Part shown: positions 1 through 64,000 of the stretch, one piece after another
Position numbering within the stretch: position 1 is the first letter of the stretch
Layout of the letters: each line of letters starts with the position of its first letter
Assembly (NCBI RefSeq): GCF_002105155.1
Contig: NW_019028987.1
Location: 364,501 to 428,500, forward strand
DNA from: Lobosporangium transversale
Lineage: Eukaryota; Mortierellomycota; Mortierellomycetes; Mortierellales; Mortierellaceae
Length of the DNA: 64,000 nt
Direction: 5' to 3'
Translations under genes and position numbers: made by a program
Notes under the pieces: model-generated
What the model saw: only the letters and a program-made list of their open reading frames with translations
Databases searched by the model: none
What the model was told of the DNA's origin: nothing

Positions 1-2
1 TT

Positions 3-368
3 CAGTCTGTCTTCCGGTTGACAACTGTTTTCAATCCATTCTTTATGGGTGCACTATTAATCATCAAGATCTTGATCCCGTTCTTCTTGGTCTCATCCAT
101 TTTCCGTGTCTTGGTCCGCTCATTGGATTTACCTCCATTCTCCCTGTTTCTGTTGGGTTTGGCAACAACAGATGTGATGACGCTAAATTTCTTTTATTTA
201 GTCCGCGATGACGGATCCTGGCTGGAGATTGGGACTAGTATCAGTCATTTCTGCATTTCTTCTTTGATGGTCCTCTTTACTATCCTATTGTTTGCGCTAA
301 GTGATCTTTTGGTGGGGCGAGCGTTAGTCCCGGTTGTGGGAGAAAGTCAAAGGAAAAAGAGGACTTGA
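3..368 (+). CDS. MCD4: GPI ethanolamine phosphate transferase 1 (Mcd4/PIG-N), C-terminal part
   Basis: Partial gene entering from the left edge. It encodes the last ~120 residues of a multi-pass ER membrane enzyme that adds ethanolamine phosphate to the first mannose of GPI precursors. What is visible: hydrophobic helices and the family-typical stretch LNFFYLVRDDGSWLEIGTSI followed by SH, which is diagnostic of the Mcd4/PIG-N C-terminus, then a short basic tail ending in a TGA. The bases ttcag at 1-5 could be a 3' splice site, so the exon may begin at 6. The catalytic alkaline-phosphatase-like domain lies outside the window. It converges on APC2 with only 109 bp between stop codons. Confidence 0.85.
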   Translation, partial: QSVFRLTTVFNPFFMGALLIIKILIPFFLVSSIFRVLVRSLDLPPFSLFLLGLATTDVMTLNFFYLVRDDGSWLEIGTSISHFCISSLMVLFTILLFALSDLLVGRALVPVVGESQRKKRT

Positions 369-477
369 TGAACCAACAAACTGCAATTCTAATCTACTTC
401 ATAGACAATAAACAGAATGATTATTTTTTGGTTTTTATTTTTATGTATTTTCATATCGGGTAGATCTCTTTAATTAA

Positions 478-3400
478 CTATTGTGTAAAAGAGTTTGTAA
501 GGGATGTAGAAGGCAAATTTTCGACAAGTTCATATTGCAATCGTCCAGTTTCTTGTAACACACCTTCACGAATCCAAAATTGTATTTTGGATTCGAGAAC
601 GTCCTCGTCCGACTGTAGTCTGTTGGCAATACTATCAAGAGTCCATGTATCTTTTTTTTTTTTATAACAGTAGAAAATTGATTGGTGTTAATACGTTTCT
701 TGGGGCTCTCTTGGTCATCAAGTCAATATGCGAATACATAATAGTCACCTTGCTCTTCGAAGGCGTGGATGATAGCAGCATGAATGGGCGAAACCTTAAA
801 TTCGAGGGTTCGATCCTGCAACTCCAATTCAAGTTCGACAAGACCTAGTGACGGGAATAAGCTCAGCTTCTGTGCAGGCTTTGTTATCGCAAAGGCCGCC
901 TTATATGACTCGAGCAATCTGAGCATACAGAAGAACGCTAACGGATTAGTCACAAGTTCATTTAATCCAAATTCCATTTTCACATCCATATCCATTAGTG
1001 GTATCTCTTGGGCAGTAATTTTAGGGCTCATACTCTCTGAAAGGATCTGGCATTTTAATTGCCTCGTCCTCGATTTCCGGCCAGTAATATCTTGAAGCAA
1101 TAGTCGCGCTTACAGGAATCTATTAGAGCAGGAAGCCAATGAAAATGCTTGAACTTTATGCTTTTTTTTTTTTTTTTTTTTTTTGCAAAATAAGAACTTA
1201 CACCTTGGCTACGCGATTGGATGTTGACATTTACGCGTTTTGACTCCGCAATATCTGCTAACATGACTTCGCAATGCTGTACATCTTGCTCCCCGAAACG
1301 TAGTTTCAGCAATTCTAATTGGCGTAGCTGTGATAAAAATGGGATTGATTATGCTTTTTGTTAATGGTATTTGATAAAGAGCCTTGTATTATCAACTTGA
1401 AAACAAAAAAAAACAAAAAAAAAACCTTTACCTCGCGATCAACATTAAAGTCTACTGCCTGCAGTAATCTATCAGCAAGATATACCTGAAACTCTTTGAT
1501 AAATCGATCGTTGTTATCATAAATATTGGCCAGGACACTGATAATATCTGCCATCCTTCGTCGTGCGGAGCTCAAATCTAAAAAAATTATTGAACCAAAC
1601 AGACAATTTAAAGATTTGACACCTTTTTCTTTAGAAGATAAAGAATGTAAAGAAAAGTAATTATCCATATATATATATATATATATAGTATTACCTGGGC
1701 CAGCATTGACCGGCTCTGGCACCCATGTATCATCATCGGAATCCTCATCATCAGCCTCCACGTTGTTGGCTGAAAGGCCGTCAGGTGCATTGGTTGTCAG
1801 CAAACCAAGAGAGTCATCGACAATGCAAGATACAATGGCCCGCATGGTATCATCTCTTGTCCTAATAATAAAAACATCATTTTCGAGTGAGTGAAGCAAT
1901 ACGTTACAAATCTCAAGTTATTTAGACAGCTTCTTAAATGGTTGATAATCCTCTTATGAGCCGCTTTATAGACTCACCTTAAGTACTGATTGATCTTTCT
2001 AGACGTATGGCCTAGCATAATACCTGATGGGTCAATCATACGCAGGTATCTAATTGCACAGATGTAAAACTCGATAATATCTGTTGTTTTTGCTCCTGGA
2101 TGTAGTAAGCGTTTATCAATTCTGTTATTAAAAAAAAAAAAAAAAAAAAAGTTTGATCAGGATTTTCAATAAAATAATACACTGGCGTGTACACATAAAC
2201 ACATGTATGCAACATCACTTACGCAACCAGAATAGCGTTTTGAAGCTGCTCGCGTTGGCCAGTCCAATTAATACATGTTTTGAGATCCAAAATAGCTGGC
2301 GATGTTACCGGATGTTCTACAATGATATCAAAAATCTCTTTTGTACTAGAGACATCCAAGTTAATGGCTCGCACAATAATTAGAGGCTATGGTCGAAGTT
2401 ATGTCTATGGGAAGATTCAATAGTAATAAAAATACTTCGCCTCCCCTACCGTAGATCTCCAAACGTCTTGAAAAAATAGAATTCCAACGTACTAGCCCAC
2501 ACCTTGTATCGTTTGCTTGCAGCCGCCTCAGCTATCTCGTGTATGTATGTATACATTTTTAAAATATGAAAGGCATAGACCAATTGCCAAGTCTTCCTGT
2601 TCAAAGATACGGAATGATCGGATTTTTTTTTTTTTTTTTACCTGAACTAGGTCTATTTAAGTAAGATTTACTTGGGTTCTTACGTAAGAGAGTTCGTCGC
2701 AGGAATGGAAGAACCACAGAACTCATCCAATTCTTTCCGCTCTCTAGTGTGGGCACATCCCATTTCTTCTTAAACGACCCAAAAATCTTTCCTTCGACTT
2801 TTTCATAGAGCATCCTGGTCACCACATCCGTCATGTGTCCTGCAAATCCGATATCCTCCAATTGCTGACAAAGGTCCAGGTACACTTTCATAAAGCCCTC
2901 TTTCTCAATCTCATTATTATCAAAGCGCGCATCATGGCAAGAATCCGCTCCATTTTTAGTCTGGCCTTCTTCGTAAAAGATTTGTTCTACAAAGTCGTCA
3001 TCTATTTCATCTGTAAACAAGTCAATTGCGAAGCGTCCATCCTGCATTATTTTCCTTCGCTTTTTGCCAATGAGCTGTTTTTTTTGAGAATTGTTGTTTA
3101 GAGCAGTTGTGCGGTCCTCTCCTATAGTATAGATTTGTTTCGTATCGGAATCCATCTCCTCATCAATGGACTGCGTATTGAATTTTTCTGCATCACTGTA
3201 GTTCTCTTTTTCATGTACAAATGGGTATCTAGGGATCATCGCCATTTGAGATTCCTCCTGTTGTTCGTATTGTCGAAAGATTGTTTCGAAATACAAATAT
3301 GCCACCTGGTCAAACGAAGGAGGGAGCTGGATTGCCAATACGGAAAGAAACTCTGAGAGGAGTCTAGAGGATATTTCAAGCGCCGACACTTCGGTTGGAT

Positions 3401-4288
3401 CCTTGTGAGCATCACGTATCCGTTCATCGAAGAGAATAGCCATGTTGCGAGCTGTTGTGAAGCGTGTATGGGTCCGCTGTATCACATCCTGAAATGCAGT
3501 GATTACCCAGCCTGTTGATTCCATGTATGCGGATCCCTGGGAAATATATTCCTGAATAGCGAAAATAGACCTTGATCAGATCAGGATACATCGCCACCTT
3601 TTCTTCTTCGTCTTCTCTCTTCCTCTTTTATTATTTATAAAGTGAATTATTGAGAAATAAGAGTTCATACTTGGTACCTTGATTCAAGCTCCTCAAGGCA
3701 AGGAACAACCTTTTCAAGAGTATCTCGACGGAAAGACTCTTTTTTTTTTTTTTTTTTTTTGTAGGGTAGGTTTCATTTTAAGGAGGTGAGTCTTAAACTC
3801 TCATTTTCAATGTTCTTGAGCAAAACATTCAGTCAACTATTTGAATTACCGAGAAGCCAGTCCCCTGTCCATCGACCAAGTCCTCTTCGAATCAGGACAT
3901 TTAAACTCCCCTTAACACGACCTTTTTTTTAAAAAAAAAAGGATGTAAGGACCATAAATAACAGAGCCTATCAAGTCGACACATGGCCCAGGAACGCTTC
4001 AAATTGAATTTCTTTCATGATACCAACCAATATCAGCTACGTCTGGGTTCATTGATGTCAAAACGACTTGTGTGGCCTACAAATATAATTGCCATTATGC
4101 CATTCATTAATAAAAAAAAAAAAAAAAGATAGTGTGACTATCTGTCCGCTTTTGCCATATATGCATTTGCTGTTGTCCAGTTCCTTTTATCCTTTTTTTT
4201 ATACCATTGCAAGAGCTTCCCTGCGTGAATCGTTCTCTGTGAGGTCCTTGAGTGCCTGTGTCCATTTTTCTTGAATGATCTTCTCCAT
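478..4288 (-). CDS. APC2: Anaphase-promoting complex subunit 2 (cullin subunit), multi-exon
   Basis: Cullin-type scaffold of the APC/C ubiquitin ligase. Phase-consistent GT-AG exons on the minus strand: 3738-3671, 3551-2642, 2531-2450, 2345-2223, 2121-1978, 1861-1695, 1577-1432, 1327-1202, 1119-1034, 918-749, 650-478. Joined, they give family landmarks in order: RLLHPGA, LRMIDPSG, YLRTRDDTMRAIV, DDTWVPEPVNAGPD, DIISVLANIYDNNDRF, LELLKLRFGEQ, CEVMLADIAESKRVN, YYWPEI, LGLVELELELQDRT and WTLDSIANRL. Exons 5' of 3850 are uncertain; a plausible first exon starts at the ATG at 4288 (MEKIIQEKW). The protein ends about 17 residues after the GVLQE segment, so the usual C-terminal WHB winged helix is absent, and the convergent MCD4 gene leaves no room for it. 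Divergent from the AGC kinase gene. Confidence 0.9.
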
Positions 4289-4838
4289 GGAGGCTAATGC
4301 TTTGAATGCAAACACGTCAATAAGAGGTAAACAGGCTCGAAAGTGTGGAGGGAGAGGGGCTGAGTGGCTTGTTTACTTTGCCCATTTTGCCACACACCCT
4401 ACACACAATTGGGGATGGGAATAAAAATATTCACAACATGTCACTGCAATTAAGTACCGATCAACTGATTCACTGATTTTAACTTTCTTTTGCTTTGTTT
4501 TTTGTTTTTTTTTTTTTTTTTTTTTTTTTTTTTCCTCTCCTTCGCTTCTTGCTCTTCTTGCTGGTCTTCCCAATGATATACCTCAACAACCGCAACTCTT
4601 CCATTATTATCCCTTTGCTCACTCCACTCTTTCAGATTCCACTCTCATTCCTGTGCTTGCACAGGTAAAAAAAAAGGAAAAAAGAAAAAAAAGAAATAGC
4701 TCTGCTCTTTCTTTTCATTTTGGTTATTATTTTTTCAATTCATATCATTTCTTCTTTATACACATTCGCTTTCTCTCGTTTGGCTTCAATTCAATTCAAT
4801 CCAATCCAATCTAACCAGTCGGTCAGTCAATCAGTCTG
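4289..4838. promoter_or_regulatory. Divergent intergenic region between APC2 and AGC kinase gene
   Basis: About 550 bp between two divergent start codons. It holds a T-run of more than 30 bases near 4500-4533, further A/T tracts, pyrimidine-rich stretches near 4700-4790 and tandem caat-type repeats just before the kinase ATG. It presumably carries both promoters; no specific factor site can be assigned. Confidence 0.5.
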
Positions 4839-7562
<2,724 letters not shown>

Positions 7563-8104
7563 CTCTTCATGGACTGCGATCAACATGACGATCAAAGGAT
7601 GGCATGGGAAATCATTAATTTAAAGGATTCTTCAAATAGAATGGTACTTTTAATTACTCTAGGTTATAGAATAAAAAATAGATACGATCGATATAAAGAA
7701 AGTAGGATTCATCTAATTAACAGCCCGGGTGCCAAATATAATCAACTTTGAAGACTCTCTTTGACAGTTCAGCTGCCAAGGAACACCCTCACGATTTGCT
7801 TGACAACCTACCTGGCGTTATTTGGTTTATATTTCTTATTTTATCTGCAAAAACCCTCGTATCTCCTTTACTGAGGATAATCCAGTGTTGATGAGAAGCG
7901 CAGGAGCTCCTGATGGACTTTAAATCCAACAAAAAAAGGTCCACCGCGATATTCAGCTACAATCTAGTAATAGTAATGGTTAGAGGCACATCAACAACAC
8001 AATTATGTGATCCTAATGCTTCCTGTTTATTAACATTTTTATTTAGAGTAAGCCCATCAATTAAAGGCGGACTTTAATTGAAAGATAGAAATATGGATGA
8101 AGTT
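7563..8104. other. Intergenic, no gene seen
   Basis: AT-rich 3' flank of the kinase gene. Only short, low-complexity open frames; no RNA gene or repeat recognised. Confidence 0.6.
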
Positions 8105-9744
8105 ATTTGTACGGCCCCCGTGCAAATAAATTTTCACTTATAAAAAAAATTATTTGCACTGCCCCGTACACGCCTTATTTACACTGCTCTACCCGTGCAA
8201 ATAAAAAAAAAATTATTTGTACGGGGTCTCTATTTCATCTACAAGCAGCAACATGTATCCTAGCTTTTTATTTCGAAGGAGATAAGCGAAGGTCAGCCTA
8301 GAGTAGAGAGGAGTCTGGAATTATTACTTTTGGGAGTTGCAGCGCCGTGGGAGCTGTGATACTCATCGCGCCCTGTTGCATATTCCACAGTATGCAATAT
8401 CATGATGGCCTAGCTGGAGTAAAAAACACTAGTGTGCTAATAGTGGCAATAACGCGCCACACATAGACGCGATAAATCTTTGATATGAAGTATTAAAAAC
8501 GAACCTGTGTCATCCTACAGATAGGTACGTAGTTACCTGGTATGTCCCTCTAGTAGAAAATGAACAAATACCCTATGGATGTGGTGTGGGCCCATATCTT
8601 ACTCTCACTTACTTTTCTACTGCTTACTATCTATCTACAAAATATTTTTCACGCTCTATTCGGCTCTACAATCACCCAAAAGTAAGTCTGGTCAAAGTGG
8701 GTTATTTATTATTTTTTATTTTGAATCTCTGACGAACAGCTCATTTGTGACACACAAAAATACTTCATCAACCAAGATGGAAATTTACGTTTTTATTAAT
8801 GAGGCCAATGTGGATAATCACTGAAGTTTTTGGACAGCACATGCTGACGGAAAACAGCAAGAAATAGGATTGAAGACAGTGCTTCTCTTCATAACCATTT
8901 GAAAATTTTATTTTTTTGACCTAACTTTCTTTCAGGTGGTTGTACAATATGAAGCTAGTCCCTGAACGCATGAGCATCTACATACGCTGCTGAGTATGTG
9001 ACACTGCGTGCTAAAGACGACTCGAGGTAAGTTCTGGCTATTATTGGTGAAAAATCAACCCTGATTGAACATGGTAACAAACTTGAAATGCAAGAGACAA
9101 AAATAAGGATCTTTATCAATGTAACAGAAAAGAGAACTTATGCCTCTTTTTCTATCACTATAAGTCACGGTTATGCTATTAAAGTATTCTAGCTATTTAG
9201 ATATGGGTATGGTAGTATGATTGTTTGTATATCTACCGAAACAAATTACACATTAGAGGTTCCTAATAACTGAACTCATCGTTGTGTGCTTAATAGTGTA
9301 CGGAAATACTAGAGATGTATGCACGCGCTAAATGAAAGAAAGTATCGGGGAACCATCCACAATCTATAGTAACACGGCCAACAAAAGTTCAAAGTAGAGT
9401 GGCATAGTATATTTCAATTATAGATAAATCATTTGTAATTCTGTATTTAGTCCCAGAGTCGCATAAAGAATGCCAACATCTACTCTGAGCTACATACGAC
9501 CTTGATAAGATAAATATTCAGGTCAGTATTTGATGCTTAGGCAGCGGCTCTAGATCTAAGCCTGTGTCGTGGAAGGCTTCCTGGTTATGGTGTTTAGGGC
9601 TGAAATAAAGACCCCGTACAAATAAAAAAAAAGGCCCTCGTGCAATTTTTTTTTTTTTTATTTGCACGGGGGAGCTGTAAATAAGGTGTGTACGAGGCAG
9701 TGCAAATAGATTTTTTAAATATTTGTACGGGCCCGTGCAAATAT
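8105..9744. mobile_element. Non-coding inverted-repeat element, ~1.64 kb
   Basis: Bases 8105-8237 and 9601-9744 are imperfect inverted copies of each other, sharing for instance tatttgcactgcc and cgtacac.ccttattta. Each end is itself built of short palindromic words related to atttgyacgg / ccgtrcaaat, occurring about four times per end. The 1.36 kb between them has no convincing open frame. This looks like a non-autonomous DNA transposon with long terminal inverted repeats, or two MITEs of one family inserted head to head. No clear target-site duplication was identified. Confidence 0.5.
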
Positions 9745-9943
9745 CTTTTTTCTAGAAATATTAACCCCCCGGAGGTACTAAGGACATGACATCTTCACAA
9801 AACAGCCTTCAATGTACACAGTTAGGGAGTGTTTTATTGAAGACATCTAGGTAGCAGGTGAGACGCGTTTGCTCCGAGCGAAAACCTCTCATAGGCATTG
9901 ATCTCCAAATGGCACCTCCAAAACCGTATGAGCGACCTACTTG

Positions 9944-9976
<33 letters not shown>

Positions 9977-10079
9977 AGAGGCCAAATAACGCTGCCAAAG
10001 TAGGCTCGACCCAGCCCTCTCTAGTTTGAAATGTGACAGGAAACATATCAGTTTCCTTTTTAGGTCACATATGACTAGA

Positions 10080-10289
10080 GGGGCTGGAAGAATTTTTGAG
10101 TGTTTTGGCTTGGATCCCAAAAAGGAAGTGTTATATTTTTGTTTTAGAATAGCAATTTAATTCAATCAGCACTCATTTCACTTCGAAGCATGCTTGAAAA
10201 TTTTCGATTGAATTGAGCTACCTATTCTAAAAACTAAGCGATTTCCTTTTTGGATCCAAGCCAAAACACTCAAAAATTCTTCCAGCCCT
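10080..10289. repeat. MITE with ~47-bp terminal inverted repeats
   Basis: The left arm (10081-10127, starting gggctggaagaatttttgag) and right arm (about 10242-10288) are near-perfect inverted repeats around a ~115-bp AT-rich core; similarity extends weakly inward (ttagaata-type words). No coding capacity. The element lies 65 bp from the 3' side of the tRNA-Ile gene. A target-site duplication could not be fixed. Confidence 0.7.
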
Positions 10290-10325
10290 AGGCTCGTCCT
10301 CAGGCTGGTGACGAGCCTAAAAGAT

Positions 10326-10331
10326 AAAAAA
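10326..10331 (-). terminator. Pol III terminator (T6) of tRNA-Ile
   Basis: On the minus strand a run of six T lies 23 bp beyond the tRNA 3' end. An 8-bp inverted repeat (acacttat/ataagtgt, 10333-10350) sits between the tRNA and the T-run. Confidence 0.7.
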
Positions 10332-10353
10332 TACACTTATGAATAAGTGTCTA

Positions 10354-10426
10354 TGCTCATTGCAGGGATCGAACCTGCGACCTTCGCGTTATTAGCACGA
10401 CGCTCTACCGACTAAGCTAAACGAGC
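10354..10426 (-). tRNA. tRNA-Ile, anticodon AAT (AAU)
   Basis: 73 nt, no intron. Full cloverleaf on the minus strand: acceptor GCTCGTT/AATGAGC (one G-T pair), D-arm GCTT/GAGC, anticodon stem TCGTG/CGCGA with loop CTAATAA (anticodon AAT), T-stem GCAGG/CCTGC with loop TTCGATC. The A box (TAGCTTAGTCGG) and B box (GGTTCGATCCC) are both intact and a T6 terminator follows, so the gene looks functional. Its 5' half plus 14 bp of upstream sequence is repeated twice more (18033-18071 and 25203-25241) as target-site duplications of LINE insertions. Only this copy has the B box, so only this copy should be transcribed. Confidence 0.95.
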
Positions 10427-10440
10427 CTCCGATGGAGGTT
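10402..10440. repeat. 39-bp target-site duplication, copy A (inside intact tRNA-Ile gene)
   Basis: 25 bp of the tRNA gene (mature 5' end to just past the D-arm, A box included) plus 14 bp upstream. Identical to 18033-18071 and 25203-25241. LINE-1 begins at the next base. Confidence 0.93.
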
Positions 10441-11006
10441 TTTATTTCTGGAGCCGGGTCGTTCCTACGATTCGCGCCGGTATTCTCCCACGTGACTTTC
10501 TACTCTAGTTCATATTCTATACTACGAAAAAAAGCGCCATGGGCATGAGCTGAAAAATGACTATCGTGGAAATATTGTGGAAGGCCACCGACCGAACCTA
10601 ATGCAGTACCGCCGAGTGGATCCATGAAAGAAAGGGTATAGGGAATAGTGTACAAGGGGGAGAGGTGAAAATAAAATAATAAAAATAATAAAAATAATAA
10701 AATAATAAAAAATAAAAATAAAAATAAAAAATAAAAAATAAAAAATAAAAATATAAAAAGGCGAAGCAAATAAGGAAAAGGGAGAAGACCAAGACGCCAC
10801 CAAAAGGGAGAAAAGGGAAAAAGGAAAGAAAGAAAAAAAGATCAACTTGAAAATGACATCTTCCTCCGCTCATCACCATCATTTTCGCCATGTCCTCATT
10901 TCCTCCTCGTCTCTTCTCATCTCATCTCCATCTCCATCTCCATCTCCATGTTCCTTATTTTCCTGAAATCTTTTTATAGGCAATGTTTGCCAAGCCTGCG
11001 CCTGGA

Positions 11007-11112
11007 CCAATCAGAATGATGCATGAGCACACCATCTGATCAGCTGGAAGAATGAGTCAGAGACGAGCCTGGGAATGGCGATGGCAGCATGAGACGGAAA
11101 AACACATAAATT
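11007..11112 (+). promoter_or_regulatory. Promoter of the antisense gene ORFa inside the LINE 3' region
   Basis: A CCAAT box (11007-11011, in gaccaatcag) and a TATA-like acataaatt (11104-11112) precede the ORFa ATG at 11228 by usual pol II distances. The same gaccaatcag/accaatcag block is kept in the copy at 24.6 kb and in the diverged copy near 43.79 kb. The assignment is by position and motif only. Confidence 0.5.
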
Positions 11113-11227
11113 GCAGCTCCATCTCTGCTCCATTCCTCATTCCTCAACTCATTGCAACCTTTGCCTTTTCGCTTCAAGTTTCCTGTCTGCACCTTCCTCC
11201 ACCTCCACCACAACTATAACAACAACC

Positions 11228-11902
11228 ATGTCTGCCTCTCTTCGTCGTAGTGTTAGCTTCGGAGGTGCCTCCGTCAAGTGTAGGGAGCCTTCTCCTGAGT
11301 CAGTTAGCTCTGACACGACCAGTGCCGGTGCGGAGTCTTCCCTGCCTGTTGTTGGGTCTTTTGCTTCCTCGTCTTCTGGTGCTGCCACCAGACACTCCTC
11401 GCCTGCTCTATCGCAGGTGAAGAGTGAAGAGACTTTGCCTCTGTGGCATACGGATTCATCCAACCTCTCTGCGATTGAGATCCCTGATGAGATCTCCTCT
11501 GTCGGTGCTGATGAGACCTTTATTTTGCTGTCCCCGAGTCCTCAGGTGCCCGCAAGTCAACGTTTCTTTCCTCCCGCTGCCTCGTCGGATAGGGGTAACC
11601 CACCCCTGTCCCGCAAGCGATCCTCGGAGTCGCTTGAAGAGTCTGTTGACTCAGATGAGGAAGACAAGCTCCATTCCGTACTGGTGTCGGAGCTTGCGGA
11701 CCTCTACCGGTACACGTCGAGGGCCCGTCGGATCCTCCATTACAGGGAGGTCTCCGAGGAAAGTAGGAATTACTACCTTGGGCTTCTCTCTAGGTATGAG
11801 AAGTCCGAGGATGCGATCCATCAGACTCTGCGGCAACTTGAGTCTGATATCAAATTCCGGGAGTTCTGTCGGACAGCGCGTAAAGTGTGTCGCCGTAGCT
11901 AG
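11228..11902 (+). CDS. ORFa: antisense-oriented protein gene carried in the LINE 3' region, function unknown
   Basis: 224 residues, in accATGt context. The N-terminal two thirds are rich in Ser, Pro, Glu and Thr and start MSASLRRSVSFGG. The C-terminal ~70 residues look helical and basic (YEKSEDAIHQTLRQLES, FREFCRTARKVCRRS). No known domain recognised. An AATAAA at 11923-11928 and an A-run at 11946-11962 follow the stop, as in a pol II gene. It converges on LINE ORF2 with 116 bp between stops. A truncated copy is at 24873 and a diverged open copy at 44001; the latter keeps SVSFGG, the NPPLS motif and the FREFCR.ARK.CR C-terminus despite many changes elsewhere. This suggests that the protein is made and useful to the element; a regulatory or RNA-binding role is only a guess. 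Confidence 0.7.
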   Translation: MSASLRRSVSFGGASVKCREPSPESVSSDTTSAGAESSLPVVGSFASSSSGAATRHSSPALSQVKSEETLPLWHTDSSNLSAIEIPDEISSVGADETFILLSPSPQVPASQRFFPPAASSDRGNPPLSRKRSSESLEESVDSDEEDKLHSVLVSELADLYRYTSRARRILHYREVSEESRNYYLGLLSRYEKSEDAIHQTLRQLESDIKFREFCRTARKVCRRS

Positions 11903-12018
11903 TACATTTGCACTGAGACAGAAATAAAGAAAAAAATTAAACAGCAAAAAAAAAAAAAAAAAAGATCTGAAACCTTAAAAAAATGAACTGAAAAAAAATT
12001 CACACGCTTGTCCTCTTT

Positions 12019-15000
12019 TTAAAAAAGAGAGGGTGTGAATTCTCTGTTTGCAACTTCTTCCTGACCAACTTCTCTTTCTTCTTCCATCACCTCGTCCTCC
12101 ATCTCTGCTCCTTCTATCGCTGGTCTGTTCATCGCTGCTACTGTCGCAATATTCATTATCCCTCCAAAGATTAGCTCCTCTCCTTCCACTCGGATGTGTG
12201 GTGGATAGTTCCATTCCTGCAGAAACTTTTGAACATTGTTGTCATCATTGTCCTCATCCTCACTGTCGTCGTCAGCAACCTCTCCACTCTTCTGTCGCTC
12301 TCGCTCGACCTGATCCTTATAGTGCGCTCTTTCCCACTCCAGTTTGATGCGGTATCGCAGCGCTGCTATGGCTTTAGCCTTGAGGACGCCTTCTGGCACT
12401 GTTTCCTTGTCTCCCAACTTGCAGTAAGTCTTGAAAATCACTTGCGTGACAGTTGCATGTATGTGAATGACAACTGCAGGCAGCGACTTGACCTCGGGCC
12501 AGCATAGTTGGTCTTGTGCAGCATTATCACGAAGATCTAGCTCAGGCACTAATTCCTTTATCCATCCTCGACATGCGTTCCACAACTCTAGCACTTCTGG
12601 ACAGTCATGAAAGGCATGCCCTCGAGACTCAAAGGCTGCTGGTGCTCCATCTGTTCCACATCGTCGACAATCTGGAGAGACCGGGGTGTTGTACTTGTAC
12701 TTGCTCTTGATTCCATTCGTCTGGTAGACATGGTGTGCAACCAGGTACAGGTGGTGTCGCTCATTTGTATATCTGTGTTTGCTGTGCAACCGATCAGAGA
12801 AAAAGCGATCCCACTGTTTGTCAGGAATAGGAGTGTGCTGGATATTCGGCCATGGTTTGCGGTCCATGAACCTGATGTGCTTGTAGATTGGCGGGCGAAG
12901 GTAAATGCTACGAGAGACAGGCTTAGCTATCCAAGCTTTCAGCGCATTGCATTCAATATACTTACGAGCCTTCTTGACCGTGAATAGAGCCATGGGGACA
13001 TCTTTGCCAAAGACTGTCGTCAGTCCTCGAGCTTGAGCAAGTGCAGGAGGCACACGATCAGCAGGAGTGACCTTTCTTTTGACGTCCAGCTGTGCAAAAG
13101 CCTTGACAGCCTCAAAGACCGAGGTTCTTGCGCGTTGGATTTCAGTTCTATGGCGGATGTCAGTCGAGGCAAGAGGAGGAGCTTCCAAAAATTGTTCTGT
13201 CTGTTGGACAGAGGTCTTTCTGTAGTACGATTGGGCCATGTCTGTGAATATAGGCTTCCATCGTGCATCCTGTAGCTGCCATCGAGCCATCCATTTAGCC
13301 ATGAGTGCCTGGCACTGGGTCCTAGGGTCAATTAGGTTCCAGCCTCCCTTGTTCTTGGGTCGGCGATACCATGCCAGCGAGACTCGAGAAACTTGATCAT
13401 TCCACAAAATCTTCTTTGTCAACCTGTCAATCGACTTGAAGAAGTTTGGAGAAAAGGAGTAGAAAGGAGCAACGTGCCAAAGCTTGGAAAGAAAGTAAGT
13501 GTTGGCAACCGTCACTCGTCCTTGAAAGGAGAGACGTCGAAAGCGCCAGGTGCTAACCGTCGTCTGCATTGTTTGTAGGAGAGCTCGCTCAATGACTGGC
13601 AGGTCGCGACCTTTAGCTTGGATAACCACGCCGAGATGAACAAAAGGTTCATTAAAGGGACGAGCAATGAAGCCATTAAGGTGGATCACCATCGTAGCAT
13701 TCGCCGTGAACGGGATCAGAGCCGTCTTTTGTCTGTTCACCTTGGCACCAGACGCATACTCATGCAGCTCGATAGCACGCAACACATGCTGTTCGTCTCC
13801 TGGAGCAACACCAAGCGTCGTATCATCAGCAAAAGCAGCCACTTTAAAAGGAATACCAACAGTAGGAATGCCCGTCGCGTGATGCTCATAGTACAGAAGA
13901 AAAGGTTCCAAGACAAAGTTGAACAGGAGCGGAGCCAGAGGATCACCTTGACGCAAGCCTCTGCGTGCCTGATACGGATTCGATTGGTTTCTGTTCATGA
14001 CAATGGTGGCAGAGAGATCAGAGTAGCAGCTTCGCACCCAGGAACGAATGCGAGGGCCAAAGCCAAAGGCCTCTAGGACTCGATGCATATATGACCACTC
14101 GACACGATCGTACGCTTTTTCTTGATCAAGGGAGAGAATAGCAGCATCTCCTTTATCTCCAGACTGAAGAGAGAGAGCCACTAGTTCTAGCAACCTGACA
14201 TTGTCATGACCTTGTCGTCCTGGAATAAAGCCAGTTTGCCATTCACCTATAACCTGTTTAGCTGCAGGATTGATGCGATTAGTCAGAGCCTTGGTGAAGA
14301 TCTTGTAATCACATTGAGTCAGAGAGATGGGACGATAGTTTTGCATCAGTTCATTGTCACCCTTCTTGAAGATCAACGTTGTCAAGGCTTTCCGGTGAGA
14401 GACTGGGAGGTCACCACCTTCGACATCAACACTGTTAACGACTTCGAGCAATATAGGAGCCAATTCTCTCTTGAAGGTCTTGTAGAATTCGTAAGGAAGA
14501 CCATCGGAACCAGGCGAGGATCTATCAGCCATCGAGTCTATAGAGGCTTCAATCTCCTGAAGAGAGATATCAGCATCAAGACTAGTGGTGAGAGCGGGAG
14601 GAATCCTGTCGGTGATTTCAGCCAACAAGAGATCCTGGGCGGCCTCGTCAGTGTGTCCAGAGGTGTATAGCTTCTCGTAGAAGGAGCGTGCTATTTCCTC
14701 CATTCCTTGTTGCAGAGTTGTGCGGTTGCCGGAACTGTCCTTGAGCGACAAGATAGAGCGCTTTGCATAGCCTTTCTTGAGCTTTTTGGTAAATTGCGGC
14801 GAGGCTCGTTCACCTTCTTCAATCCATTCGATCTTGGACAGAGTGATGTCTCGTTCCATGCGATACGCTTCATGTTTCCGTAGTTGCTCCCTCGCTTCGA
14901 AAAGATTGCTTATGGCGTCAGGGTCGTTTGGCTGGTTATCAAGGGCAAGATCAGCCTCTTTCAGAGTCTTTTGGAGGTCGATTCTTACCCTAGTGTCATT

Positions 15001-16074
15001 GAAGCGCTTCTTTTTGCGATATCGTAGTCCTGCAAACAAGCACTTTTTCTTACAGTCATCCCAAAACTCTCCAGCGGACTGAAAAAGAGTAGGATGAGAG
15101 GCGCGTTTCCTCAGACAGCGAGATATAAGGGAGCGGATCTCGGTTTGGAAAGCAGGGTCGCGTAAGATTCGAGTGTCAAGGATGAGGACTGGCTTTGTGA
15201 TCACTGCCGGATTCCGTGCTGCTGCTGCTGTTGGCTCATCATCATCGTCGTTACCAGTAGGCAGGGCAGGCATGGGTCGAGGCGGAGGGTTTGGACGTTT
15301 GGAGGTGTTTATCACAACTTCAACGATCCTGTGATCAGTCTTGATAATCGGCATAGTAGAGACCTTGTAACTAGAAACAGTGGGCAAGAGAGCATGAGAG
15401 ACCATAATATAGTCAATCCTTGTCATGGTGCACCATCTAAGTCTCGAAACATGAGTGAAGTGGGTCTCGACAATATCTCCAGCGGGATCTCTAGAAGGAG
15501 GAGGGGCAACATCGATCACACCTAGTCTTGTAAAGAGTGGACCAAGGCGAGGCCAGCGGGTGGCTCTAACATCGTTGGTGGGAGGGTTGCGGTCTAGTGT
15601 AGTGCTGGTGACAGAGTTGAAGTCACCAAGGGCAACGAGAGGGTAGTCATCTTGCGTAAGGAGTTCATCAGGAAATTCTTCAATAAACTCTGAAAGGGAG
15701 ACATCCGAAACATATGAACTCGGGACATAAATGTTGATCATGCGAAGACGTTCATCCATGTTGTCATCGACATACAGATCGATCGCTAAAATACGTCCAT
15801 TGAGAAAGTCTTGTTTTAGAGTGTAGAAGAGACGAGGGTTGTTGATGAGGATCGCACAATGCTTTGTAAACACTGCTTTTCCTGCACCCCATTCTCTTGT
15901 CCACTGATTATTTTTGACTGTTGTCCATTGCGGATGCTGGGTATCTGTTTCCTGCAAAGCAATGACATCGTATGGCTGAGTCTTGAGCCATTGGAAGAGC
16001 GTCCTTCGTTTTTCTTGGTTGAAAATTGAACAGACGTTGAGTGTGCATACTTTTAGATTTTCAAAATCAATCAT
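12019..16074 (-). CDS. LINE ORF2: AP endonuclease / reverse transcriptase / zinc finger
   Basis: 1351 residues, uninterrupted. The N-terminal ~260 residues form an exonuclease-endonuclease-phosphatase domain: ALQET, VALGDFNSV, TRIDYIMVS and KTDHRIVEV correspond to the metal-binding and catalytic positions of AP-type endonucleases. The central reverse transcriptase shows LSLDQEKAYDRVEW, RRGLRQGDPLAPLLF and the catalytic AFADD box. The C-terminal part carries a CRRC...H....C zinc-finger-like cluster (CRRCGTDGAP ... GHAFHDC). The enzyme would nick the target and copy the element by target-primed reverse transcription. The insertion site, first nick 14 bp upstream of tRNA-Ile, implies site specificity, probably set by the endonuclease or C-terminal region. 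The last ~60 residues are acidic and then variable. Confidence 0.93.
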   Translation of the reverse strand: MIDFENLKVCTLNVCSIFNQEKRRTLFQWLKTQPYDVIALQETDTQHPQWTTVKNNQWTREWGAGKAVFTKHCAILINNPRLFYTLKQDFLNGRILAIDLYVDDNMDERLRMINIYVPSSYVSDVSLSEFIEEFPDELLTQDDYPLVALGDFNSVTSTTLDRNPPTNDVRATRWPRLGPLFTRLGVIDVAPPPSRDPAGDIVETHFTHVSRLRWCTMTRIDYIMVSHALLPTVSSYKVSTMPIIKTDHRIVEVVINTSKRPNPPPRPMPALPTGNDDDDEPTAAAARNPAVITKPVLILDTRILRDPAFQTEIRSLISRCLRKRASHPTLFQSAGEFWDDCKKKCLFAGLRYRKKKRFNDTRVRIDLQKTLKEADLALDNQPNDPDAISNLFEAREQLRKHEAYRMERDITLSKIEWIEEGERASPQFTKKLKKGYAKRSILSLKDSSGNRTTLQQGMEEIARSFYEKLYTSGHTDEAAQDLLLAEITDRIPPALTTSLDADISLQEIEASIDSMADRSSPGSDGLPYEFYKTFKRELAPILLEVVNSVDVEGGDLPVSHRKALTTLIFKKGDNELMQNYRPISLTQCDYKIFTKALTNRINPAAKQVIGEWQTGFIPGRQGHDNVRLLELVALSLQSGDKGDAAILSLDQEKAYDRVEWSYMHRVLEAFGFGPRIRSWVRSCYSDLSATIVMNRNQSNPYQARRGLRQGDPLAPLLFNFVLEPFLLYYEHHATGIPTVGIPFKVAAFADDTTLGVAPGDEQHVLRAIELHEYASGAKVNRQKTALIPFTANATMVIHLNGFIARPFNEPFVHLGVVIQAKGRDLPVIERALLQTMQTTVSTWRFRRLSFQGRVTVANTYFLSKLWHVAPFYSFSPNFFKSIDRLTKKILWNDQVSRVSLAWYRRPKNKGGWNLIDPRTQCQALMAKWMARWQLQDARWKPIFTDMAQSYYRKTSVQQTEQFLEAPPLASTDIRHRTEIQRARTSVFEAVKAFAQLDVKRKVTPADRVPPALAQARGLTTVFGKDVPMALFTVKKARKYIECNALKAWIAKPVSRSIYLRPPIYKHIRFMDRKPWPNIQHTPIPDKQWDRFFSDRLHSKHRYTNERHHLYLVAHHVYQTNGIKSKYKYNTPVSPDCRRCGTDGAPAAFESRGHAFHDCPEVLELWNACRGWIKELVPELDLRDNAAQDQLCWPEVKSLPAVVIHIHATVTQVIFKTYCKLGDKETVPEGVLKAKAIAALRYRIKLEWERAHYKDQVERERQKSGEVADDDSEDEDNDDNNVQKFLQEWNYPPHIRVEGEELIFGGIMNIATVAAMNRPAIEGAEMEDEVMEEEREVGQEEVANREFTPSLF

Positions 16075-16206
16075 TGATTAAAAAAATAGTGAAAGCATAC
16101 GGTTCTTGTGAGGGGAGCAAGGCACGCAAAGGGAGTTTGAGTCTTTTTTTTTTTTTTTTTTTTTTTTTTAAGACTGAGTGACTTCCTGGCCCGCTCCCCA
16201 GGGCAA

Positions 16207-17883
16207 TTATCTAGCATCGTTGTTCTTTGCAGTAGGTGTTCTCGAAGGTCGCGAGGCCTTCGAGACGGTGAGAGGGTCAACGAAGGTCCGCTTCAGCCTT
16301 GACGAGACCGCTGATACTGCTTTGCCAGAGACTTGGCGAGGCTTGGTTGGCGTCAGTACTGTTTCTGATCCTTCTTCTTGCATGGTATCCATCTCAGAGT
16401 CCTCAACAATGGGGATAGCCGAGGGGACAGGGAGGGGAGGAGCAGGGGAGGAGGAGGAGGAGGAGGAGGAGGAGTCAAGATGTTCTTCTATGGTCTTTTC
16501 GGTAGTCAAGTCCATTTCTTCGTCTCTAACAATGGCATCAGTTGAGGAGACGGAAAGAGGCTCCGGCAGCGGCGCCGTCTCAGCTGCACTAGGTGCCTCT
16601 GGAGACTGATCCACAGACGCATGTGTATCTGCAGGACCTGAGGTGACATCTTGTGTTGAGGAAGAAGGAGAAGCGGCAGCATCAGCTACCTTGATCTCTT
16701 CTATCAAAACAGTTGGCTCCTGTTGTGTGGGACCGGAAGATACGGGGGCGGGGGCAGAGGTGCTCTCCTTGGTGTTGAGTTTGCGAGCGGTAATCTTCTT
16801 CCTTGGGACATCACTTTCCGATGCCGAAGTTGAGCCTGTGCTCCGCGAAGAAGTCCTCTTTGCTGCCTTTTTCCTCTTGGTGGAGGTGACAGTTGTCCAT
16901 TCCTCCTTGTCGGAGGATGGGGTGTCCTTATTGACCTTGGGACCCTTGGTAGCCTTGGGACCCTTGGTAGCCTTGGGAGCTTGAGGGACCGCAGGAGGGG
17001 CCCTTGCGGGCGCGTTCGCAGGCAAGAACGCGCGAGCCATAATGACTCTTTTAGGGGCCGAGAGGAGATCGAACTCGGGTGGTTGGGGGCAGGACTGCTT
17101 GACGTGGTTCTCCTCACCACACTTGTAGCAGTACTGGGGCCCATACCAGTGGAAAAGCGTGTTAATACCCTCAGCTTGGGCCACGCGGGGGATAAGGAGG
17201 TCTCGAGGGGAGTCCCCAGAGAGCTCTAACACAAATTCGAAGGAAGGGAGCAAAAGAGTCTCCGATCCCTTGACGTAATGGAACTTGGTGTGGATTACAC
17301 GGCCAAATTTACCAAAGATATTTTTGATATACTCCAGACGATCCTCCGGAGTAGAGAGGGTGATTCGGTCAACCCGAATCCTGAGTCGGCTTCCTGTGGA
17401 ATGGACCGTATGGTATGCTCTGACAGGAGCAGGATTGCAGGGGAGAGGAGGAGACGCAATGGCCTCGTCCACCTCTTTTTGTGTCCTCACGAGAACCACT
17501 ACGACCCCTGGGACAACAGGGTCAAGACCAACTGCCTTGGGGAAAGCCAGGCGAATGGCCTCCACCACGTCAGAGACGAGGTGAGTCTTCCTGTCATACT
17601 TGACAGCGAAGGTGGTGGGAGCGTGGTGTGGGGTGAAAAACACAGAGTGCTCCTCAACCTCTGTGCTGAACGCACGGACAACTGCGTTCTTACGAAGTGC
17701 ATTCCAACTGGTCTGCACTTCTTTCTTGGATAAGCTTTTGCGGGCCATCTCCGCAAAGCTCAGGGACTGCTTAATTTTATTGTTTTTTACTACATCCCCT
17801 GCCTGAGCCAGGGGATCGTGTCCCTCATCTACCTCATTCGAGGAAGACGGAGGGGGAGATGGCGGTGGAAGTCGATCCGCCAT
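16207..17883 (-). CDS. LINE ORF1: gag-like nucleic-acid-binding protein with CCHC knuckle
   Basis: 558 residues from the ATG at 17883 (MADRLPPPSPPP); a further in-frame upstream ATG at 17985 lies in the 5' UTR and is less likely. One CCHC zinc knuckle CYKCGEENHVKQSC sits near the middle, preceded by an RRM/esterase-like alpha-beta segment (RIRVDRITL, YIKNIFGKFGRVI) and followed by a Lys/Pro (KATKGPK repeats) and Ser/Glu-rich tail. This organisation is usual for ORF1p that coats LINE RNA. A 132-nt gap containing a long A-run (sense strand) separates it from ORF2. A diverged fragment of the N-terminal part lies at 44500-44706. Confidence 0.88.
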   Translation of the reverse strand: MADRLPPPSPPPSSSNEVDEGHDPLAQAGDVVKNNKIKQSLSFAEMARKSLSKKEVQTSWNALRKNAVVRAFSTEVEEHSVFFTPHHAPTTFAVKYDRKTHLVSDVVEAIRLAFPKAVGLDPVVPGVVVVLVRTQKEVDEAIASPPLPCNPAPVRAYHTVHSTGSRLRIRVDRITLSTPEDRLEYIKNIFGKFGRVIHTKFHYVKGSETLLLPSFEFVLELSGDSPRDLLIPRVAQAEGINTLFHWYGPQYCYKCGEENHVKQSCPQPPEFDLLSAPKRVIMARAFLPANAPARAPPAVPQAPKATKGPKATKGPKVNKDTPSSDKEEWTTVTSTKRKKAAKRTSSRSTGSTSASESDVPRKKITARKLNTKESTSAPAPVSSGPTQQEPTVLIEEIKVADAAASPSSSTQDVTSGPADTHASVDQSPEAPSAAETAPLPEPLSVSSTDAIVRDEEMDLTTEKTIEEHLDSSSSSSSSSPAPPLPVPSAIPIVEDSEMDTMQEEGSETVLTPTKPRQVSGKAVSAVSSRLKRTFVDPLTVSKASRPSRTPTAKNNDAR

Positions 17884-18032
17884 TAGATGAAGGGGAAGGG
17901 GGAGATAAAAGTAAGAGAATAGGCCTATCCGTTGGACTGACCGTTGCGAATTGGCTGAGTAAATTAAGTATTTCTTTATTTGCAAAAGGCAACCACAATT
18001 TTATTAAAAAATTTATGGTAGGAAGGAAAGGT

Positions 18033-18071
18033 GCTCTACCGACTAAGCTAAACGAGCCTCCGATGGAGGTT
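18033..18071. repeat. 39-bp target-site duplication, copy B
   Basis: Identical to 10402-10440. It carries the first 25 bases of tRNA-Ile (A box only) plus 14 bp upstream. It lies between the 5' end of LINE-1 and the 3' LTR of the Ty3 element. Confidence 0.93.
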
Positions 18072-18457
18072 TGAAAAAATCACTGTCTTAAGAACCGGGG
18101 GGTTATACTGAGATGCCCTTAAAAACCGCAACGAGACGCAAATACATAGAACACACTGAAGTGTTGTACCAAGATAAAGGTCTTTATTAGTTTATGATAC
18201 ATATAATACTATACAAGTAACTAGTGCTGAGATGAATGAGGTTGCATACCTGAAGTGTTGTACCAAGATAAAGGTAAGGAACACTTCAGGGACGGAGAGT
18301 CCACTATTTATTATAGCGGGGAGGATCGGGTGGCTGAGCTCACGTCCAGGCAGGACGGGGTGGGTTTGAGGGTACCACTATAGGTATACCTCTGGTCCTA
18401 CCTACCATGACGTCACTTGTTATAGGACTTGAGCTTAAGTTGCCTCGATTTAGGACA
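18072..18457 (-). repeat. 3' LTR of Ty3 element
   Basis: 386 bp. The last ~115 bp of the gag-pol frame (to the stop at 18340) run into this LTR. Internally it repeats a ~24-bp word (gaagtgttgtaccaagataa...) twice. Confidence 0.92.
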
Positions 18458-21400
18458 GACTCCCCACGAGAAATCCAAGCCGCCCCTGCGGCGTCAATCT
18501 TTGGATTGGGCCTTGAGAGGGAACGTGGTGGTCGCGCAGGAGGGGGCGATGCGGTAGCTGCGGGCCTTGCTGATGATGATGGGGCCGTTGTACGCGATGA
18601 ACCTTCGAGGGGTATGGGTTGCACTGCTGTACCTACTTCTGGCTCCGACTGAGGCCCTCGCTCGTCTTCTTCTTGAATGGTCTCCATGGGGATGGTGAGT
18701 TCATCGCGACTGTTGCGGGTTTTATACCATGCGCGCGTCGGTTCTGGACTACCCGCGGGTAGATTCACTGGCTTCAGACGGTCTTTATGCACAAGGTCCA
18801 TTTTCGCTTTTCCATCGGGCCAGATAAGCTTGTAGGCGCCAAAAGGGGTAATCGTCTCGACACGCAATGGTCCATACCAAGGGTATTCAAATTTCCTTTT
18901 CGCTATGTTTTTTACTAAAACCCAGTCGCCAATCTCGTACACTTGCCTCGGAGCTTCGGGGTCGATGTCATGTCTCTCATTATACCTTTCCTCCATGAGC
19001 CTTGCGGCTTCCTGTTGCCGCTCCTCGTTTGATAGCCTCTCAAGTCTCAATCTTTCAAGCTCGGCCTCTCTCGCGGCTTGAACCTCTGTAAAAACCGCTC
19101 CATCGAATACATAAGGACGAGTGAGGTCGCCAGGTATCGTGGGCTCGATTCCATAGACTAGGTAGAATGGTGACTTCTTAGATACGCTATGTATTCTGGT
19201 GCGGCAGGCGAAAAGTGCCTGATCTAGAAAGAGGTCCCACTTGTGCTTCATCTTATCACCGACGTATTTTGTTAATGCGGCGCCGAGGATGCCATTGGTG
19301 CGTTCGGTTTTGCCATTTGTGCGCGGGTGATACGCGGAGGTGAGCCGGTGTTTAACTTTCATCTTCTTAAGATATTCTCGCAGGACCTCTGACATGAACT
19401 GACTGCCTCTATCGGAAATCAGCTCTGCGGGGCAACCAAAGTTCATGACAATTTCCTCATAAATGAAATTTGAGACTGTCTCGGCAGTGGCGTCAGGCGT
19501 AGCTTTGGCTATTGTCCAGCTAGTAGCGTAATCTACAGCGACTATTATCCACATGTTTCCATTCTTAGTCTTGGGACAGCGTCCGATGAAATCGATACCC
19601 CAGCGTTGGAAGGGTTTAGCCACCGAGAAAGTGTGGAGAGGTTCGGTGACCGTTGCTCCTCCGCGAGTCAGCTGGCATTCCTTGCAAGTACGGCATGCTT
19701 CTTGAATGCTCTCACGCATACGAGGCCACCAATATCTAGGCTGGATGCGTTCAAATAAGCCTTGCGCACCGGGGTGTCCCATACTTTCATGCATTTTGGC
19801 CATGTAATCTGCGCGCCGAGCGAAATTTAAAAATTCTACTTGCGTATCACCCATCACTCTAAACACTTTCCCGTCTTCCACCACAAAATTATCCTCTTCC
19901 TCCCTCATTAAACCTAGGAAGTCCTGGTGTGCGGGGTCAGCGAGGGTGCCCGTTTCCTTATACTCGACCATTAATAGAGGCCAATCCATATCTTCCAATG
20001 TCTCGTCAAACTCTGTCTCTTCCATGGCCATCAATAATGCCTCCTCGAACGCCTCAACACCTGCGTCGTGGTTACTCTCTTTTATTCCGAGCTCCCCGTT
20101 GGCGAGTTCCATGAAGTTGCAGGTGACGTCCTTGGTATTCTCCTCATTAGGCCTAGAAAGAGCATCGGCAACAGGGTTATCCTTGCCCGGACGATAGATG
20201 ATAACATGATCTTGTTGCTCCATGTGTTGGCTCCATCCCGCCATGCGTCTGCTCATGCCTTTTTGTCGTTTTAAGAACACCAAACTGTGATTGTCGGTCA
20301 AGATGTTGACTGTTCTGCCCTGGATATAAGTACGCCATTCGTCGCAAGCGCGCACAATTGCATACAATTCGCGCTCATGTGTTGGCCATTTCTGCTGACC
20401 CTCATCTAATTTCCTCGACATGAAAGCGATAGGGTGCATTTCCTTCAGGCCATTTGAACCAAAGTCCTGACTCAGGACGGCGCCAATGGCAGTGAGGGAC
20501 GCATCAGTCTCGATGAAAAAGGGGCGAGAAAAATCGGCAAGGCGTAGAACGGGAGCTGAGGCGAGGGCTTGCTTGAGGTCGTCGAAGGCAGCTTGTTCTC
20601 TCTCGCCCCACGGCGAGGGGAGAGGTCTGGTCTTGATTTTGTTGTTGTCTTTTTCTTTTGTGAGATCTGTGAGGGGAGCGGCCCGAGAGGCATAATTTTT
20701 AATAAATTTGCGGTAGTAGCCAGCCATACCTAAAAATCGACGAACCTCTTGAACATTGGTGGGCGCCGTCAATGATTGGATGCTTTCTGTCTTTGAGGGG
20801 TCGACTTTCAAGCCTTCACCGCTCACAACGTGGCCTAAGAAGAGGAGTTCAGGCTTGCCGAATTCGCATTTGGACATCTTGACCTTGAGTTGATATTTCG
20901 CCAGACGTTCAAGTACCCAACGCAAATGTTCCTTATGGTCCTCAGGGTTGCGACTGAATACTAGGATATCATCCATGAAGACTAAACAAAATTTATCTAG
21001 ACCGCCTTGCAGAACTTCATTCATCATCCCCTGGAAGGACGCAGGTGCGTTAGTCAAACCAAAAGGCATCACCAAATATTCAAAGTGACCATAGCGGGTA
21101 CCAAAAGCGGTCTTTTCCACGTCGCTGGGGTTAACTCGAATCTGATTGAAGCCTGATTGCAAATCGAGTTTAGAAAACTCGGTTGCACCTGAGAGTCGGT
21201 CGAAGAATTCATCAATGAGTGGCAGAGGGTACTTATTCTTGACGGTAATTGCATTGAGCGCGCGGTAGTCTACACACAGACGGAGGCTTCCGTCTTTCTT
21301 CCTAGCGAATACAACGGGCGCTGACCAAGGGGAAATACTGGGCCGAATGAAGCCTTTCTTCTGCAGCTCTTCTAATTGCTCCTTTAATGCATCCAGTTCC

Positions 21401-23559
21401 TCAGGCGACATCCTCCGCACCGGCATGGCGATAGGGAGGGCCGAGCCAGTCTCGATGCGATGATCAACGTGACGGTGTGGGGGAAGTTTGTTCAAGTCGG
21501 CGAAGACGGAGTCTGCGAATTCCTCTATCAGCGCGCGGTATCTCTCTGGGACCTTTTCTGCTCCCTCACCGGCGGCGTCAACGGAATTGACCACTAACTC
21601 TACTTCGTCCCCACTGATAAAGCAAACTCCATAATCCTCTGTAGTATTCAGGATCTTCTTGAAATGCTTCACTCCGACGAGGTGAACGTCTGTACGGTTC
21701 TTGGCCTCATGTTCTGCAGATGTTGAGATCAGATGATCTTTTTCTTTTTCTGTAGATTCCCCATTTTTTGTCTCCTCATTTGCTTTCACCATTTCTACTT
21801 GCTCCATTCCATCGCTCTTCACATTTCCCATTGTTGCTTCCTCGCCCTCTCTTACTGTCGTATTCCACAATTCGTCTGTGCCTGCCACTGTCTCTGCGAC
21901 ATTTTTTATGACGTCTCCTTCCATTGTCCTTTCTGCAGTTTCCTTAACGCTCTTATTGTCGCTCGCCCCGGTAGATTCAATATTTGAAGCCAGCTGGCCA
22001 TTATTTTCCTCCCTTACGCTGCGTATCGCCTGCCAACCTTTTCGACCTTGCCATTTGTATATTCCAGTACGCCAATTTACCTGCGGGTTCCACTTTCGCA
22101 GCCAGGGTTGCCCTAGGATGATATCGTATCTCAAATTATCAACGACGACTCCCGTTTCTCTCATTACCTCGTCGCCCATACTGAGAGCAAGAGTAGCCGT
22201 GGTTGACGAGACAGAGCTTTGGCCACGGGCCATCAGGATCCTGACTGGTTTAGGTAAGGGTAGTAAACGGTAGTCTTCCTTCTTGAGATCCCTTATGAAT
22301 TCAGAGCAGACGAAGTTACCGGAAGCACCGGAGTCGATCAGCACGCGTGCCCCTAAGGTTCCGACCTTTGCGCGTACTTCGTGCACCGGCCGGTTCAACT
22401 CTTTATAATTTTCTGGGGTATTGCCATTCTTTAGGTGATAGGACTGTAAAATATACGATGAAGAATTGCGACCTTTATTGCCAGGGCAGTACTCTATTCT
22501 ATGTCCAGGGATCCCACAGCCGTAGCATCGCGGCTTACTTCTATCTGGACAGTTTGCCTTGATATGGCCGTTCTTGCCGCAGTGGAAGCACTTTCGACCC
22601 TCACTATGCTGGCGAGTCTGCATGGCCGCAACCTCAAGCTCTTCCTCCGTGAAACGCTGCCGGACATGGTCCAAATCCATGGACATGTCTGGCGCACTTG
22701 GCACACTGGACCTGGGGACGCCGGCATTAGTACTAGCGAGGGACTGCGACCTAAACCCAAGGTTACGACTGCCATGGACTGGGTTTCCCCCCGCATGGCC
22801 ACTGGTGAGGGATCTGAAGGCCGACAGGTCTTGATCCTTCAAGGCAATCTTGTGAGTGAAGGTCTCGAGCGAATCCTCAGGCCTCATGATATCAACAAGT
22901 TTGTTTCGGATATATTGTGGGAGTTTTCTGGCTAACTCCAACTTCTTGTCCATTGTAGACTTGTCATGGATTTTGTTGGCTAACGCTACGTATCTGCTCA
23001 TGAAGCTGATTAGGGCCTCGTCTTTCTCCATCTTTAGCCCGTCTAACTGGGCCCTCAGGTTCTGTGAAAGATGGGTCTGCGTCCATCTCTTAACGAAGTC
23101 TTCCTTGAACGCATCCCAACCGATGTCTTCGCCCTTGTCATCGATATATTGGAGGGCCCACGACAGAGCACCTCCCTTGAGGATGGTGACAAAACTGGGA
23201 ACTTTCTTGTTGTCCGGCCACGTCTGACTCCGGAACTGCAGCTCGATGAACTTGAGCCAAGCATCAAGGTCGAAGGCGACTTCGTGCCCCGAGAAAGTAG
23301 AGGTCTGAGCGGCAAACTGCGGGGCTGGCCTGTGAGGGTCCAGCCATCGGCTTACTGCCGGGGGCGCTGGTGCTGAGGCCAATTGATTATTGGCGAACTC
23401 GAGCTGCCTAGTGAGCTCCTCGACTCTTCGCGCGAGCTCCTCACTCGAGGCCTGCTGCAACTGTTGCTGACGCTGTGCAAATATCTCTGCTGCATCCATT
23501 TCTGCCGTGGTATAACTTGATTCCGATTCTGTATCACTTGGTGGGCTAAAAACCACCAT
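18340..23559 (-). CDS. Ty3 Gag-Pol polyprotein, single frame
   Basis: 1739 residues. Order of parts: capsid-like N-terminal third with a coiled coil (ELARRVEELTRQLEF); two CCHC knuckles (CFHCGKNGHIKANC, CYGCGIPGHRIEYC); aspartic protease (VLIDSGASGNFV); reverse transcriptase with FMDD in place of the commoner YxDD; RNase H (ETDASLTAIGAVL, TDNHSLVFL); integrase with HHCC (GHPGAQGLF ... CRTCKEC) and D,D,E core (GIDFIG, LISDRGSQF, NGKTERTNG). The C-terminus after the integrase is a Pro/Ser-rich tail with no chromodomain. Gag and Pol are fused with no frameshift or stop. Lack of a chromodomain fits a targeting mode other than heterochromatin, consistent with its position at a Pol III gene. Confidence 0.93.
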   Translation of the reverse strand: MVVFSPPSDTESESSYTTAEMDAAEIFAQRQQQLQQASSEELARRVEELTRQLEFANNQLASAPAPPAVSRWLDPHRPAPQFAAQTSTFSGHEVAFDLDAWLKFIELQFRSQTWPDNKKVPSFVTILKGGALSWALQYIDDKGEDIGWDAFKEDFVKRWTQTHLSQNLRAQLDGLKMEKDEALISFMSRYVALANKIHDKSTMDKKLELARKLPQYIRNKLVDIMRPEDSLETFTHKIALKDQDLSAFRSLTSGHAGGNPVHGSRNLGFRSQSLASTNAGVPRSSVPSAPDMSMDLDHVRQRFTEEELEVAAMQTRQHSEGRKCFHCGKNGHIKANCPDRSKPRCYGCGIPGHRIEYCPGNKGRNSSSYILQSYHLKNGNTPENYKELNRPVHEVRAKVGTLGARVLIDSGASGNFVCSEFIRDLKKEDYRLLPLPKPVRILMARGQSSVSSTTATLALSMGDEVMRETGVVVDNLRYDIILGQPWLRKWNPQVNWRTGIYKWQGRKGWQAIRSVREENNGQLASNIESTGASDNKSVKETAERTMEGDVIKNVAETVAGTDELWNTTVREGEEATMGNVKSDGMEQVEMVKANEETKNGESTEKEKDHLISTSAEHEAKNRTDVHLVGVKHFKKILNTTEDYGVCFISGDEVELVVNSVDAAGEGAEKVPERYRALIEEFADSVFADLNKLPPHRHVDHRIETGSALPIAMPVRRMSPEELDALKEQLEELQKKGFIRPSISPWSAPVVFARKKDGSLRLCVDYRALNAITVKNKYPLPLIDEFFDRLSGATEFSKLDLQSGFNQIRVNPSDVEKTAFGTRYGHFEYLVMPFGLTNAPASFQGMMNEVLQGGLDKFCLVFMDDILVFSRNPEDHKEHLRWVLERLAKYQLKVKMSKCEFGKPELLFLGHVVSGEGLKVDPSKTESIQSLTAPTNVQEVRRFLGMAGYYRKFIKNYASRAAPLTDLTKEKDNNKIKTRPLPSPWGEREQAAFDDLKQALASAPVLRLADFSRPFFIETDASLTAIGAVLSQDFGSNGLKEMHPIAFMSRKLDEGQQKWPTHERELYAIVRACDEWRTYIQGRTVNILTDNHSLVFLKRQKGMSRRMAGWSQHMEQQDHVIIYRPGKDNPVADALSRPNEENTKDVTCNFMELANGELGIKESNHDAGVEAFEEALLMAMEETEFDETLEDMDWPLLMVEYKETGTLADPAHQDFLGLMREEEDNFVVEDGKVFRVMGDTQVEFLNFARRADYMAKMHESMGHPGAQGLFERIQPRYWWPRMRESIQEACRTCKECQLTRGGATVTEPLHTFSVAKPFQRWGIDFIGRCPKTKNGNMWIIVAVDYATSWTIAKATPDATAETVSNFIYEEIVMNFGCPAELISDRGSQFMSEVLREYLKKMKVKHRLTSAYHPRTNGKTERTNGILGAALTKYVGDKMKHKWDLFLDQALFACRTRIHSVSKKSPFYLVYGIEPTIPGDLTRPYVFDGAVFTEVQAAREAELERLRLERLSNEERQQEAARLMEERYNERHDIDPEAPRQVYEIGDWVLVKNIAKRKFEYPWYGPLRVETITPFGAYKLIWPDGKAKMDLVHKDRLKPVNLPAGSPEPTRAWYKTRNSRDELTIPMETIQEEDERGPQSEPEVGTAVQPIPLEGSSRTTAPSSSARPAATASPPPARPPRSLSRPNPKIDAAGAAWISRGESVLNRGNLSSSPITSDVMVGRTRGIPIVVPSNPPRPAWT

Positions 23560-23690
23560 AAACTATTTGTAAACTGTGTAACCGAATTACGGACAAATAA
23601 CTGTGGACAAATAAAACTGTTGACAAATAAAAACTGTGCGACCAAAAAAAAACTGTGGACTGATCGTTGATTATTGGGCTCGTTAAGACC

Positions 23691-23708
23691 GTGGTGCCTT
23701 TGCTACCA
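23691..23708 (-). promoter_or_regulatory. Primer-binding site of Ty3 element
   Basis: TGGTAGCAAAGGCACC read on the minus strand, one base inside the 5' LTR. The unrelated Ty3 copy at 28327 has a very similar site (TGGTAGCAAAGC) directly after its LTR. Confidence 0.7.
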
Positions 23709-23709
23709 T

Positions 23710-24095
23710 TGAAAAAATCACTGTCTTAAGAACCGGGGGGTTATACTGAGATGCCCTTAAAAACCGCAACGAGACGCAAATACATAGAACACACTGAAGT
23801 GTTGTACCAAGATAAAGGTCTTTATTAGTTTATGATACATATAATACTATACAAGTAACTAGTGCTGAGATGAATGAGGTTGCATACCTGAAGTGTTGTA
23901 CCAAGATAAAGGTAAGGAACACTTCAGGGACGGAGAGTCCACTATTTATTATAGCGGGGAGGATCGGGTGGCTGAGCTCACGTCCAGGCAGGACGGGGTG
24001 GGTTTGAGGGTACCACTATAGGTATACCTCTGGTCCTACCTACCATGACGTCACTTGTTATAGGACGTGAGCTTAAGTTGCCTCGATTTAGGACA
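23710..24095 (-). repeat. 5' LTR of Ty3 element
   Basis: 386 bp, matching 18072-18457 at all but one position by eye. Confidence 0.92.
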
Positions 24096-24099
24096 GGTT

Positions 24100-25202
24100 T
24101 TTATTTCTGGAGCCGGGTCGTTCCTACGATTCACGCCGGTATTCTTCCACGTGACTTTCTACTCTAGTTCATATTCTATACTACGGAAAAAAAAGCGCCA
24201 TGGGCATGAGCTGAAAAATGACTATCGTTGAAATATTGTGGAAGGCCACCGACCGAACCTAATGCAGTACCGCCGAGTGGATCCATGAAAGAAAGGGTAT
24301 AGGGAATAGTGTACAAGGGGGAGAGGTGAAAATAAAATAATAAAAGTAATAAAAATAATAAAATAATAAAAAATAAAAATAAAAATATAAAATATAAAAA
24401 TATAAAAAGGCGAAGCAAATAAGGAAAGGAGAAAGGCCAGAGACGCCACCAAAAGGGAGAAAAGGGAAAAAGGAAAGAAAAGAAGATCAACTTGAAAATG
24501 ACATCTTCCTCCGCTCATCACCATCATTTCCGCCATGTCCTCATTTCCTCCTCGTCTCTTCTCATCTCATCTCCATCTCCATCTCCATCTCCATGTTCCT
24601 TATTTTCCTGAAATCTTTTTATAGGCAATGTTTGCCAAGCCTGCGCCTGGACCAATCAGAATGATGCATGAGCACACCATCTGATCAGCTGGAAGAATGA
24701 GTCAGAGGCGAGCCTGTGAATGGCGATGGCAGCATGAGACGGAAAAACACATAAATTGCAGCTCCATCTCTGCTCCATTCCTCATTCCTCAACTCATTGC
24801 AACCTTTGCCTTTTCGCTTCAAGTTTCCTGTCTGCACCTTCCTCCACCTCCACCACAACTATAACAACAACCATGTCTGCCTCTCTTCGTCGTAGTGTTA
24901 GCTTCGGAGGTGCCTCCGTCAAGTGTAGGGAGCCTTCTCCTGAGTCAGTTAGCTCTGACACGACCAGTGCCGGTGCGGAGTCTTCCCTGCCTGTTGTTGG
25001 GTCTTTTGCTTCCTCGTCTTCTGGTGCTGCCACCAGACACTCCTCGCCTGCTCTATCGCAGGTGAAGAGTGAAGAGACTTTGCCTCTGTGGCATACGGAT
25101 TCATCCAACCTCTCTGCGATTGAGATCCCTGATGAGATCTCCTCTGTCGGTGCTGATGAGACCTTTATTTTGCTGTCCCCGAGTCCTCAGGTGCCCGCAA
25201 GT
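24100..25202 (-). mobile_element. 5'-truncated LINE copy (LINE-2) at the same tRNA site
   Basis: Nearly identical to LINE-1 bases 10441-11556: the last 1.1 kb of the LINE on its sense strand, i.e. only the 3' region with ORFa. Its 3' end (ggtttttatttctgg on +) is at the same tRNA-derived junction, and its truncated 5' end abuts 39-bp copy C at 25203. 5' truncation is the usual product of target-primed reverse transcription and shows that ORFa is part of the genuine 3' end of the LINE. Small indels in the A-rich tract separate the two copies. Confidence 0.92.
24873..25202 (+). pseudogene. Truncated ORFa copy in LINE-2
   Basis: Same protein as ORFa for the first ~110 residues (to SPSPQVPAS), then the frame runs into the tRNA-derived 39-bp repeat and stops. 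The conserved C-terminal part is missing. Confidence 0.85.
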
Positions 25203-25241
25203 GCTCTACCGACTAAGCTAAACGAGCCTCCGATGGAGGTT
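25203..25241. repeat. 39-bp target-site duplication, copy C
   Basis: Third identical copy of the tRNA-Ile 5' half plus upstream 14 bp. It marks the 5' side of LINE-2 and borders the original tRNA upstream flank. Confidence 0.93.
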
Positions 25242-25242
25242 T

Positions 25243-25596
25243 TGTCCTAAATCGAGGCAACTTAAGCTCACGTCCTATAACAAGTGACGTCATGGTAGGT
25301 AGGACCAGAGGTATACCTATAGTGGTACCCTCAAACCCACCCCGTCCTGCCTGGACGTGAGCTCAGCCACCCGATCCTCCCCGCTATAATAAATAGTGGA
25401 CTCTCCGTCCCTGAAGTGTTCCTTACCTTTATCTTGGTACAACACTTCAGGTATGCAACCTCATTCATCTCAGCACTAGTTACTTGTATAGTATTATATG
25501 TATCATAAACTAATAAAGACCTTTATCTTGGTACAACACTTCAGTGTGTTCTATGTATTTGCGTCTCGTTGCGGTTTTTAAGGGCATCTCAGTATA
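25243..25596 (+). repeat. Solo LTR of the same Ty3 family, opposite orientation, truncated
   Basis: 354 of 386 bp of the LTR found at 18072/23710, inverted relative to that element and lacking its last 32 bp. It starts one base beyond 39-bp copy C, so it too sits ~15 bp upstream of the tRNA 5' end. It is cut at 25597 where another LTR begins. Confidence 0.88.
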
Positions 25597-26029
25597 TGTC
25601 GTATACCAGCCACCAAGTCAGAAGCTCGTCACGTGATTCGAGGCCAAGCAAGTCACGAACTAACGCCACCACGGCTCGGCTCACATCGGCTCGGTTCAGG
25701 TCTGAGTCATAGCATATGAAAGCATAGCCTATGACTCATTGATAAGCATAGCCTATGACTCATTGATAAACATAGCCCATCGATAAGCATAGCCCATGAG
25801 TCATCGATAGGTGCAGCCCTATGACTCACTGATAAGCATAGCCCATGAATAACATATAAATAGAGACGCATTCCCCACCTAGTTTAGTTCCTTACCTGAT
25901 ATCTTGAATAAAACTCCTAAGCTTTCCTTGACCCTTGTTCCTGTTCACATATCTCCTACTCTCTTACATACCCACCTGCCTAGTCTGGAAAAGGTCATTC
26001 TGCCTTGCCCTAAGCCTAGGTTCTCGACA
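25597..26029 (+). repeat. Solo LTR of a second family with tandem repeats in U3
   Basis: 433 bp with inverted ends TGTCG...CGACA. It holds five or six imperfect copies of a ~24-bp unit (agcatagcctatgactcattg...) between about 25700 and 25860, then ataaata (TATA-like) near 25855 and aataaaa near 25909. No matching target-site duplication is visible, so its right flank has probably been replaced. Confidence 0.65.
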
Positions 26030-26079
26030 TACAGTGGCTTCCAATATTGTCCAAGTGTTTCATTTTTCCAAAGGAAAAC
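26030..26079 (+). mobile_element. Remnant of a Tc1-type 5' end
   Basis: The sequence TACAGTGGCTTCCAA.ATTGTCC is the same terminal repeat as that of the Tc1-B element ending at 39790. Only ~48 bp remain before the intact Tc1-C element that is inserted at its TA. Confidence 0.6.
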
Positions 26080-26081
26080 TA

Positions 26082-27685
26082 CAGTGGTCATCAAAAGTCA
26101 TTCAATGATTTTGAATTTTTAACATTCTCATTCCTTTTCTTCATTCTCATCTAGCATGTGGCTAGTATATTTGGGGTAGTGCATTTGTTCCCCACACCTC
26201 ATGATTACTTTCATGTCTCATTCCTAATTATGACTTCATTGTGAAATAAAACCAATTTCAATTTGACCTGCCTATTGAATGACTTCTGCTGAATTTCAAT
26301 GTTGATTGCAAAAAAAACTTTTTCACTTCTCTTTTTTCTACCAAGATTACCTTCAGCTATATCTTCATACACCTCTACTTACAATTAACATTCCACATCG
26401 TTTAGTATTTATTATGAGGACGCTTTCTATGGAAAAGGTACAAAATGCTCAGGCCTTACTTCGACAAGGGAAGTCTACAAGCGAAGTGGCAAGGCAACTT
26501 GGTATCTCTATTTCATCGGCAATAAGGATCAGGAGGGACGTCAAGGACAATATTCCTAAACCCAGAATGGGCAGACCCTCATTGGTTTCCCCTGCTACCA
26601 AGAGGGTTATTGCACGCGAGGTTGATACGGGGAAACTTAGATCCATTCTGGCAGTTCAAGAATACATCAGATCGAGCCATGGAGTGCATGTCAGTGTAGA
26701 GACTGCCCGACGCTATGTAAAATCAGAGGGTTTGAAAAACTATGTCCGCCCATTCAAGCCTAGGCTGACAAAAATGCAGATTGCGAAAAGGAAGAATTTT
26801 GCCCTCAACCACCTTGACTGGACTGTTGATGACTGGAAGCGAGTGATGTTCTCGGACGAAAAGCTTTTTGAAAGGCTAGGGTCCTTAGGAGGAAGAACAC
26901 AATATAGGCGACCCGGCCACAGGACTTTAGAAGATCGAGATGTTAGAGAGAGATCAAGGGGAGCACATAATAAACTTATGTGGTGGGGCTGTATCACTTA
27001 TCATGGTGTAGGCGATGGTTGCAGGATCCCTGTCACAGTTGATTCCTCTTTATATGTTGATGTTCTACAAGATTATGTCCTCGGCTCATGGAAGTGGTAT
27101 GGCCAGGACCCTGAAAAGTTAATTTTTCAGCAGGACAATGCAAGTGTTCATACGAGTAGGATGGTTAAAGAGTTCTTAATTAAGTCACACATTACCACTT
27201 TGGAGTGGCCTCCAAATTCTCCTGACCTCAACCCTATCGAGAATGTATGGGCCTACATGGATCATCGGCTCAAGGGATATGAGAAGGTACCAAAGGATCC
27301 GGATGAACTATGGGAAAGACTACAGGATATCTGGACATCTATTCCACCTGACTTCCTTGATGAGCTATATGAAAGTATGCCACGAAGGGTAGAGGAGCTA
27401 CATCGCATGAAAGGATCTCGTACACATTGCTGAAGAACAGAAAAAAAAAACAAATAAAGCAAAGCTGCTGATTTTCTTCAAATGTCATTCAATGAGATGC
27501 CAATAATTGGCATTCATCTAAATTTTCAATTAGCAACAGGAGCTCATTGACATTGTAGTAGGAGTGACGTTGTCGATGGTCAAACTCGCTACGTAAGTTT
27601 CATTAGCGACAAGCAAGATCAAATTGGAGAAAGGAATGAGAATGTCGAAATTCCTAATTCATTGAATGACTTTTGATGACCACTG
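26082..27685 (+). mobile_element. Intact Tc1/mariner element (Tc1-C)
   Basis: 1604 bp with 27-bp perfect terminal inverted repeats (cagtggtcatcaaaagtcat...) and TA duplications at 26080-26081 and 27686-27687. The transposase frame is open. Everything needed for an autonomous element is present by inspection. Confidence 0.93.
26414..27433 (+). CDS. Tc1-type DD34E transposase
   Basis: 339 residues from the ATG at 26414. An N-terminal paired-type helix-turn-helix (ALLRQGKSTSEVARQLGIS) and GRP hinge (PRMGRPS) precede the catalytic core: first Asp in MFSDEKLF, second in FQQDNASVH, Glu in NPIENVW, with 34 residues between the last two. It cuts and pastes the element at TA. No stop or frameshift. 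Open frame and exact ends suggest possible current activity. Confidence 0.93.
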   Translation: MRTLSMEKVQNAQALLRQGKSTSEVARQLGISISSAIRIRRDVKDNIPKPRMGRPSLVSPATKRVIAREVDTGKLRSILAVQEYIRSSHGVHVSVETARRYVKSEGLKNYVRPFKPRLTKMQIAKRKNFALNHLDWTVDDWKRVMFSDEKLFERLGSLGGRTQYRRPGHRTLEDRDVRERSRGAHNKLMWWGCITYHGVGDGCRIPVTVDSSLYVDVLQDYVLGSWKWYGQDPEKLIFQQDNASVHTSRMVKEFLIKSHITTLEWPPNSPDLNPIENVWAYMDHRLKGYEKVPKDPDELWERLQDIWTSIPPDFLDELYESMPRRVEELHRMKGSRTHC

Positions 27686-27687
27686 TA

Positions 27688-28030
27688 TAAGTGTTCAACA
27701 GTGAGCAGCGCTTGTGCCCTTGGATCCTAGATGGGAGCAACCTGGAAGACATACTTTATTTGCTCAAAACCTATTAGCGCTCCTGCTTGTTGAGGAGTAT
27801 GGGTGATCAATATGAATAATATGGATTGGAAAGTGAATGAGAAACGTTCATCTCTTTATTGATCACCTCCTACTGATATAAATAGGGTGAAGGACAATCT
27901 CTAATTGACAACTAATAATTAATAAGTGAAATTACTACTTACATGTGACTGATATGTCACACTTGTTTCTGATAGCTTTTCAATACTTTGAAATTTCCTC
28001 TCATTTGGACAATTTTTTAACCATCTTTTT
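27688..28030. other. Non-coding, possible LTR-derived sequence
   Basis: No gene. A tataaataggg at ~27880 and a pyrimidine-rich end resemble the LTR-like stretches near 42440 and 25855, but ends were not found. Confidence 0.3.
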
Positions 28031-28039
28031 TTTTCACCT

Positions 28040-28290
28040 ATCAAAACCTCGTATTGCCCCCTTTCGCCCTAATGACTGCTAGCATCCGCTCAGGCATACT
28101 TCTTATCAAATTGCGGGCAGACCTCCTTCGGTGTCTCCTCCTCCCATATCTGGCTCACTCTTTCCCAGAGTTCCAGCATGCCTTCTGGAATGGTCCCATG
28201 TTCGCGAATTTTTTTTTTAAGTGATCCCACAAGTGCTCTATAGGGTTCAGATCTGGTAAATTGGCAGGCCATGTTAGTATTCTACCTGAC
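28040..28290 (-). pseudogene. Degenerate Tc1 transposase C-terminal fragment
   Basis: The minus strand reads PANLPDLNPIEHLWDHLKKK and then IREHGTIPEGMLELWERVSQ, the catalytic Glu region and tail of a Tc1 transposase. A 1-nt shift near 28115 moves the remaining SMPERMLAVI segment to another frame. No element ends found. Confidence 0.8.
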
Positions 28291-28326
28291 GCTCTTGTCA
28301 ATCCAATAGAGGAAAGGTAGGTTGTG

Positions 28327-28737
28327 TGTCAAGGACTGACAGGATGATTGCAAGAGAAGGTAAGTGATTTAGGAACAAGAATGAACTTAGGAGATTCAAG
28401 AATAGTTTTATTGCAGACTGAGGTTTACTATGTTACAAGTCTATCATATTTATACTTGTTTGACTGAAGCGGAGACGCGCTTCAAGAACTCTAAATAAAG
28501 CTTACTCAAATATTTCCTAAGGACTTTTACCATATGCGGAACTCCAAGTGTTGAGTTAACTTAATACACAGGATCCGAGGAAGATATCTGGTGCAATCTT
28601 ATTTCAAGGTTCCTTGGCACTATAAGTCTTGGTTATTGGTTTATAGCTCTTTGTGACAGTATATAGCCTTAAGCCTATAAAAAGGCTTGTTTTAATAATT
28701 ATAACAAAATTATCTTTTGTCTCTCTTAATTATTACA
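28327..28737 (+). repeat. 5' LTR of Ty3 copy 1
   Basis: 411 bp, TGTCAAGG...TTACA, followed directly by the primer site TGGTAGCAAAGC at 28738. Its first ~330 bp match the LTR-like insert at 30947. Confidence 0.8.
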
Positions 28738-28755
28738 TGGTAGCAAAGCTACTCT
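28738..28755 (+). promoter_or_regulatory. Primer-binding site of Ty3 copy 1
   Basis: TGGTAGCAAAGCTACTC directly after the LTR, in the usual place. Confidence 0.7.
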
Positions 28756-28895
28756 GATCCCCGACCTTCATCCCTGTCCCCTGCCCCCCTGCCCCTGGTT
28801 TCCCTGTCCCCCTGTCCCCTGCCGCACCACCCTACCTCCTCGATTTTACTTTCAACCTGCTCTCTGTGGAAGATTTAGCCCTAATCCTTGATTCC

Positions 28896-29801
28896 ATGAC
28901 GCTCACTACCGACAACCCTGTGATGACCCCCGCTTTCAAGTACCCCCAGCCCGACAAGTTCGAGGGAAAGCGCGATGGCTTCTCAGCCAACACCTGGTTG
29001 CGCTCTATGCGTCGTTTCTTCGTTGGTGCCTCTGTTCCTGCTTCGGCACAGACGGTTGTAGCCATAGCCTTCCTCGGGCCTGACGCGGCCCGACGGTTTA
29101 ACGGCGCAGGTATCTCTGACGATGCATCGTTCGACACCTTTGAAAAAGGGTTCCGGGATGCGTTCTTCCCCAATGATTTCTCTCAACTCATCCAATTTCG
29201 CCTGTCCTCCCTTAAGATGAGTACTACTGTCACCGATTACGTTGCCGAAGCCCGCGAACTCCTCACGACACTCTTAGCTGATGAGCCTTCGGCAGGAGGA
29301 CGCAAGGCAATCGAAGACTTTGCTTTCATCTGCTTCGTACAAGGGTGTCCACCTGCCTTGAACCAACTCTTGCGTGCCTTCCAGGTCACACAAACCCTGA
29401 CAGTCTACCAACTCTTTGCGGCTGCGGAACAGTACGATAGAGTCTACCAATTTCAGCCGGACGGTATATCCCAGGCCCGCGCTGCCCCGAACACCCAGTC
29501 TTCTGCGGTTGCAGCTCAACTCCAGTCCGCTCGGGACCCCATGGCTATGGAGGTGGATAACCTGCGGATGGAACTCAATGCTTTGAGGAAGCAGTTTCAT
29601 GGCCGAGGCTTCCTCTCCCCTCTCACTCCCAATGAAAGATCTGAGCTGATTAAACGAGGCGCTTGCTTTAAGTGCCGACAAGATGGCCACCGGGCCAATG
29701 AGTGTCCTGGTCGACGTTCTCGCAACTTTAATAACTTATCCACATCTGCAGGCGATGTTCTAGACCTTCCGTCGGGAAAAGCCTCCAGCGGCCAGGCTTA
29801 G
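28896..29801 (+). CDS. Ty3 Gag protein (copy 1)
   Basis: 301 residues from the ATG at 28896. Capsid-like Retrotrans_gag helices (WLRSMRRFF, FRDAFFPNDF, FICFVQGCP) and one CCHC knuckle CFKCRQDGHRANEC near the C-terminus. The pol frame starts in the -1 frame just after the stop, so a frameshift would be needed to make Gag-Pol. Confidence 0.85.
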   Translation: MTLTTDNPVMTPAFKYPQPDKFEGKRDGFSANTWLRSMRRFFVGASVPASAQTVVAIAFLGPDAARRFNGAGISDDASFDTFEKGFRDAFFPNDFSQLIQFRLSSLKMSTTVTDYVAEARELLTTLLADEPSAGGRKAIEDFAFICFVQGCPPALNQLLRAFQVTQTLTVYQLFAAAEQYDRVYQFQPDGISQARAAPNTQSSAVAAQLQSARDPMAMEVDNLRMELNALRKQFHGRGFLSPLTPNERSELIKRGACFKCRQDGHRANECPGRRSRNFNNLSTSAGDVLDLPSGKASSGQA

Positions 29802-29809
29802 TCCAGGGC

Positions 29810-32488
29810 TTGGTCGCTGCAGCAACTTCTCCCTCTCTTCTGGACAGAGGGAGTACTAGCAAGTCAGAGTTAAGTTTTGCCAATGAGCATAATAAATCTA
29901 GTAAACTCAATAATTCTGGCATGCACACACTCCCTATTACTGGTGATTCGCCTGAAACCTTAAATTGCTCAACAACGGAAAACGCTAAAAATGTTAAAAA
30001 TGAACCATGTGCCACAGATAACTTTAATCTAAAATCTCACCCACATTCCAATGATCACACGTCCACACTGTCATCTTCCCCCCCAATGGTGCCTAGAATG
30101 TTCGAGACAGTGGACCTGGACCTACTCGGGCCTCGCTCTATTCTAGCACCCTCTCTGCCCACCAAGAGTCAACTACGCCGCTCACGTAAGAAGACTGTTC
30201 GACTACAGTCTTTCACAGTGGACATTGCAGCTCACACCCTACTTACATTCCTTGGTGCTGTCAATGGTCGCCCTGCCAGAATCTTAATTGATGGCGGTGC
30301 CGAGGGCAATGTCATTAGCTCCTCATTCCAAAAGCAGCACTCCATTCCTCTACAGTTCTGTTCATCCATTCCAATCATTCTTCCTAACGGCGACCACTCC
30401 ATCTCCCAACACACTGCTTCCATCACTCTTGAGCGTGACACTTACTCCGACACCCTTGATCCACTCGTCTATCCACTCAAGCACTACGACCTTATTCTTG
30501 GCAAGCCCTGGCTCACCGCTATCAACCCTTGCATTGACTGGCGCACCAATGATCTTCACTTTACTTCACATGGCAATACCGTGCGCTGGTCATGTAGAGG
30601 ATTCCAAGCTAACTCTATTACAGCTAAGTCTCGTGGATTACTTATGAGCCACATGCATTTCCAAACTGTCGCAGCACAGCCGGGCAGTGAGATTTATCTT
30701 GCCACAGTTAAACTCCCTCAATCCTCACCAAACACCGCCACCAACATGCACCCTGATATTGCTTCTATTATCCAAGTTGAATTCCCTGACGTCTTTCCTG
30801 ACTCACTTCCTGCAGGTCTTCCGCCAGATCGTGGTGACTCTATGAAGATTGAAACAGACCCCAACGCAGATCCACCTGTTCGCCCTGTGATCCGTCTCTC
30901 CATCGCTGAACTCGACGAGCTGCGTAAACAGTTGGATGAGCTCTTATGTCAAGGACTGACAAAGGGTTTGCAAGGAAAGGTAAGTGGATGAATAACAAGA
31001 ATGATAATGAGCTGAGAACTAGAATGGATTCACGAATAGTTTTTATTGCAGACTGAGGTTTACTATGTTACAAATCTATCATATTTATACTTGTTTGACT
31101 GAAGCGGAGACGCGCTTCAAGAACTCTAAATAAAGCTTACTCAAATATTTCCTAAGGACTTTTACCATATGCGGAACTTCAAGTGTTGAGTTAACTTAAT
31201 ACACAGGATCCGAGGAAGATATCTGGTGCAATCTTATTTCAAGGTTCCTTGGCACTATAAGCCTTGGTTATTGGTTTATAGCTCTTCTAGAATCCTTGGA
31301 GCTATTCACGGAGCTAGAAAACTAGGAGACGCGACTTGGCTTGACAGGCAAACTATGCATGGAGGAATGAGTGAAGGAAATGAGCGGAACAAATTAATCA
31401 AGCACACGTGATCTTTTTCAGATTCGAATCAGACAAAAGTCATTCATCAATTCATGAGCTAGACATTGCTTGCTGTTCGTGACATCTTAGCTAAAGGATT
31501 TATTAAGCCTAGCACATCACCTTATGGCGCTCCCGTCCTTTTCGTCAAAAAGAAAGACGGGTCACTTCGTATGTGTGTCGATTACCGTGGTTTGAACAGA
31601 ATCACACGAAAGAACCGTCATCCACTTCCGCGCATCGACGAGCTTATCGACCGCTTTCGGAATGCTAAATATTTCTCGAAACTAGACTTGATGTCAGGTT
31701 ACCATCAACAACGGATTTTTGATGCACACACTCATAAGACAGCATTTCGTTGCAGATATGGCCACTATGAATTTAATGTTGTTCCATTTGGTCTAATTAA
31801 TGCCCCTGCTTCGTTCTCCACCATGATGTCACAAGCTTTGAGTCCATTGTTGGATAAATGTGTAGTACTTTACCTGGATGACATCCTGATTTACTCCAAG
31901 AATAAGAATGAACACCTGGCCCATCTTCGCAGCGTACTCTCCCTCCTCCGGAAGAACCGTCTCTATGCTAAACTAAGCAAGTGCTCGTTTATGCAAGAAG
32001 AAACTGAATTTCTAGGACATGTTGTTTGTAAAGACGGCATCAAGACAAGCGCGGGTCATGTCAAGGCTATCAAAGAATGGCCTCGACCCACCAAACAAAG
32101 GGATATCCAACAGTTCATTGGCCTCGCTCAGTTCTATCAGCAGTACATCCATGACTTCGCTACTATTGCCCTACCCTTGACAGCTCTCTTGGGTGATGGT
32201 GTGGCGTTCTCTTGGGATGAGGAAAAAGAGCGCGCATTCGCTGCCTTGAAGAGCGCCATCACCAAGGCCCCGGTGCTTAGGATATTCGACCCTGACCTGC
32301 CCACAGCAGTAGAAACAGACGCCTCAGGATTCGCCATAGGAGCTGTGTTGTTTCAAACAGATGAACACGGTGAGTCCCGGCCCGTAGCGTTTACATCCAA
32401 GAAACTTAGCCCTGCCGAGAAGAACTACCCAACACACGAACAGGAGCTGCTAGCTGTCGTACATGCACTCAAAACATGGCGCTACTAT
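29810..32488 (+). pseudogene. Ty3 Pol (copy 1), interrupted and truncated
   Basis: Protease with ILIDGGAEGN, where DGG replaces the usual DSG/DTG; then the start of RT. Open to 30946 (DELRKQLDEL), broken by LTR-like DNA, and resumes at 31466 with [22 protein letters not shown] and RNase [13 protein letters not shown] follow, and the frame ends inside WRYY at 32488, at a Tc1 insertion. Integrase and chromodomain are absent. Confidence 0.85.
30947..31464 (+). repeat. LTR-like insertion inside Ty3 copy 1 pol
   Basis: 518 bp beginning TGTCAAGG and ending GCTAGACA. The first ~335 bp match the LTR at 28327; the remainder differs. The last ~100 bp plus adjoining pol bases recur exactly at 36930-37050. 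Confidence 0.65.
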
Positions 32489-33430
32489 AGTGCGTGCCAA
32501 AACTGATGCAATAAATTGCATTTTTCAACATTCATTCCTCATTCTCCTTCTTCCTCTTTATGATCTTCCCTGCCACCACCGTTTCTCATTCTCATTTGTC
32601 TCACCTCCATGGAGTCTCATCGTCATCGCCATCAGTGGCCTAATTAGCATTTAATTGCAATTTGCTTTCAGCATCTCATTGCATCTATTATGGCAATTAA
32701 CAACTTCTTGTTTTTATTTATTCCTGTTACTTCTCCTTTCCCCTAACGATGTTCCCTCCTTTAGCCTTATATAACTCCCTCATCCTCTTCGGCATACCGC
32801 AGTATAGTTTGTGTAAGAATTCAGGAGGGATATGTGTCCATACGTCTTGGACTCTCTCCCAGAGATCCTCCATATTCTTTGGCTTGTCTGGATAATGATC
32901 CAACTGCACCTTCATGTATGCCCATATGTTTTCTATTGGGTTGATGTCAGGAGAGTTTGCTGGCCATTCCATGAGAGGTATCTTAGACTTTTGGATATAG
33001 GTCATTGCTATTCTTCCGGTATGAATCCTAGCATTGTCCTGCTGAAATATAAATTTGTCCTTATCCATCAAGTAGTAATCCCTGGACTTAAAGATATAAT
33101 CCTTGAGAACGTCGACGTATGTTACCGAATCCACCTTCTCTTGGAGCCAGCAGCCATCGCCTGGTCCGTAGTAAGTTATACAACCCCAGAACATCATTTT
33201 GCCTCCACCGCCTTGCCTTGTCTTTTTGATATGATGTGCTCGTAGAGTTTTATCCCATCGATGCTTGTAGTAGTACTTTCTTCCGCAGGACCCAACTCTG
33301 CTAAAGATGGTCTCATCTGAGAACATGACGTTCTTCCAGTCTTCTAGAGTCCAGTCCAAGTGATCCTTTGCAAAATTATATCGAGCATAGATTTGCTTCT
33401 TCGTCAGATCAGGCTGCTTCTGTTTTACAT
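32489..33430 (-). mobile_element. Tc1/mariner element Tc1-A, truncated by hAT
   Basis: Begins after a TA target in the RNase H codon region with TAGTGCGTGCCAAAA, close to the Tc1 consensus end CAGTGCTGGCCAAAA. The transposase is on the minus strand. The other end is lost where the hAT terminus starts at 33431. Confidence 0.8.
32727..33430 (-). pseudogene. Tc1-A transposase, N-terminus missing
   Basis: Catalytic core present: first Asp in MFSDETIF, second in FQQDNARIH, Glu in NPIENIW (34 residues apart). Homology stops upstream of QPDLTKKQIYAR because the hAT left terminus interrupts it; the helix-turn-helix domain is missing. Confidence 0.85.
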
Positions 33431-36400
33431 CAGTGCTCCTAATCGATTCGATACAACCGAAATTGAATGGGATTGAATGCATTCGATTCGGTTTCGGCTC
33501 AGGGTAAGTTTGTACCGAAATTGAATGCTCCATTCCTGTATCGAATCGAATGAATCGAATGTGTTGAATGATATCCCTAATGTGTAGCATGGGTCGTATG
33601 ATTATATCGAATGCATCGAATGTATCGAAACCGTTTACCGAATGTATCGAAACCGTTTACCGAATGTATCGAAACCGATTTACCGAATGCATCGAAACCG
33701 ATTTTTTAAGCGCATCGAATGTATCTATGCACTATTTAATACGACTATATCGGCTATTTGAATAAAAAACTTGACAGGTTAGAATGGGCTTACACAATTT
33801 GATGCGCCACGGTACATTCGACTAACGTTCAAATTTTGGAAATATATTTAAATTTTGACTTATCACTTATAACGAATGTATACAGAACTATAGCAACTAA
33901 TTTATGGGAGAACATTCATCCAAGAGTCCAGGATGACCAAGCGCTGGATCGTCGTAGGGCTAAGGCTATTTCTTTTAGGTGGCAGGAAGAACTTGGCTTG
34001 CGAAAAGCATCTTTCTGCCGGGGTTGATGTCACAGGGACTGCAAGATAGTCCTTTGCCATATTCGCCAAATTGGGCAAGCGCTCCTTTTGTGATCGCCAG
34101 TACACTAACTCTGGAGGCTCATGTTTACTAGCAACTAGAGAACTTCCTTCTCGAACGTATAATTCAAGCTCTCCACCTTTTTTCTTGATACCATAGCGTC
34201 TCATCTCCACTTCTTCTTCAGCTGGAAGCTGACTTGGGCCTTCTTTGCCCTTATATTCATCTTCCCAGACCTTCGTTACCATGTCTTGGCTGCTTTGAAT
34301 ATATTCACCCCATTCGTTAGCTTCCCACCAGTTAAACCGCATCCTCGGGTCCATAGCAGTGGCGACGGCATAGACCGCTGAGGAATCAGTTTTAGAATAA
34401 TAACGCAAAAGCTTCTTTAACCCTTGACCTGCTGCGTTTTTTAGTGGAGGATCCTCTTCTTTTTCAATATAATCTTCTAGGTGGTCGATCATGTTGTTGT
34501 AAGCAGACATGGCTCTGTTGATTGTCGGGTATCCTAGGCTAGAAGACACCGTCGCTGTGATATCATTAAACTGGCTAAGCAAAATATGGAGCTTCTTCAG
34601 GTAACCCCATTCTTCGTCTTTCAGGGAGAAGACCGATAAAAACGGTTCGTTCTGGCACATGCTCTGGTAGGCTAGCCTTAACGTTATTGCCCTATCCACC
34701 ATGATGAAAGTAGAGTTCCAACGTGTGCAGTTATCCCTTTTCAGTTCAAGGTTTGGGCATTTCAGGATAGCGCAGACCTGACCAAACTTGTCAATTCTTT
34801 GTGGCGAAGCTCTATGTATAAGTCGATATAAAAGGTATTTTATAGTTAAGTTTTATGATTCAAGTTTATATTTGCAGTCAAGATTATATAGTAATACTGA
34901 CCTGATCTTAACAATGCCTTTTCTGAGTTTCTGTAATGTACTCAGCGTTACAAGCGTTAACCCAACCGCATCCTCACACTCATTGTTGTTCACGTAGAGA
35001 CTGTCATTTTCAGGAGCCAAGTCATTCAAACCACTTGGACCCAAAATCGCCTGAACTGCCAGATTAATGATGTGTCCGAGGCATGGCACATGGTATAAGC
35101 CATCCTTGAGCGACTTAATGTTTTTTATTTTTATTTATTTTTATTTTTTTTAAGAGAAGCGTTAGAGATAACTCATTACTAGATGCGCTAGCATTATTGA
35201 AAGTGACTGAGAATTACCATTCTACTGCCTTGGGATGCTTTTCAAGCTCTCGGATCATTTTGGACATATTTGACGCATTGTCGGTGGTGATACTTAGAAG
35301 CTTGTCACCAATTTTAAATCGATCGATGACCTTAGCCAGAGATTCCGCTAAGTTCTCACCTGTATGCGCTCCATACAATGGCTCAAATCCAATGACCAGC
35401 TCTTGTTGGCGCCAGTCATGATCAATCCAGTGAGCTGTTACCCCCAGGAAGTTGTCTTGGAAAGGGCTTGTCCAGCCATCAACGGTCAGTGATACCTTGT
35501 TAATATCCTCAAATAAGCTTATGACTTGATGCTCCATGTATTGGTATTTTAGCTTAGCCTATTTTTAATCCATCTTTTTGTCAGTGTTTGGTTGATGTTT
35601 GTTATAAAAAAAAATAATAATTGAAGAGTAATAATAGTAATAATAATAATCATAATCATAGTAATAATAGTTTTACCTTGGTTGCCATGGTGTCATCAGA
35701 CGGTAGCTTTACTTGAGATGCTGTAGCCATTGTAGCATGGACTAGAAGCTCCTGGAGAGCAGTGCTTTTGACAATCGTAAATGGCTGCTTTGTTGTGATA
35801 ACGAATCGGACAAGCAATTCGTCAAATCTCGTAGGGTCAAATACTTTTGGCTGAGAAAATGAATTAAGCATCTTGTCCATCGGGCCTTGCTTGGAGAGAC
35901 TGCCATCATTGGCATTGCTATCTTTAGTGATGCGATGTACTCGCCACAGATGCTGGATGACCCCTGAAGTTGACATATTCGATGAACAAAGGTTTTCCCG
36001 CAGCTAGGGTAACAGCAGCGCATACCAGAGCCACTCTTAGTTTTAACACGCTCGGCCCACTTGTTCTTCAGTGACCACGCCCAGCTTCGGTTGATCGCCG
36101 TGCTGCTTGCCACGCTGGAGCTTGCCACGCTGGAGCTTCCCACGCTCCTCGTCACTAAGCTCTCATTCATCACGCTGCCGCTCATCACGCTCTCCATATC
36201 CATATCGTTGTCAGGTGCGTCAAAGCTGGCAGACATAGAAGTGCTACCAACGTCATAAACCTTAAGTTCATGTATGATAAAATTGCAATGGAGGTATTAA
36301 TTTAAACATTAAGGTTAAGTTTTTTCCTTCTTTTCTTAATACAAAGTAATATGGCAAATGTAATCAATATATACTTCTTCTTCTTCCTCCTCGATAATTC

Positions 36401-36929
36401 GACGACTTCGTTTACTCATTTTAAGAGATGTTTTGGGCTGAATTGAGATAATGCATGAAAAGGAAAAGAGAGAAAAAAAAAAAAAAAAAAAAAAAGGAAA
36501 AGGAAAGGAAATGAGGCGAAATGAAGCGAATGCAAACACATTTGTTGTCCTGATGCCGCAGTTGAGTATTTAAGTATAACGCACCAGATATCTCGCACTC
36601 GTTGTTAGGCTTTATTTTCTATAAACATGTGTTTTAACCTTATCTTCATGGTAATATTTTTCTTAATCCACGATTTAAATCCACATTTTGATTAAGAGTG
36701 CCGTGAGAAAAAATTTATAAAAATTTTAATCGGTATATCAAATGAATTGAATCGGTACAATCGAGGCACCGAATGATTCGGTTTACCGAATGCATCGAAT
36801 ATTCAATACATTCGATTCGGTTTCGACAATATATATTCATTCGGTTTCGATTCGATATGAACCTTACCTTGGTCAATTCGATTTCGGTTCGAAGGTGTAT
36901 TGAATCGAATGTACCGATTAGGAGCACTG
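33431..36929 (-). mobile_element. hAT DNA transposon with mismatched flanks
   Basis: 3.5 kb. Both ends read cagtgctcctaatcg as inverted repeats, starting CAGTG as usual for hAT. Subterminal regions are packed with cgaatgtatcgaaacc-type words (33600-33720; inverted near 36760-36900). The 8-bp flanks differ (ttttacat left, ggaatgag right), so this is not a simple insertion. Confidence 0.85.
33902..36236 (-). pseudogene. hAT transposase with BED finger, nearly intact, one frameshift
   Basis: Minus-strand multi-exon gene. A BED zinc finger (CCYPSCGKTF ... STSGVIQHLWRVH) is split by a 1-nt frameshift near 35975. GT-AG introns then join the segments ending MATK, DGWTSPFQDNFLGV ... TTDNASNM, PCLGHIINLAVQ, NCTRWNSTF and the C-terminal dimerisation block PAERCFSQAKFFLPPKRNSL. 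These are the RNase H-like core and hATC landmarks. Apart from the frameshift I see no other lesion, so the break may be recent. Introns contain long A/T runs. Confidence 0.8.
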
Positions 36930-37050
36930 GGAATGAGTGAAGGAAATGAGCGGAACAAATTAATCAAGCACACGTGATCTTTTTCAGATTCGAATCAGAC
37001 AAAAGTCATTCATCAATTCATGAGCTAGACATTGCTTGCTGTTCGTGACA
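36930..37050. repeat. 121-bp exact duplicate of 31364-31484
   Basis: 3' part of the LTR-like insert plus the following pol bases (gcttgctgttcgtgacat). It begins exactly at the hAT right terminus and ends where the Tc1-B transposase is cut. Confidence 0.85.
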
Positions 37051-37052
37051 TT

Positions 37053-37825
37053 GTGACTCTCTTAGCCGTATGCTTAGAATCATTGTCTTGTTGGAAGATA
37101 AATTGCTCTGGATCAATGTTGTACCAATCCACAGTATTCAATAGCTCGTCCTGGAGGATACGAATATACAGCTCGGAGTCCAGCGTGGAGTCGATCTTGG
37201 CCAAGTAGCCTGGCCCATCCCACGTCATGCAGCCCCAAACCATGATCGAACCACCACCATGTTTGACTGTGGGCGAAACTAACTTTGGGTCAATATCGGC
37301 CGCTTTCACCTTTGGTTCTTTATTTGTTTCCACCCAAACATAGCGCATGCCATCAGAAGATATCCTACAAATTTTGGGCTCATCGTGCCAAATTACTCGC
37401 TTCCAATCATCTTCGGTCCAGTCTTTGTGCTGGAGAGCAAAGTCCAGTCGAGCTTTCTTTAGACGTTTTGTTAGCCTAGGCTTCTTGACGGCTTTTTTAG
37501 CTTCCAGGCCTATATCTCTCAGCGCCCGACGCACCGTATTAGCTGACACCGGATCTTCGTTCTCATCGTTATAGAGTCTGGTAGCATGGACAGCTGATGA
37601 GATTATACCACGGTGAAGCAACAATCGAATATAATATGCATTCCGGTAATCGAACTTCCGTGGCCGACCAGCTCTACTTCTACTCCTGGCAGGCCGTAAT
37701 GTCTTGGAGATATTATGGACTGAGGATTTGGATATACTTACTTTTGTGGCAATCTGACGGACGGACTTGTGCTGCTCAAGTAAACGGAGAGCATCCTCAA
37801 CAACGGATGCTTTGATTGGCTTCAT
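37053..37825 (-). pseudogene. Tc1-B transposase, C-terminus deleted
   Basis: Open from MKPIKASVVED with helix-turn-helix and GRPRK hinge to the second catalytic Asp (FQQDNDSKHTAKRV), then chimeric with Ty3 sequence. The catalytic Glu is missing, so it cannot be active. Confidence 0.85.
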
Positions 37826-37950
37826 CTTTGGAGTGCTTAGGATAAGTAACGTAGGCTCTCAAAAAAGTGTAAGTGAAGAGTATCTACTCAAGTGTGTGGG
37901 AGATAATTTGAAAAAAATTCAGCAAAGGTGCGTAAAATAAGTGATGGTTA

Positions 37951-39586
37951 TACACTATCATGCAAAACTGATTCAATAATTCATTCCCATGTGCATTTCT
38001 TTTTTTCATTCCTAGAAACCGTATATGCATACACCACTCATACTTTGGTTTAATAAAGCTCCCGTCTTCTTCTACGTCATAGTGATGCGTTGTGACATTA
38101 GCTTGTCTCATTTGAATAGCTAATGACTTTTTTGTTCATGCAGGTCATTGAATCAGTTTCACATGTGCCCATTCGGTGGCCGAAGATCTTTATTCTTTTG
38201 TGAGGCATAACCTTACATCAATAGATAGTATTCCAACCATGGGCATCACTGACAGCTTGGAGTCTCTTATGGATACCTATGATGAGTTTGCGGCAGAAGT
38301 CCACTGGGATCCTGTACCATTCAACCGATATTCGCTCCCATAGTTCATCACAGCTCTTAGCTCGCTCCGGATACCTAGAGAGCCGCCTATCCAATTCTGC
38401 CCACATGTGTTCAATAGGGTTGAGGTCAGGGGATTGTGCTGGCCACTCTAGAAGTGTACCTTCCTCTTCTGTCAGATGTACTGACTCCAAATACTTCCTA
38501 ACAATCTTCGCCGTGTGCTTCGAGTCATTGTCGTGCTGAAAGACGATATCGCTTTTAGTTAGGCCCCAGTCATCAAGCGACATCTGTAGATCCTCCTGCA
38601 GTAGTTTGATGTAAAGTTGTGCGTCCATATTATTGTCAATCTTTGCAATGTATCCAGGTCCGTACCATGAGAAGCATGACCACACTTTAACGTTACCACC
38701 CCCAAACTTGACAGTGCCTTGCACCGACCTGCGAGTGAGGCGTCCCGGATTGTCGTCCCAGATCCACTGCACGCCATCAGAGCAGATTCGGTTTATTTAC
38801 GATTCATCTGACCAAATAACCTTTTTCCAATCTTCCAGAGTCCATTCCTTATACTTGTTGAGAAAATGCAAACGGGCTTTAATATGCCGTCGACGTAAAG
38901 CTGGCTTATGTACACGCCTCTTTGCTGTCAATCCTAACTCCTTGAGCCGTCGTCTAACGGTGGTCTCAGAAACAGCCGCTGGTATGAGCTGGTTGGCTCT
39001 GACGGTGGCCTCAACTGCAGACTTGAGTGTACCTCGTTTCATGTTCACCTTAAGATACTGCATGATACCTCTAGGTACTTTCCTTGGTCGACCGCCTTTA
39101 TTGACTGGCATGTACTCCTTATTATGTGCATAGATCCTGGTGGCCGTCGCTATTGATATACCAACACTAGCAGCAGTTTCTCTAGTAGACATGCCTCCCA
39201 TCATTAACCTCCTGGCTTCGTTGACTTTCCTTTGTGGAGTGGGTCTCATATTCTGTGAAGATATAGTTAAGAGAGAGTGAAGCAAGTGTTCATAAAGGAA
39301 AGAGAGAAAAGTCCTTTTTTTACTGGCATTAAATGACGTCCAGCAGTTGTCATGGGCAACATTTTAGACCACATGTGAAACTGATTCAATGACCTGCATG
39401 AACAAAAAAGTCATTAGCTATTCAAATGAGACAAGCTAATGTCACAACGCATCACTATGACGTAGAAGAAGACGGGAGCTTTATTAAACCAAAGTATGAG
39501 TGGTGTATGCATATACAGTTTCTAGGAATGAAAAAAAGAAATGCACATGGGAATGAATTATTGAATCAGTTTTGCATGATAGTGTA
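37951..39586 (-). mobile_element. Tc1/mariner element Tc1-E with 217-bp terminal inverted repeats
   Basis: 1636 bp between TA duplications (37949-37950, 39587-39588). Ends read tacactatcatgcaaaactg. The inverted repeats run 217 bp (37951-38167) with one mismatch seen (ccg/ctg near 38020), far longer than those of Tc1-C. Inserted in Tc1-B. Confidence 0.9.
38218..39249 (-). pseudogene. Tc1-E transposase with one nonsense codon
   Basis: Starts MRPTPQRKVNEARR at 39249. Helix-turn-helix, GRPRK hinge and the first Asp (VIWSDES) are present; an in-frame TAA at 38797-38799 follows directly, and the same frame continues to the end with FQHDNDSKH and NPIEHMW. A single substitution would explain the break. 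The last Asp and Glu are 39 residues apart because of a short acidic insert (LTEEEGT), not the usual 34. Confidence 0.85.
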
Positions 39587-39792
39587 TAATTGTCCAAATG
39601 ACATTAAATACTTTTGTCAATTAAAAACCATGATGAATGAGACTAGAGATATTTTAACTGGACCAGTACACTTAACATTGGCATACTTGTTTATTCTGAT
39701 ATAAATAAAAGTGCAAGCAACCATCGCTATTATTCTAATCAAGATGGAAAACATGGGCGTGAAACATGTGGACAATTTTGGAAGCCACTGTA

Positions 39793-42333
39793 AATGTTTT
39801 ACCAAGCTGGATCTACTCTCGGGCTATCATCAAATGCGTGTCCATCCTGATGATAAACACAAGACCGCGTTCCGAACTCGCTATGGTCACTACGAGTTTA
39901 ACGTCGTACCTTTCGGTCTTACAAATGCACCTGCAGCGTTCTCGACTATGATGCGTAACGTACTTGATCCACTTCTTGATAAATGTGTTGTTGTGTATCT
40001 CGATGATATTTTAATTTACTCCGATAACGAGAAAGATCACTTAGAGCACATCCGACAAGTACTCTCCCTCTTGCGTCAAGCTGGGCTTTATTGTAAATTA
40101 TCCAAGTGTTCCTTCATGCAGGAAGAGACTGAGTTCCTAGGCCATGTCATATCCAAGGATGGACTCAAGACGAATGGCGGACTTGTCAAGGCAATAAGGG
40201 AATGGCCAGTACCAACAACCCAACGACATGTGATGCAATTCCTTGGTTTGACTAATTTTTACCATCAGTACATTTCTCATTACGCTGATATTGCTCTTCC
40301 CCTCACACAATTGTTAGGCTCCAATAAGGAATTCCACTGGGGAAAATCTCAACAAGACGCCTTTGAGACTTTGAAAAGAGCAGTGAGCTCAGCACCAGTT
40401 CTTAGGATATTCGATCCTGCCCTCTCTACAGCAGTCGAAACAGACGCTTCAGGCTTTGCAATTGGTGCTGTCCTGTTCCAGACGGACCAAAATGGTGAAT
40501 CACGACCAGTAGCTTTTACATGTACTTCACGCAAGCTCAACCCAGCGGAACGCAACTATCCTACACACGAACAAGAACTGCTGGCTGTGGTGCATGCTCT
40601 GAAGACATGGCGATACTATGTACCTTGACGGTTCTCACTTTGTCGTTTATACCGACCATGCCACTCTACAACATTTTCCTAGCCAGCCGAACTTGACGCG
40701 CAGACAAGCAAGATGGATGGAGTTGCTTCAAGAGTATGATTTCGTATTCAAGTATAAACCTGGTAAAGATAACGTCGTCCCTGATGCTCTTTCGCGAAGA
40801 CCGGACCTCAAGGACTTGGAGGCTACACCTACTACTTTGAACTCCTTGGATATCAATCTAGACCCTGGTATTCGAAAACAACTAGCCAGTTGCTACCTAC
40901 ACGATCCAATTCTAGGTCCCCTCGTGCATCAGTATAACGATGCCTCCACCTCGGATCGTTACTTCGTGGTTGATGGTCTACTCTGGATCAACGCTGGACA
41001 AGGCCCTCGCCTCTGCATACCCAAGGACGACGGACTCCGTTCACAACTCTTGCATGACGCTCACGACGCTCCTATATCAGGCCACTTGGGATTCGATAAA
41101 ACGTACAGTAGCATGCGACGAACATATTTTTGGCCACGCATGGCGAGGGATATAAAAAAATACATTGCTTCCTGTGAGCAATGCCAGCGTAACAAGCCTT
41201 CACTAAAGCCTCCTGCAGGGCTTTTCCAACCTTTGGCAATTCCAAGCCAACGATGGGATACTGTAACAATGGACTTCATTGTCAAGCTTCCGAAGACAGC
41301 CAGAGGTTTTGACGCGATCACGGTCTTTGTGGACAAACTGTCCAAGCAAGTTCATTTCTGCGCTAGCCGAACTACCGACACTGCCTCTGATGTTGCACGA
41401 CTCTTTTTCGACAATGTTTTTAGACTGCACGGCATGCCTCGGACAATTGTGTCAGACAGAGATTCACGTTTCACCGGCAAGTTCTGGACAACGTTGATGA
41501 AGCTCATGGGCACTAAACTTAACATGTCTACTGCCTTCCATCCACAATCAGACGGACAAACAGAGCGCGCCAACAGAACATTAGAAGAAATGCTCCGCTC
41601 TTACATATCGTACAAGCAAAACGACTGGGATCTTTTACTGCCTATGATGGAGTTCGCATACAACAACTCTGTCAATCCTACGACAGGCTTCTCCCCATTC
41701 TTTCTGAACTATGGTCACCATCCACTAGTCCCTGGATCTCTTTTAAAGCCACCTGATACCAATGTTCCGGCTGTCAGTGATTTTGTTCGAACCCAGTCGA
41801 TGAATTTGGCGCTAGCTCAGGATGCCATCATCGAAGCGCAGAATAGGCAAAAGGCCCAAGCGGACAAAACTCGCAGGCCTGCTACGTTTGCTGTGGGTGA
41901 CATGGTGCTCTTAAGCTCGGAAAACATCTCTGTCGCGGGACATAAAAATAGGCCGTCGCAGAAACTGGAACCTGAGTACATAGGCCCTTACAAGATCATT
42001 TCGAAGGTCAATAAAAATGCCTACAAGCTGGAACTACCGCCTGACATGCATCAGCATCCAGTCTTTAATGCCGATCTGCTTCGCCCCTATATTGAGTCAC
42101 CTCGTGAATTCGGCGACCGCTCACTACCACGCCCTGCCCCCGAGCTGGTATATGGAGAAGAGGAGTATGAAGTCGACAAAATCATTGACTTCAAAATGTT
42201 TGGCAAAACTCCTAAGTGGCTCGTTCTTTGGAAAGGCTATCCATTAGATGAAGCTACTTGGGAAACAAAATCTTCGCTCGCAAACGCTAAAGAGGCGCTT
42301 GCCGTCTTTGAGGCTTCAAGAAAAACAAGATAA
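39793..42333 (+). pseudogene. Ty3/chromovirus Pol (copy 2), 5' part lost, 4-bp footprint frameshift
   Basis: RT from CFTKLDLLSGYHQ (YLDDILIYS), RNase H, integrase (HLGFDKTYSSMRR, CEQCQRN, TMDFIV, VSDRDSRF, QTERANRTLEEM) and a C-terminal chromodomain (YEVDKIIDFK, WLVLWKGYPLDEATWE). The frame is broken once, at TATGTA 40617-40622 inside the WRYY codons. Pol upstream of the Tc1-B insertion is missing. The chromodomain marks it as a different Ty3 lineage from the tRNA-associated element. Confidence 0.88.
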
Positions 42334-42358
42334 TAGGTTTCTTCATGACGGGAAGGAT

Positions 42359-42540
42359 GCAAGCGAAATCACTATAATAATTTTGTGCAACATAGTATTT
42401 CGCCCATATTTCTAGAGCATTCCTTGCAACAGGACATTAACTAGTATAAATAGGTCTACTTTTCTATCTAGTTCTGTAGCATAGTTCCCCCTGAATAAAG
42501 ATACCTTTATTGCACCCTTAGATCCCCCTAGAACACTACC
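42359..42540 (+). repeat. Possible 3' LTR of Ty3 copy 2
   Basis: Follows a purine tract (gacgggaagga) after the pol stop. It contains tataaatagg (~42446) and aataaag (~42497), as LTRs do. No second copy in the window confirms its borders. Confidence 0.4.
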
Positions 42541-43135
42541 TTGACTTTTGCACAAGCATATGTGGGAAGCCTTTGTTTTCTTTAAACCATTTCAAAATCT
42601 CAAGTTTTTCCTCTCTGTCAGGCCACACCACGAACTGTTCTACGAGATTATTAATGGCTTTGATACACCTCCAGGTGTAAGAGTGAACAGTGCCGACACT
42701 GCAACCAAAAATCCAAGCAACCTTCTTGATCGATATCCCTTTTGTTCCAAGGCGAAATAGGGTAACCTTTAGCTGGATCTTGATATTGGCTAAAGGATCG
42801 CCGGTTTTTCGGAGCCGAAACAGAGGATCCCTGCCAAGGATCTCGGCCAGCTCTTGGAATTGTTCCGGCGTCAAACGTATGATACCAGAATAGTCCTCTG
42901 CGTTGTATGCATCGAGGACTCTGTCTCGTAATTCTATCGAATATGGTTTTCGACAGCGAGGACGCAGATATCTGTTCCTGTACATAAAAGACAGGACGTT
43001 GGCATAAGTTTCCAGTTGGAATAAGTCAGCGTCGTCTCCATTCTCGACGTGCCGCCTTACTTCCTCCACAGCCCTCAAGAATCTTTGCTCAATTGCATCT
43101 GTCAAGCGTTGGTTTCGAGTGCGAATAGTAGGCAT
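42536..43135 (-). pseudogene. PIF/Harbinger transposase, N-terminal fragment
   Basis: Starts MPTIRTRNQRL at 43135. It has the helix-turn-helix region (GISIKKVAWIFGCSVGTVHSY) and the VVWPDREEK...FPHM segment that in this family directly precedes the first catalytic Asp. It is cut there by the sequence next to Ty3 copy 2, so the DDE core is gone. A partner gene was not found. Confidence 0.75.
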
Positions 43136-43466
43136 TTTATCAAAGGAAAAGGGGAGAGAATAAAAAAAGAGAAAATCACTTTCAAAGGTCATTGGACCAA
43201 ATGAGTCATTTCACAAATCAATTTTATAACTTTTTGATGAAAAATTGAATTGTGAAATGGACCCAGTTGTGGCAGATTATTGGTCATTTCAAAGCCAATA
43301 GATTTCATTTCACAATTCACAATTCACAAAAAAAAAATTTGAATGCGACTCAGATTCGACTGTGCAATGTCACCACCTGAACAAATATTTGGTAAAGTTT
43401 AGAATACTGCTCAATTCAGTATAACCTAATTTTTTCCCGAACGATTTGCTATCGAAATCGTTCGTC

Positions 43467-43565
43467 CAGTGCTCCTATTCGAACTGAAACTCTGTCATTT
43501 TGATATTTATTTTTTTAATCTGAAACATCATAATTGACAAAGTTTCAGTTCGAATAGGAGCACTG
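43467..43565. repeat. 99-bp MITE with hAT-type ends
   Basis: Terminal inverted repeats cagtgctcctattcgaactg...; the first 11 bases equal those of the hAT element at 33431, so it was probably mobilised by that family. Core is AT-rich. Abuts the left side of LINE-3. Confidence 0.65.
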
Positions 43566-44000
43566 AATCAGGTCGACTGTTCTCTGTAAAGAAAGACGCA
43601 ACCAAAAGAGGCAAGGAAAGATGAAAAAAGATCAAGTTGAAAATGACATCCTCCCTCGCTAATCACCATCATTTTCGCCATGTCCTCATTTCCACATCTC
43701 CATCTCCATTTCTATCTCTCATACAGTATGTCATTTATTTTCCTGAAATCTTTTTACAGGCAATGTTTGCCAGGCCTGTCCCTGAACCAATCAGAATGAT
43801 ACATGAAGACATGATCTGATCAGCAGGAAGAATGAGTCGGAGGCGAGCGTGTAAATGGCGATGCCAGCATGAGAATGGAAAAGACATAAATTGTAGCTCC
43901 ATCCCTGCTGCATTCCTCATTCCTCATTCCTCAACTCATTGCAACCTTTGCCTTTTCTTTTCCAAGCTCCTGTCTATACACTACAGCCGCAACAACAATC

Positions 44001-44498
44001 ATGTCTGCTCTTCGTCACAGTGTAAGCTTCGGAGGTGTCTCTACCAAGCCCAAAGATCCTTCCCCTGTGCCAGTCGAGCCTGACACTTCCGGTTCCAGTG
44101 CAGAGTTCTTTTCTCCTGCTGTTTCAAGGAAGAGGGATAATCCACCCTTGTCCTGTAAGGGACCCTCGGAGTCGCCTGATGAGTCTCCTGAGTCAAAGGA
44201 GGATCGCCGCGATCTCCAGCGGTGCACGACGAGGACCCGTAGACCCCTCTATGGTCAACGGCCGCTATCCTTGGATGATAAAAAATACTACCATGAGCTT
44301 CTCCGCGATTACGAAAGGTCCATGGAGGAGATTCAGCGGGCTCTACGGCACTTTGAGTCCAATGAGAATTTCCGAGAGTTCTGTCGGTCAGCGCGTAAAA
44401 TGTGTCGCTTTAGCAAGTACATTTGCACTGTGACAGAAATAAAGATTAAAAATGAACTGAAAAAAATTTCACGCGGTCCTGTTCATCGTTGGGGATAA
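44001..44498 (+). CDS. ORFa homologue in LINE-3
   Basis: 165 residues, same gene as ORFa but diverged and missing ~50 residues of the middle. It keeps MSA.LR.SVSFGG near the start, NPPLS..., and C-terminal YYHELLRDYERSMEEI ... FREFCRSARKMCR. The original stop has become AAG, adding ~25 residues. Open despite heavy divergence, in line with purifying selection or recent decay; codon-level statistics would decide. Confidence 0.6.
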   Translation: MSALRHSVSFGGVSTKPKDPSPVPVEPDTSGSSAEFFSPAVSRKRDNPPLSCKGPSESPDESPESKEDRRDLQRCTTRTRRPLYGQRPLSLDDKKYYHELLRDYERSMEEIQRALRHFESNENFREFCRSARKMCRFSKYICTVTEIKIKNELKKISRGPVHRWG

Positions 44499-44499
44499 T

Positions 44500-44706
44500 C
44501 AGGCTAATGGCCTCCACCAGGTCAGAGATGAGGTGAATCTTTCTGTCATACTTGACAGTGAAGGTGGTTGTGGAGGGGTGTGGGGTGTGGGGTAAAGAGC
44601 ACTGTGTGCTCCTCAGTCTGTGCTGAACGCACAGACAGTGACAAATTTGCGAAGTGCATTCCAGCTGGTTTGCACCTCTTTTTTTAGATAAATTTTTGTG
44701 GGCCAT
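44500..44706 (-). pseudogene. LINE ORF1 N-terminal fragment in LINE-3
   Basis: The minus strand reads MAHKNLSKK... and TFTVKYDRKIHLISDLVEAI, matching MARKSLSKK and TFAVKYDRKTHLVSDVVEAI of ORF1, with indel frameshifts between. Confidence 0.75.
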
Positions 44707-46952
44707 GCAATGTTTTAACCTAATTGATATAGCTTACTATGTATATGGAACCAAAGTTCAATAGGACAAAGAGAGGGGTCTTTATTTCTGGACAGACGAC
44801 ATCTTATATACTATAAGATATCGTCTGCCCCACGTGAGTGGTATATTAAATCATCGTATACGCTATATGGGTCTATATGGTGTAGGCCAGAATGAATAAT
44901 TGGAAATGATGCACTTTAATGATAGCTGCAGCGAGACCATCATAAAGACAAAAACAAGACTTTCTGAAAATAAGTAGATAGATGAATACGTGAATGCCCT
45001 TTAAACGACTATGAACAACAAAAACGCTAACAACAAACAGCCAAATGAAGAGCCCTTAAGAGGACAAAAGCTTTAGGGTGAGCTACGAATATGTTATGAC
45101 GTTTCATCAAAGCCATGGAGGAAATTGATCGTACAGAGATCTAGAACAGGTGGTGTTAAGTCGCCGTCGAATGAGGAAAGGCTCGTAGAGTCATTGCTAT
45201 GAGCAAATGTGGCAAAGAACGCAACTGTGTTGGGAAGCACAGACGTAGTAGAATTGGTTTCCTTATCCTCATCATCCTGGGACGGTGACAGACATCGAAT
45301 GCGAAAGAGTTATCTTTAAAAGACTAAACTAATTATGATGGAGCGGCAAATGGAATACAATTTTTGATGACAATAGCTCTAAAGCATCCTTCTTCTGAGG
45401 AAAATAGTATTAAATAAACACCTCTGTCATTAGCACACATAAGAAGCTGCAAATTCCAAACGCGTGTGCCTAGCGAGGGAGCTTTAGGAAGCTAAGGCGC
45501 GAAGAGGAGACAATAAAAGAATGTATAGAATTTGGGCGAAGTCCTTGGGAATGTGGGAATGTGATGTCATTATCGGTAATTAAGACTGTTGAGTAAGGTT
45601 TATTCGTTATACCAGCACGACTTTACTTCACTCGGGCCATTAACATGGTGTGTTCGATGGATATGGGGGGAGCAATAGAACCTTGTTTGTTGAAATTGTC
45701 TTTAGTATTGTTCTTTAAGTGCAACAGACCTCTAAATGCAGCGTTCTATATATCCGCGTATTTCTTTTGCAATTGGGTTACAACGCACTCCGCTTGTCTG
45801 AAAACAAAGAAAAAAAAAACATACACATATTCCTGCATTGGACTCCTTCAATCCATATTTGTAGTTAATTACGAGCAGACTAAACTAGTTAAATGTATGC
45901 GGCGTTGGCCATGTGGTTGGACACGGAGAAGGAACAAGGTTGATATAAAAAGTTGATATATATATATATATATCTCATTATTCATCTAAATCGCACAAGG
46001 AACACAAGAAAGGGATAGTACTGTGTTAGTCAGCCATAGCCGGAGCAAGCATGTGGATGCTGCTGGGATTATGAATAATGGATTATATATACTTTGATGC
46101 TGTACTCGTAAAGGATAGCACAAAAACAAGTGAGATCAAAGAGCAAAAAGTGAGCAGCGCAAAACTCCCTCTGTTTCCTTCCCCGTGGGTGAATTCGAAT
46201 GGTCAAAATGCATTGTTCACGAACCAAACACAATTGTTTCCGTCAGTATGGTTTATTTGTAAATGTGTTTGTGTGAATTTATGTTCAAACCGGGTTCCTG
46301 GTGCACGCTCCATCGATGTCTCTTGATGTCTTTGTTGTGGTCCCTGTTTTAATCCAGATGTGTGAATATGCTGTGTATGATTTTTGCTTCCTATCTCTCT
46401 CGGCGCTCGTAATTTACCGCAGGCCATCTGTCCAAACTATTCAAACCATCGTAATCGTCTGGCTCTCATTCTCCTTCAAGCACCAAAAAAAAAAAAAAAA
46501 AAAAAAAACTTTGTTTAATAGAGGCAAATGATTACCAAGGTTGGGACATGACATGCATGGGCCTGACATATGGGCGAAAAAGACAGTTTAATCATCAATT
46601 TGCACGTTTTGTCCTCTTGTGTTGTCTCTCTTTTCATTATTGTCTTTCTGGTTCATCTCTCGACTTGTTTCTCATTCCTCGTCAGTTCATTCCTCTTCTT
46701 TATTGTACTTTTACCTTTCTTTTCTTTTACTCTTTTACAATAATACCATTGTGCAGGTTGAGAGGATAGACCTTCGACTTTCTTTTGCAGCTTTGTTCTC
46801 AACTCATCTTTGAACGCTTACCACGCTCTCTCATTGTGCTTTTTCAAAGACTCAATAAAACTGAATCCCATCTCGTCAGCAACTTTTTTTTTTTTTTTTT
46901 TTTTTTTTGCATTGAGCCTCATTTCATCCCGAGTTCATTCTTTTTCAAAACA
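44707..46952. other. Mostly non-coding flank between LINE-3 and the PfkB gene
   Basis: AT-rich. Contains a near-perfect hairpin (cagacgacatcttata/tataagatatcgtctgcc, ~44790-44826) next to tttatttctgg, the same word as the LINE 3' end; a TA dinucleotide run near 45957-45971; an A-run near 46484 and a T-run near 46885. A possible minus-strand gene end is listed separately. Confidence 0.5.
45094..45471 (-). CDS. Possible last two exons of an unrecognised gene
   Basis: Exons 45471-45424 and 45276-45094, phase 0, with AG/GT borders and a pyrimidine-rich upstream intron end. They read GICSFLCVLMTE and then a 60-residue acidic, Ser/Thr-rich end (DDEDKETNSTTS ... FLHGFDETS). No family recognised. 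A strong acceptor (ttctttgttttcag) near 45800 suggests more exons upstream, but I could not build them. May be a chance frame. Confidence 0.25.
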
Positions 46953-47803
46953 ATGCAAAAGTTATTTCGCTTACAATCTAAAGGCTCGTCTGCCACATCC
47001 TCCCAGACTTCTTTCAGTGGGTCATCCTCAGGTGAAGGTAGCAGTACAAGTACAACCCATGCTTCCCATGTTAGCACTGCCACTTATAATGGGAATAGCA
47101 ATCCCAGTCCTAAGATCGGGATCTTTCTAGTTGGCGCCACTTACCTCGACACGATCATGCACGTCAATTCATTTCCTCATGAAGACATGAAGCAAAGATC
47201 TGAGAGGTTCGAGCAACGACGTGGTGGCAATGCTGCAAACACGGCCGAGATCTTGGGACAGGACCCAAGGGCAAAGGTCTGGTACATGAGTAGCATGCCA
47301 GCACCTGCAGCAGCCAAGTAAGAAAAGAAAAGAAAAAAAAAAGCTTTAATTTACTCTCTGTTTTTGTTAACCTTACTACAACTATTGGTATGACCGCTAC
47401 TATTGCTATCATCGCTATTTTTTTTTTTTTTTTCTTTTGTCCTTGTATCCATCCCACCTTCTTGCAATTGTCAATTCATGTCTGTCTTTTATCCCATTTA
47501 CTCGCATGCACTCGTTATTATTTAAAAAAAAAAAAAAAAAAAAAAAGTTTAAAGTGAGATGGATAAGGTTATTGTGAATTATTATGAATCAACAGTTGCA
47601 TGAGCCATGTGCGTGCCTGAATCTGAAAAGCTTTGCCTATTTTAGCCGAAATGAACGGCTATTTTATTTGCTTCTGGACTTTGGATGTCCTTAGTTTTCA
47701 TATTCTTTTTTCATGCCATTCATGTCTTTCCCCTTCCATCCATCTTTAAAAATCACTCACATCTCATGTTTAGTAAACTCTTAACAATGTACATGTACTC
47801 TAA

Positions 47804-47834
<31 letters not shown>

Positions 47835-48547
47835 ATAAATTAATGTTGGCTCTTTGTCTCTCCTTTTGACTTTTGCTCTCATGTCAGTTGGATGCCTGTG
47901 CTTGAACGAGATGATCTCCATAAACAAAAAAACCTAATTCGCTCTTTTTCTCTTATGACAGGATCTTGTTGACAGCGTTAGAAAGAAATAATGTGAAGAC
48001 GGAGGCATGTGTCTTTCATTCAGCACAACTTACGGCCCCACAGGCCTACATCATATCTGCTAAAGACACAGGATCGCGTACAGTCATCAGTCATTCTACA
48101 CTGCCAGACCTCACTTTAGAAGAGTTTATCAAAAGATTCGATGCTGCTCGCATGAGAGCTGTTCCTGATATTGTTGACATGAGTTGTCCGTTCAATTGGA
48201 TTCATTTTGAGGGTCGAGGCCCAGATGTGTACAAGATGATCAACTATGTAGAATCTATTTATATCAAGCAACGTTGGCGACAGAAACTGACTATCTCTGT
48301 AGAGTTCGAGAAGGGAGATCGACCGGGGATTCCATATCTCTTGAAGCAGGCCGATGTTTGCTTCTTTTCTAAACTCTATGCACAGACACTTGGATTCGAT
48401 CGGCCAGAGGATTTCTTAGCAAGTATCAAGGAGTTTTGCAAACCAACGTAAGCCTTTTTTTTTTTTTTTTTTTAAAAAAAAGAAAGAAAGAAAAAAAAAA
48501 AAAAAAAAAGACATGGATATGAATGGATACTAATGATTTGTATATTG

Positions 48548-48578
<31 letters not shown>

Positions 48579-48864
48579 TGCTGTGGCGTATAGGGCTACG
48601 TTATTTTGTTGTTGGGGAGCAATGGGCGCAGTGGGTCTTCATCTGGAGACAGGCACGAGGTTCAGTTCAAGTGCTGGCACAGTGGACCGAGTGGTTGATC
48701 CAGTAGGAGCAGGCGATACGTTCATTGCAGGGATTATTTTGGCACTTGGAGTGCGCGGATACGATATTGGACGTGGTCTACAATTTGCATGTGAGCTTGC
48801 GTCGCAAAAGTGTGCTCAGTATGGCTTTTCACATTTGCTGAAATCAATACCCCCAGACTTGTAG
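46953..48864 (+). CDS. PfkB-family sugar kinase, ketohexokinase-like
   Basis: Three exons 46953-47317, 47962-48447, 48594-48864 give 373 residues. After a ~50-residue Ser/Thr-rich leader come VGATYLDTIMHV, RRGGNAANTAEIL (substrate Gly-Gly-Asn region), WIHFEGRGPDVYKMI, SVEFEKGD and the PfkB signature DPVGAGDTFIAGII with the catalytic Asp. The HFEGR...EKGDR and SQKC...G pattern matches animal ketohexokinase closely, so phosphorylation of fructose or a related ketose by ATP in the cytosol is likely; the exact sugar is inference. Both introns are dominated by A and T runs (up to ~25 bases). The ATG is preceded by a long T-run and caaaacaatg. Confidence 0.85.
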
Positions 48865-49145
48865 AGATCAAAGATGACTCTTAATATAAAATACAGCAAC
48901 TCCGATTTGTCTGTTTTATGAATCTTCCCTATTTCTTCCTTTTTAATATATGCATCTTGTTGTGCTTTAACGACATTGGGCACGTTTTAGCAAATGAATC
49001 GAACGTGGTAACGTGCCCTCGGAGAGAGAAAGGCACAAGGGGACTATGTCTTGTTGCAAATTTGGTTGGTCCACAAGTTGACTAGGAGTTCTGATCCAAC
49101 AATTTAAAAAGAGAATACCAAAAACCTCTTTCACTCTTGCTTCTC

Positions 49146-49244
49146 TTCATTCTTCATTCTTCATTCTTCATTCACATCCATTCACTCACATTCATTCATC
49201 CATCCATTCACGCACATTCATTCATTCATTCATTCATTCATTCA
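49146..49244. repeat. (ATTC)n / cttcattctt microsatellite
   Basis: Short tandem catt/cattc units in the upstream region of the NMT1-like gene, with an uninterrupted (attc) tract near 49216-49243. Confidence 0.85.
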
Positions 49245-49334
49245 TATATATTTTCTTTTCTTTTCTTTTCATTTTCACTCACTCCACTCAGTCATTAATT
49301 CATTGATTCAATCGCATTACAATCTTATTAAATA

Positions 49335-49951
49335 ATGGTCTCCTCAACGAACATTGTCCTCCGAGTTGGCTTTGGTAAAATAAAATAAAATAAATCAAGT
49401 GTTGTGTTTGATCTGGACCTGTGATATGAAATAATATCGCATATATTAAAAAAATATTGTGTTTGAAACCTCTAGTGCCAGAGCATTTCTCATCTCCACT
49501 TCACCTGGCTGTTGAACTCGGTTTCTTTGAGAAGGAGGGTATAACTGTCGAAAGAGTTTGCTGTCCAAGCGGAACAGGCGAGGTAATAAAGAAAACAAGA
49601 CAACGAATTCTTTCTCTCGATTTCTTTCGTTTCGTTTCGTTTCGTTATTTCGTCTTAGCACTGTTGGATCGAGACCACTCCAATGCACTAACGTCAAAAG
49701 GATAAACTTCTTTAAACACTATAGATGACATCAAAACTCATCGAAGGATCACTAGATGTAGCTATCGCTCTTACGGAAGGACTTGTGGCTGGAATCGCAA
49801 AAGGTCATGATGCTTACAAAATCATTGGTACCTATGTCAAGTCTCCACTTTGTAAGTCACTTTTTTTTTTATTTTTATTTTTTTATAATATTTATAATCA
49901 TAAATCAAATCATCAACCTGTCATGTATTAAACAAACAAAGGAAAGAAAAG

Positions 49952-49984
<33 letters not shown>

Positions 49985-50878
49985 GTCCACTCAAGATTAT
50001 CATACTGCATTGAATTGTACATCTGTTAGGCTGGGCAATTTCAGTGGGACAGGAGTCACGACATGTGGATCGTCAATCGTTGAGAGATGGCGTTATCGGC
50101 ATTTCACGGCTCGGCAGTGGAAGTCACATTATTCCGTACGTCCTTGCAGAACAGGAAGGTTGGCTTTTGCAATCATCACAAGCCAATGAATCCAAGACAC
50201 AGCCGCCATTTGATTTCAAAGTCTTGAACACATTTCAACAGATGAGAGATTCTGTAAATGACGGCTCTTCGGATGCATTTCTTTGGGAAAGATTCACAAC
50301 CAAGGTAATAATAATAATAAAAAAAAAGTTTTCATAGATATATTTAAATCTGGAATTTTTGTCTGTGCACACCAATCAGAGCTTCGCCCATCCGATCTTA
50401 TACATCTCTTTTTTTTTTTATTTATTTATTTATTTTTTTTTTTATGTAGCCATACCATGATTCAAATGAAGTTCGCATGGTAGACACAATCACCCCACCT
50501 TGGCCAGCATTTATGATTGCGGCATCGACCCGCCATTTATCGTCATCGTCTGCAGATTCTACGAGACAAACATCCGCTTTGGCCTGCTTCCTCCGAGCCC
50601 TCTCTAATGCAACAACGCACTTTGTGGACCCAGAGAATTATGAAGAATCTATCCAATTTGTTCAAGACAAGATGTCATACAATCGAAAGGATGTACAGGA
50701 CTGGTTCAGTGGCGTAAGATATCCCAAAGAAGGCTGCTCGATCATTCAACGAGAATCCCTTATCACCTGTGCAAGGATATTGCTTGAAGCAGGTGTAATC
50801 CAAAAAGATCAAGAGCAGGATGTTCAGAAAAACTTGACTACCAAATATATTGATCCAGCCGTCGCTCAGATTGTTTAA
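49335..50878 (+). CDS. NMT1/THI5-like (SsuA-type) substrate-binding-fold protein
   Basis: Five exons 49335-49374, 49476-49582, 49725-49851, 50030-50304, 50450-50878; 325 residues, phases consistent. Sequence landmarks: LRVGFVPEHFSSPLHLAVEL, CPSGTGE, ALTEGLVAGIAKG, YVKSPLCWAISVG, IGISRLGSGSHIIPY, VNDGSSDAFLWERFTTK, ITPPWPAFMI. This is the class of fungal periplasmic-binding-protein-II proteins related to bacterial SsuA/TauA and thiamine pyrimidine synthase; no signal peptide, so probably cytosolic. The His and the CCCFC-type motif needed for THI5 suicide chemistry are not evident, so a THI5 role is not claimed. Function unknown beyond fold. Introns carry long homopolymers. Confidence 0.85.
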
Positions 50879-51129
50879 GACTAAGGGGGAATAAAGGGTT
50901 TAGAGTAGTGTAGTGTATTACCATTCATTTATGTTATTCGCCGTGTAACTATAAAGACTTCTTAGTTGTTTAGGAATGACAGAGTATGTTGGTACATATC
51001 TATATTTTATTTTATTTTATTTTATTTTATTTATTATTATTCCAGGATATGATTATGTGTCATTAGGTCTGTATGAGTATGCGGTAAAGGGAAGAGATTT
51101 TTTTTTTTTATATATGTTCTCATATCTTT

Positions 51130-52662
51130 TTACAAGCTCTTGAAGATGTTCTCAGGATCCCAGCGGTTCTTAGTGGTCTGCAAGGTTTTGTAAGTCTTCT
51201 TCTCGTAGCACTTGCGCCAGTAGTTTCGGTCCTCGAGCTCCTTTGGACGCAACTCATTTGCATAATAACCCAGAGTCCAGGGCTTGAGAGCTTTGACAGT
51301 CTCGTCCAACCAAACCTTGTTAGCCTGGTCCCAAGAAGCTGTACCGTTACGCTTCCAGGTTGAGTAGATGCAAAGAGAGTAAGATCGGTCATAGCCTAAA
51401 GCATTCTTAGTAAGGGCGTCCCAGGTACCGGTGTTAAGAGCCATAGAGGACAGAGCTGAGGGGACCTTGTCCCATTGCTTGATCAAAGTCTCCTGAAGAC
51501 CACGAGGCAAGGGAACGGGGAACCAGAGGTCCTCTGCATAGTACGACAAGTCGTCATCAGCCCAGCTGGCATCAGAGCCGTGGATAACACCGCTGTAGGT
51601 AGTAGGATCTGAAGTAGCAAAGTTGGTAGGAAGAGACTTGTACCATCGAGTGATCTCACCCTGGGACTCGGTGACGGCCATGGAGCTGTTGAAAGGGGCA
51701 GCTGAGACGGAAGCGAAGAGATACTGTTTATCGTTGGTCTTTGGATCAGCGACAAAGATAATCTTGTTCTCAAGGGCCTTGGGAGCCTCAGGGTCGTACT
51801 TGCCATAGAAATCCAAAAGATCCTTGCCCTGAGGACGATCAAAAATGGCGAACACTTGATCGATCTTGACGTCTTCAGCATTATATGTGGGGACCAAAGT
51901 GGGCTCCTTGACCATAGGAACCAAGCGCAGGTAGAACTTTGTGACAACACCAAAGAACTGTCCACCTCCCCGGACAGCATAGAAGAGATCCTTATTATGC
52001 TTGGCGTCAGCATAAACAGTGCGGCCATCAGCGGTGATGATATCAAAGCCAATGACGTTGTCAACGCCAGAACCGTGAAGGCGCGATCCGATACCCATGC
52101 CACCGTGGAGCAAGAAGCCTCCGATGGTTACACGGGCAGTATGGGGGCCAGCAAAATGAAGACCGTACTTGATAGTCTCGTTGTAGAGTTCCAAACCAGT
52201 GACACCAGGCTCAGCAGTGGCAGTACGGGCCTTGGCATTGATGGTGATCTTGTTGAGCTTGGATAGATCCAATAAAACAAAGCCCTCTCTGTTGCTATCA
52301 ACAGCAGCCATATTGGAGGAGTAGCCAGATTGGTATCCACCAGAACGGGCCGAAACACGGAGACCAAGCTCCCTTGAAACCTTGACAATCTTTCCCAGGC
52401 CATTGTTGTTGGCTCTAAGAGGGGTGATAATGGCAGCGGGGAGTGCATGCTCAGGGAACTCAAGAGGGCTGATCAATTTGTTGAAGGTCTTGAGGGCATT
52501 AAAATAAGAGCTCTGATCCTTTTGTTGACGAAGTTGGATCTGAACAGAATCCTTAGGGAAGACAATCGAGCTATAGCTCTTTTGGATCTGGTCAGGATCG
52601 GCAGCAGCAGCAAAGGAAGCAGCAGCAGCAACAATGGAGAGGATGCAGAAGGAGACTTTCAT
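51130..52662 (-). CDS. Secreted FAD-linked oxidase, berberine-bridge-enzyme type
   Basis: 510 residues, intronless. Start chosen at MKVSFCILSIVAAAASFAAA, a clear signal peptide. FAD-binding PCMH domain: PAAIITPLRAN, SARSGGYQSGYSS, LLDLSKLNKI, GLHFAGPHTARVTIGGFLLHGGMG, AVRGGGQFFGVVTKF. The C-terminal BBE motif is complete: YYANELRPKE, NYWRKCYEKK, NRWDPENIFKSL. Such enzymes oxidise sugars, oligosaccharides or phenolics with O2. In this family FAD is often bound through a His in R.GGH; here the residue is Tyr (RSGGY), so the 8-alpha-histidyl link cannot form as usual. Upstream of the ATG is a pyrimidine/A-run-rich leader. Convergent with the NMT1-like gene. Confidence 0.9.
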   Translation of the reverse strand: MKVSFCILSIVAAAASFAAAADPDQIQKSYSSIVFPKDSVQIQLRQQKDQSSYFNALKTFNKLISPLEFPEHALPAAIITPLRANNNGLGKIVKVSRELGLRVSARSGGYQSGYSSNMAAVDSNREGFVLLDLSKLNKITINAKARTATAEPGVTGLELYNETIKYGLHFAGPHTARVTIGGFLLHGGMGIGSRLHGSGVDNVIGFDIITADGRTVYADAKHNKDLFYAVRGGGQFFGVVTKFYLRLVPMVKEPTLVPTYNAEDVKIDQVFAIFDRPQGKDLLDFYGKYDPEAPKALENKIIFVADPKTNDKQYLFASVSAAPFNSSMAVTESQGEITRWYKSLPTNFATSDPTTYSGVIHGSDASWADDDLSYYAEDLWFPVPLPRGLQETLIKQWDKVPSALSSMALNTGTWDALTKNALGYDRSYSLCIYSTWKRNGTASWDQANKVWLDETVKALKPWTLGYYANELRPKELEDRNYWRKCYEKKTYKTLQTTKNRWDPENIFKSL

Positions 52663-55600
52663 ATTGATAATGATTGGCGAGAGAAAAATAGTGAACTTGG
52701 GAAGGGAAATGGGAAAAATGGAAAGGATTAAGAAATGTGGACGTGTATGTGGGAGGAGGACTCTTGAAATGGGGTGGAAGTGAGAGGAGTTCTGAACTGA
52801 AGAAAAAAAAAAAAAAAAAAAAAGAAAAAAGAAAAGAAAAGAAAAGAAAACAATGAAGAACTGAAATATCTGGGGGACAAAAAAAAAAAAGCCCGTGAAC
52901 GACCAATGATGATAAAAGAGTTTGAAAACATTGAAAGACAATACGATTGTCAAAGTACATCTTTCAAAAACAGGGCTGCCCGCATCGCAACTTCAAGTAC
53001 AGCCAGGCATGTCCCCACTCCTGCTTTGCTACTTGCTGCAGTTTGTTGCAGGGCTCAATGAATGTTTAAAGAAAGAAAATAGCAATAGTCATTCTCCCGC
53101 TTCATATTTCTGTACTTTATCCTGTACCTCTCCATGCTGCTAATTTTTTTTTTTTTTTTTTTTTTTTTTCTTTTTCCTTTTTATTTCTTTATTTCCTTAT
53201 TTCCATTTCTCATTAGCAATGGTGAAAGAACAACGATACAGCAGAAAAGAAACCTTTTTTCTTTCTTTTTTTCCTTGAAGCGCAGTGAGGCAAATAGTTG
53301 CTCAGAACCATCTTCTTCCATAGCTGAGCCCTCGACTGCTGTCGTCAGGCGCGAGTCGGATTGTGTTTCCTCTTGGAATATTTGGCGCATACAGGTTCAT
53401 CCACAATTTCTTCCTTCTGCTCTCTTCTGAAGACAAGATTTTTATTAATTATGAAACGGGAAGAATTCGTTGGATGAAAGATTTGAACAGTCAAATGCTG
53501 TGGACTGTACAACGCTGAATATGTAGACAATTGGGGAATGCTCACAAGCAAGTTGTTATCGAGAGAAAAATGGCTCTCTCACTACTCTAAGTGTACCAAT
53601 GTGATACAAACGGTTTCTACACAATCCACTTTCGCGATTGGATCGAATCAGGCATACAAAGTACATGTACATGTATGTGTATGGAGAGCTCCCATCATAT
53701 AACCGGTGGGGACCACTGAGTTCATCATCGACCATCATTCCTCTTCGCTCCTTCAGCTCTCCTTCCTGATTCGCTCCCGAAAACTGGATATCGTTACGCT
53801 ATAACCCGAAATATTGCATCTTTACAAAAAGAAGAAAAAAAATAGAGAGGTCTTGTTCATTTCTGGCACAATTTCGTTGATCACAAATTCAAGATGTTGA
53901 ACCTATTTTTTTAAAAAAAATTTGACCATGGGATGGGTTTCTGAGGTTCATGTATATATATATATGCTTATCTGATCGTTTCTACTATCTTTGGATACCA
54001 ATTGCAATTAGAACTTCAAAAGGTTTACGTTTAAATGTCTACGCAATGAGCACTAACAGAGAATTAAAAAATGATGAGAGTACGCAGCTCGAGCACTCGT
54101 GAACTCAATTGATCAGTAGAGCAGAACAATCCAACTGGTCCCTGTTAACGATCATCCTAAAAGTATGTAGGACAAAGGCAAGGGCAAGGACAAGGACAAG
54201 GGGGTAGTGATAGGGATAAGACTAAGTGAGGGAATAAAATTGATTTAGATGTCTGAACATTATTCATTTTTCCTCATGAGAAGGTGTAGGAACTGCTGTA
54301 CACTTTTTTTCTGGTTGTGATGAGAAAGCACTGTCTAGAAATCAATTTATCCAGCTTGTGCCACCTTGAGCCTCTGCAAGCTTGTCTGCATATAAAATGG
54401 GAGTTCATTTTTCGCACAGCACTTTCATGCTTTCTCTTCCTGTCTTCACTCTCTCATCCTTATAATATATTTGTATATATGAATATACTGCACTTTTTTT
54501 TTTTTTTTCTCTTCTCGAAAAGTTGTTCATGAGACTAGTATATTTATACAAACTTCATGGCGTGAAACAGACTGAGATAGAATTGATGATTTATTTTTTT
54601 TTATTTTTTTTTTCTGGTGCGGAAGCGTGTAAAAGTTAAAAGAGGGTTCATGAAGTATATAACTCAGATTGTTTATCAAACGGTCTAATAACTGGCGTCT
54701 GCGTTATTGTATACATATTTGTACACACATGTATTAATACATGTCTGTAAACAGCCAGCTACCAGAGTCATTCACGTGTGCATGTTCTGTGTTGTATTTC
54801 GTATTTCGTATTTCGCTTTTCGTGTAAAATTAAAATTAAAGTTGACAAGAAGCAACTCAGAAAGCAAAAAGGTCAATTCTTTTATACGCTGAACGCTACG
54901 GATTTAGAAAAAAAAAAATAAAAAAATAAAAAATAAAAAATGGGCATCCATTGTTCGGGAAACGAAAGGAATTAATAGCAAAGTCAGCGTTTTATTTTTA
55001 TTTCGCTACATACTCATGAACCTTTTTTTTTTAATGAAAAGTGAAGAGGCGTGATGACACGATAATGTTAAAAGATATAGATATCACTGCGAAACTAATA
55101 ACAAAAAAATGTATACATATACATTTGGGACAAAATATGATGTTTATTCATCCTTAATGCCTTCCCTATACTTCCAATTTCAATACTAATAACATGTGAG
55201 AGTTGCTTCAAACTTATTTCTCTATCATCCTTAATGAGAAATAGTCCTTTTCAGTAACCAAGATGTACTGAGAACAGGTAATAAGCTGCCGATGTTCCAT
55301 TACCTGAGAAAAGTGAATACGAGAAAAAAAAAAAAAGCAAACTCGTTTTTATTGTTGTTGTTGTGAATACAGTTTTTTTTTTTTTTTTTTTTTTTTTTTG
55401 CAGCATGCACAATACATGTATGAGTCCACAATAAACATAAACATAAACATTATAAATATATAATACAAATATTTATTATTTGACGAATGTCTACAAGGAT
55501 ATTGCCCTATTATATAAGACGCGTGATAGCATGTTTATGATAACTTTTTTTGCGTGCCTATTTGATTATCGATGTGAAGATGTGCACTTAATATTTGATA

Positions 55601-57443
55601 AATAAAAGAGCCCCTCCAATAAGGACGATTCTTGTGTTTGTGTTCCGATGGAGACAGGGGGGAGAGCGATTCAATCCATTCAGACATTATTGGCGATGAA
55701 GTAGATCAATTTTTTTTTTTTTTTTTTTTTTTTTGGAGTTATAAAAAAAAAAAAAAAGAAAAAGAAAAAGAAAAAAGGCGGAGATTGTCGCTTAACTGAA
55801 AGAGGATGTAAAATGAAAGGGGTAAAGTTTTGATAGAGAGCAAAGAAGCATACGCGCCGCAGACAATGATGTCCATTTAACTCCACTTGGCAGTCTTAGA
55901 TTAAACATTAATGAACTGTTTTTTTATCATCTCAACAAGATTCAATTATATAAGGACGTAAAAATTAATCGCTCGGTATAATGCTGACTGTTAATAAAAG
56001 CCTTTGGAATAGAAGAGAGAGAGAGAGAGGGCATGCCAGCGTAGTATATATTTGTATCCTTCATAACATTTTATACACATATTTATAAAAATAAAATAAA
56101 AAAAAAAAAAAAAAAAAAAAAAAAGTACGAGCACCAGCAGAGCGCATGATGAATGTTCTGTTGACATTTAATCGATATACTCACACAGCCCAATACAGCT
56201 GATCCAAGCCTGTCAAATGCCCTTTTATTTTGGAAAGCTCTTTTATTTTCTATCATCCCCTCGTGGTATTCTTATATCCTTTGGATCAAGTGTTGCTTGG
56301 TCATCTGTCTTTGGTGGTTTGTTTAGTGGAACCAAGGTTCAGAGCGGAATGGAAGTGCAGAACAGAAACTTGTTTATCGTTGTTTACATGGGGGAGGGGG
56401 TGCAACCCTTATAAGATACAGGGAGCAAGAGGATTTGAAGGGTATACGGGTCGGATCTTTGCCAATAGACAATGCATTCAAGGTAGGACGAGCACATTAA
56501 TTTGATATAACTTTAATATTACAGACAGCGATGTTTGCAATACTGCGTACACGAAACGTTGTCCAATTGGGGACCATGATCATCAATCAGTCTCTCTCGA
56601 GAAATCATGAGGAGGGGAGGGGGGAATGATTAGAATCAAGGAAAACATCGAATGACATGAGGAAATAGAAGACGTGCTGCATAGAATGGGAATTATCATG
56701 AGAGCTCGCGATAAAGCTTCATGACATCTGTGATATATTTGTATCAGAAAGCCATGACTGGAGTTGAGTTGAAAATGAATTAGAAAATAATGAACCGGGG
56801 ATTGGATACCAGAAAATCGCGCACAATTGGGATACAAAAGTTCATACTTTGTAAAGGGAAGCTTACAGAGCATTACATTTTATACAACCCTGCATGCTGC
56901 TTGCTTCTCTTTTTCTTTTTTAACTCCCACTCTTTGCTTTCATTTTTTTTCTTTTCTTCTTCGGATCCTTTCCCAAATCTTTCAGTTGCTGATATCCCTC
57001 CTCACAACCATACGGTTTCTCTCTCCCTCTCTCTCTCCCCATCATCTCTATTACTCCTCGCTTCCTTTCACGGCTTCATCCTGATTAACACATTCAATCA
57101 TCATAGTCATCAGTCAACTAAAAGCACCAGACAAGAAGCTGATCAAATCTCTATGACTTTTTTCCTCATTCCAACTCAATATTTCACCATTCAATTCACT
57201 CAAAACAGCAAAGCCCAAGACTTTTATTTTTTTACTCATTTCCCCTGAAAATAATCGACACCTTAATCCTTAGAGCCCAACCTTCCCAACTTTGGCTCTA
57301 CTTCAATCCTATTGTATTCCACGTTTGTTGTTGACGTCTCGATTTTTTTTTTTTTTTTTTTCTTAAAAAAAGACGTTAAGAAACAACAACCTTCTCAGCA
57401 TTAACTGTTGCAACCTGACGACTTTATTATTATTCTCAACAAT
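52663..57443. other. 4.8-kb stretch with no recognisable gene
   Basis: Many homopolymer runs (T ~53142-53169, A ~52802-52822, T ~55374-55399, A ~56098-56124) and short open frames without conserved motifs. No tRNA, TE ends or splice-consistent coding chain found. The right ~550 bp is pyrimidine-rich and probably the leader/promoter of the membrane-protein gene. Confidence 0.5.
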
Positions 57444-59854
57444 ATGCCTTTTCAAGTTGGAGTGGAGAGCGCGGATGAGTTCACCAAATATCTTACCAAC
57501 GTCGTGGTCGTCACAATGACTGTAGCTTGGTTATCGCTACTGTTTGTCCGCTCCATTGATGCCAAAGTGTACAAATACAGAAAGCCATTCAGTATCGCCA
57601 TGACGCTGCAATTGTTCTTTGTAACACTCCGAAATTTATCTACCATGATGTTGTCTTCGGTACGTCTTTTTTTTGTTACATTCTAACCCAACAATCTTTA
57701 AGATATAATCCACCTGGGTATCTTTTTATTTTATTTTATTTTTTTATTTTTATTTATGGATCTGTTATGAAGAAAAAGGCGGGTCTAGAAGGAAATGCGG
57801 GGTGGGAATTCTCGTGAAGAGACAATGGGATTGGGTTAAGGCGATAAACAAAAATGAAAGAGTGGGGATATCATGATGGATATACTTGCAAACAATGGGT
57901 TCCTTTGTGCTCCGATGCACATCCATTCATTTTGCGACTTTACCCATTAAGCAACAATTTACTAAACGTTGTAAAAAAATTATTTATCCCTGGCGACCAG
58001 TTGATCCAGGATATTCAATACATGTGGCACGAACTTTATTTTTTTCATCATATCTTTTTTAACCAACGTGTCAATACTTCAGCTTGTGCCTTAAAAAAAA
58101 TTAAGTATTGATGGTGCTTCGATGCCTAAATAATGGATAGTAGGTTCTACGCCAGCCTGGTGTTCTCTTTTTTAAAAAAAAGCGTGTCATCAATTGTACT
58201 TTTTTTCCCCTCCGGCGGTGATCCCGATTTTTTCAATGTGTGTGCGTGTGAGAGTGCTCAAAATGTGCGCCGACTGAGTTGAAGATGAGAGCGAGTGAAA
58301 GAAAGTGACGATATTTGAGAGCCATGGAAAGTGGGTAGAATCAAGAAGAGAGAGGGGATGATATATAACAAGCTATTGGGCGGAAAACGAAATATTGAGC
58401 ATAATCAAAGATCTCTAGGCAGACAAAGCTGCTTCATGGTTCTCGCATGGCATTGAAACATTACACAGACTAGACAGAGGGTGACAAAACAAGTCAACAA
58501 TTCACACAATTAACAAAAAATAAATCAAGGCTCTTTCATTCCCGCGGGAATTATGGTTGTTTCGTGATTGTCATTTAATGAGACGCTCTCTCTTCTAACC
58601 CGCACATTCAGAAGCATTAAGAACTTAGTCATGAGAAATTTGGAACTTGCTGGTCATTTCTTCATACATGTGCTTTAGACCTTGATATGACATGCATTGA
58701 CTGGATCCAGAATACTGTGCTCACTTATTCAACTTATGCACGTCAATTTCTTATATTGTCTTTTTGATAATAGGGTTTCCCAATCCCATGCCAATGGGTT
58801 GCCGTCATTGGTGGAGTGATCTACCAGCTATTTGCTATCTCAGCTGAGTGCGCCATGTTGATCCGCTGCAGGTCCTTTACTCGATACCCTAGAGCCGTCA
58901 CTTACCTTACCATCCCTACCTGGATTGTTCGTTTCGGTCTCTGTCTCTGGCTTGTTACGACCATCAAGGCAGAAGACAACCAAGCCGGTTATATTTGTGA
59001 CACCTCAATGGACTACAATCTCTCAGCAATCATGCAGTATATCAAGATCGCGACTGAAGTCATCATTCTAGTCTTCTTCCTCGAGCGCGTCATCGCCTTG
59101 CATCGCAGTTCCCGCGGCATGGAGGCCGACAGCAACCATAACCAATGGCGTCGCCTTGCTCTCATCAACGCTGGTATCACCTTTTTGGTCATTCTCTTTG
59201 AGATCCTCGTTGGACAGGTCACTGTCTACTTGACTGGCTACTGTAAGCTGTCCTGCTTTTTTTTTTTTTTTTTTTTTTGGTTTCTTCCAGAGTAATCCGA
59301 TCTAACCGCTTCTTTCTTCATTTGCTCTTTTCTTTATTTTAGTGTTCTTGACTTATAGTTTAGTCAACTTTATCCAGGCCACTTTAGTCGTCTTCATTGT
59401 TGAGGATACCAAGAATGTGTTCAAAAAGCGCGCTGTCACGAGTAACAGTGCCTCCAAGCAGAGTAACAGTCGAAGCCATGGACAGAACTCGAGCCAACGC
59501 GGTACCGCAACTGATTATGAGCACTCTACAGTCAGCTATGCAGATGGTATTGCTGCAGCCAAGGCTAATCGTATACATGAACCTAGTAACCACCAGCCTT
59601 GGTCCTTGACTATGCGCATGCCTTCCGCCCTGCCCGATCCTGTTCCTGTGCATTACAACTCAAATGAACGACCCAACTCCAACTTTTATGACTTTGGCCT
59701 ATCTGACCAAAAGATCAACCCCTACCGCCACTGGGAAGTTGACGCAGAATCTCAGGACACGATTGATGCAAGCAACCGCTGGAGACATAATAAGGATGAA
59801 GATGAGATCCCTATGACACTCTCCAGGATCCGTGAAGATCCTCAAAGACGATAG
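57444..59854 (+). CDS. Seven-transmembrane protein of unknown function
   Basis: Exons 57444-57659, 58774-59242, 59343-59854; 398 residues. Seven hydrophobic segments are visible: VVVVTMTVAWLSLLFV, FSIAMTLQLFFVTL, WVAVIGGVIYQLFAISA, YLTIPTWIVRFGLCLWLV, IATEVIILVFFLERVIAL, INAGITFLVILFEILVG and LFLTYSLVNFIQATLVVFIV. A hydrophilic Ser/Asn/Pro-rich tail of ~165 residues follows. The layout resembles a GPCR-like receptor, but no family signature (DRY, NPxxY) is seen, so a receptor role is only possible. Intron 1 is 1114 bp, the longest in the window. The ATG context is caatATGc after a pyrimidine-rich leader. Confidence 0.75.
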
Positions 59855-60397
59855 ATCAATAGAAAGGTAGTTTAGCCTCTCATCTACCAACTAGATCTCC
59901 TTTTCCATGCATTTCCCCTCTATCTCTATTTAATTATTCTCTTCATTCATCATGCTTCATAGTCATATATTTTTACATTAGTAACAACCAATCATCAAAA
60001 TAATAATATATCCTTCATACATGCCTTTATTGCAATCTGCTCAGATTTGGCTAAAACCTCCAACGTCCCCTCGAAACTTGTCCCCATTTCAGAGATACTT
60101 CGATTACATCCTTTTTAGCACCACGACTGCCAGCCTTGGAAACATAATTTAGCATTTGTATGAATTTGTTCTGTTTCTGTCCAATGGTATACTGGATATG
60201 AAGGTCGTAAGAGGCCTCTATTTCCAGACAAGGTTAGCTTTATTTCCTATTTATGTTTGTGATGCGTACAAACGCCCAACCAACGGTGTTGTCCATTCAT
60301 CATCCACAGCTTCATCGCTTTCTACAATTCAGTTAAACATCAATCCTCTTTATCCTCCTCTCCCCCTCTTTCTCTCCCTTAAACGCTACATATAATC
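59855..60397. other. Intergenic, 3' end of membrane-protein gene and ARPC5 promoter
   Basis: AT-rich first half; pyrimidine-rich leader (ctcctctccccctctttctctccc) just before the ARPC5 ATG. No other feature seen. Confidence 0.5.
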
Positions 60398-61191
60398 ATG
60401 GCGTTCCGTAAAATTGACATTGATGCTTTAGAGGAGGACGCATTCAGACAGGAAGAGCTTGACTTTCAGGAAATTGGTGAGGTACCTCCTCAACAAGAGG
60501 TCGAGGCACAGGTCAATAACCGTGCTCAGGAAGTCAGGATCTTGCTTCAGCGGTAAGCGTTATCAAGCGTGGCGGAATTGTATAAGAATAATATGTAGTT
60601 GTGTATACTACGAAGCTAAAAAGAAGAAGAAGAAGAAAAAAAAACGACAACTGACATTCTTTTTACTTTTTGGTTGTGTATTGTTTCCGATAGCGGTGAT
60701 GCTGCTGGTGCTCTTTCCACATCACTTCAAAATCCTCCATATGGTAGTGGCCTCGAGACCGCCAAGGTAACATTAAGAGGCTTTTTTTTTTTTTTTTTTT
60801 TTTTTTGGATACAATGATCTACAGTCTTAGACTACGGAAAGAAAAATATTTCGTCGTTCGTAATCCGGTGCTATTCTTTATTATTTTAAACTTGACGCGT
60901 TATTTCATTTAATTTCAGGCCAGGAACACACAGACCGTAATGGAGGTCCTCACCTATGCGCTTAAGAGTGCAGATCAGCTGGTCAAGAACCTTTCTTCTG
61001 AAGAGCAGGATGTATTGATGAAATATCTTTATGCGGGAATGGCTGCTCCAGAACAGAACAACTCGGGTGTGCTTTTGACCTGGCACGAGAAGGTAATTTT
61101 TTTTTTATAGTGGATCTCATAACAATTACTTAAACCTGGATAGACCAAGAGCTTTTTAACAGAAGCAAAAAGCAAAAAGCAAAAAGCAAAA

Positions 61192-61228
<37 letters not shown>

Positions 61229-61399
61229 TTTAGGATGGAGAGAAGGAGATACAGATATGGAACGCGTTGCAATGAACCAACAAAAAAAAAAAAAATTCAT
61301 TCTTGCTCTTGCTTTTCTGATTTTTCTGCCAAATAGCTCACAGAGGTTGCTGGGCAAGGATGCATTGTTCGTGTTATTACTGACAGGAGGACTGTGTAG
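60398..61399 (+). CDS. ARC15: Arp2/3 complex subunit 5 (p16-Arc)
   Basis: Four exons 60398-60552, 60694-60766, 60919-61092, 61337-61399; 154 residues, full length for the family. Starts MAFRKIDIDALEEDAF; then VRILLQRGDAAGALSTSLQN (the ARPC5 helix with the NPP turn), VLTYALKSADQLVKNL, LLMKYLYAGM-like VLMKYLYAGM, VLLTWHEKLTEVAGQGCIVR and the terminal VRVITDRRTV, which matches the conserved ARPC5 C-terminus. The protein is a structural subunit of the Arp2/3 actin-branching complex. Introns carry A/T runs (~60782-60805, ~61196-61225). Confidence 0.95.
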
Positions 61400-61583
61400 G
61401 TTTTTACACAGAAGTAAAAAGGTCGATGCCCAATAAAGGATGAAAAATAATAAACACTTTGCTTGGAAATACATATAAGCTATTGCTACAAACTATAAAC
61501 ACGCGTAGATCACCATGCACTCCTGACCTTGGTCAACGCATTATTGCTATGATAAGAGCCTTGTGGTTTCATGTGGAACCTGT

Positions 61584-61862
61584 CTACACATTTGACAAAG
61601 ACGGGCTCAAAGGCACATGGGAGTGACGATACCTCTGTCGACCACCTCGGTTTGACTGACCTCGTGAGCTCATTGTTTGCGCCTCGAACTGCTCATTTGA
61701 TGGCTGGGTTCGCTGTTGATTAATATTAAGTTGATCAACTGATGATCCCCGTTGTTGCTGATGTTGCTGCCGTTTCTGGCTTTGCTGTTGCTGATGGTGA
61801 TGCTGGCGCTGGTGGTGCTGCCGGCGTTCTTGCTGATGTGGTTGCTGATGTGGTTGCTGACG

Positions 61863-61893
<31 letters not shown>

Positions 61894-62942
61894 TGATGTT
61901 GTTGATAGTGTTGCTGGTGTTGTTCCTGATGTTGTTCCTGATGTTGTTCCTGATGTTGTTCCCGACGTTGTTCGTGACGTTGTTCCCGACGTTGTTCCTG
62001 ACGTTGTTCTTGGTGCTGATGTTGATGTTTTTGCTCATGTTGTTGCTGGTATGGTGGCGACTGAGGTTGTTCTGAAGTCCAGTGATTTGTCTGTAACTGT
62101 GGTTGCGTTGTTTTCGCTTGAGGAAACTGAGTTGTAATTCGCTGTGGCCTACGATAAGCAGACGAGGGTTTCACCAACACCAACTCAAGGCCGTCGTTTG
62201 AGATCTGGAGACCTGCTCGAGACAAAATTTTTTTGCTGACATTGGCCAATATTTTATCTGATTTCCCAGTATTCTCATTTCTACTAAATTGACTTTTCCT
62301 AACTTTGAAATCTGGCAGACCAATACCACGAGATAGTGCAATCCTGATCAACTCCAGTCCTTCGCTCTGTATATTATCGTTTCTCACGAGCCCATATTGG
62401 TAGATTAACGAGATAAGGCAATTGTCAGTGGTCTCATCGTTCCTCACAGGAGGTAGGCAGTCCATGAGATAAAATCCATAGATACGCCTCGCTTCGTCTG
62501 GAGTAGGTGCATATCGGACCATGCAAGAAATAGTGCGCTGTGCATAGCCGACATCAGTAGGAGAGAGCTGCTTGACATATTGATCTTGCTGATTCTTTTC
62601 AAAATCCATGACCCTTTCCGACCTTTCTGGCCTTTCCGATCTTTCTGAAAAGTTACTGTTAGGGTCTTGATTAGTGCATACAGATGTAATAGTTGAAGGG
62701 CCAGGAGCAGCAGCAGCAGCAGCGGCAGCAGCCCTTTGAGAAGAAAGGATGACTGGTGCAAGATATTCTTTGAAGAGATAGAGAGCATTATCCCAATGTT
62801 CTTTTCTGGGCGGTCCACGAAAGACTGGGTATTGCAGATCTCTGACTTCATGCGTAATTGCGTAGAAAATCTGTGAGATGTGGATATTATGGTAGCCGAG
62901 GCTTTCGATCCTTTGTAACGTGTAATTTTCTTCGTAGGGCAT
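61584..62942 (-). CDS. Gln/His-rich protein of unknown function
   Basis: 452 residues if started at MPYEENYTLQRIE (62942); the frame is open to 63020 and a possible acceptor (cattttttag at ~62968) means an upstream exon may exist. Residues 1 to ~280 look like an ordered domain (GYHNIHISQIFYAITHEV, YAPTPDEARRIYGFYLMDCL, ISLIYQYGLV) containing a poly-Ala run and a Ser-Glu-Arg-Pro repeat. The next ~130 residues are dominated by Gln, His, Arg and Glu with a repeating QEQ/REQH pattern and a (Q)11 run. The tail is RG-rich (RGQSNRGGRQRYRH), which hints at RNA binding. No family recognised. Confidence 0.65.
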
Positions 62943-63020
62943 GGAGACTGTCGTGATGTTTGGCGAAGTAACTAAAAAATGTGATTCATGAATCAAAACC
63001 AAAATGACATTGAGCCTCAT

Positions 63021-64000
63021 ATTGGGTTACTGCGGCCAAAGACAAGACTGCTTTTTCTGCCAACGCGTCATTTTATGTTCTCATGTTTTTTTTCCTCTTT
63101 AACTCTTGCGGCTTGTAGTGAAAGGGATGACTGCAGAAGGGTAACACCCTTAAATGAAAGGTTAAGTAGGTCATTGTGGACTACTTCAATTTGCCCTGGC
63201 TAAAGGGCAGGCGTTATTGCTGAACCATAGTGGGCCTGGGCACTACTATAAATCCTAATAACGAAGTACATGTGCTTGCAGACTTTAGTCGAAGCCACAA
63301 TCCGAGCATGTACAAGTGAGAAGGCAGCCACGGTTCATATCAGTGCCAGTTAAGTACCAAGACTTCCCCATAGATGGATGATTTTACCTGAAAGTGCTCT
63401 TTTGAAGCATATGGCGGTCATCCGAATCCAAGTAGTCACCCAAGATCCAAAGAATTGAGCAATATCCAGAAGTTGGCGAAAGGCGCATTGATATCGATGG
63501 AAACATCTTTGAAATATATTTAAAAAAGTATGCAGTTTGAGATAGTGAGGGGGTTGATCTTGTAGTTTTAAACACGTTGATCCAATATAGTTGGACAGGT
63601 AGCTCGAGAATGGCGGTACATGGCTCACTCCACTTCCACATCCAAGCCAAGATACTAAAGTTCAATTGCCATAACTATGATTCAGGATCTCTTATTTTAG
63701 ATATTATATCTATGGTTGCCGCAGCATGCTTTATCGAAACTCTATTTGTTTTTAAAAAGAATGATTGACAGATATAAAATATGCTTAGGCACTTAAATCC
63801 ATACAGGATTCGGACAACCGCCTATGTGAACCATAATAGCCATCATCAAAAGTAAGGAGGATAGAACTACACATTGCTTTGGCCTGTTTCAGTAGAAGTA
63901 ATATCAAGTGGAGTGGTTTTCAACTTTGTTTCCCAGACATATGTTGATAGTTGAGCAGATAGGCTGCCAGGCTTGTTGTTCAAGTAGACAACCTGGGATT
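63021..64000. other. Right end of window, no gene assigned
   Basis: Two overlapping minus-strand open frames (63350-63665, ~92 residues each) show no recognised motif. Could be the start of the Gln-rich gene's upstream exon region or another gene beyond the window. Confidence 0.4.

Follow-up and report, generated by a model that had tools for sequence, protein, structure and literature searches.

The window analysed here is a 64,000-nt stretch of the Lobosporangium transversale genome, and its features lie on the minus strand unless stated otherwise. For one of the host proteins, the best named matches are from Modicella and Gamsiella, at 80%. An intact tRNA-Ile(AAU) gene, called by ARAGORN at 10354..10426, is one of six full matches to this gene in the genome, and its nt 1-25 (10402-10426) belong to what we read as a rebuilt target. 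Upstream of the gene is a 14-bp leader (10427..10440), which leader comparison and genome matches attribute to the LINE. Adjoining it is LINE1 (10441..18032), a full-length element of 7592 bp. The 5' flank of LINE1 is a tRNA-Ile 5' half of nt 1-25 (copy B, 18033..18057) with a LINE-type leader next to it (18058..18071). Likewise, the 5' flank of the 5'-truncated LINE2 (24100..25202) is a tRNA-Ile 5' half of nt 1-25 (copy C, 25203..25227) with a LINE-type leader (25228..25241). Both LINEs were delimited by sequence comparison, and the halves and their leaders by exact 39-mer match. LINE2 ends at its 3' side identically to LINE1 and shares 97.1% identity with the 3' 1117 bp of LINE1 (1120 aligned columns). 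As the earlier note on this DNA had reported, an exact 39-mer consisting of tRNA nt 1-25 and 14 bp upstream occurs three times, starting at 10402, 18033, and 25203. The opposite strand has no exact copy, and a 23-mer taken from the 39-mers gave no extra window match at three mismatches and none across 100 shuffles. The exact 39-mers and these searches rule out chance repeats.

The earlier note had also recognized the full-length and the 5'-truncated LINE with their common 3' end, but it missed a 6-kb element between copy B and LINE2. This Ty3/gypsy-like LTR element (18072..24095; Pfam Ty3_capsid and sequence comparison) has LTRs of about 386 bp, is flanked by GGTT at either side, and has its insertion point some 14 bp ahead of tRNA nt 1. 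Another copy of the same LTR, found by sequence comparison with a match length of 354 bp, follows 39-mer C in inverse orientation (25243..25596, plus strand). The interposed element shows the Ty3-like preference for insertion close upstream of tRNA genes, and its LTR family adjoins other tRNAs: among 18 LTRs in 16 regions, 12 have a tRNA 5' end at a distance of 8-19 bp and six do not. LINE1, the layer adjoining the tRNA, would be the newest, and the leader at copy C suggests a LINE insertion predating LINE2.

LINE1 has two open reading frames. ORF1 (16207..17883, 558 aa) gives a weak CCHC zinc-knuckle match just under the Pfam cut-off. ORF2 (12019..16074, 1351 aa) contains an APE-type endonuclease domain (PF03372, residues 11-236) and a reverse transcriptase (RVT_1, PF00078), which are its only matches in the Pfam search. 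When a profile was built from ORF2 and six relatives, it aligned with LINE-1 ORF2p (positions 7-1144 of 1277) at an E value of 7e-103. The Pfam search of LINE1 returned no RNase H match (PF00075), and none is listed for the metagenome proteins P0001-P0006. In a reverse transcriptase tree of 25 sequences with few named references, both LINE families of this genome group with seven metagenome proteins in a single clade (support 1.0), to which the outgroup does not belong. With APE-type endonuclease and reverse transcriptase in one ORF2, no RNase H, and a reverse transcriptase apart from the I/Jockey type, the LINE is an L1-group non-LTR retrotransposon. Its insertion is sequence-specific as in the Tx1 clade. 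A NeSL/R2/CRE type was rejected, as a restriction-like endonuclease is expected there and an APE-type domain was found instead. ORF2 is open at the loci C117, C44, and C85 with mostly synonymous differences, and ORF1 differs between C117 and C44 by three synonymous and four non-synonymous codons.

The LINE 3' end has seven matches in the genome, all of which were scored. Six of them directly abut a tRNA 5' region, the second copy on C117 being counted as abutting leader and tRNA via the LTR element between itself and copy B. The seventh is old (86%), broken by other insertions, and joined by a 34-bp, 85% match past the insertion; it probably once abutted a tRNA 5' region as well. The site specificity proposed in the earlier note is thereby borne out. 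The random sites that it had named as counter-evidence did not appear: none of the seven matches places an intact 3' end at such a site, the tRNA link of the seventh being probable. Remnants without 3' ends do lie away from recognizable tRNA halves: around each of three (window 43605-44706, C117:906361, and C35:730 kb), a search of 2.0-4.0 kb gave no tRNA-half motif. The junction of LINE, leader, and tRNA is seen again at other genomic loci, and the LINE pieces at C44, C85, and C106 are 98.5-99.0% identical to LINE1. The 5' leaders and truncation points vary among copies, and the 5' junctions lie mostly after tRNA nt 24-25, within the gene. Two family-1 copies on C95 fit this pattern poorly: in the first, the 5' junction falls at nt 12 and the 3' 777 bp are missing, and the other shows no tRNA half in the 5' stretch examined. 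The locus C87, where an intact tRNA-Ile with a leader of native appearance lies 4.3 kb away from remnant LINE sequence, counts against the model proposed below.

The leader of the intact gene forms the hairpin CCTCC-ATC-GGAGG (10426-10438), which closes on tRNA nt 1. Leader plus tRNA start occurs exactly 10 times in the genome, in all 10 cases at LINE or tRNA junctions, and the LINE-type leader is absent from the native leaders examined. At C106, C85, C35, and C119, the leader on the 5' side of the LINE is native and unlike that on the 3' side. Because of these differences, and because the hairpin leader is missing from the empty site C4, the 14-bp leader is a hairpin arriving with the LINE. 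The hairpins of the three LINE lineages are unrelated to one another and share one location, where they close on tRNA nt 1-3. Among 22 control leaders, one has a stem of at least 5 bp, in a test designed after the hairpins had been noticed and with controls that are not independent (two pairs are identical, and about half have LTR sequence in the upstream part). For L037 and L039, ARAGORN starts the tRNA-Ala one base early, so that the stem was scored as 4 bp where the fold gives 5 bp. Compared with shuffles, the 42-nt family-1 3' end folds no better (z 0.05) and the family-2 hairpin is weak (z about -1.7).

The copy at C85 is a chimera. The 5' side of the LINE is a native tRNA-Lys 5' half, and on the 3' side the Ile leader and Ile nt 1-6 run directly into Lys sequence from nt 13 on; ARAGORN still calls the fused gene tRNA-Lys. 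The sequence GCCCGGTTAGCT is that found in the three other tRNA-Lys genes examined, out of seven other full-length matches. The duplication at C85 measures 13-19 bp. C85 is the one fusion from which an RNA origin of tRNA nt 1-6 is read.

The nucleotide at which the first family inserts is also the insertion point of a second LINE family (ORF2 30-49% per segment), here within tRNA-Ala. This second family forms tandem units at C11, and at tRNA-Ala there is also an insert of about 42 bp consisting only of leader and tRNA half. The empty C4 and the filled C119 share flanks of 258 and 1745 bp at 100% identity with a 27-bp overlap, giving a duplication of 25-27 bp. As far as sequence can tell, this comparison shows that the leader at C119 arrived with the LINE. 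By itself, the pair is also compatible with a LINE ending at the hairpin and a duplication of 25-27 bp. A third member from another source, L055 (ORF2 42%), has the same 3' architecture ahead of a tRNA-Lys; as no 5' junction is visible, the hairpin may have belonged to that tRNA from the start. Among viral contigs, there was no confirmed relative and no match to the junction pattern of tRNA half and LINE 5' end. The targets are hence Ile and once Lys for the first family and Ala for the second, so that the tRNA-Ile(AAU) named in the earlier note holds as a target, but not as the only one.

We propose an L1-group LINE that opens a tRNA gene in its A-box region and copies an RNA ending in a hairpin and tRNA 5' sequence, thereby rebuilding the gene, and consider this very probable from the location of the junctions, the chimera at C85, the empty site at C4, the stacking of copies, and the hairpins as they appear in the sequence. 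Beyond its own 3' region, the LINE RNA would continue into a short hairpin and then into tRNA 5' sequence. The APE-type endonuclease would act on the bottom strand somewhere from nt 7 to nt 13, limits given by the Ile/Lys crossover of one copy, and would in most cases open the top strand behind nt 24-25. The tRNA-like RNA end would meet the nicked strand, probably via base pairing, and be copied by target-primed reverse transcription; the order of the nicks and the annealing are steps that we infer. The product would begin with the upstream region and tRNA nt 1-25, both native, followed by the LINE, the hairpin leader, and tRNA nt 1-73. The 3' copy would amount to a complete tRNA gene, presumably expressed, whose leader and 5' start the LINE had supplied, and the A-box segment would be doubled. 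The host would retain its tRNA and the insertion site would be re-formed, in agreement with the earlier note, which saw the host gene as whole and the site as available. Repeated insertions would build head-to-tail stacks with 25-nt tRNA halves in between and, presumably, the newest layer closest to the gene. A tentative extension, possible but short of probable, is that the RNA carries its 3' tRNA piece as an exchangeable guide, whose pairing with the nicked gene selects the tRNA and which would be rewritten on insertion at a new tRNA. C85, with its Ile start and Lys remainder, would then be a switch in progress, the clade would have moved among Ile, Ala, and Lys genes, and the hairpin would be a constant handle for the reverse transcriptase.

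The three identical 39-mers of the window could be taken for one target-site duplication upstream of and inside tRNA-Ile, made by a LINE that ends at CCAGAAATAAAA. This was the reading of the earlier note, and we have given it up as very unlikely: the leaders on the two sides are unlike at C106, C85, C35, and C119, the hairpin leader is missing from C4 unless lost secondarily, and the 3' side of C85 is an Ile-Lys fusion. The 39 bp in the window look like a single duplication, presumably because the native leader had been exchanged in previous rounds of insertion. Somewhat better placed, but still unlikely, is a LINE that ends with the hairpin, with the whole 25-nt tRNA half as target-site duplication and the C85 fusion as later gene conversion or error. 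A duplication of 25-27 bp alone accounts for C4 and C119, but converting just the leader and nt 1-6 of Lys would need an exchange in a 6-bp shared stretch exactly at the LINE junction, whereas a read-through template would yield the fusion in one step. Spread of a tRNA-LINE unit by segmental duplication or recombination, which the earlier note had itself raised, is the least probable reading and hardly credible. Although the 100% flanks of C4 and C119 imply some duplication or allelism and the LINE copies are nearly identical, the 100 bp past the tRNA 3' end of the window have no match to other tRNA-Ile loci, the 5' leaders and truncation points differ, and the LINE is the precise difference between C4 and C119.

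LINEs specific for tRNA genes are already known, and the present anatomy is not described in the passages of PMC4640811, PMC3706591, PMC5911963, and PMC5006619 that bear on them. Like the present LINE, NeSL-1_TV (tRNA-Pro), LIN15_SM (tRNA-Arg), and LIN25_SM (tRNA-Glu) are non-LTR elements aimed at tRNA genes, each of the three being reported as specific for one such gene (PMC4640811). Their NeSL-related group has a restriction-like endonuclease in place of the APE type, and the main-text passages of that paper do not describe a carried hairpin and tRNA part that rebuild the gene. The Tx1 clade, which falls with L1 (PMC3747384, in part), comprises target-specific APE LINEs including Dewa (PMC3706591, PMC4640811). 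Compared by description only, it shares with the present LINE the APE type and multicopy RNA-gene targets, but Dewa lies in the spacer of tRNA-Leu and the present LINE inside the tRNA gene. The dictyostelid TRE5, TRE3, NLTR-A, and NLTR-B are L1-type LINEs aimed at tRNA genes that, according to passages of PMC5911963 and PMC5006619, stay outside the gene, at positions ranging from 2-6 bp upstream for NLTR-A to 40-150 bp downstream for TRE3. Such a TRE/NLTR type was ruled out by 5' junctions lying mostly after nt 24-25. As far as these sources describe them, tRNA-aimed elements thus insert inside the gene without described repair or outside it. The present LINE inserts inside and repays the damage via the supplied leader and 5' start.

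A target sequence at the RNA 3' end that anneals with the target, as proposed here, raises insertion activity in R2Ol, where it comes from read-through RNA (PMC6530143, in the part concerned). The model explains the indefinite use of a small target set, the six full tRNA-Ile(AAU) matches, and a layered insertion record kept at one gene. It also suggests a testable route for LINE target change, and the natural 3' end, in which a hairpin precedes target sequence, also deserves attention in work on targeted insertion. Annealing of read-through RNA was reportedly found for R1 too, by Anzai and colleagues in 2005. R2 interrupts the 28S gene, whereas the sequence carried by the present LINE restores the tRNA gene. 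Bacterial integrative elements at tRNA genes also carry a tRNA part and rebuild the gene after insertion, but do so reversibly with an unrelated enzyme, an integrase, and usually at the tRNA 3' end. The present LINE would be their eukaryotic counterpart working by reverse transcription.

The tRNA-Ile(AAU) gene of the window lies at 10354–10426 on the minus strand. Three exact 39-bp copies, A, B, and C, start at 10402, 18033, and 25203, and each is composed of tRNA nucleotides 1–25 and the 14 bp upstream (the leader), as an earlier note had described. The full-length LINE1 (10441–18032) is located between A and B, with an open ORF1 of 558 aa and an open ORF2 of 1351 aa, the latter having an APE-type endonuclease and a reverse transcriptase (RT). 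The 5'-truncated LINE2 (24100–25202), which is 97.1% identical to LINE1 and shares its 3' end, is indeed found between B and C, but the same interval also holds a Ty3-like LTR element (18072–24095) that the note had overlooked. An inverted further copy of this element's LTR lies just past C (25243–25596). Just downstream of the tRNA gene is an imperfect inverted repeat of 60 nt (85%; 10081–10288), and an open frame at 26306–27433 (plus strand) looks, by its sequence, like a Tc1/mariner-type transposase. The best named protein matches place the host among the Mortierellaceae.

We searched the host genome (G000; 42.7 Mb, 127 contigs, the window being C117:364501-428500) with the terminal 200 bases of the LINE, and scored all seven candidates. 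The earlier note expected this 3' end to lie beside tRNA-Ile upstream sequence, and six of the seven matches (98–100% identity; two in C117, one each in C106, C95, C85, and C44) adjoin the leader and tRNA 5' end, the second C117 copy via the interposed LTR element. The remaining match, also in C44, belongs to an old copy (86% identity over 1.5 kb) that is interrupted after LINE position 75. Past an insert with inverted ends, the LINE end continues as a 34-bp, 85% match and, by eye, leads through a solo LTR flanked by CTAC on both sides into a decayed leader and tRNA half; this copy was probably once at a tRNA site. The insert spans about 494426–495360 of C44, and its inverted ends are 83% identical over 70 bp. 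The leader and tRNA start, CCTCCATCGGAGGCTCG, occurs exactly at 10 places in the genome, at none with one mismatch, and at seven with two (reversed control, 2); inspection of all 10 exact occurrences placed each at a LINE or tRNA junction. Five of the six full tRNA-Ile(AAU) matches carry the leader seen beside LINE 3' ends, and the one in C87 has a different leader. Segmental duplication is disfavoured, since the 100 bp 3' of the tRNA in the window show no match at any other tRNA-Ile locus. Three LINE pieces count against strict specificity, as the tRNA-half motif was not found in 3.3 kb around a remnant without 3' end at window 43605–44706, in 4.0 kb around another at C117:906361, or in 2.0 kb around a piece of a second LINE family (fam2) near C35:730 kb. 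The remnant in the window belongs to the same LINE lineage and is decayed, with an internal deletion and 68–79% identity in pieces.

The note read the 39 bp as a single target-site duplication, and C106 and C85, among other loci, contradict this. In C106, the tRNA half 5' of the LINE has the leader AAGTCATAAAACGA, whereas the 3' side has the hairpin leader. In C85, the LINE lies within a tRNA-Lys(CUU) gene with the native GCCCGGTTAGCTCAATCGGTAGAGC on its 5' side, and the 3' side has the Ile leader and Ile nucleotides 1–6, followed by Lys sequence beyond the shared TTAGCT. The native start is present in all three other tRNA-Lys genes read (of seven other full-length matches in the genome), and the fused gene is still recognised as tRNA-Lys by ARAGORN. 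Because of this fusion and its contrast with the native Lys start, the copied RNA probably carried leader and tRNA sequence of Ile origin, with the first cut between tRNA nucleotides 7 and 13. Seven of nine 5' junctions examined in the window's family (fam1) fall after nucleotides 24–25 (two in C117, and those in C44, C85, C106, C41, and a C87 remnant). The exceptions are both in C95: the junction of one copy is at nucleotide 12, and for the other no tRNA half appears in the sequence that was read.

The ORF2 relatives in C35, C11, C119, and C75 (30–49% identity per matched segment) belong to fam2, which is inserted in tRNA-Ala(AGC) at the same nucleotide as fam1. The hairpin at its 3' end has another sequence, CCCAC-cacaacga-GTGGG, and closes on tRNA nucleotide 3. 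The fam2 3' end plus tRNA gave 16 matches. Six are long LINE 3' ends, five of which continue into the hairpin and tRNA-Ala, the hairpin of the sixth being interrupted by an LTR. The other 10 comprise seven with the tRNA part only (two of them read), two older or shorter LINE pieces, and a short leader-plus-tRNA copy in C75. In C11, the order hairpin, tRNA half, next LINE start recurs at two unit boundaries, and C35 has an additional copy of about 42 bp consisting of leader and tRNA half alone. C4 (region 14205–16180) has the C119 insertion site in its empty form, with flanks 100% identical over 258 bp upstream, beyond which the two diverge, and over 1745 bp downstream, where the fetched sequence ends. 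C4 is either an allele or a recent duplicate. It lacks the hairpin leader, and the two sides overlap by 27 bp, namely tRNA nucleotides 1–25 plus two further bases, perhaps shared by chance. Despite distant ORF2s, fam1 and fam2 have a common pyrimidine-rich 5' end, ACCTTT(T)CCTTCC (window 18032 and C11 units), which we take to resemble a 5' TOP start.

Mainly on the strength of the C85 fusion and the C4/C119 pair, the insertions are best explained by target-primed reverse transcription of a template RNA that runs through the hairpin into the tRNA 5' sequence. After insertion, the tRNA gene on the 3' side would be whole, its leader having come from the LINE, and repeated insertions would displace older copies outward. 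Additional bases at 5' junctions, AGAGC (C41), CAGAGC (C44), TGGGTAGAGCAGAGC (C106), and AGAGCA (C11), look like tRNA nucleotides 21–25 borne at the RNA 5' end. For R2Ol in zebrafish, PMC6530143 reports that insertion is raised when the read-through end anneals to the target.

A third family, from another source, is represented by the relative L055 (NZ_JANXSO010000066.1; 6660 bp), found in a prokaryote collection in a MAG labelled Iodobacter, apparently as a eukaryotic contaminant. Its ORF1 has a CCHC-like motif (by eye), and its ORF2 is 42% identical to fam1, 35% to fam2, and 57% to the metagenome protein P0005. Its 5' end is lost at the contig edge; its 3' end is AAATAAAA, with hairpin CTAGGTAT-ACCA-ATACCTAG closing on nucleotide 1, then tRNA-Lys(CUU). 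Three families have unrelated hairpin sequences at an identical position, with the 3' arm ending on tRNA nucleotides 1–3 and stems of 5, 5, or 8 Watson-Crick pairs. In a test designed after the hairpins had been seen, such a stem was present in 1 of 22 control leaders, and in 1.6–2.4% (5 bp) or 0.02–0.04% (8 bp) of random sequence. The isolated hairpins gave z values of −2.80, −1.78, and −4.88, and the longer fam1 3' end folded no better than shuffles (z 0.05). Given the 3' stem-loop with compensatory changes reported for a plant L1 lineage (PMC3747384), the hairpin may reasonably be taken as a handle for RT. A profile of ORF2 and six relatives aligned with positions 7–1144 of the 1277 of LINE-1 ORF2p (E 7e-103). 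In an RT tree of 25 sequences without L055, fam1, fam2, and seven metagenome proteins form one clade with support 1.0, and two plant sequences fall outside it.

Synonymous/non-synonymous codon differences in ORF2 are 7/1 for C117–C44, 6/1 for C117–C85, and 3/0 for C44–C85; in ORF1, the first two pairs each have three synonymous and four non-synonymous differences, and the third none. The ORF2 frame is open in C117, C44, C85, and one C95 copy, and split in C106. An antisense open frame of 224 aa lies inside the LINE 3' region (11228–11902, plus strand), with a TATA-like stretch upstream and AAATAAAG after its stop. In the old C44 copy it is retained at 90.3% DNA identity with no gap or stop, and dN (0.119) exceeds dS (0.058). 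As zero stops are expected in 30% of random placements, its coding is not proved, and it is a candidate coding sequence.

The Ty3-like element is itself often found beside tRNA genes. LTR insertions lie 14–15 bp upstream of tRNA nucleotide 1 in C117 (two), C44, and C65. In a survey of 16 regions chosen from 48 genome matches, 12 of 18 LTRs of this family lie 8–19 bp upstream of the 5' end of a tRNA gene (for His, Tyr, Val, Lys, Phe, Leu, Met, or Gly), and six do not. Ty3 locates its insertion sites via the Pol III machinery; if the element here targets likewise, the rebuilt tRNA genes would be Pol III-competent.

Non-LTR elements specific for tRNA genes are already known, namely NeSL-1_TV, LIN15_SM, and LIN25_SM (PMC4640811) and Dewa near tRNA-Leu (PMC3706591); dictyostelids have tRNA-proximal LINEs (PMC5911963, PMC5006619). 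Among the matches listed, open-access titles and abstract openings contained no report of a LINE that carries part of a tRNA and rebuilds the gene, nor of such LINEs in Mortierella-type fungi. Compared with the systems in these sources, insertion at or near tRNA genes is shared, whereas the tRNA part probably carried by the LINE and the rebuilding of the gene would set the elements described here apart.
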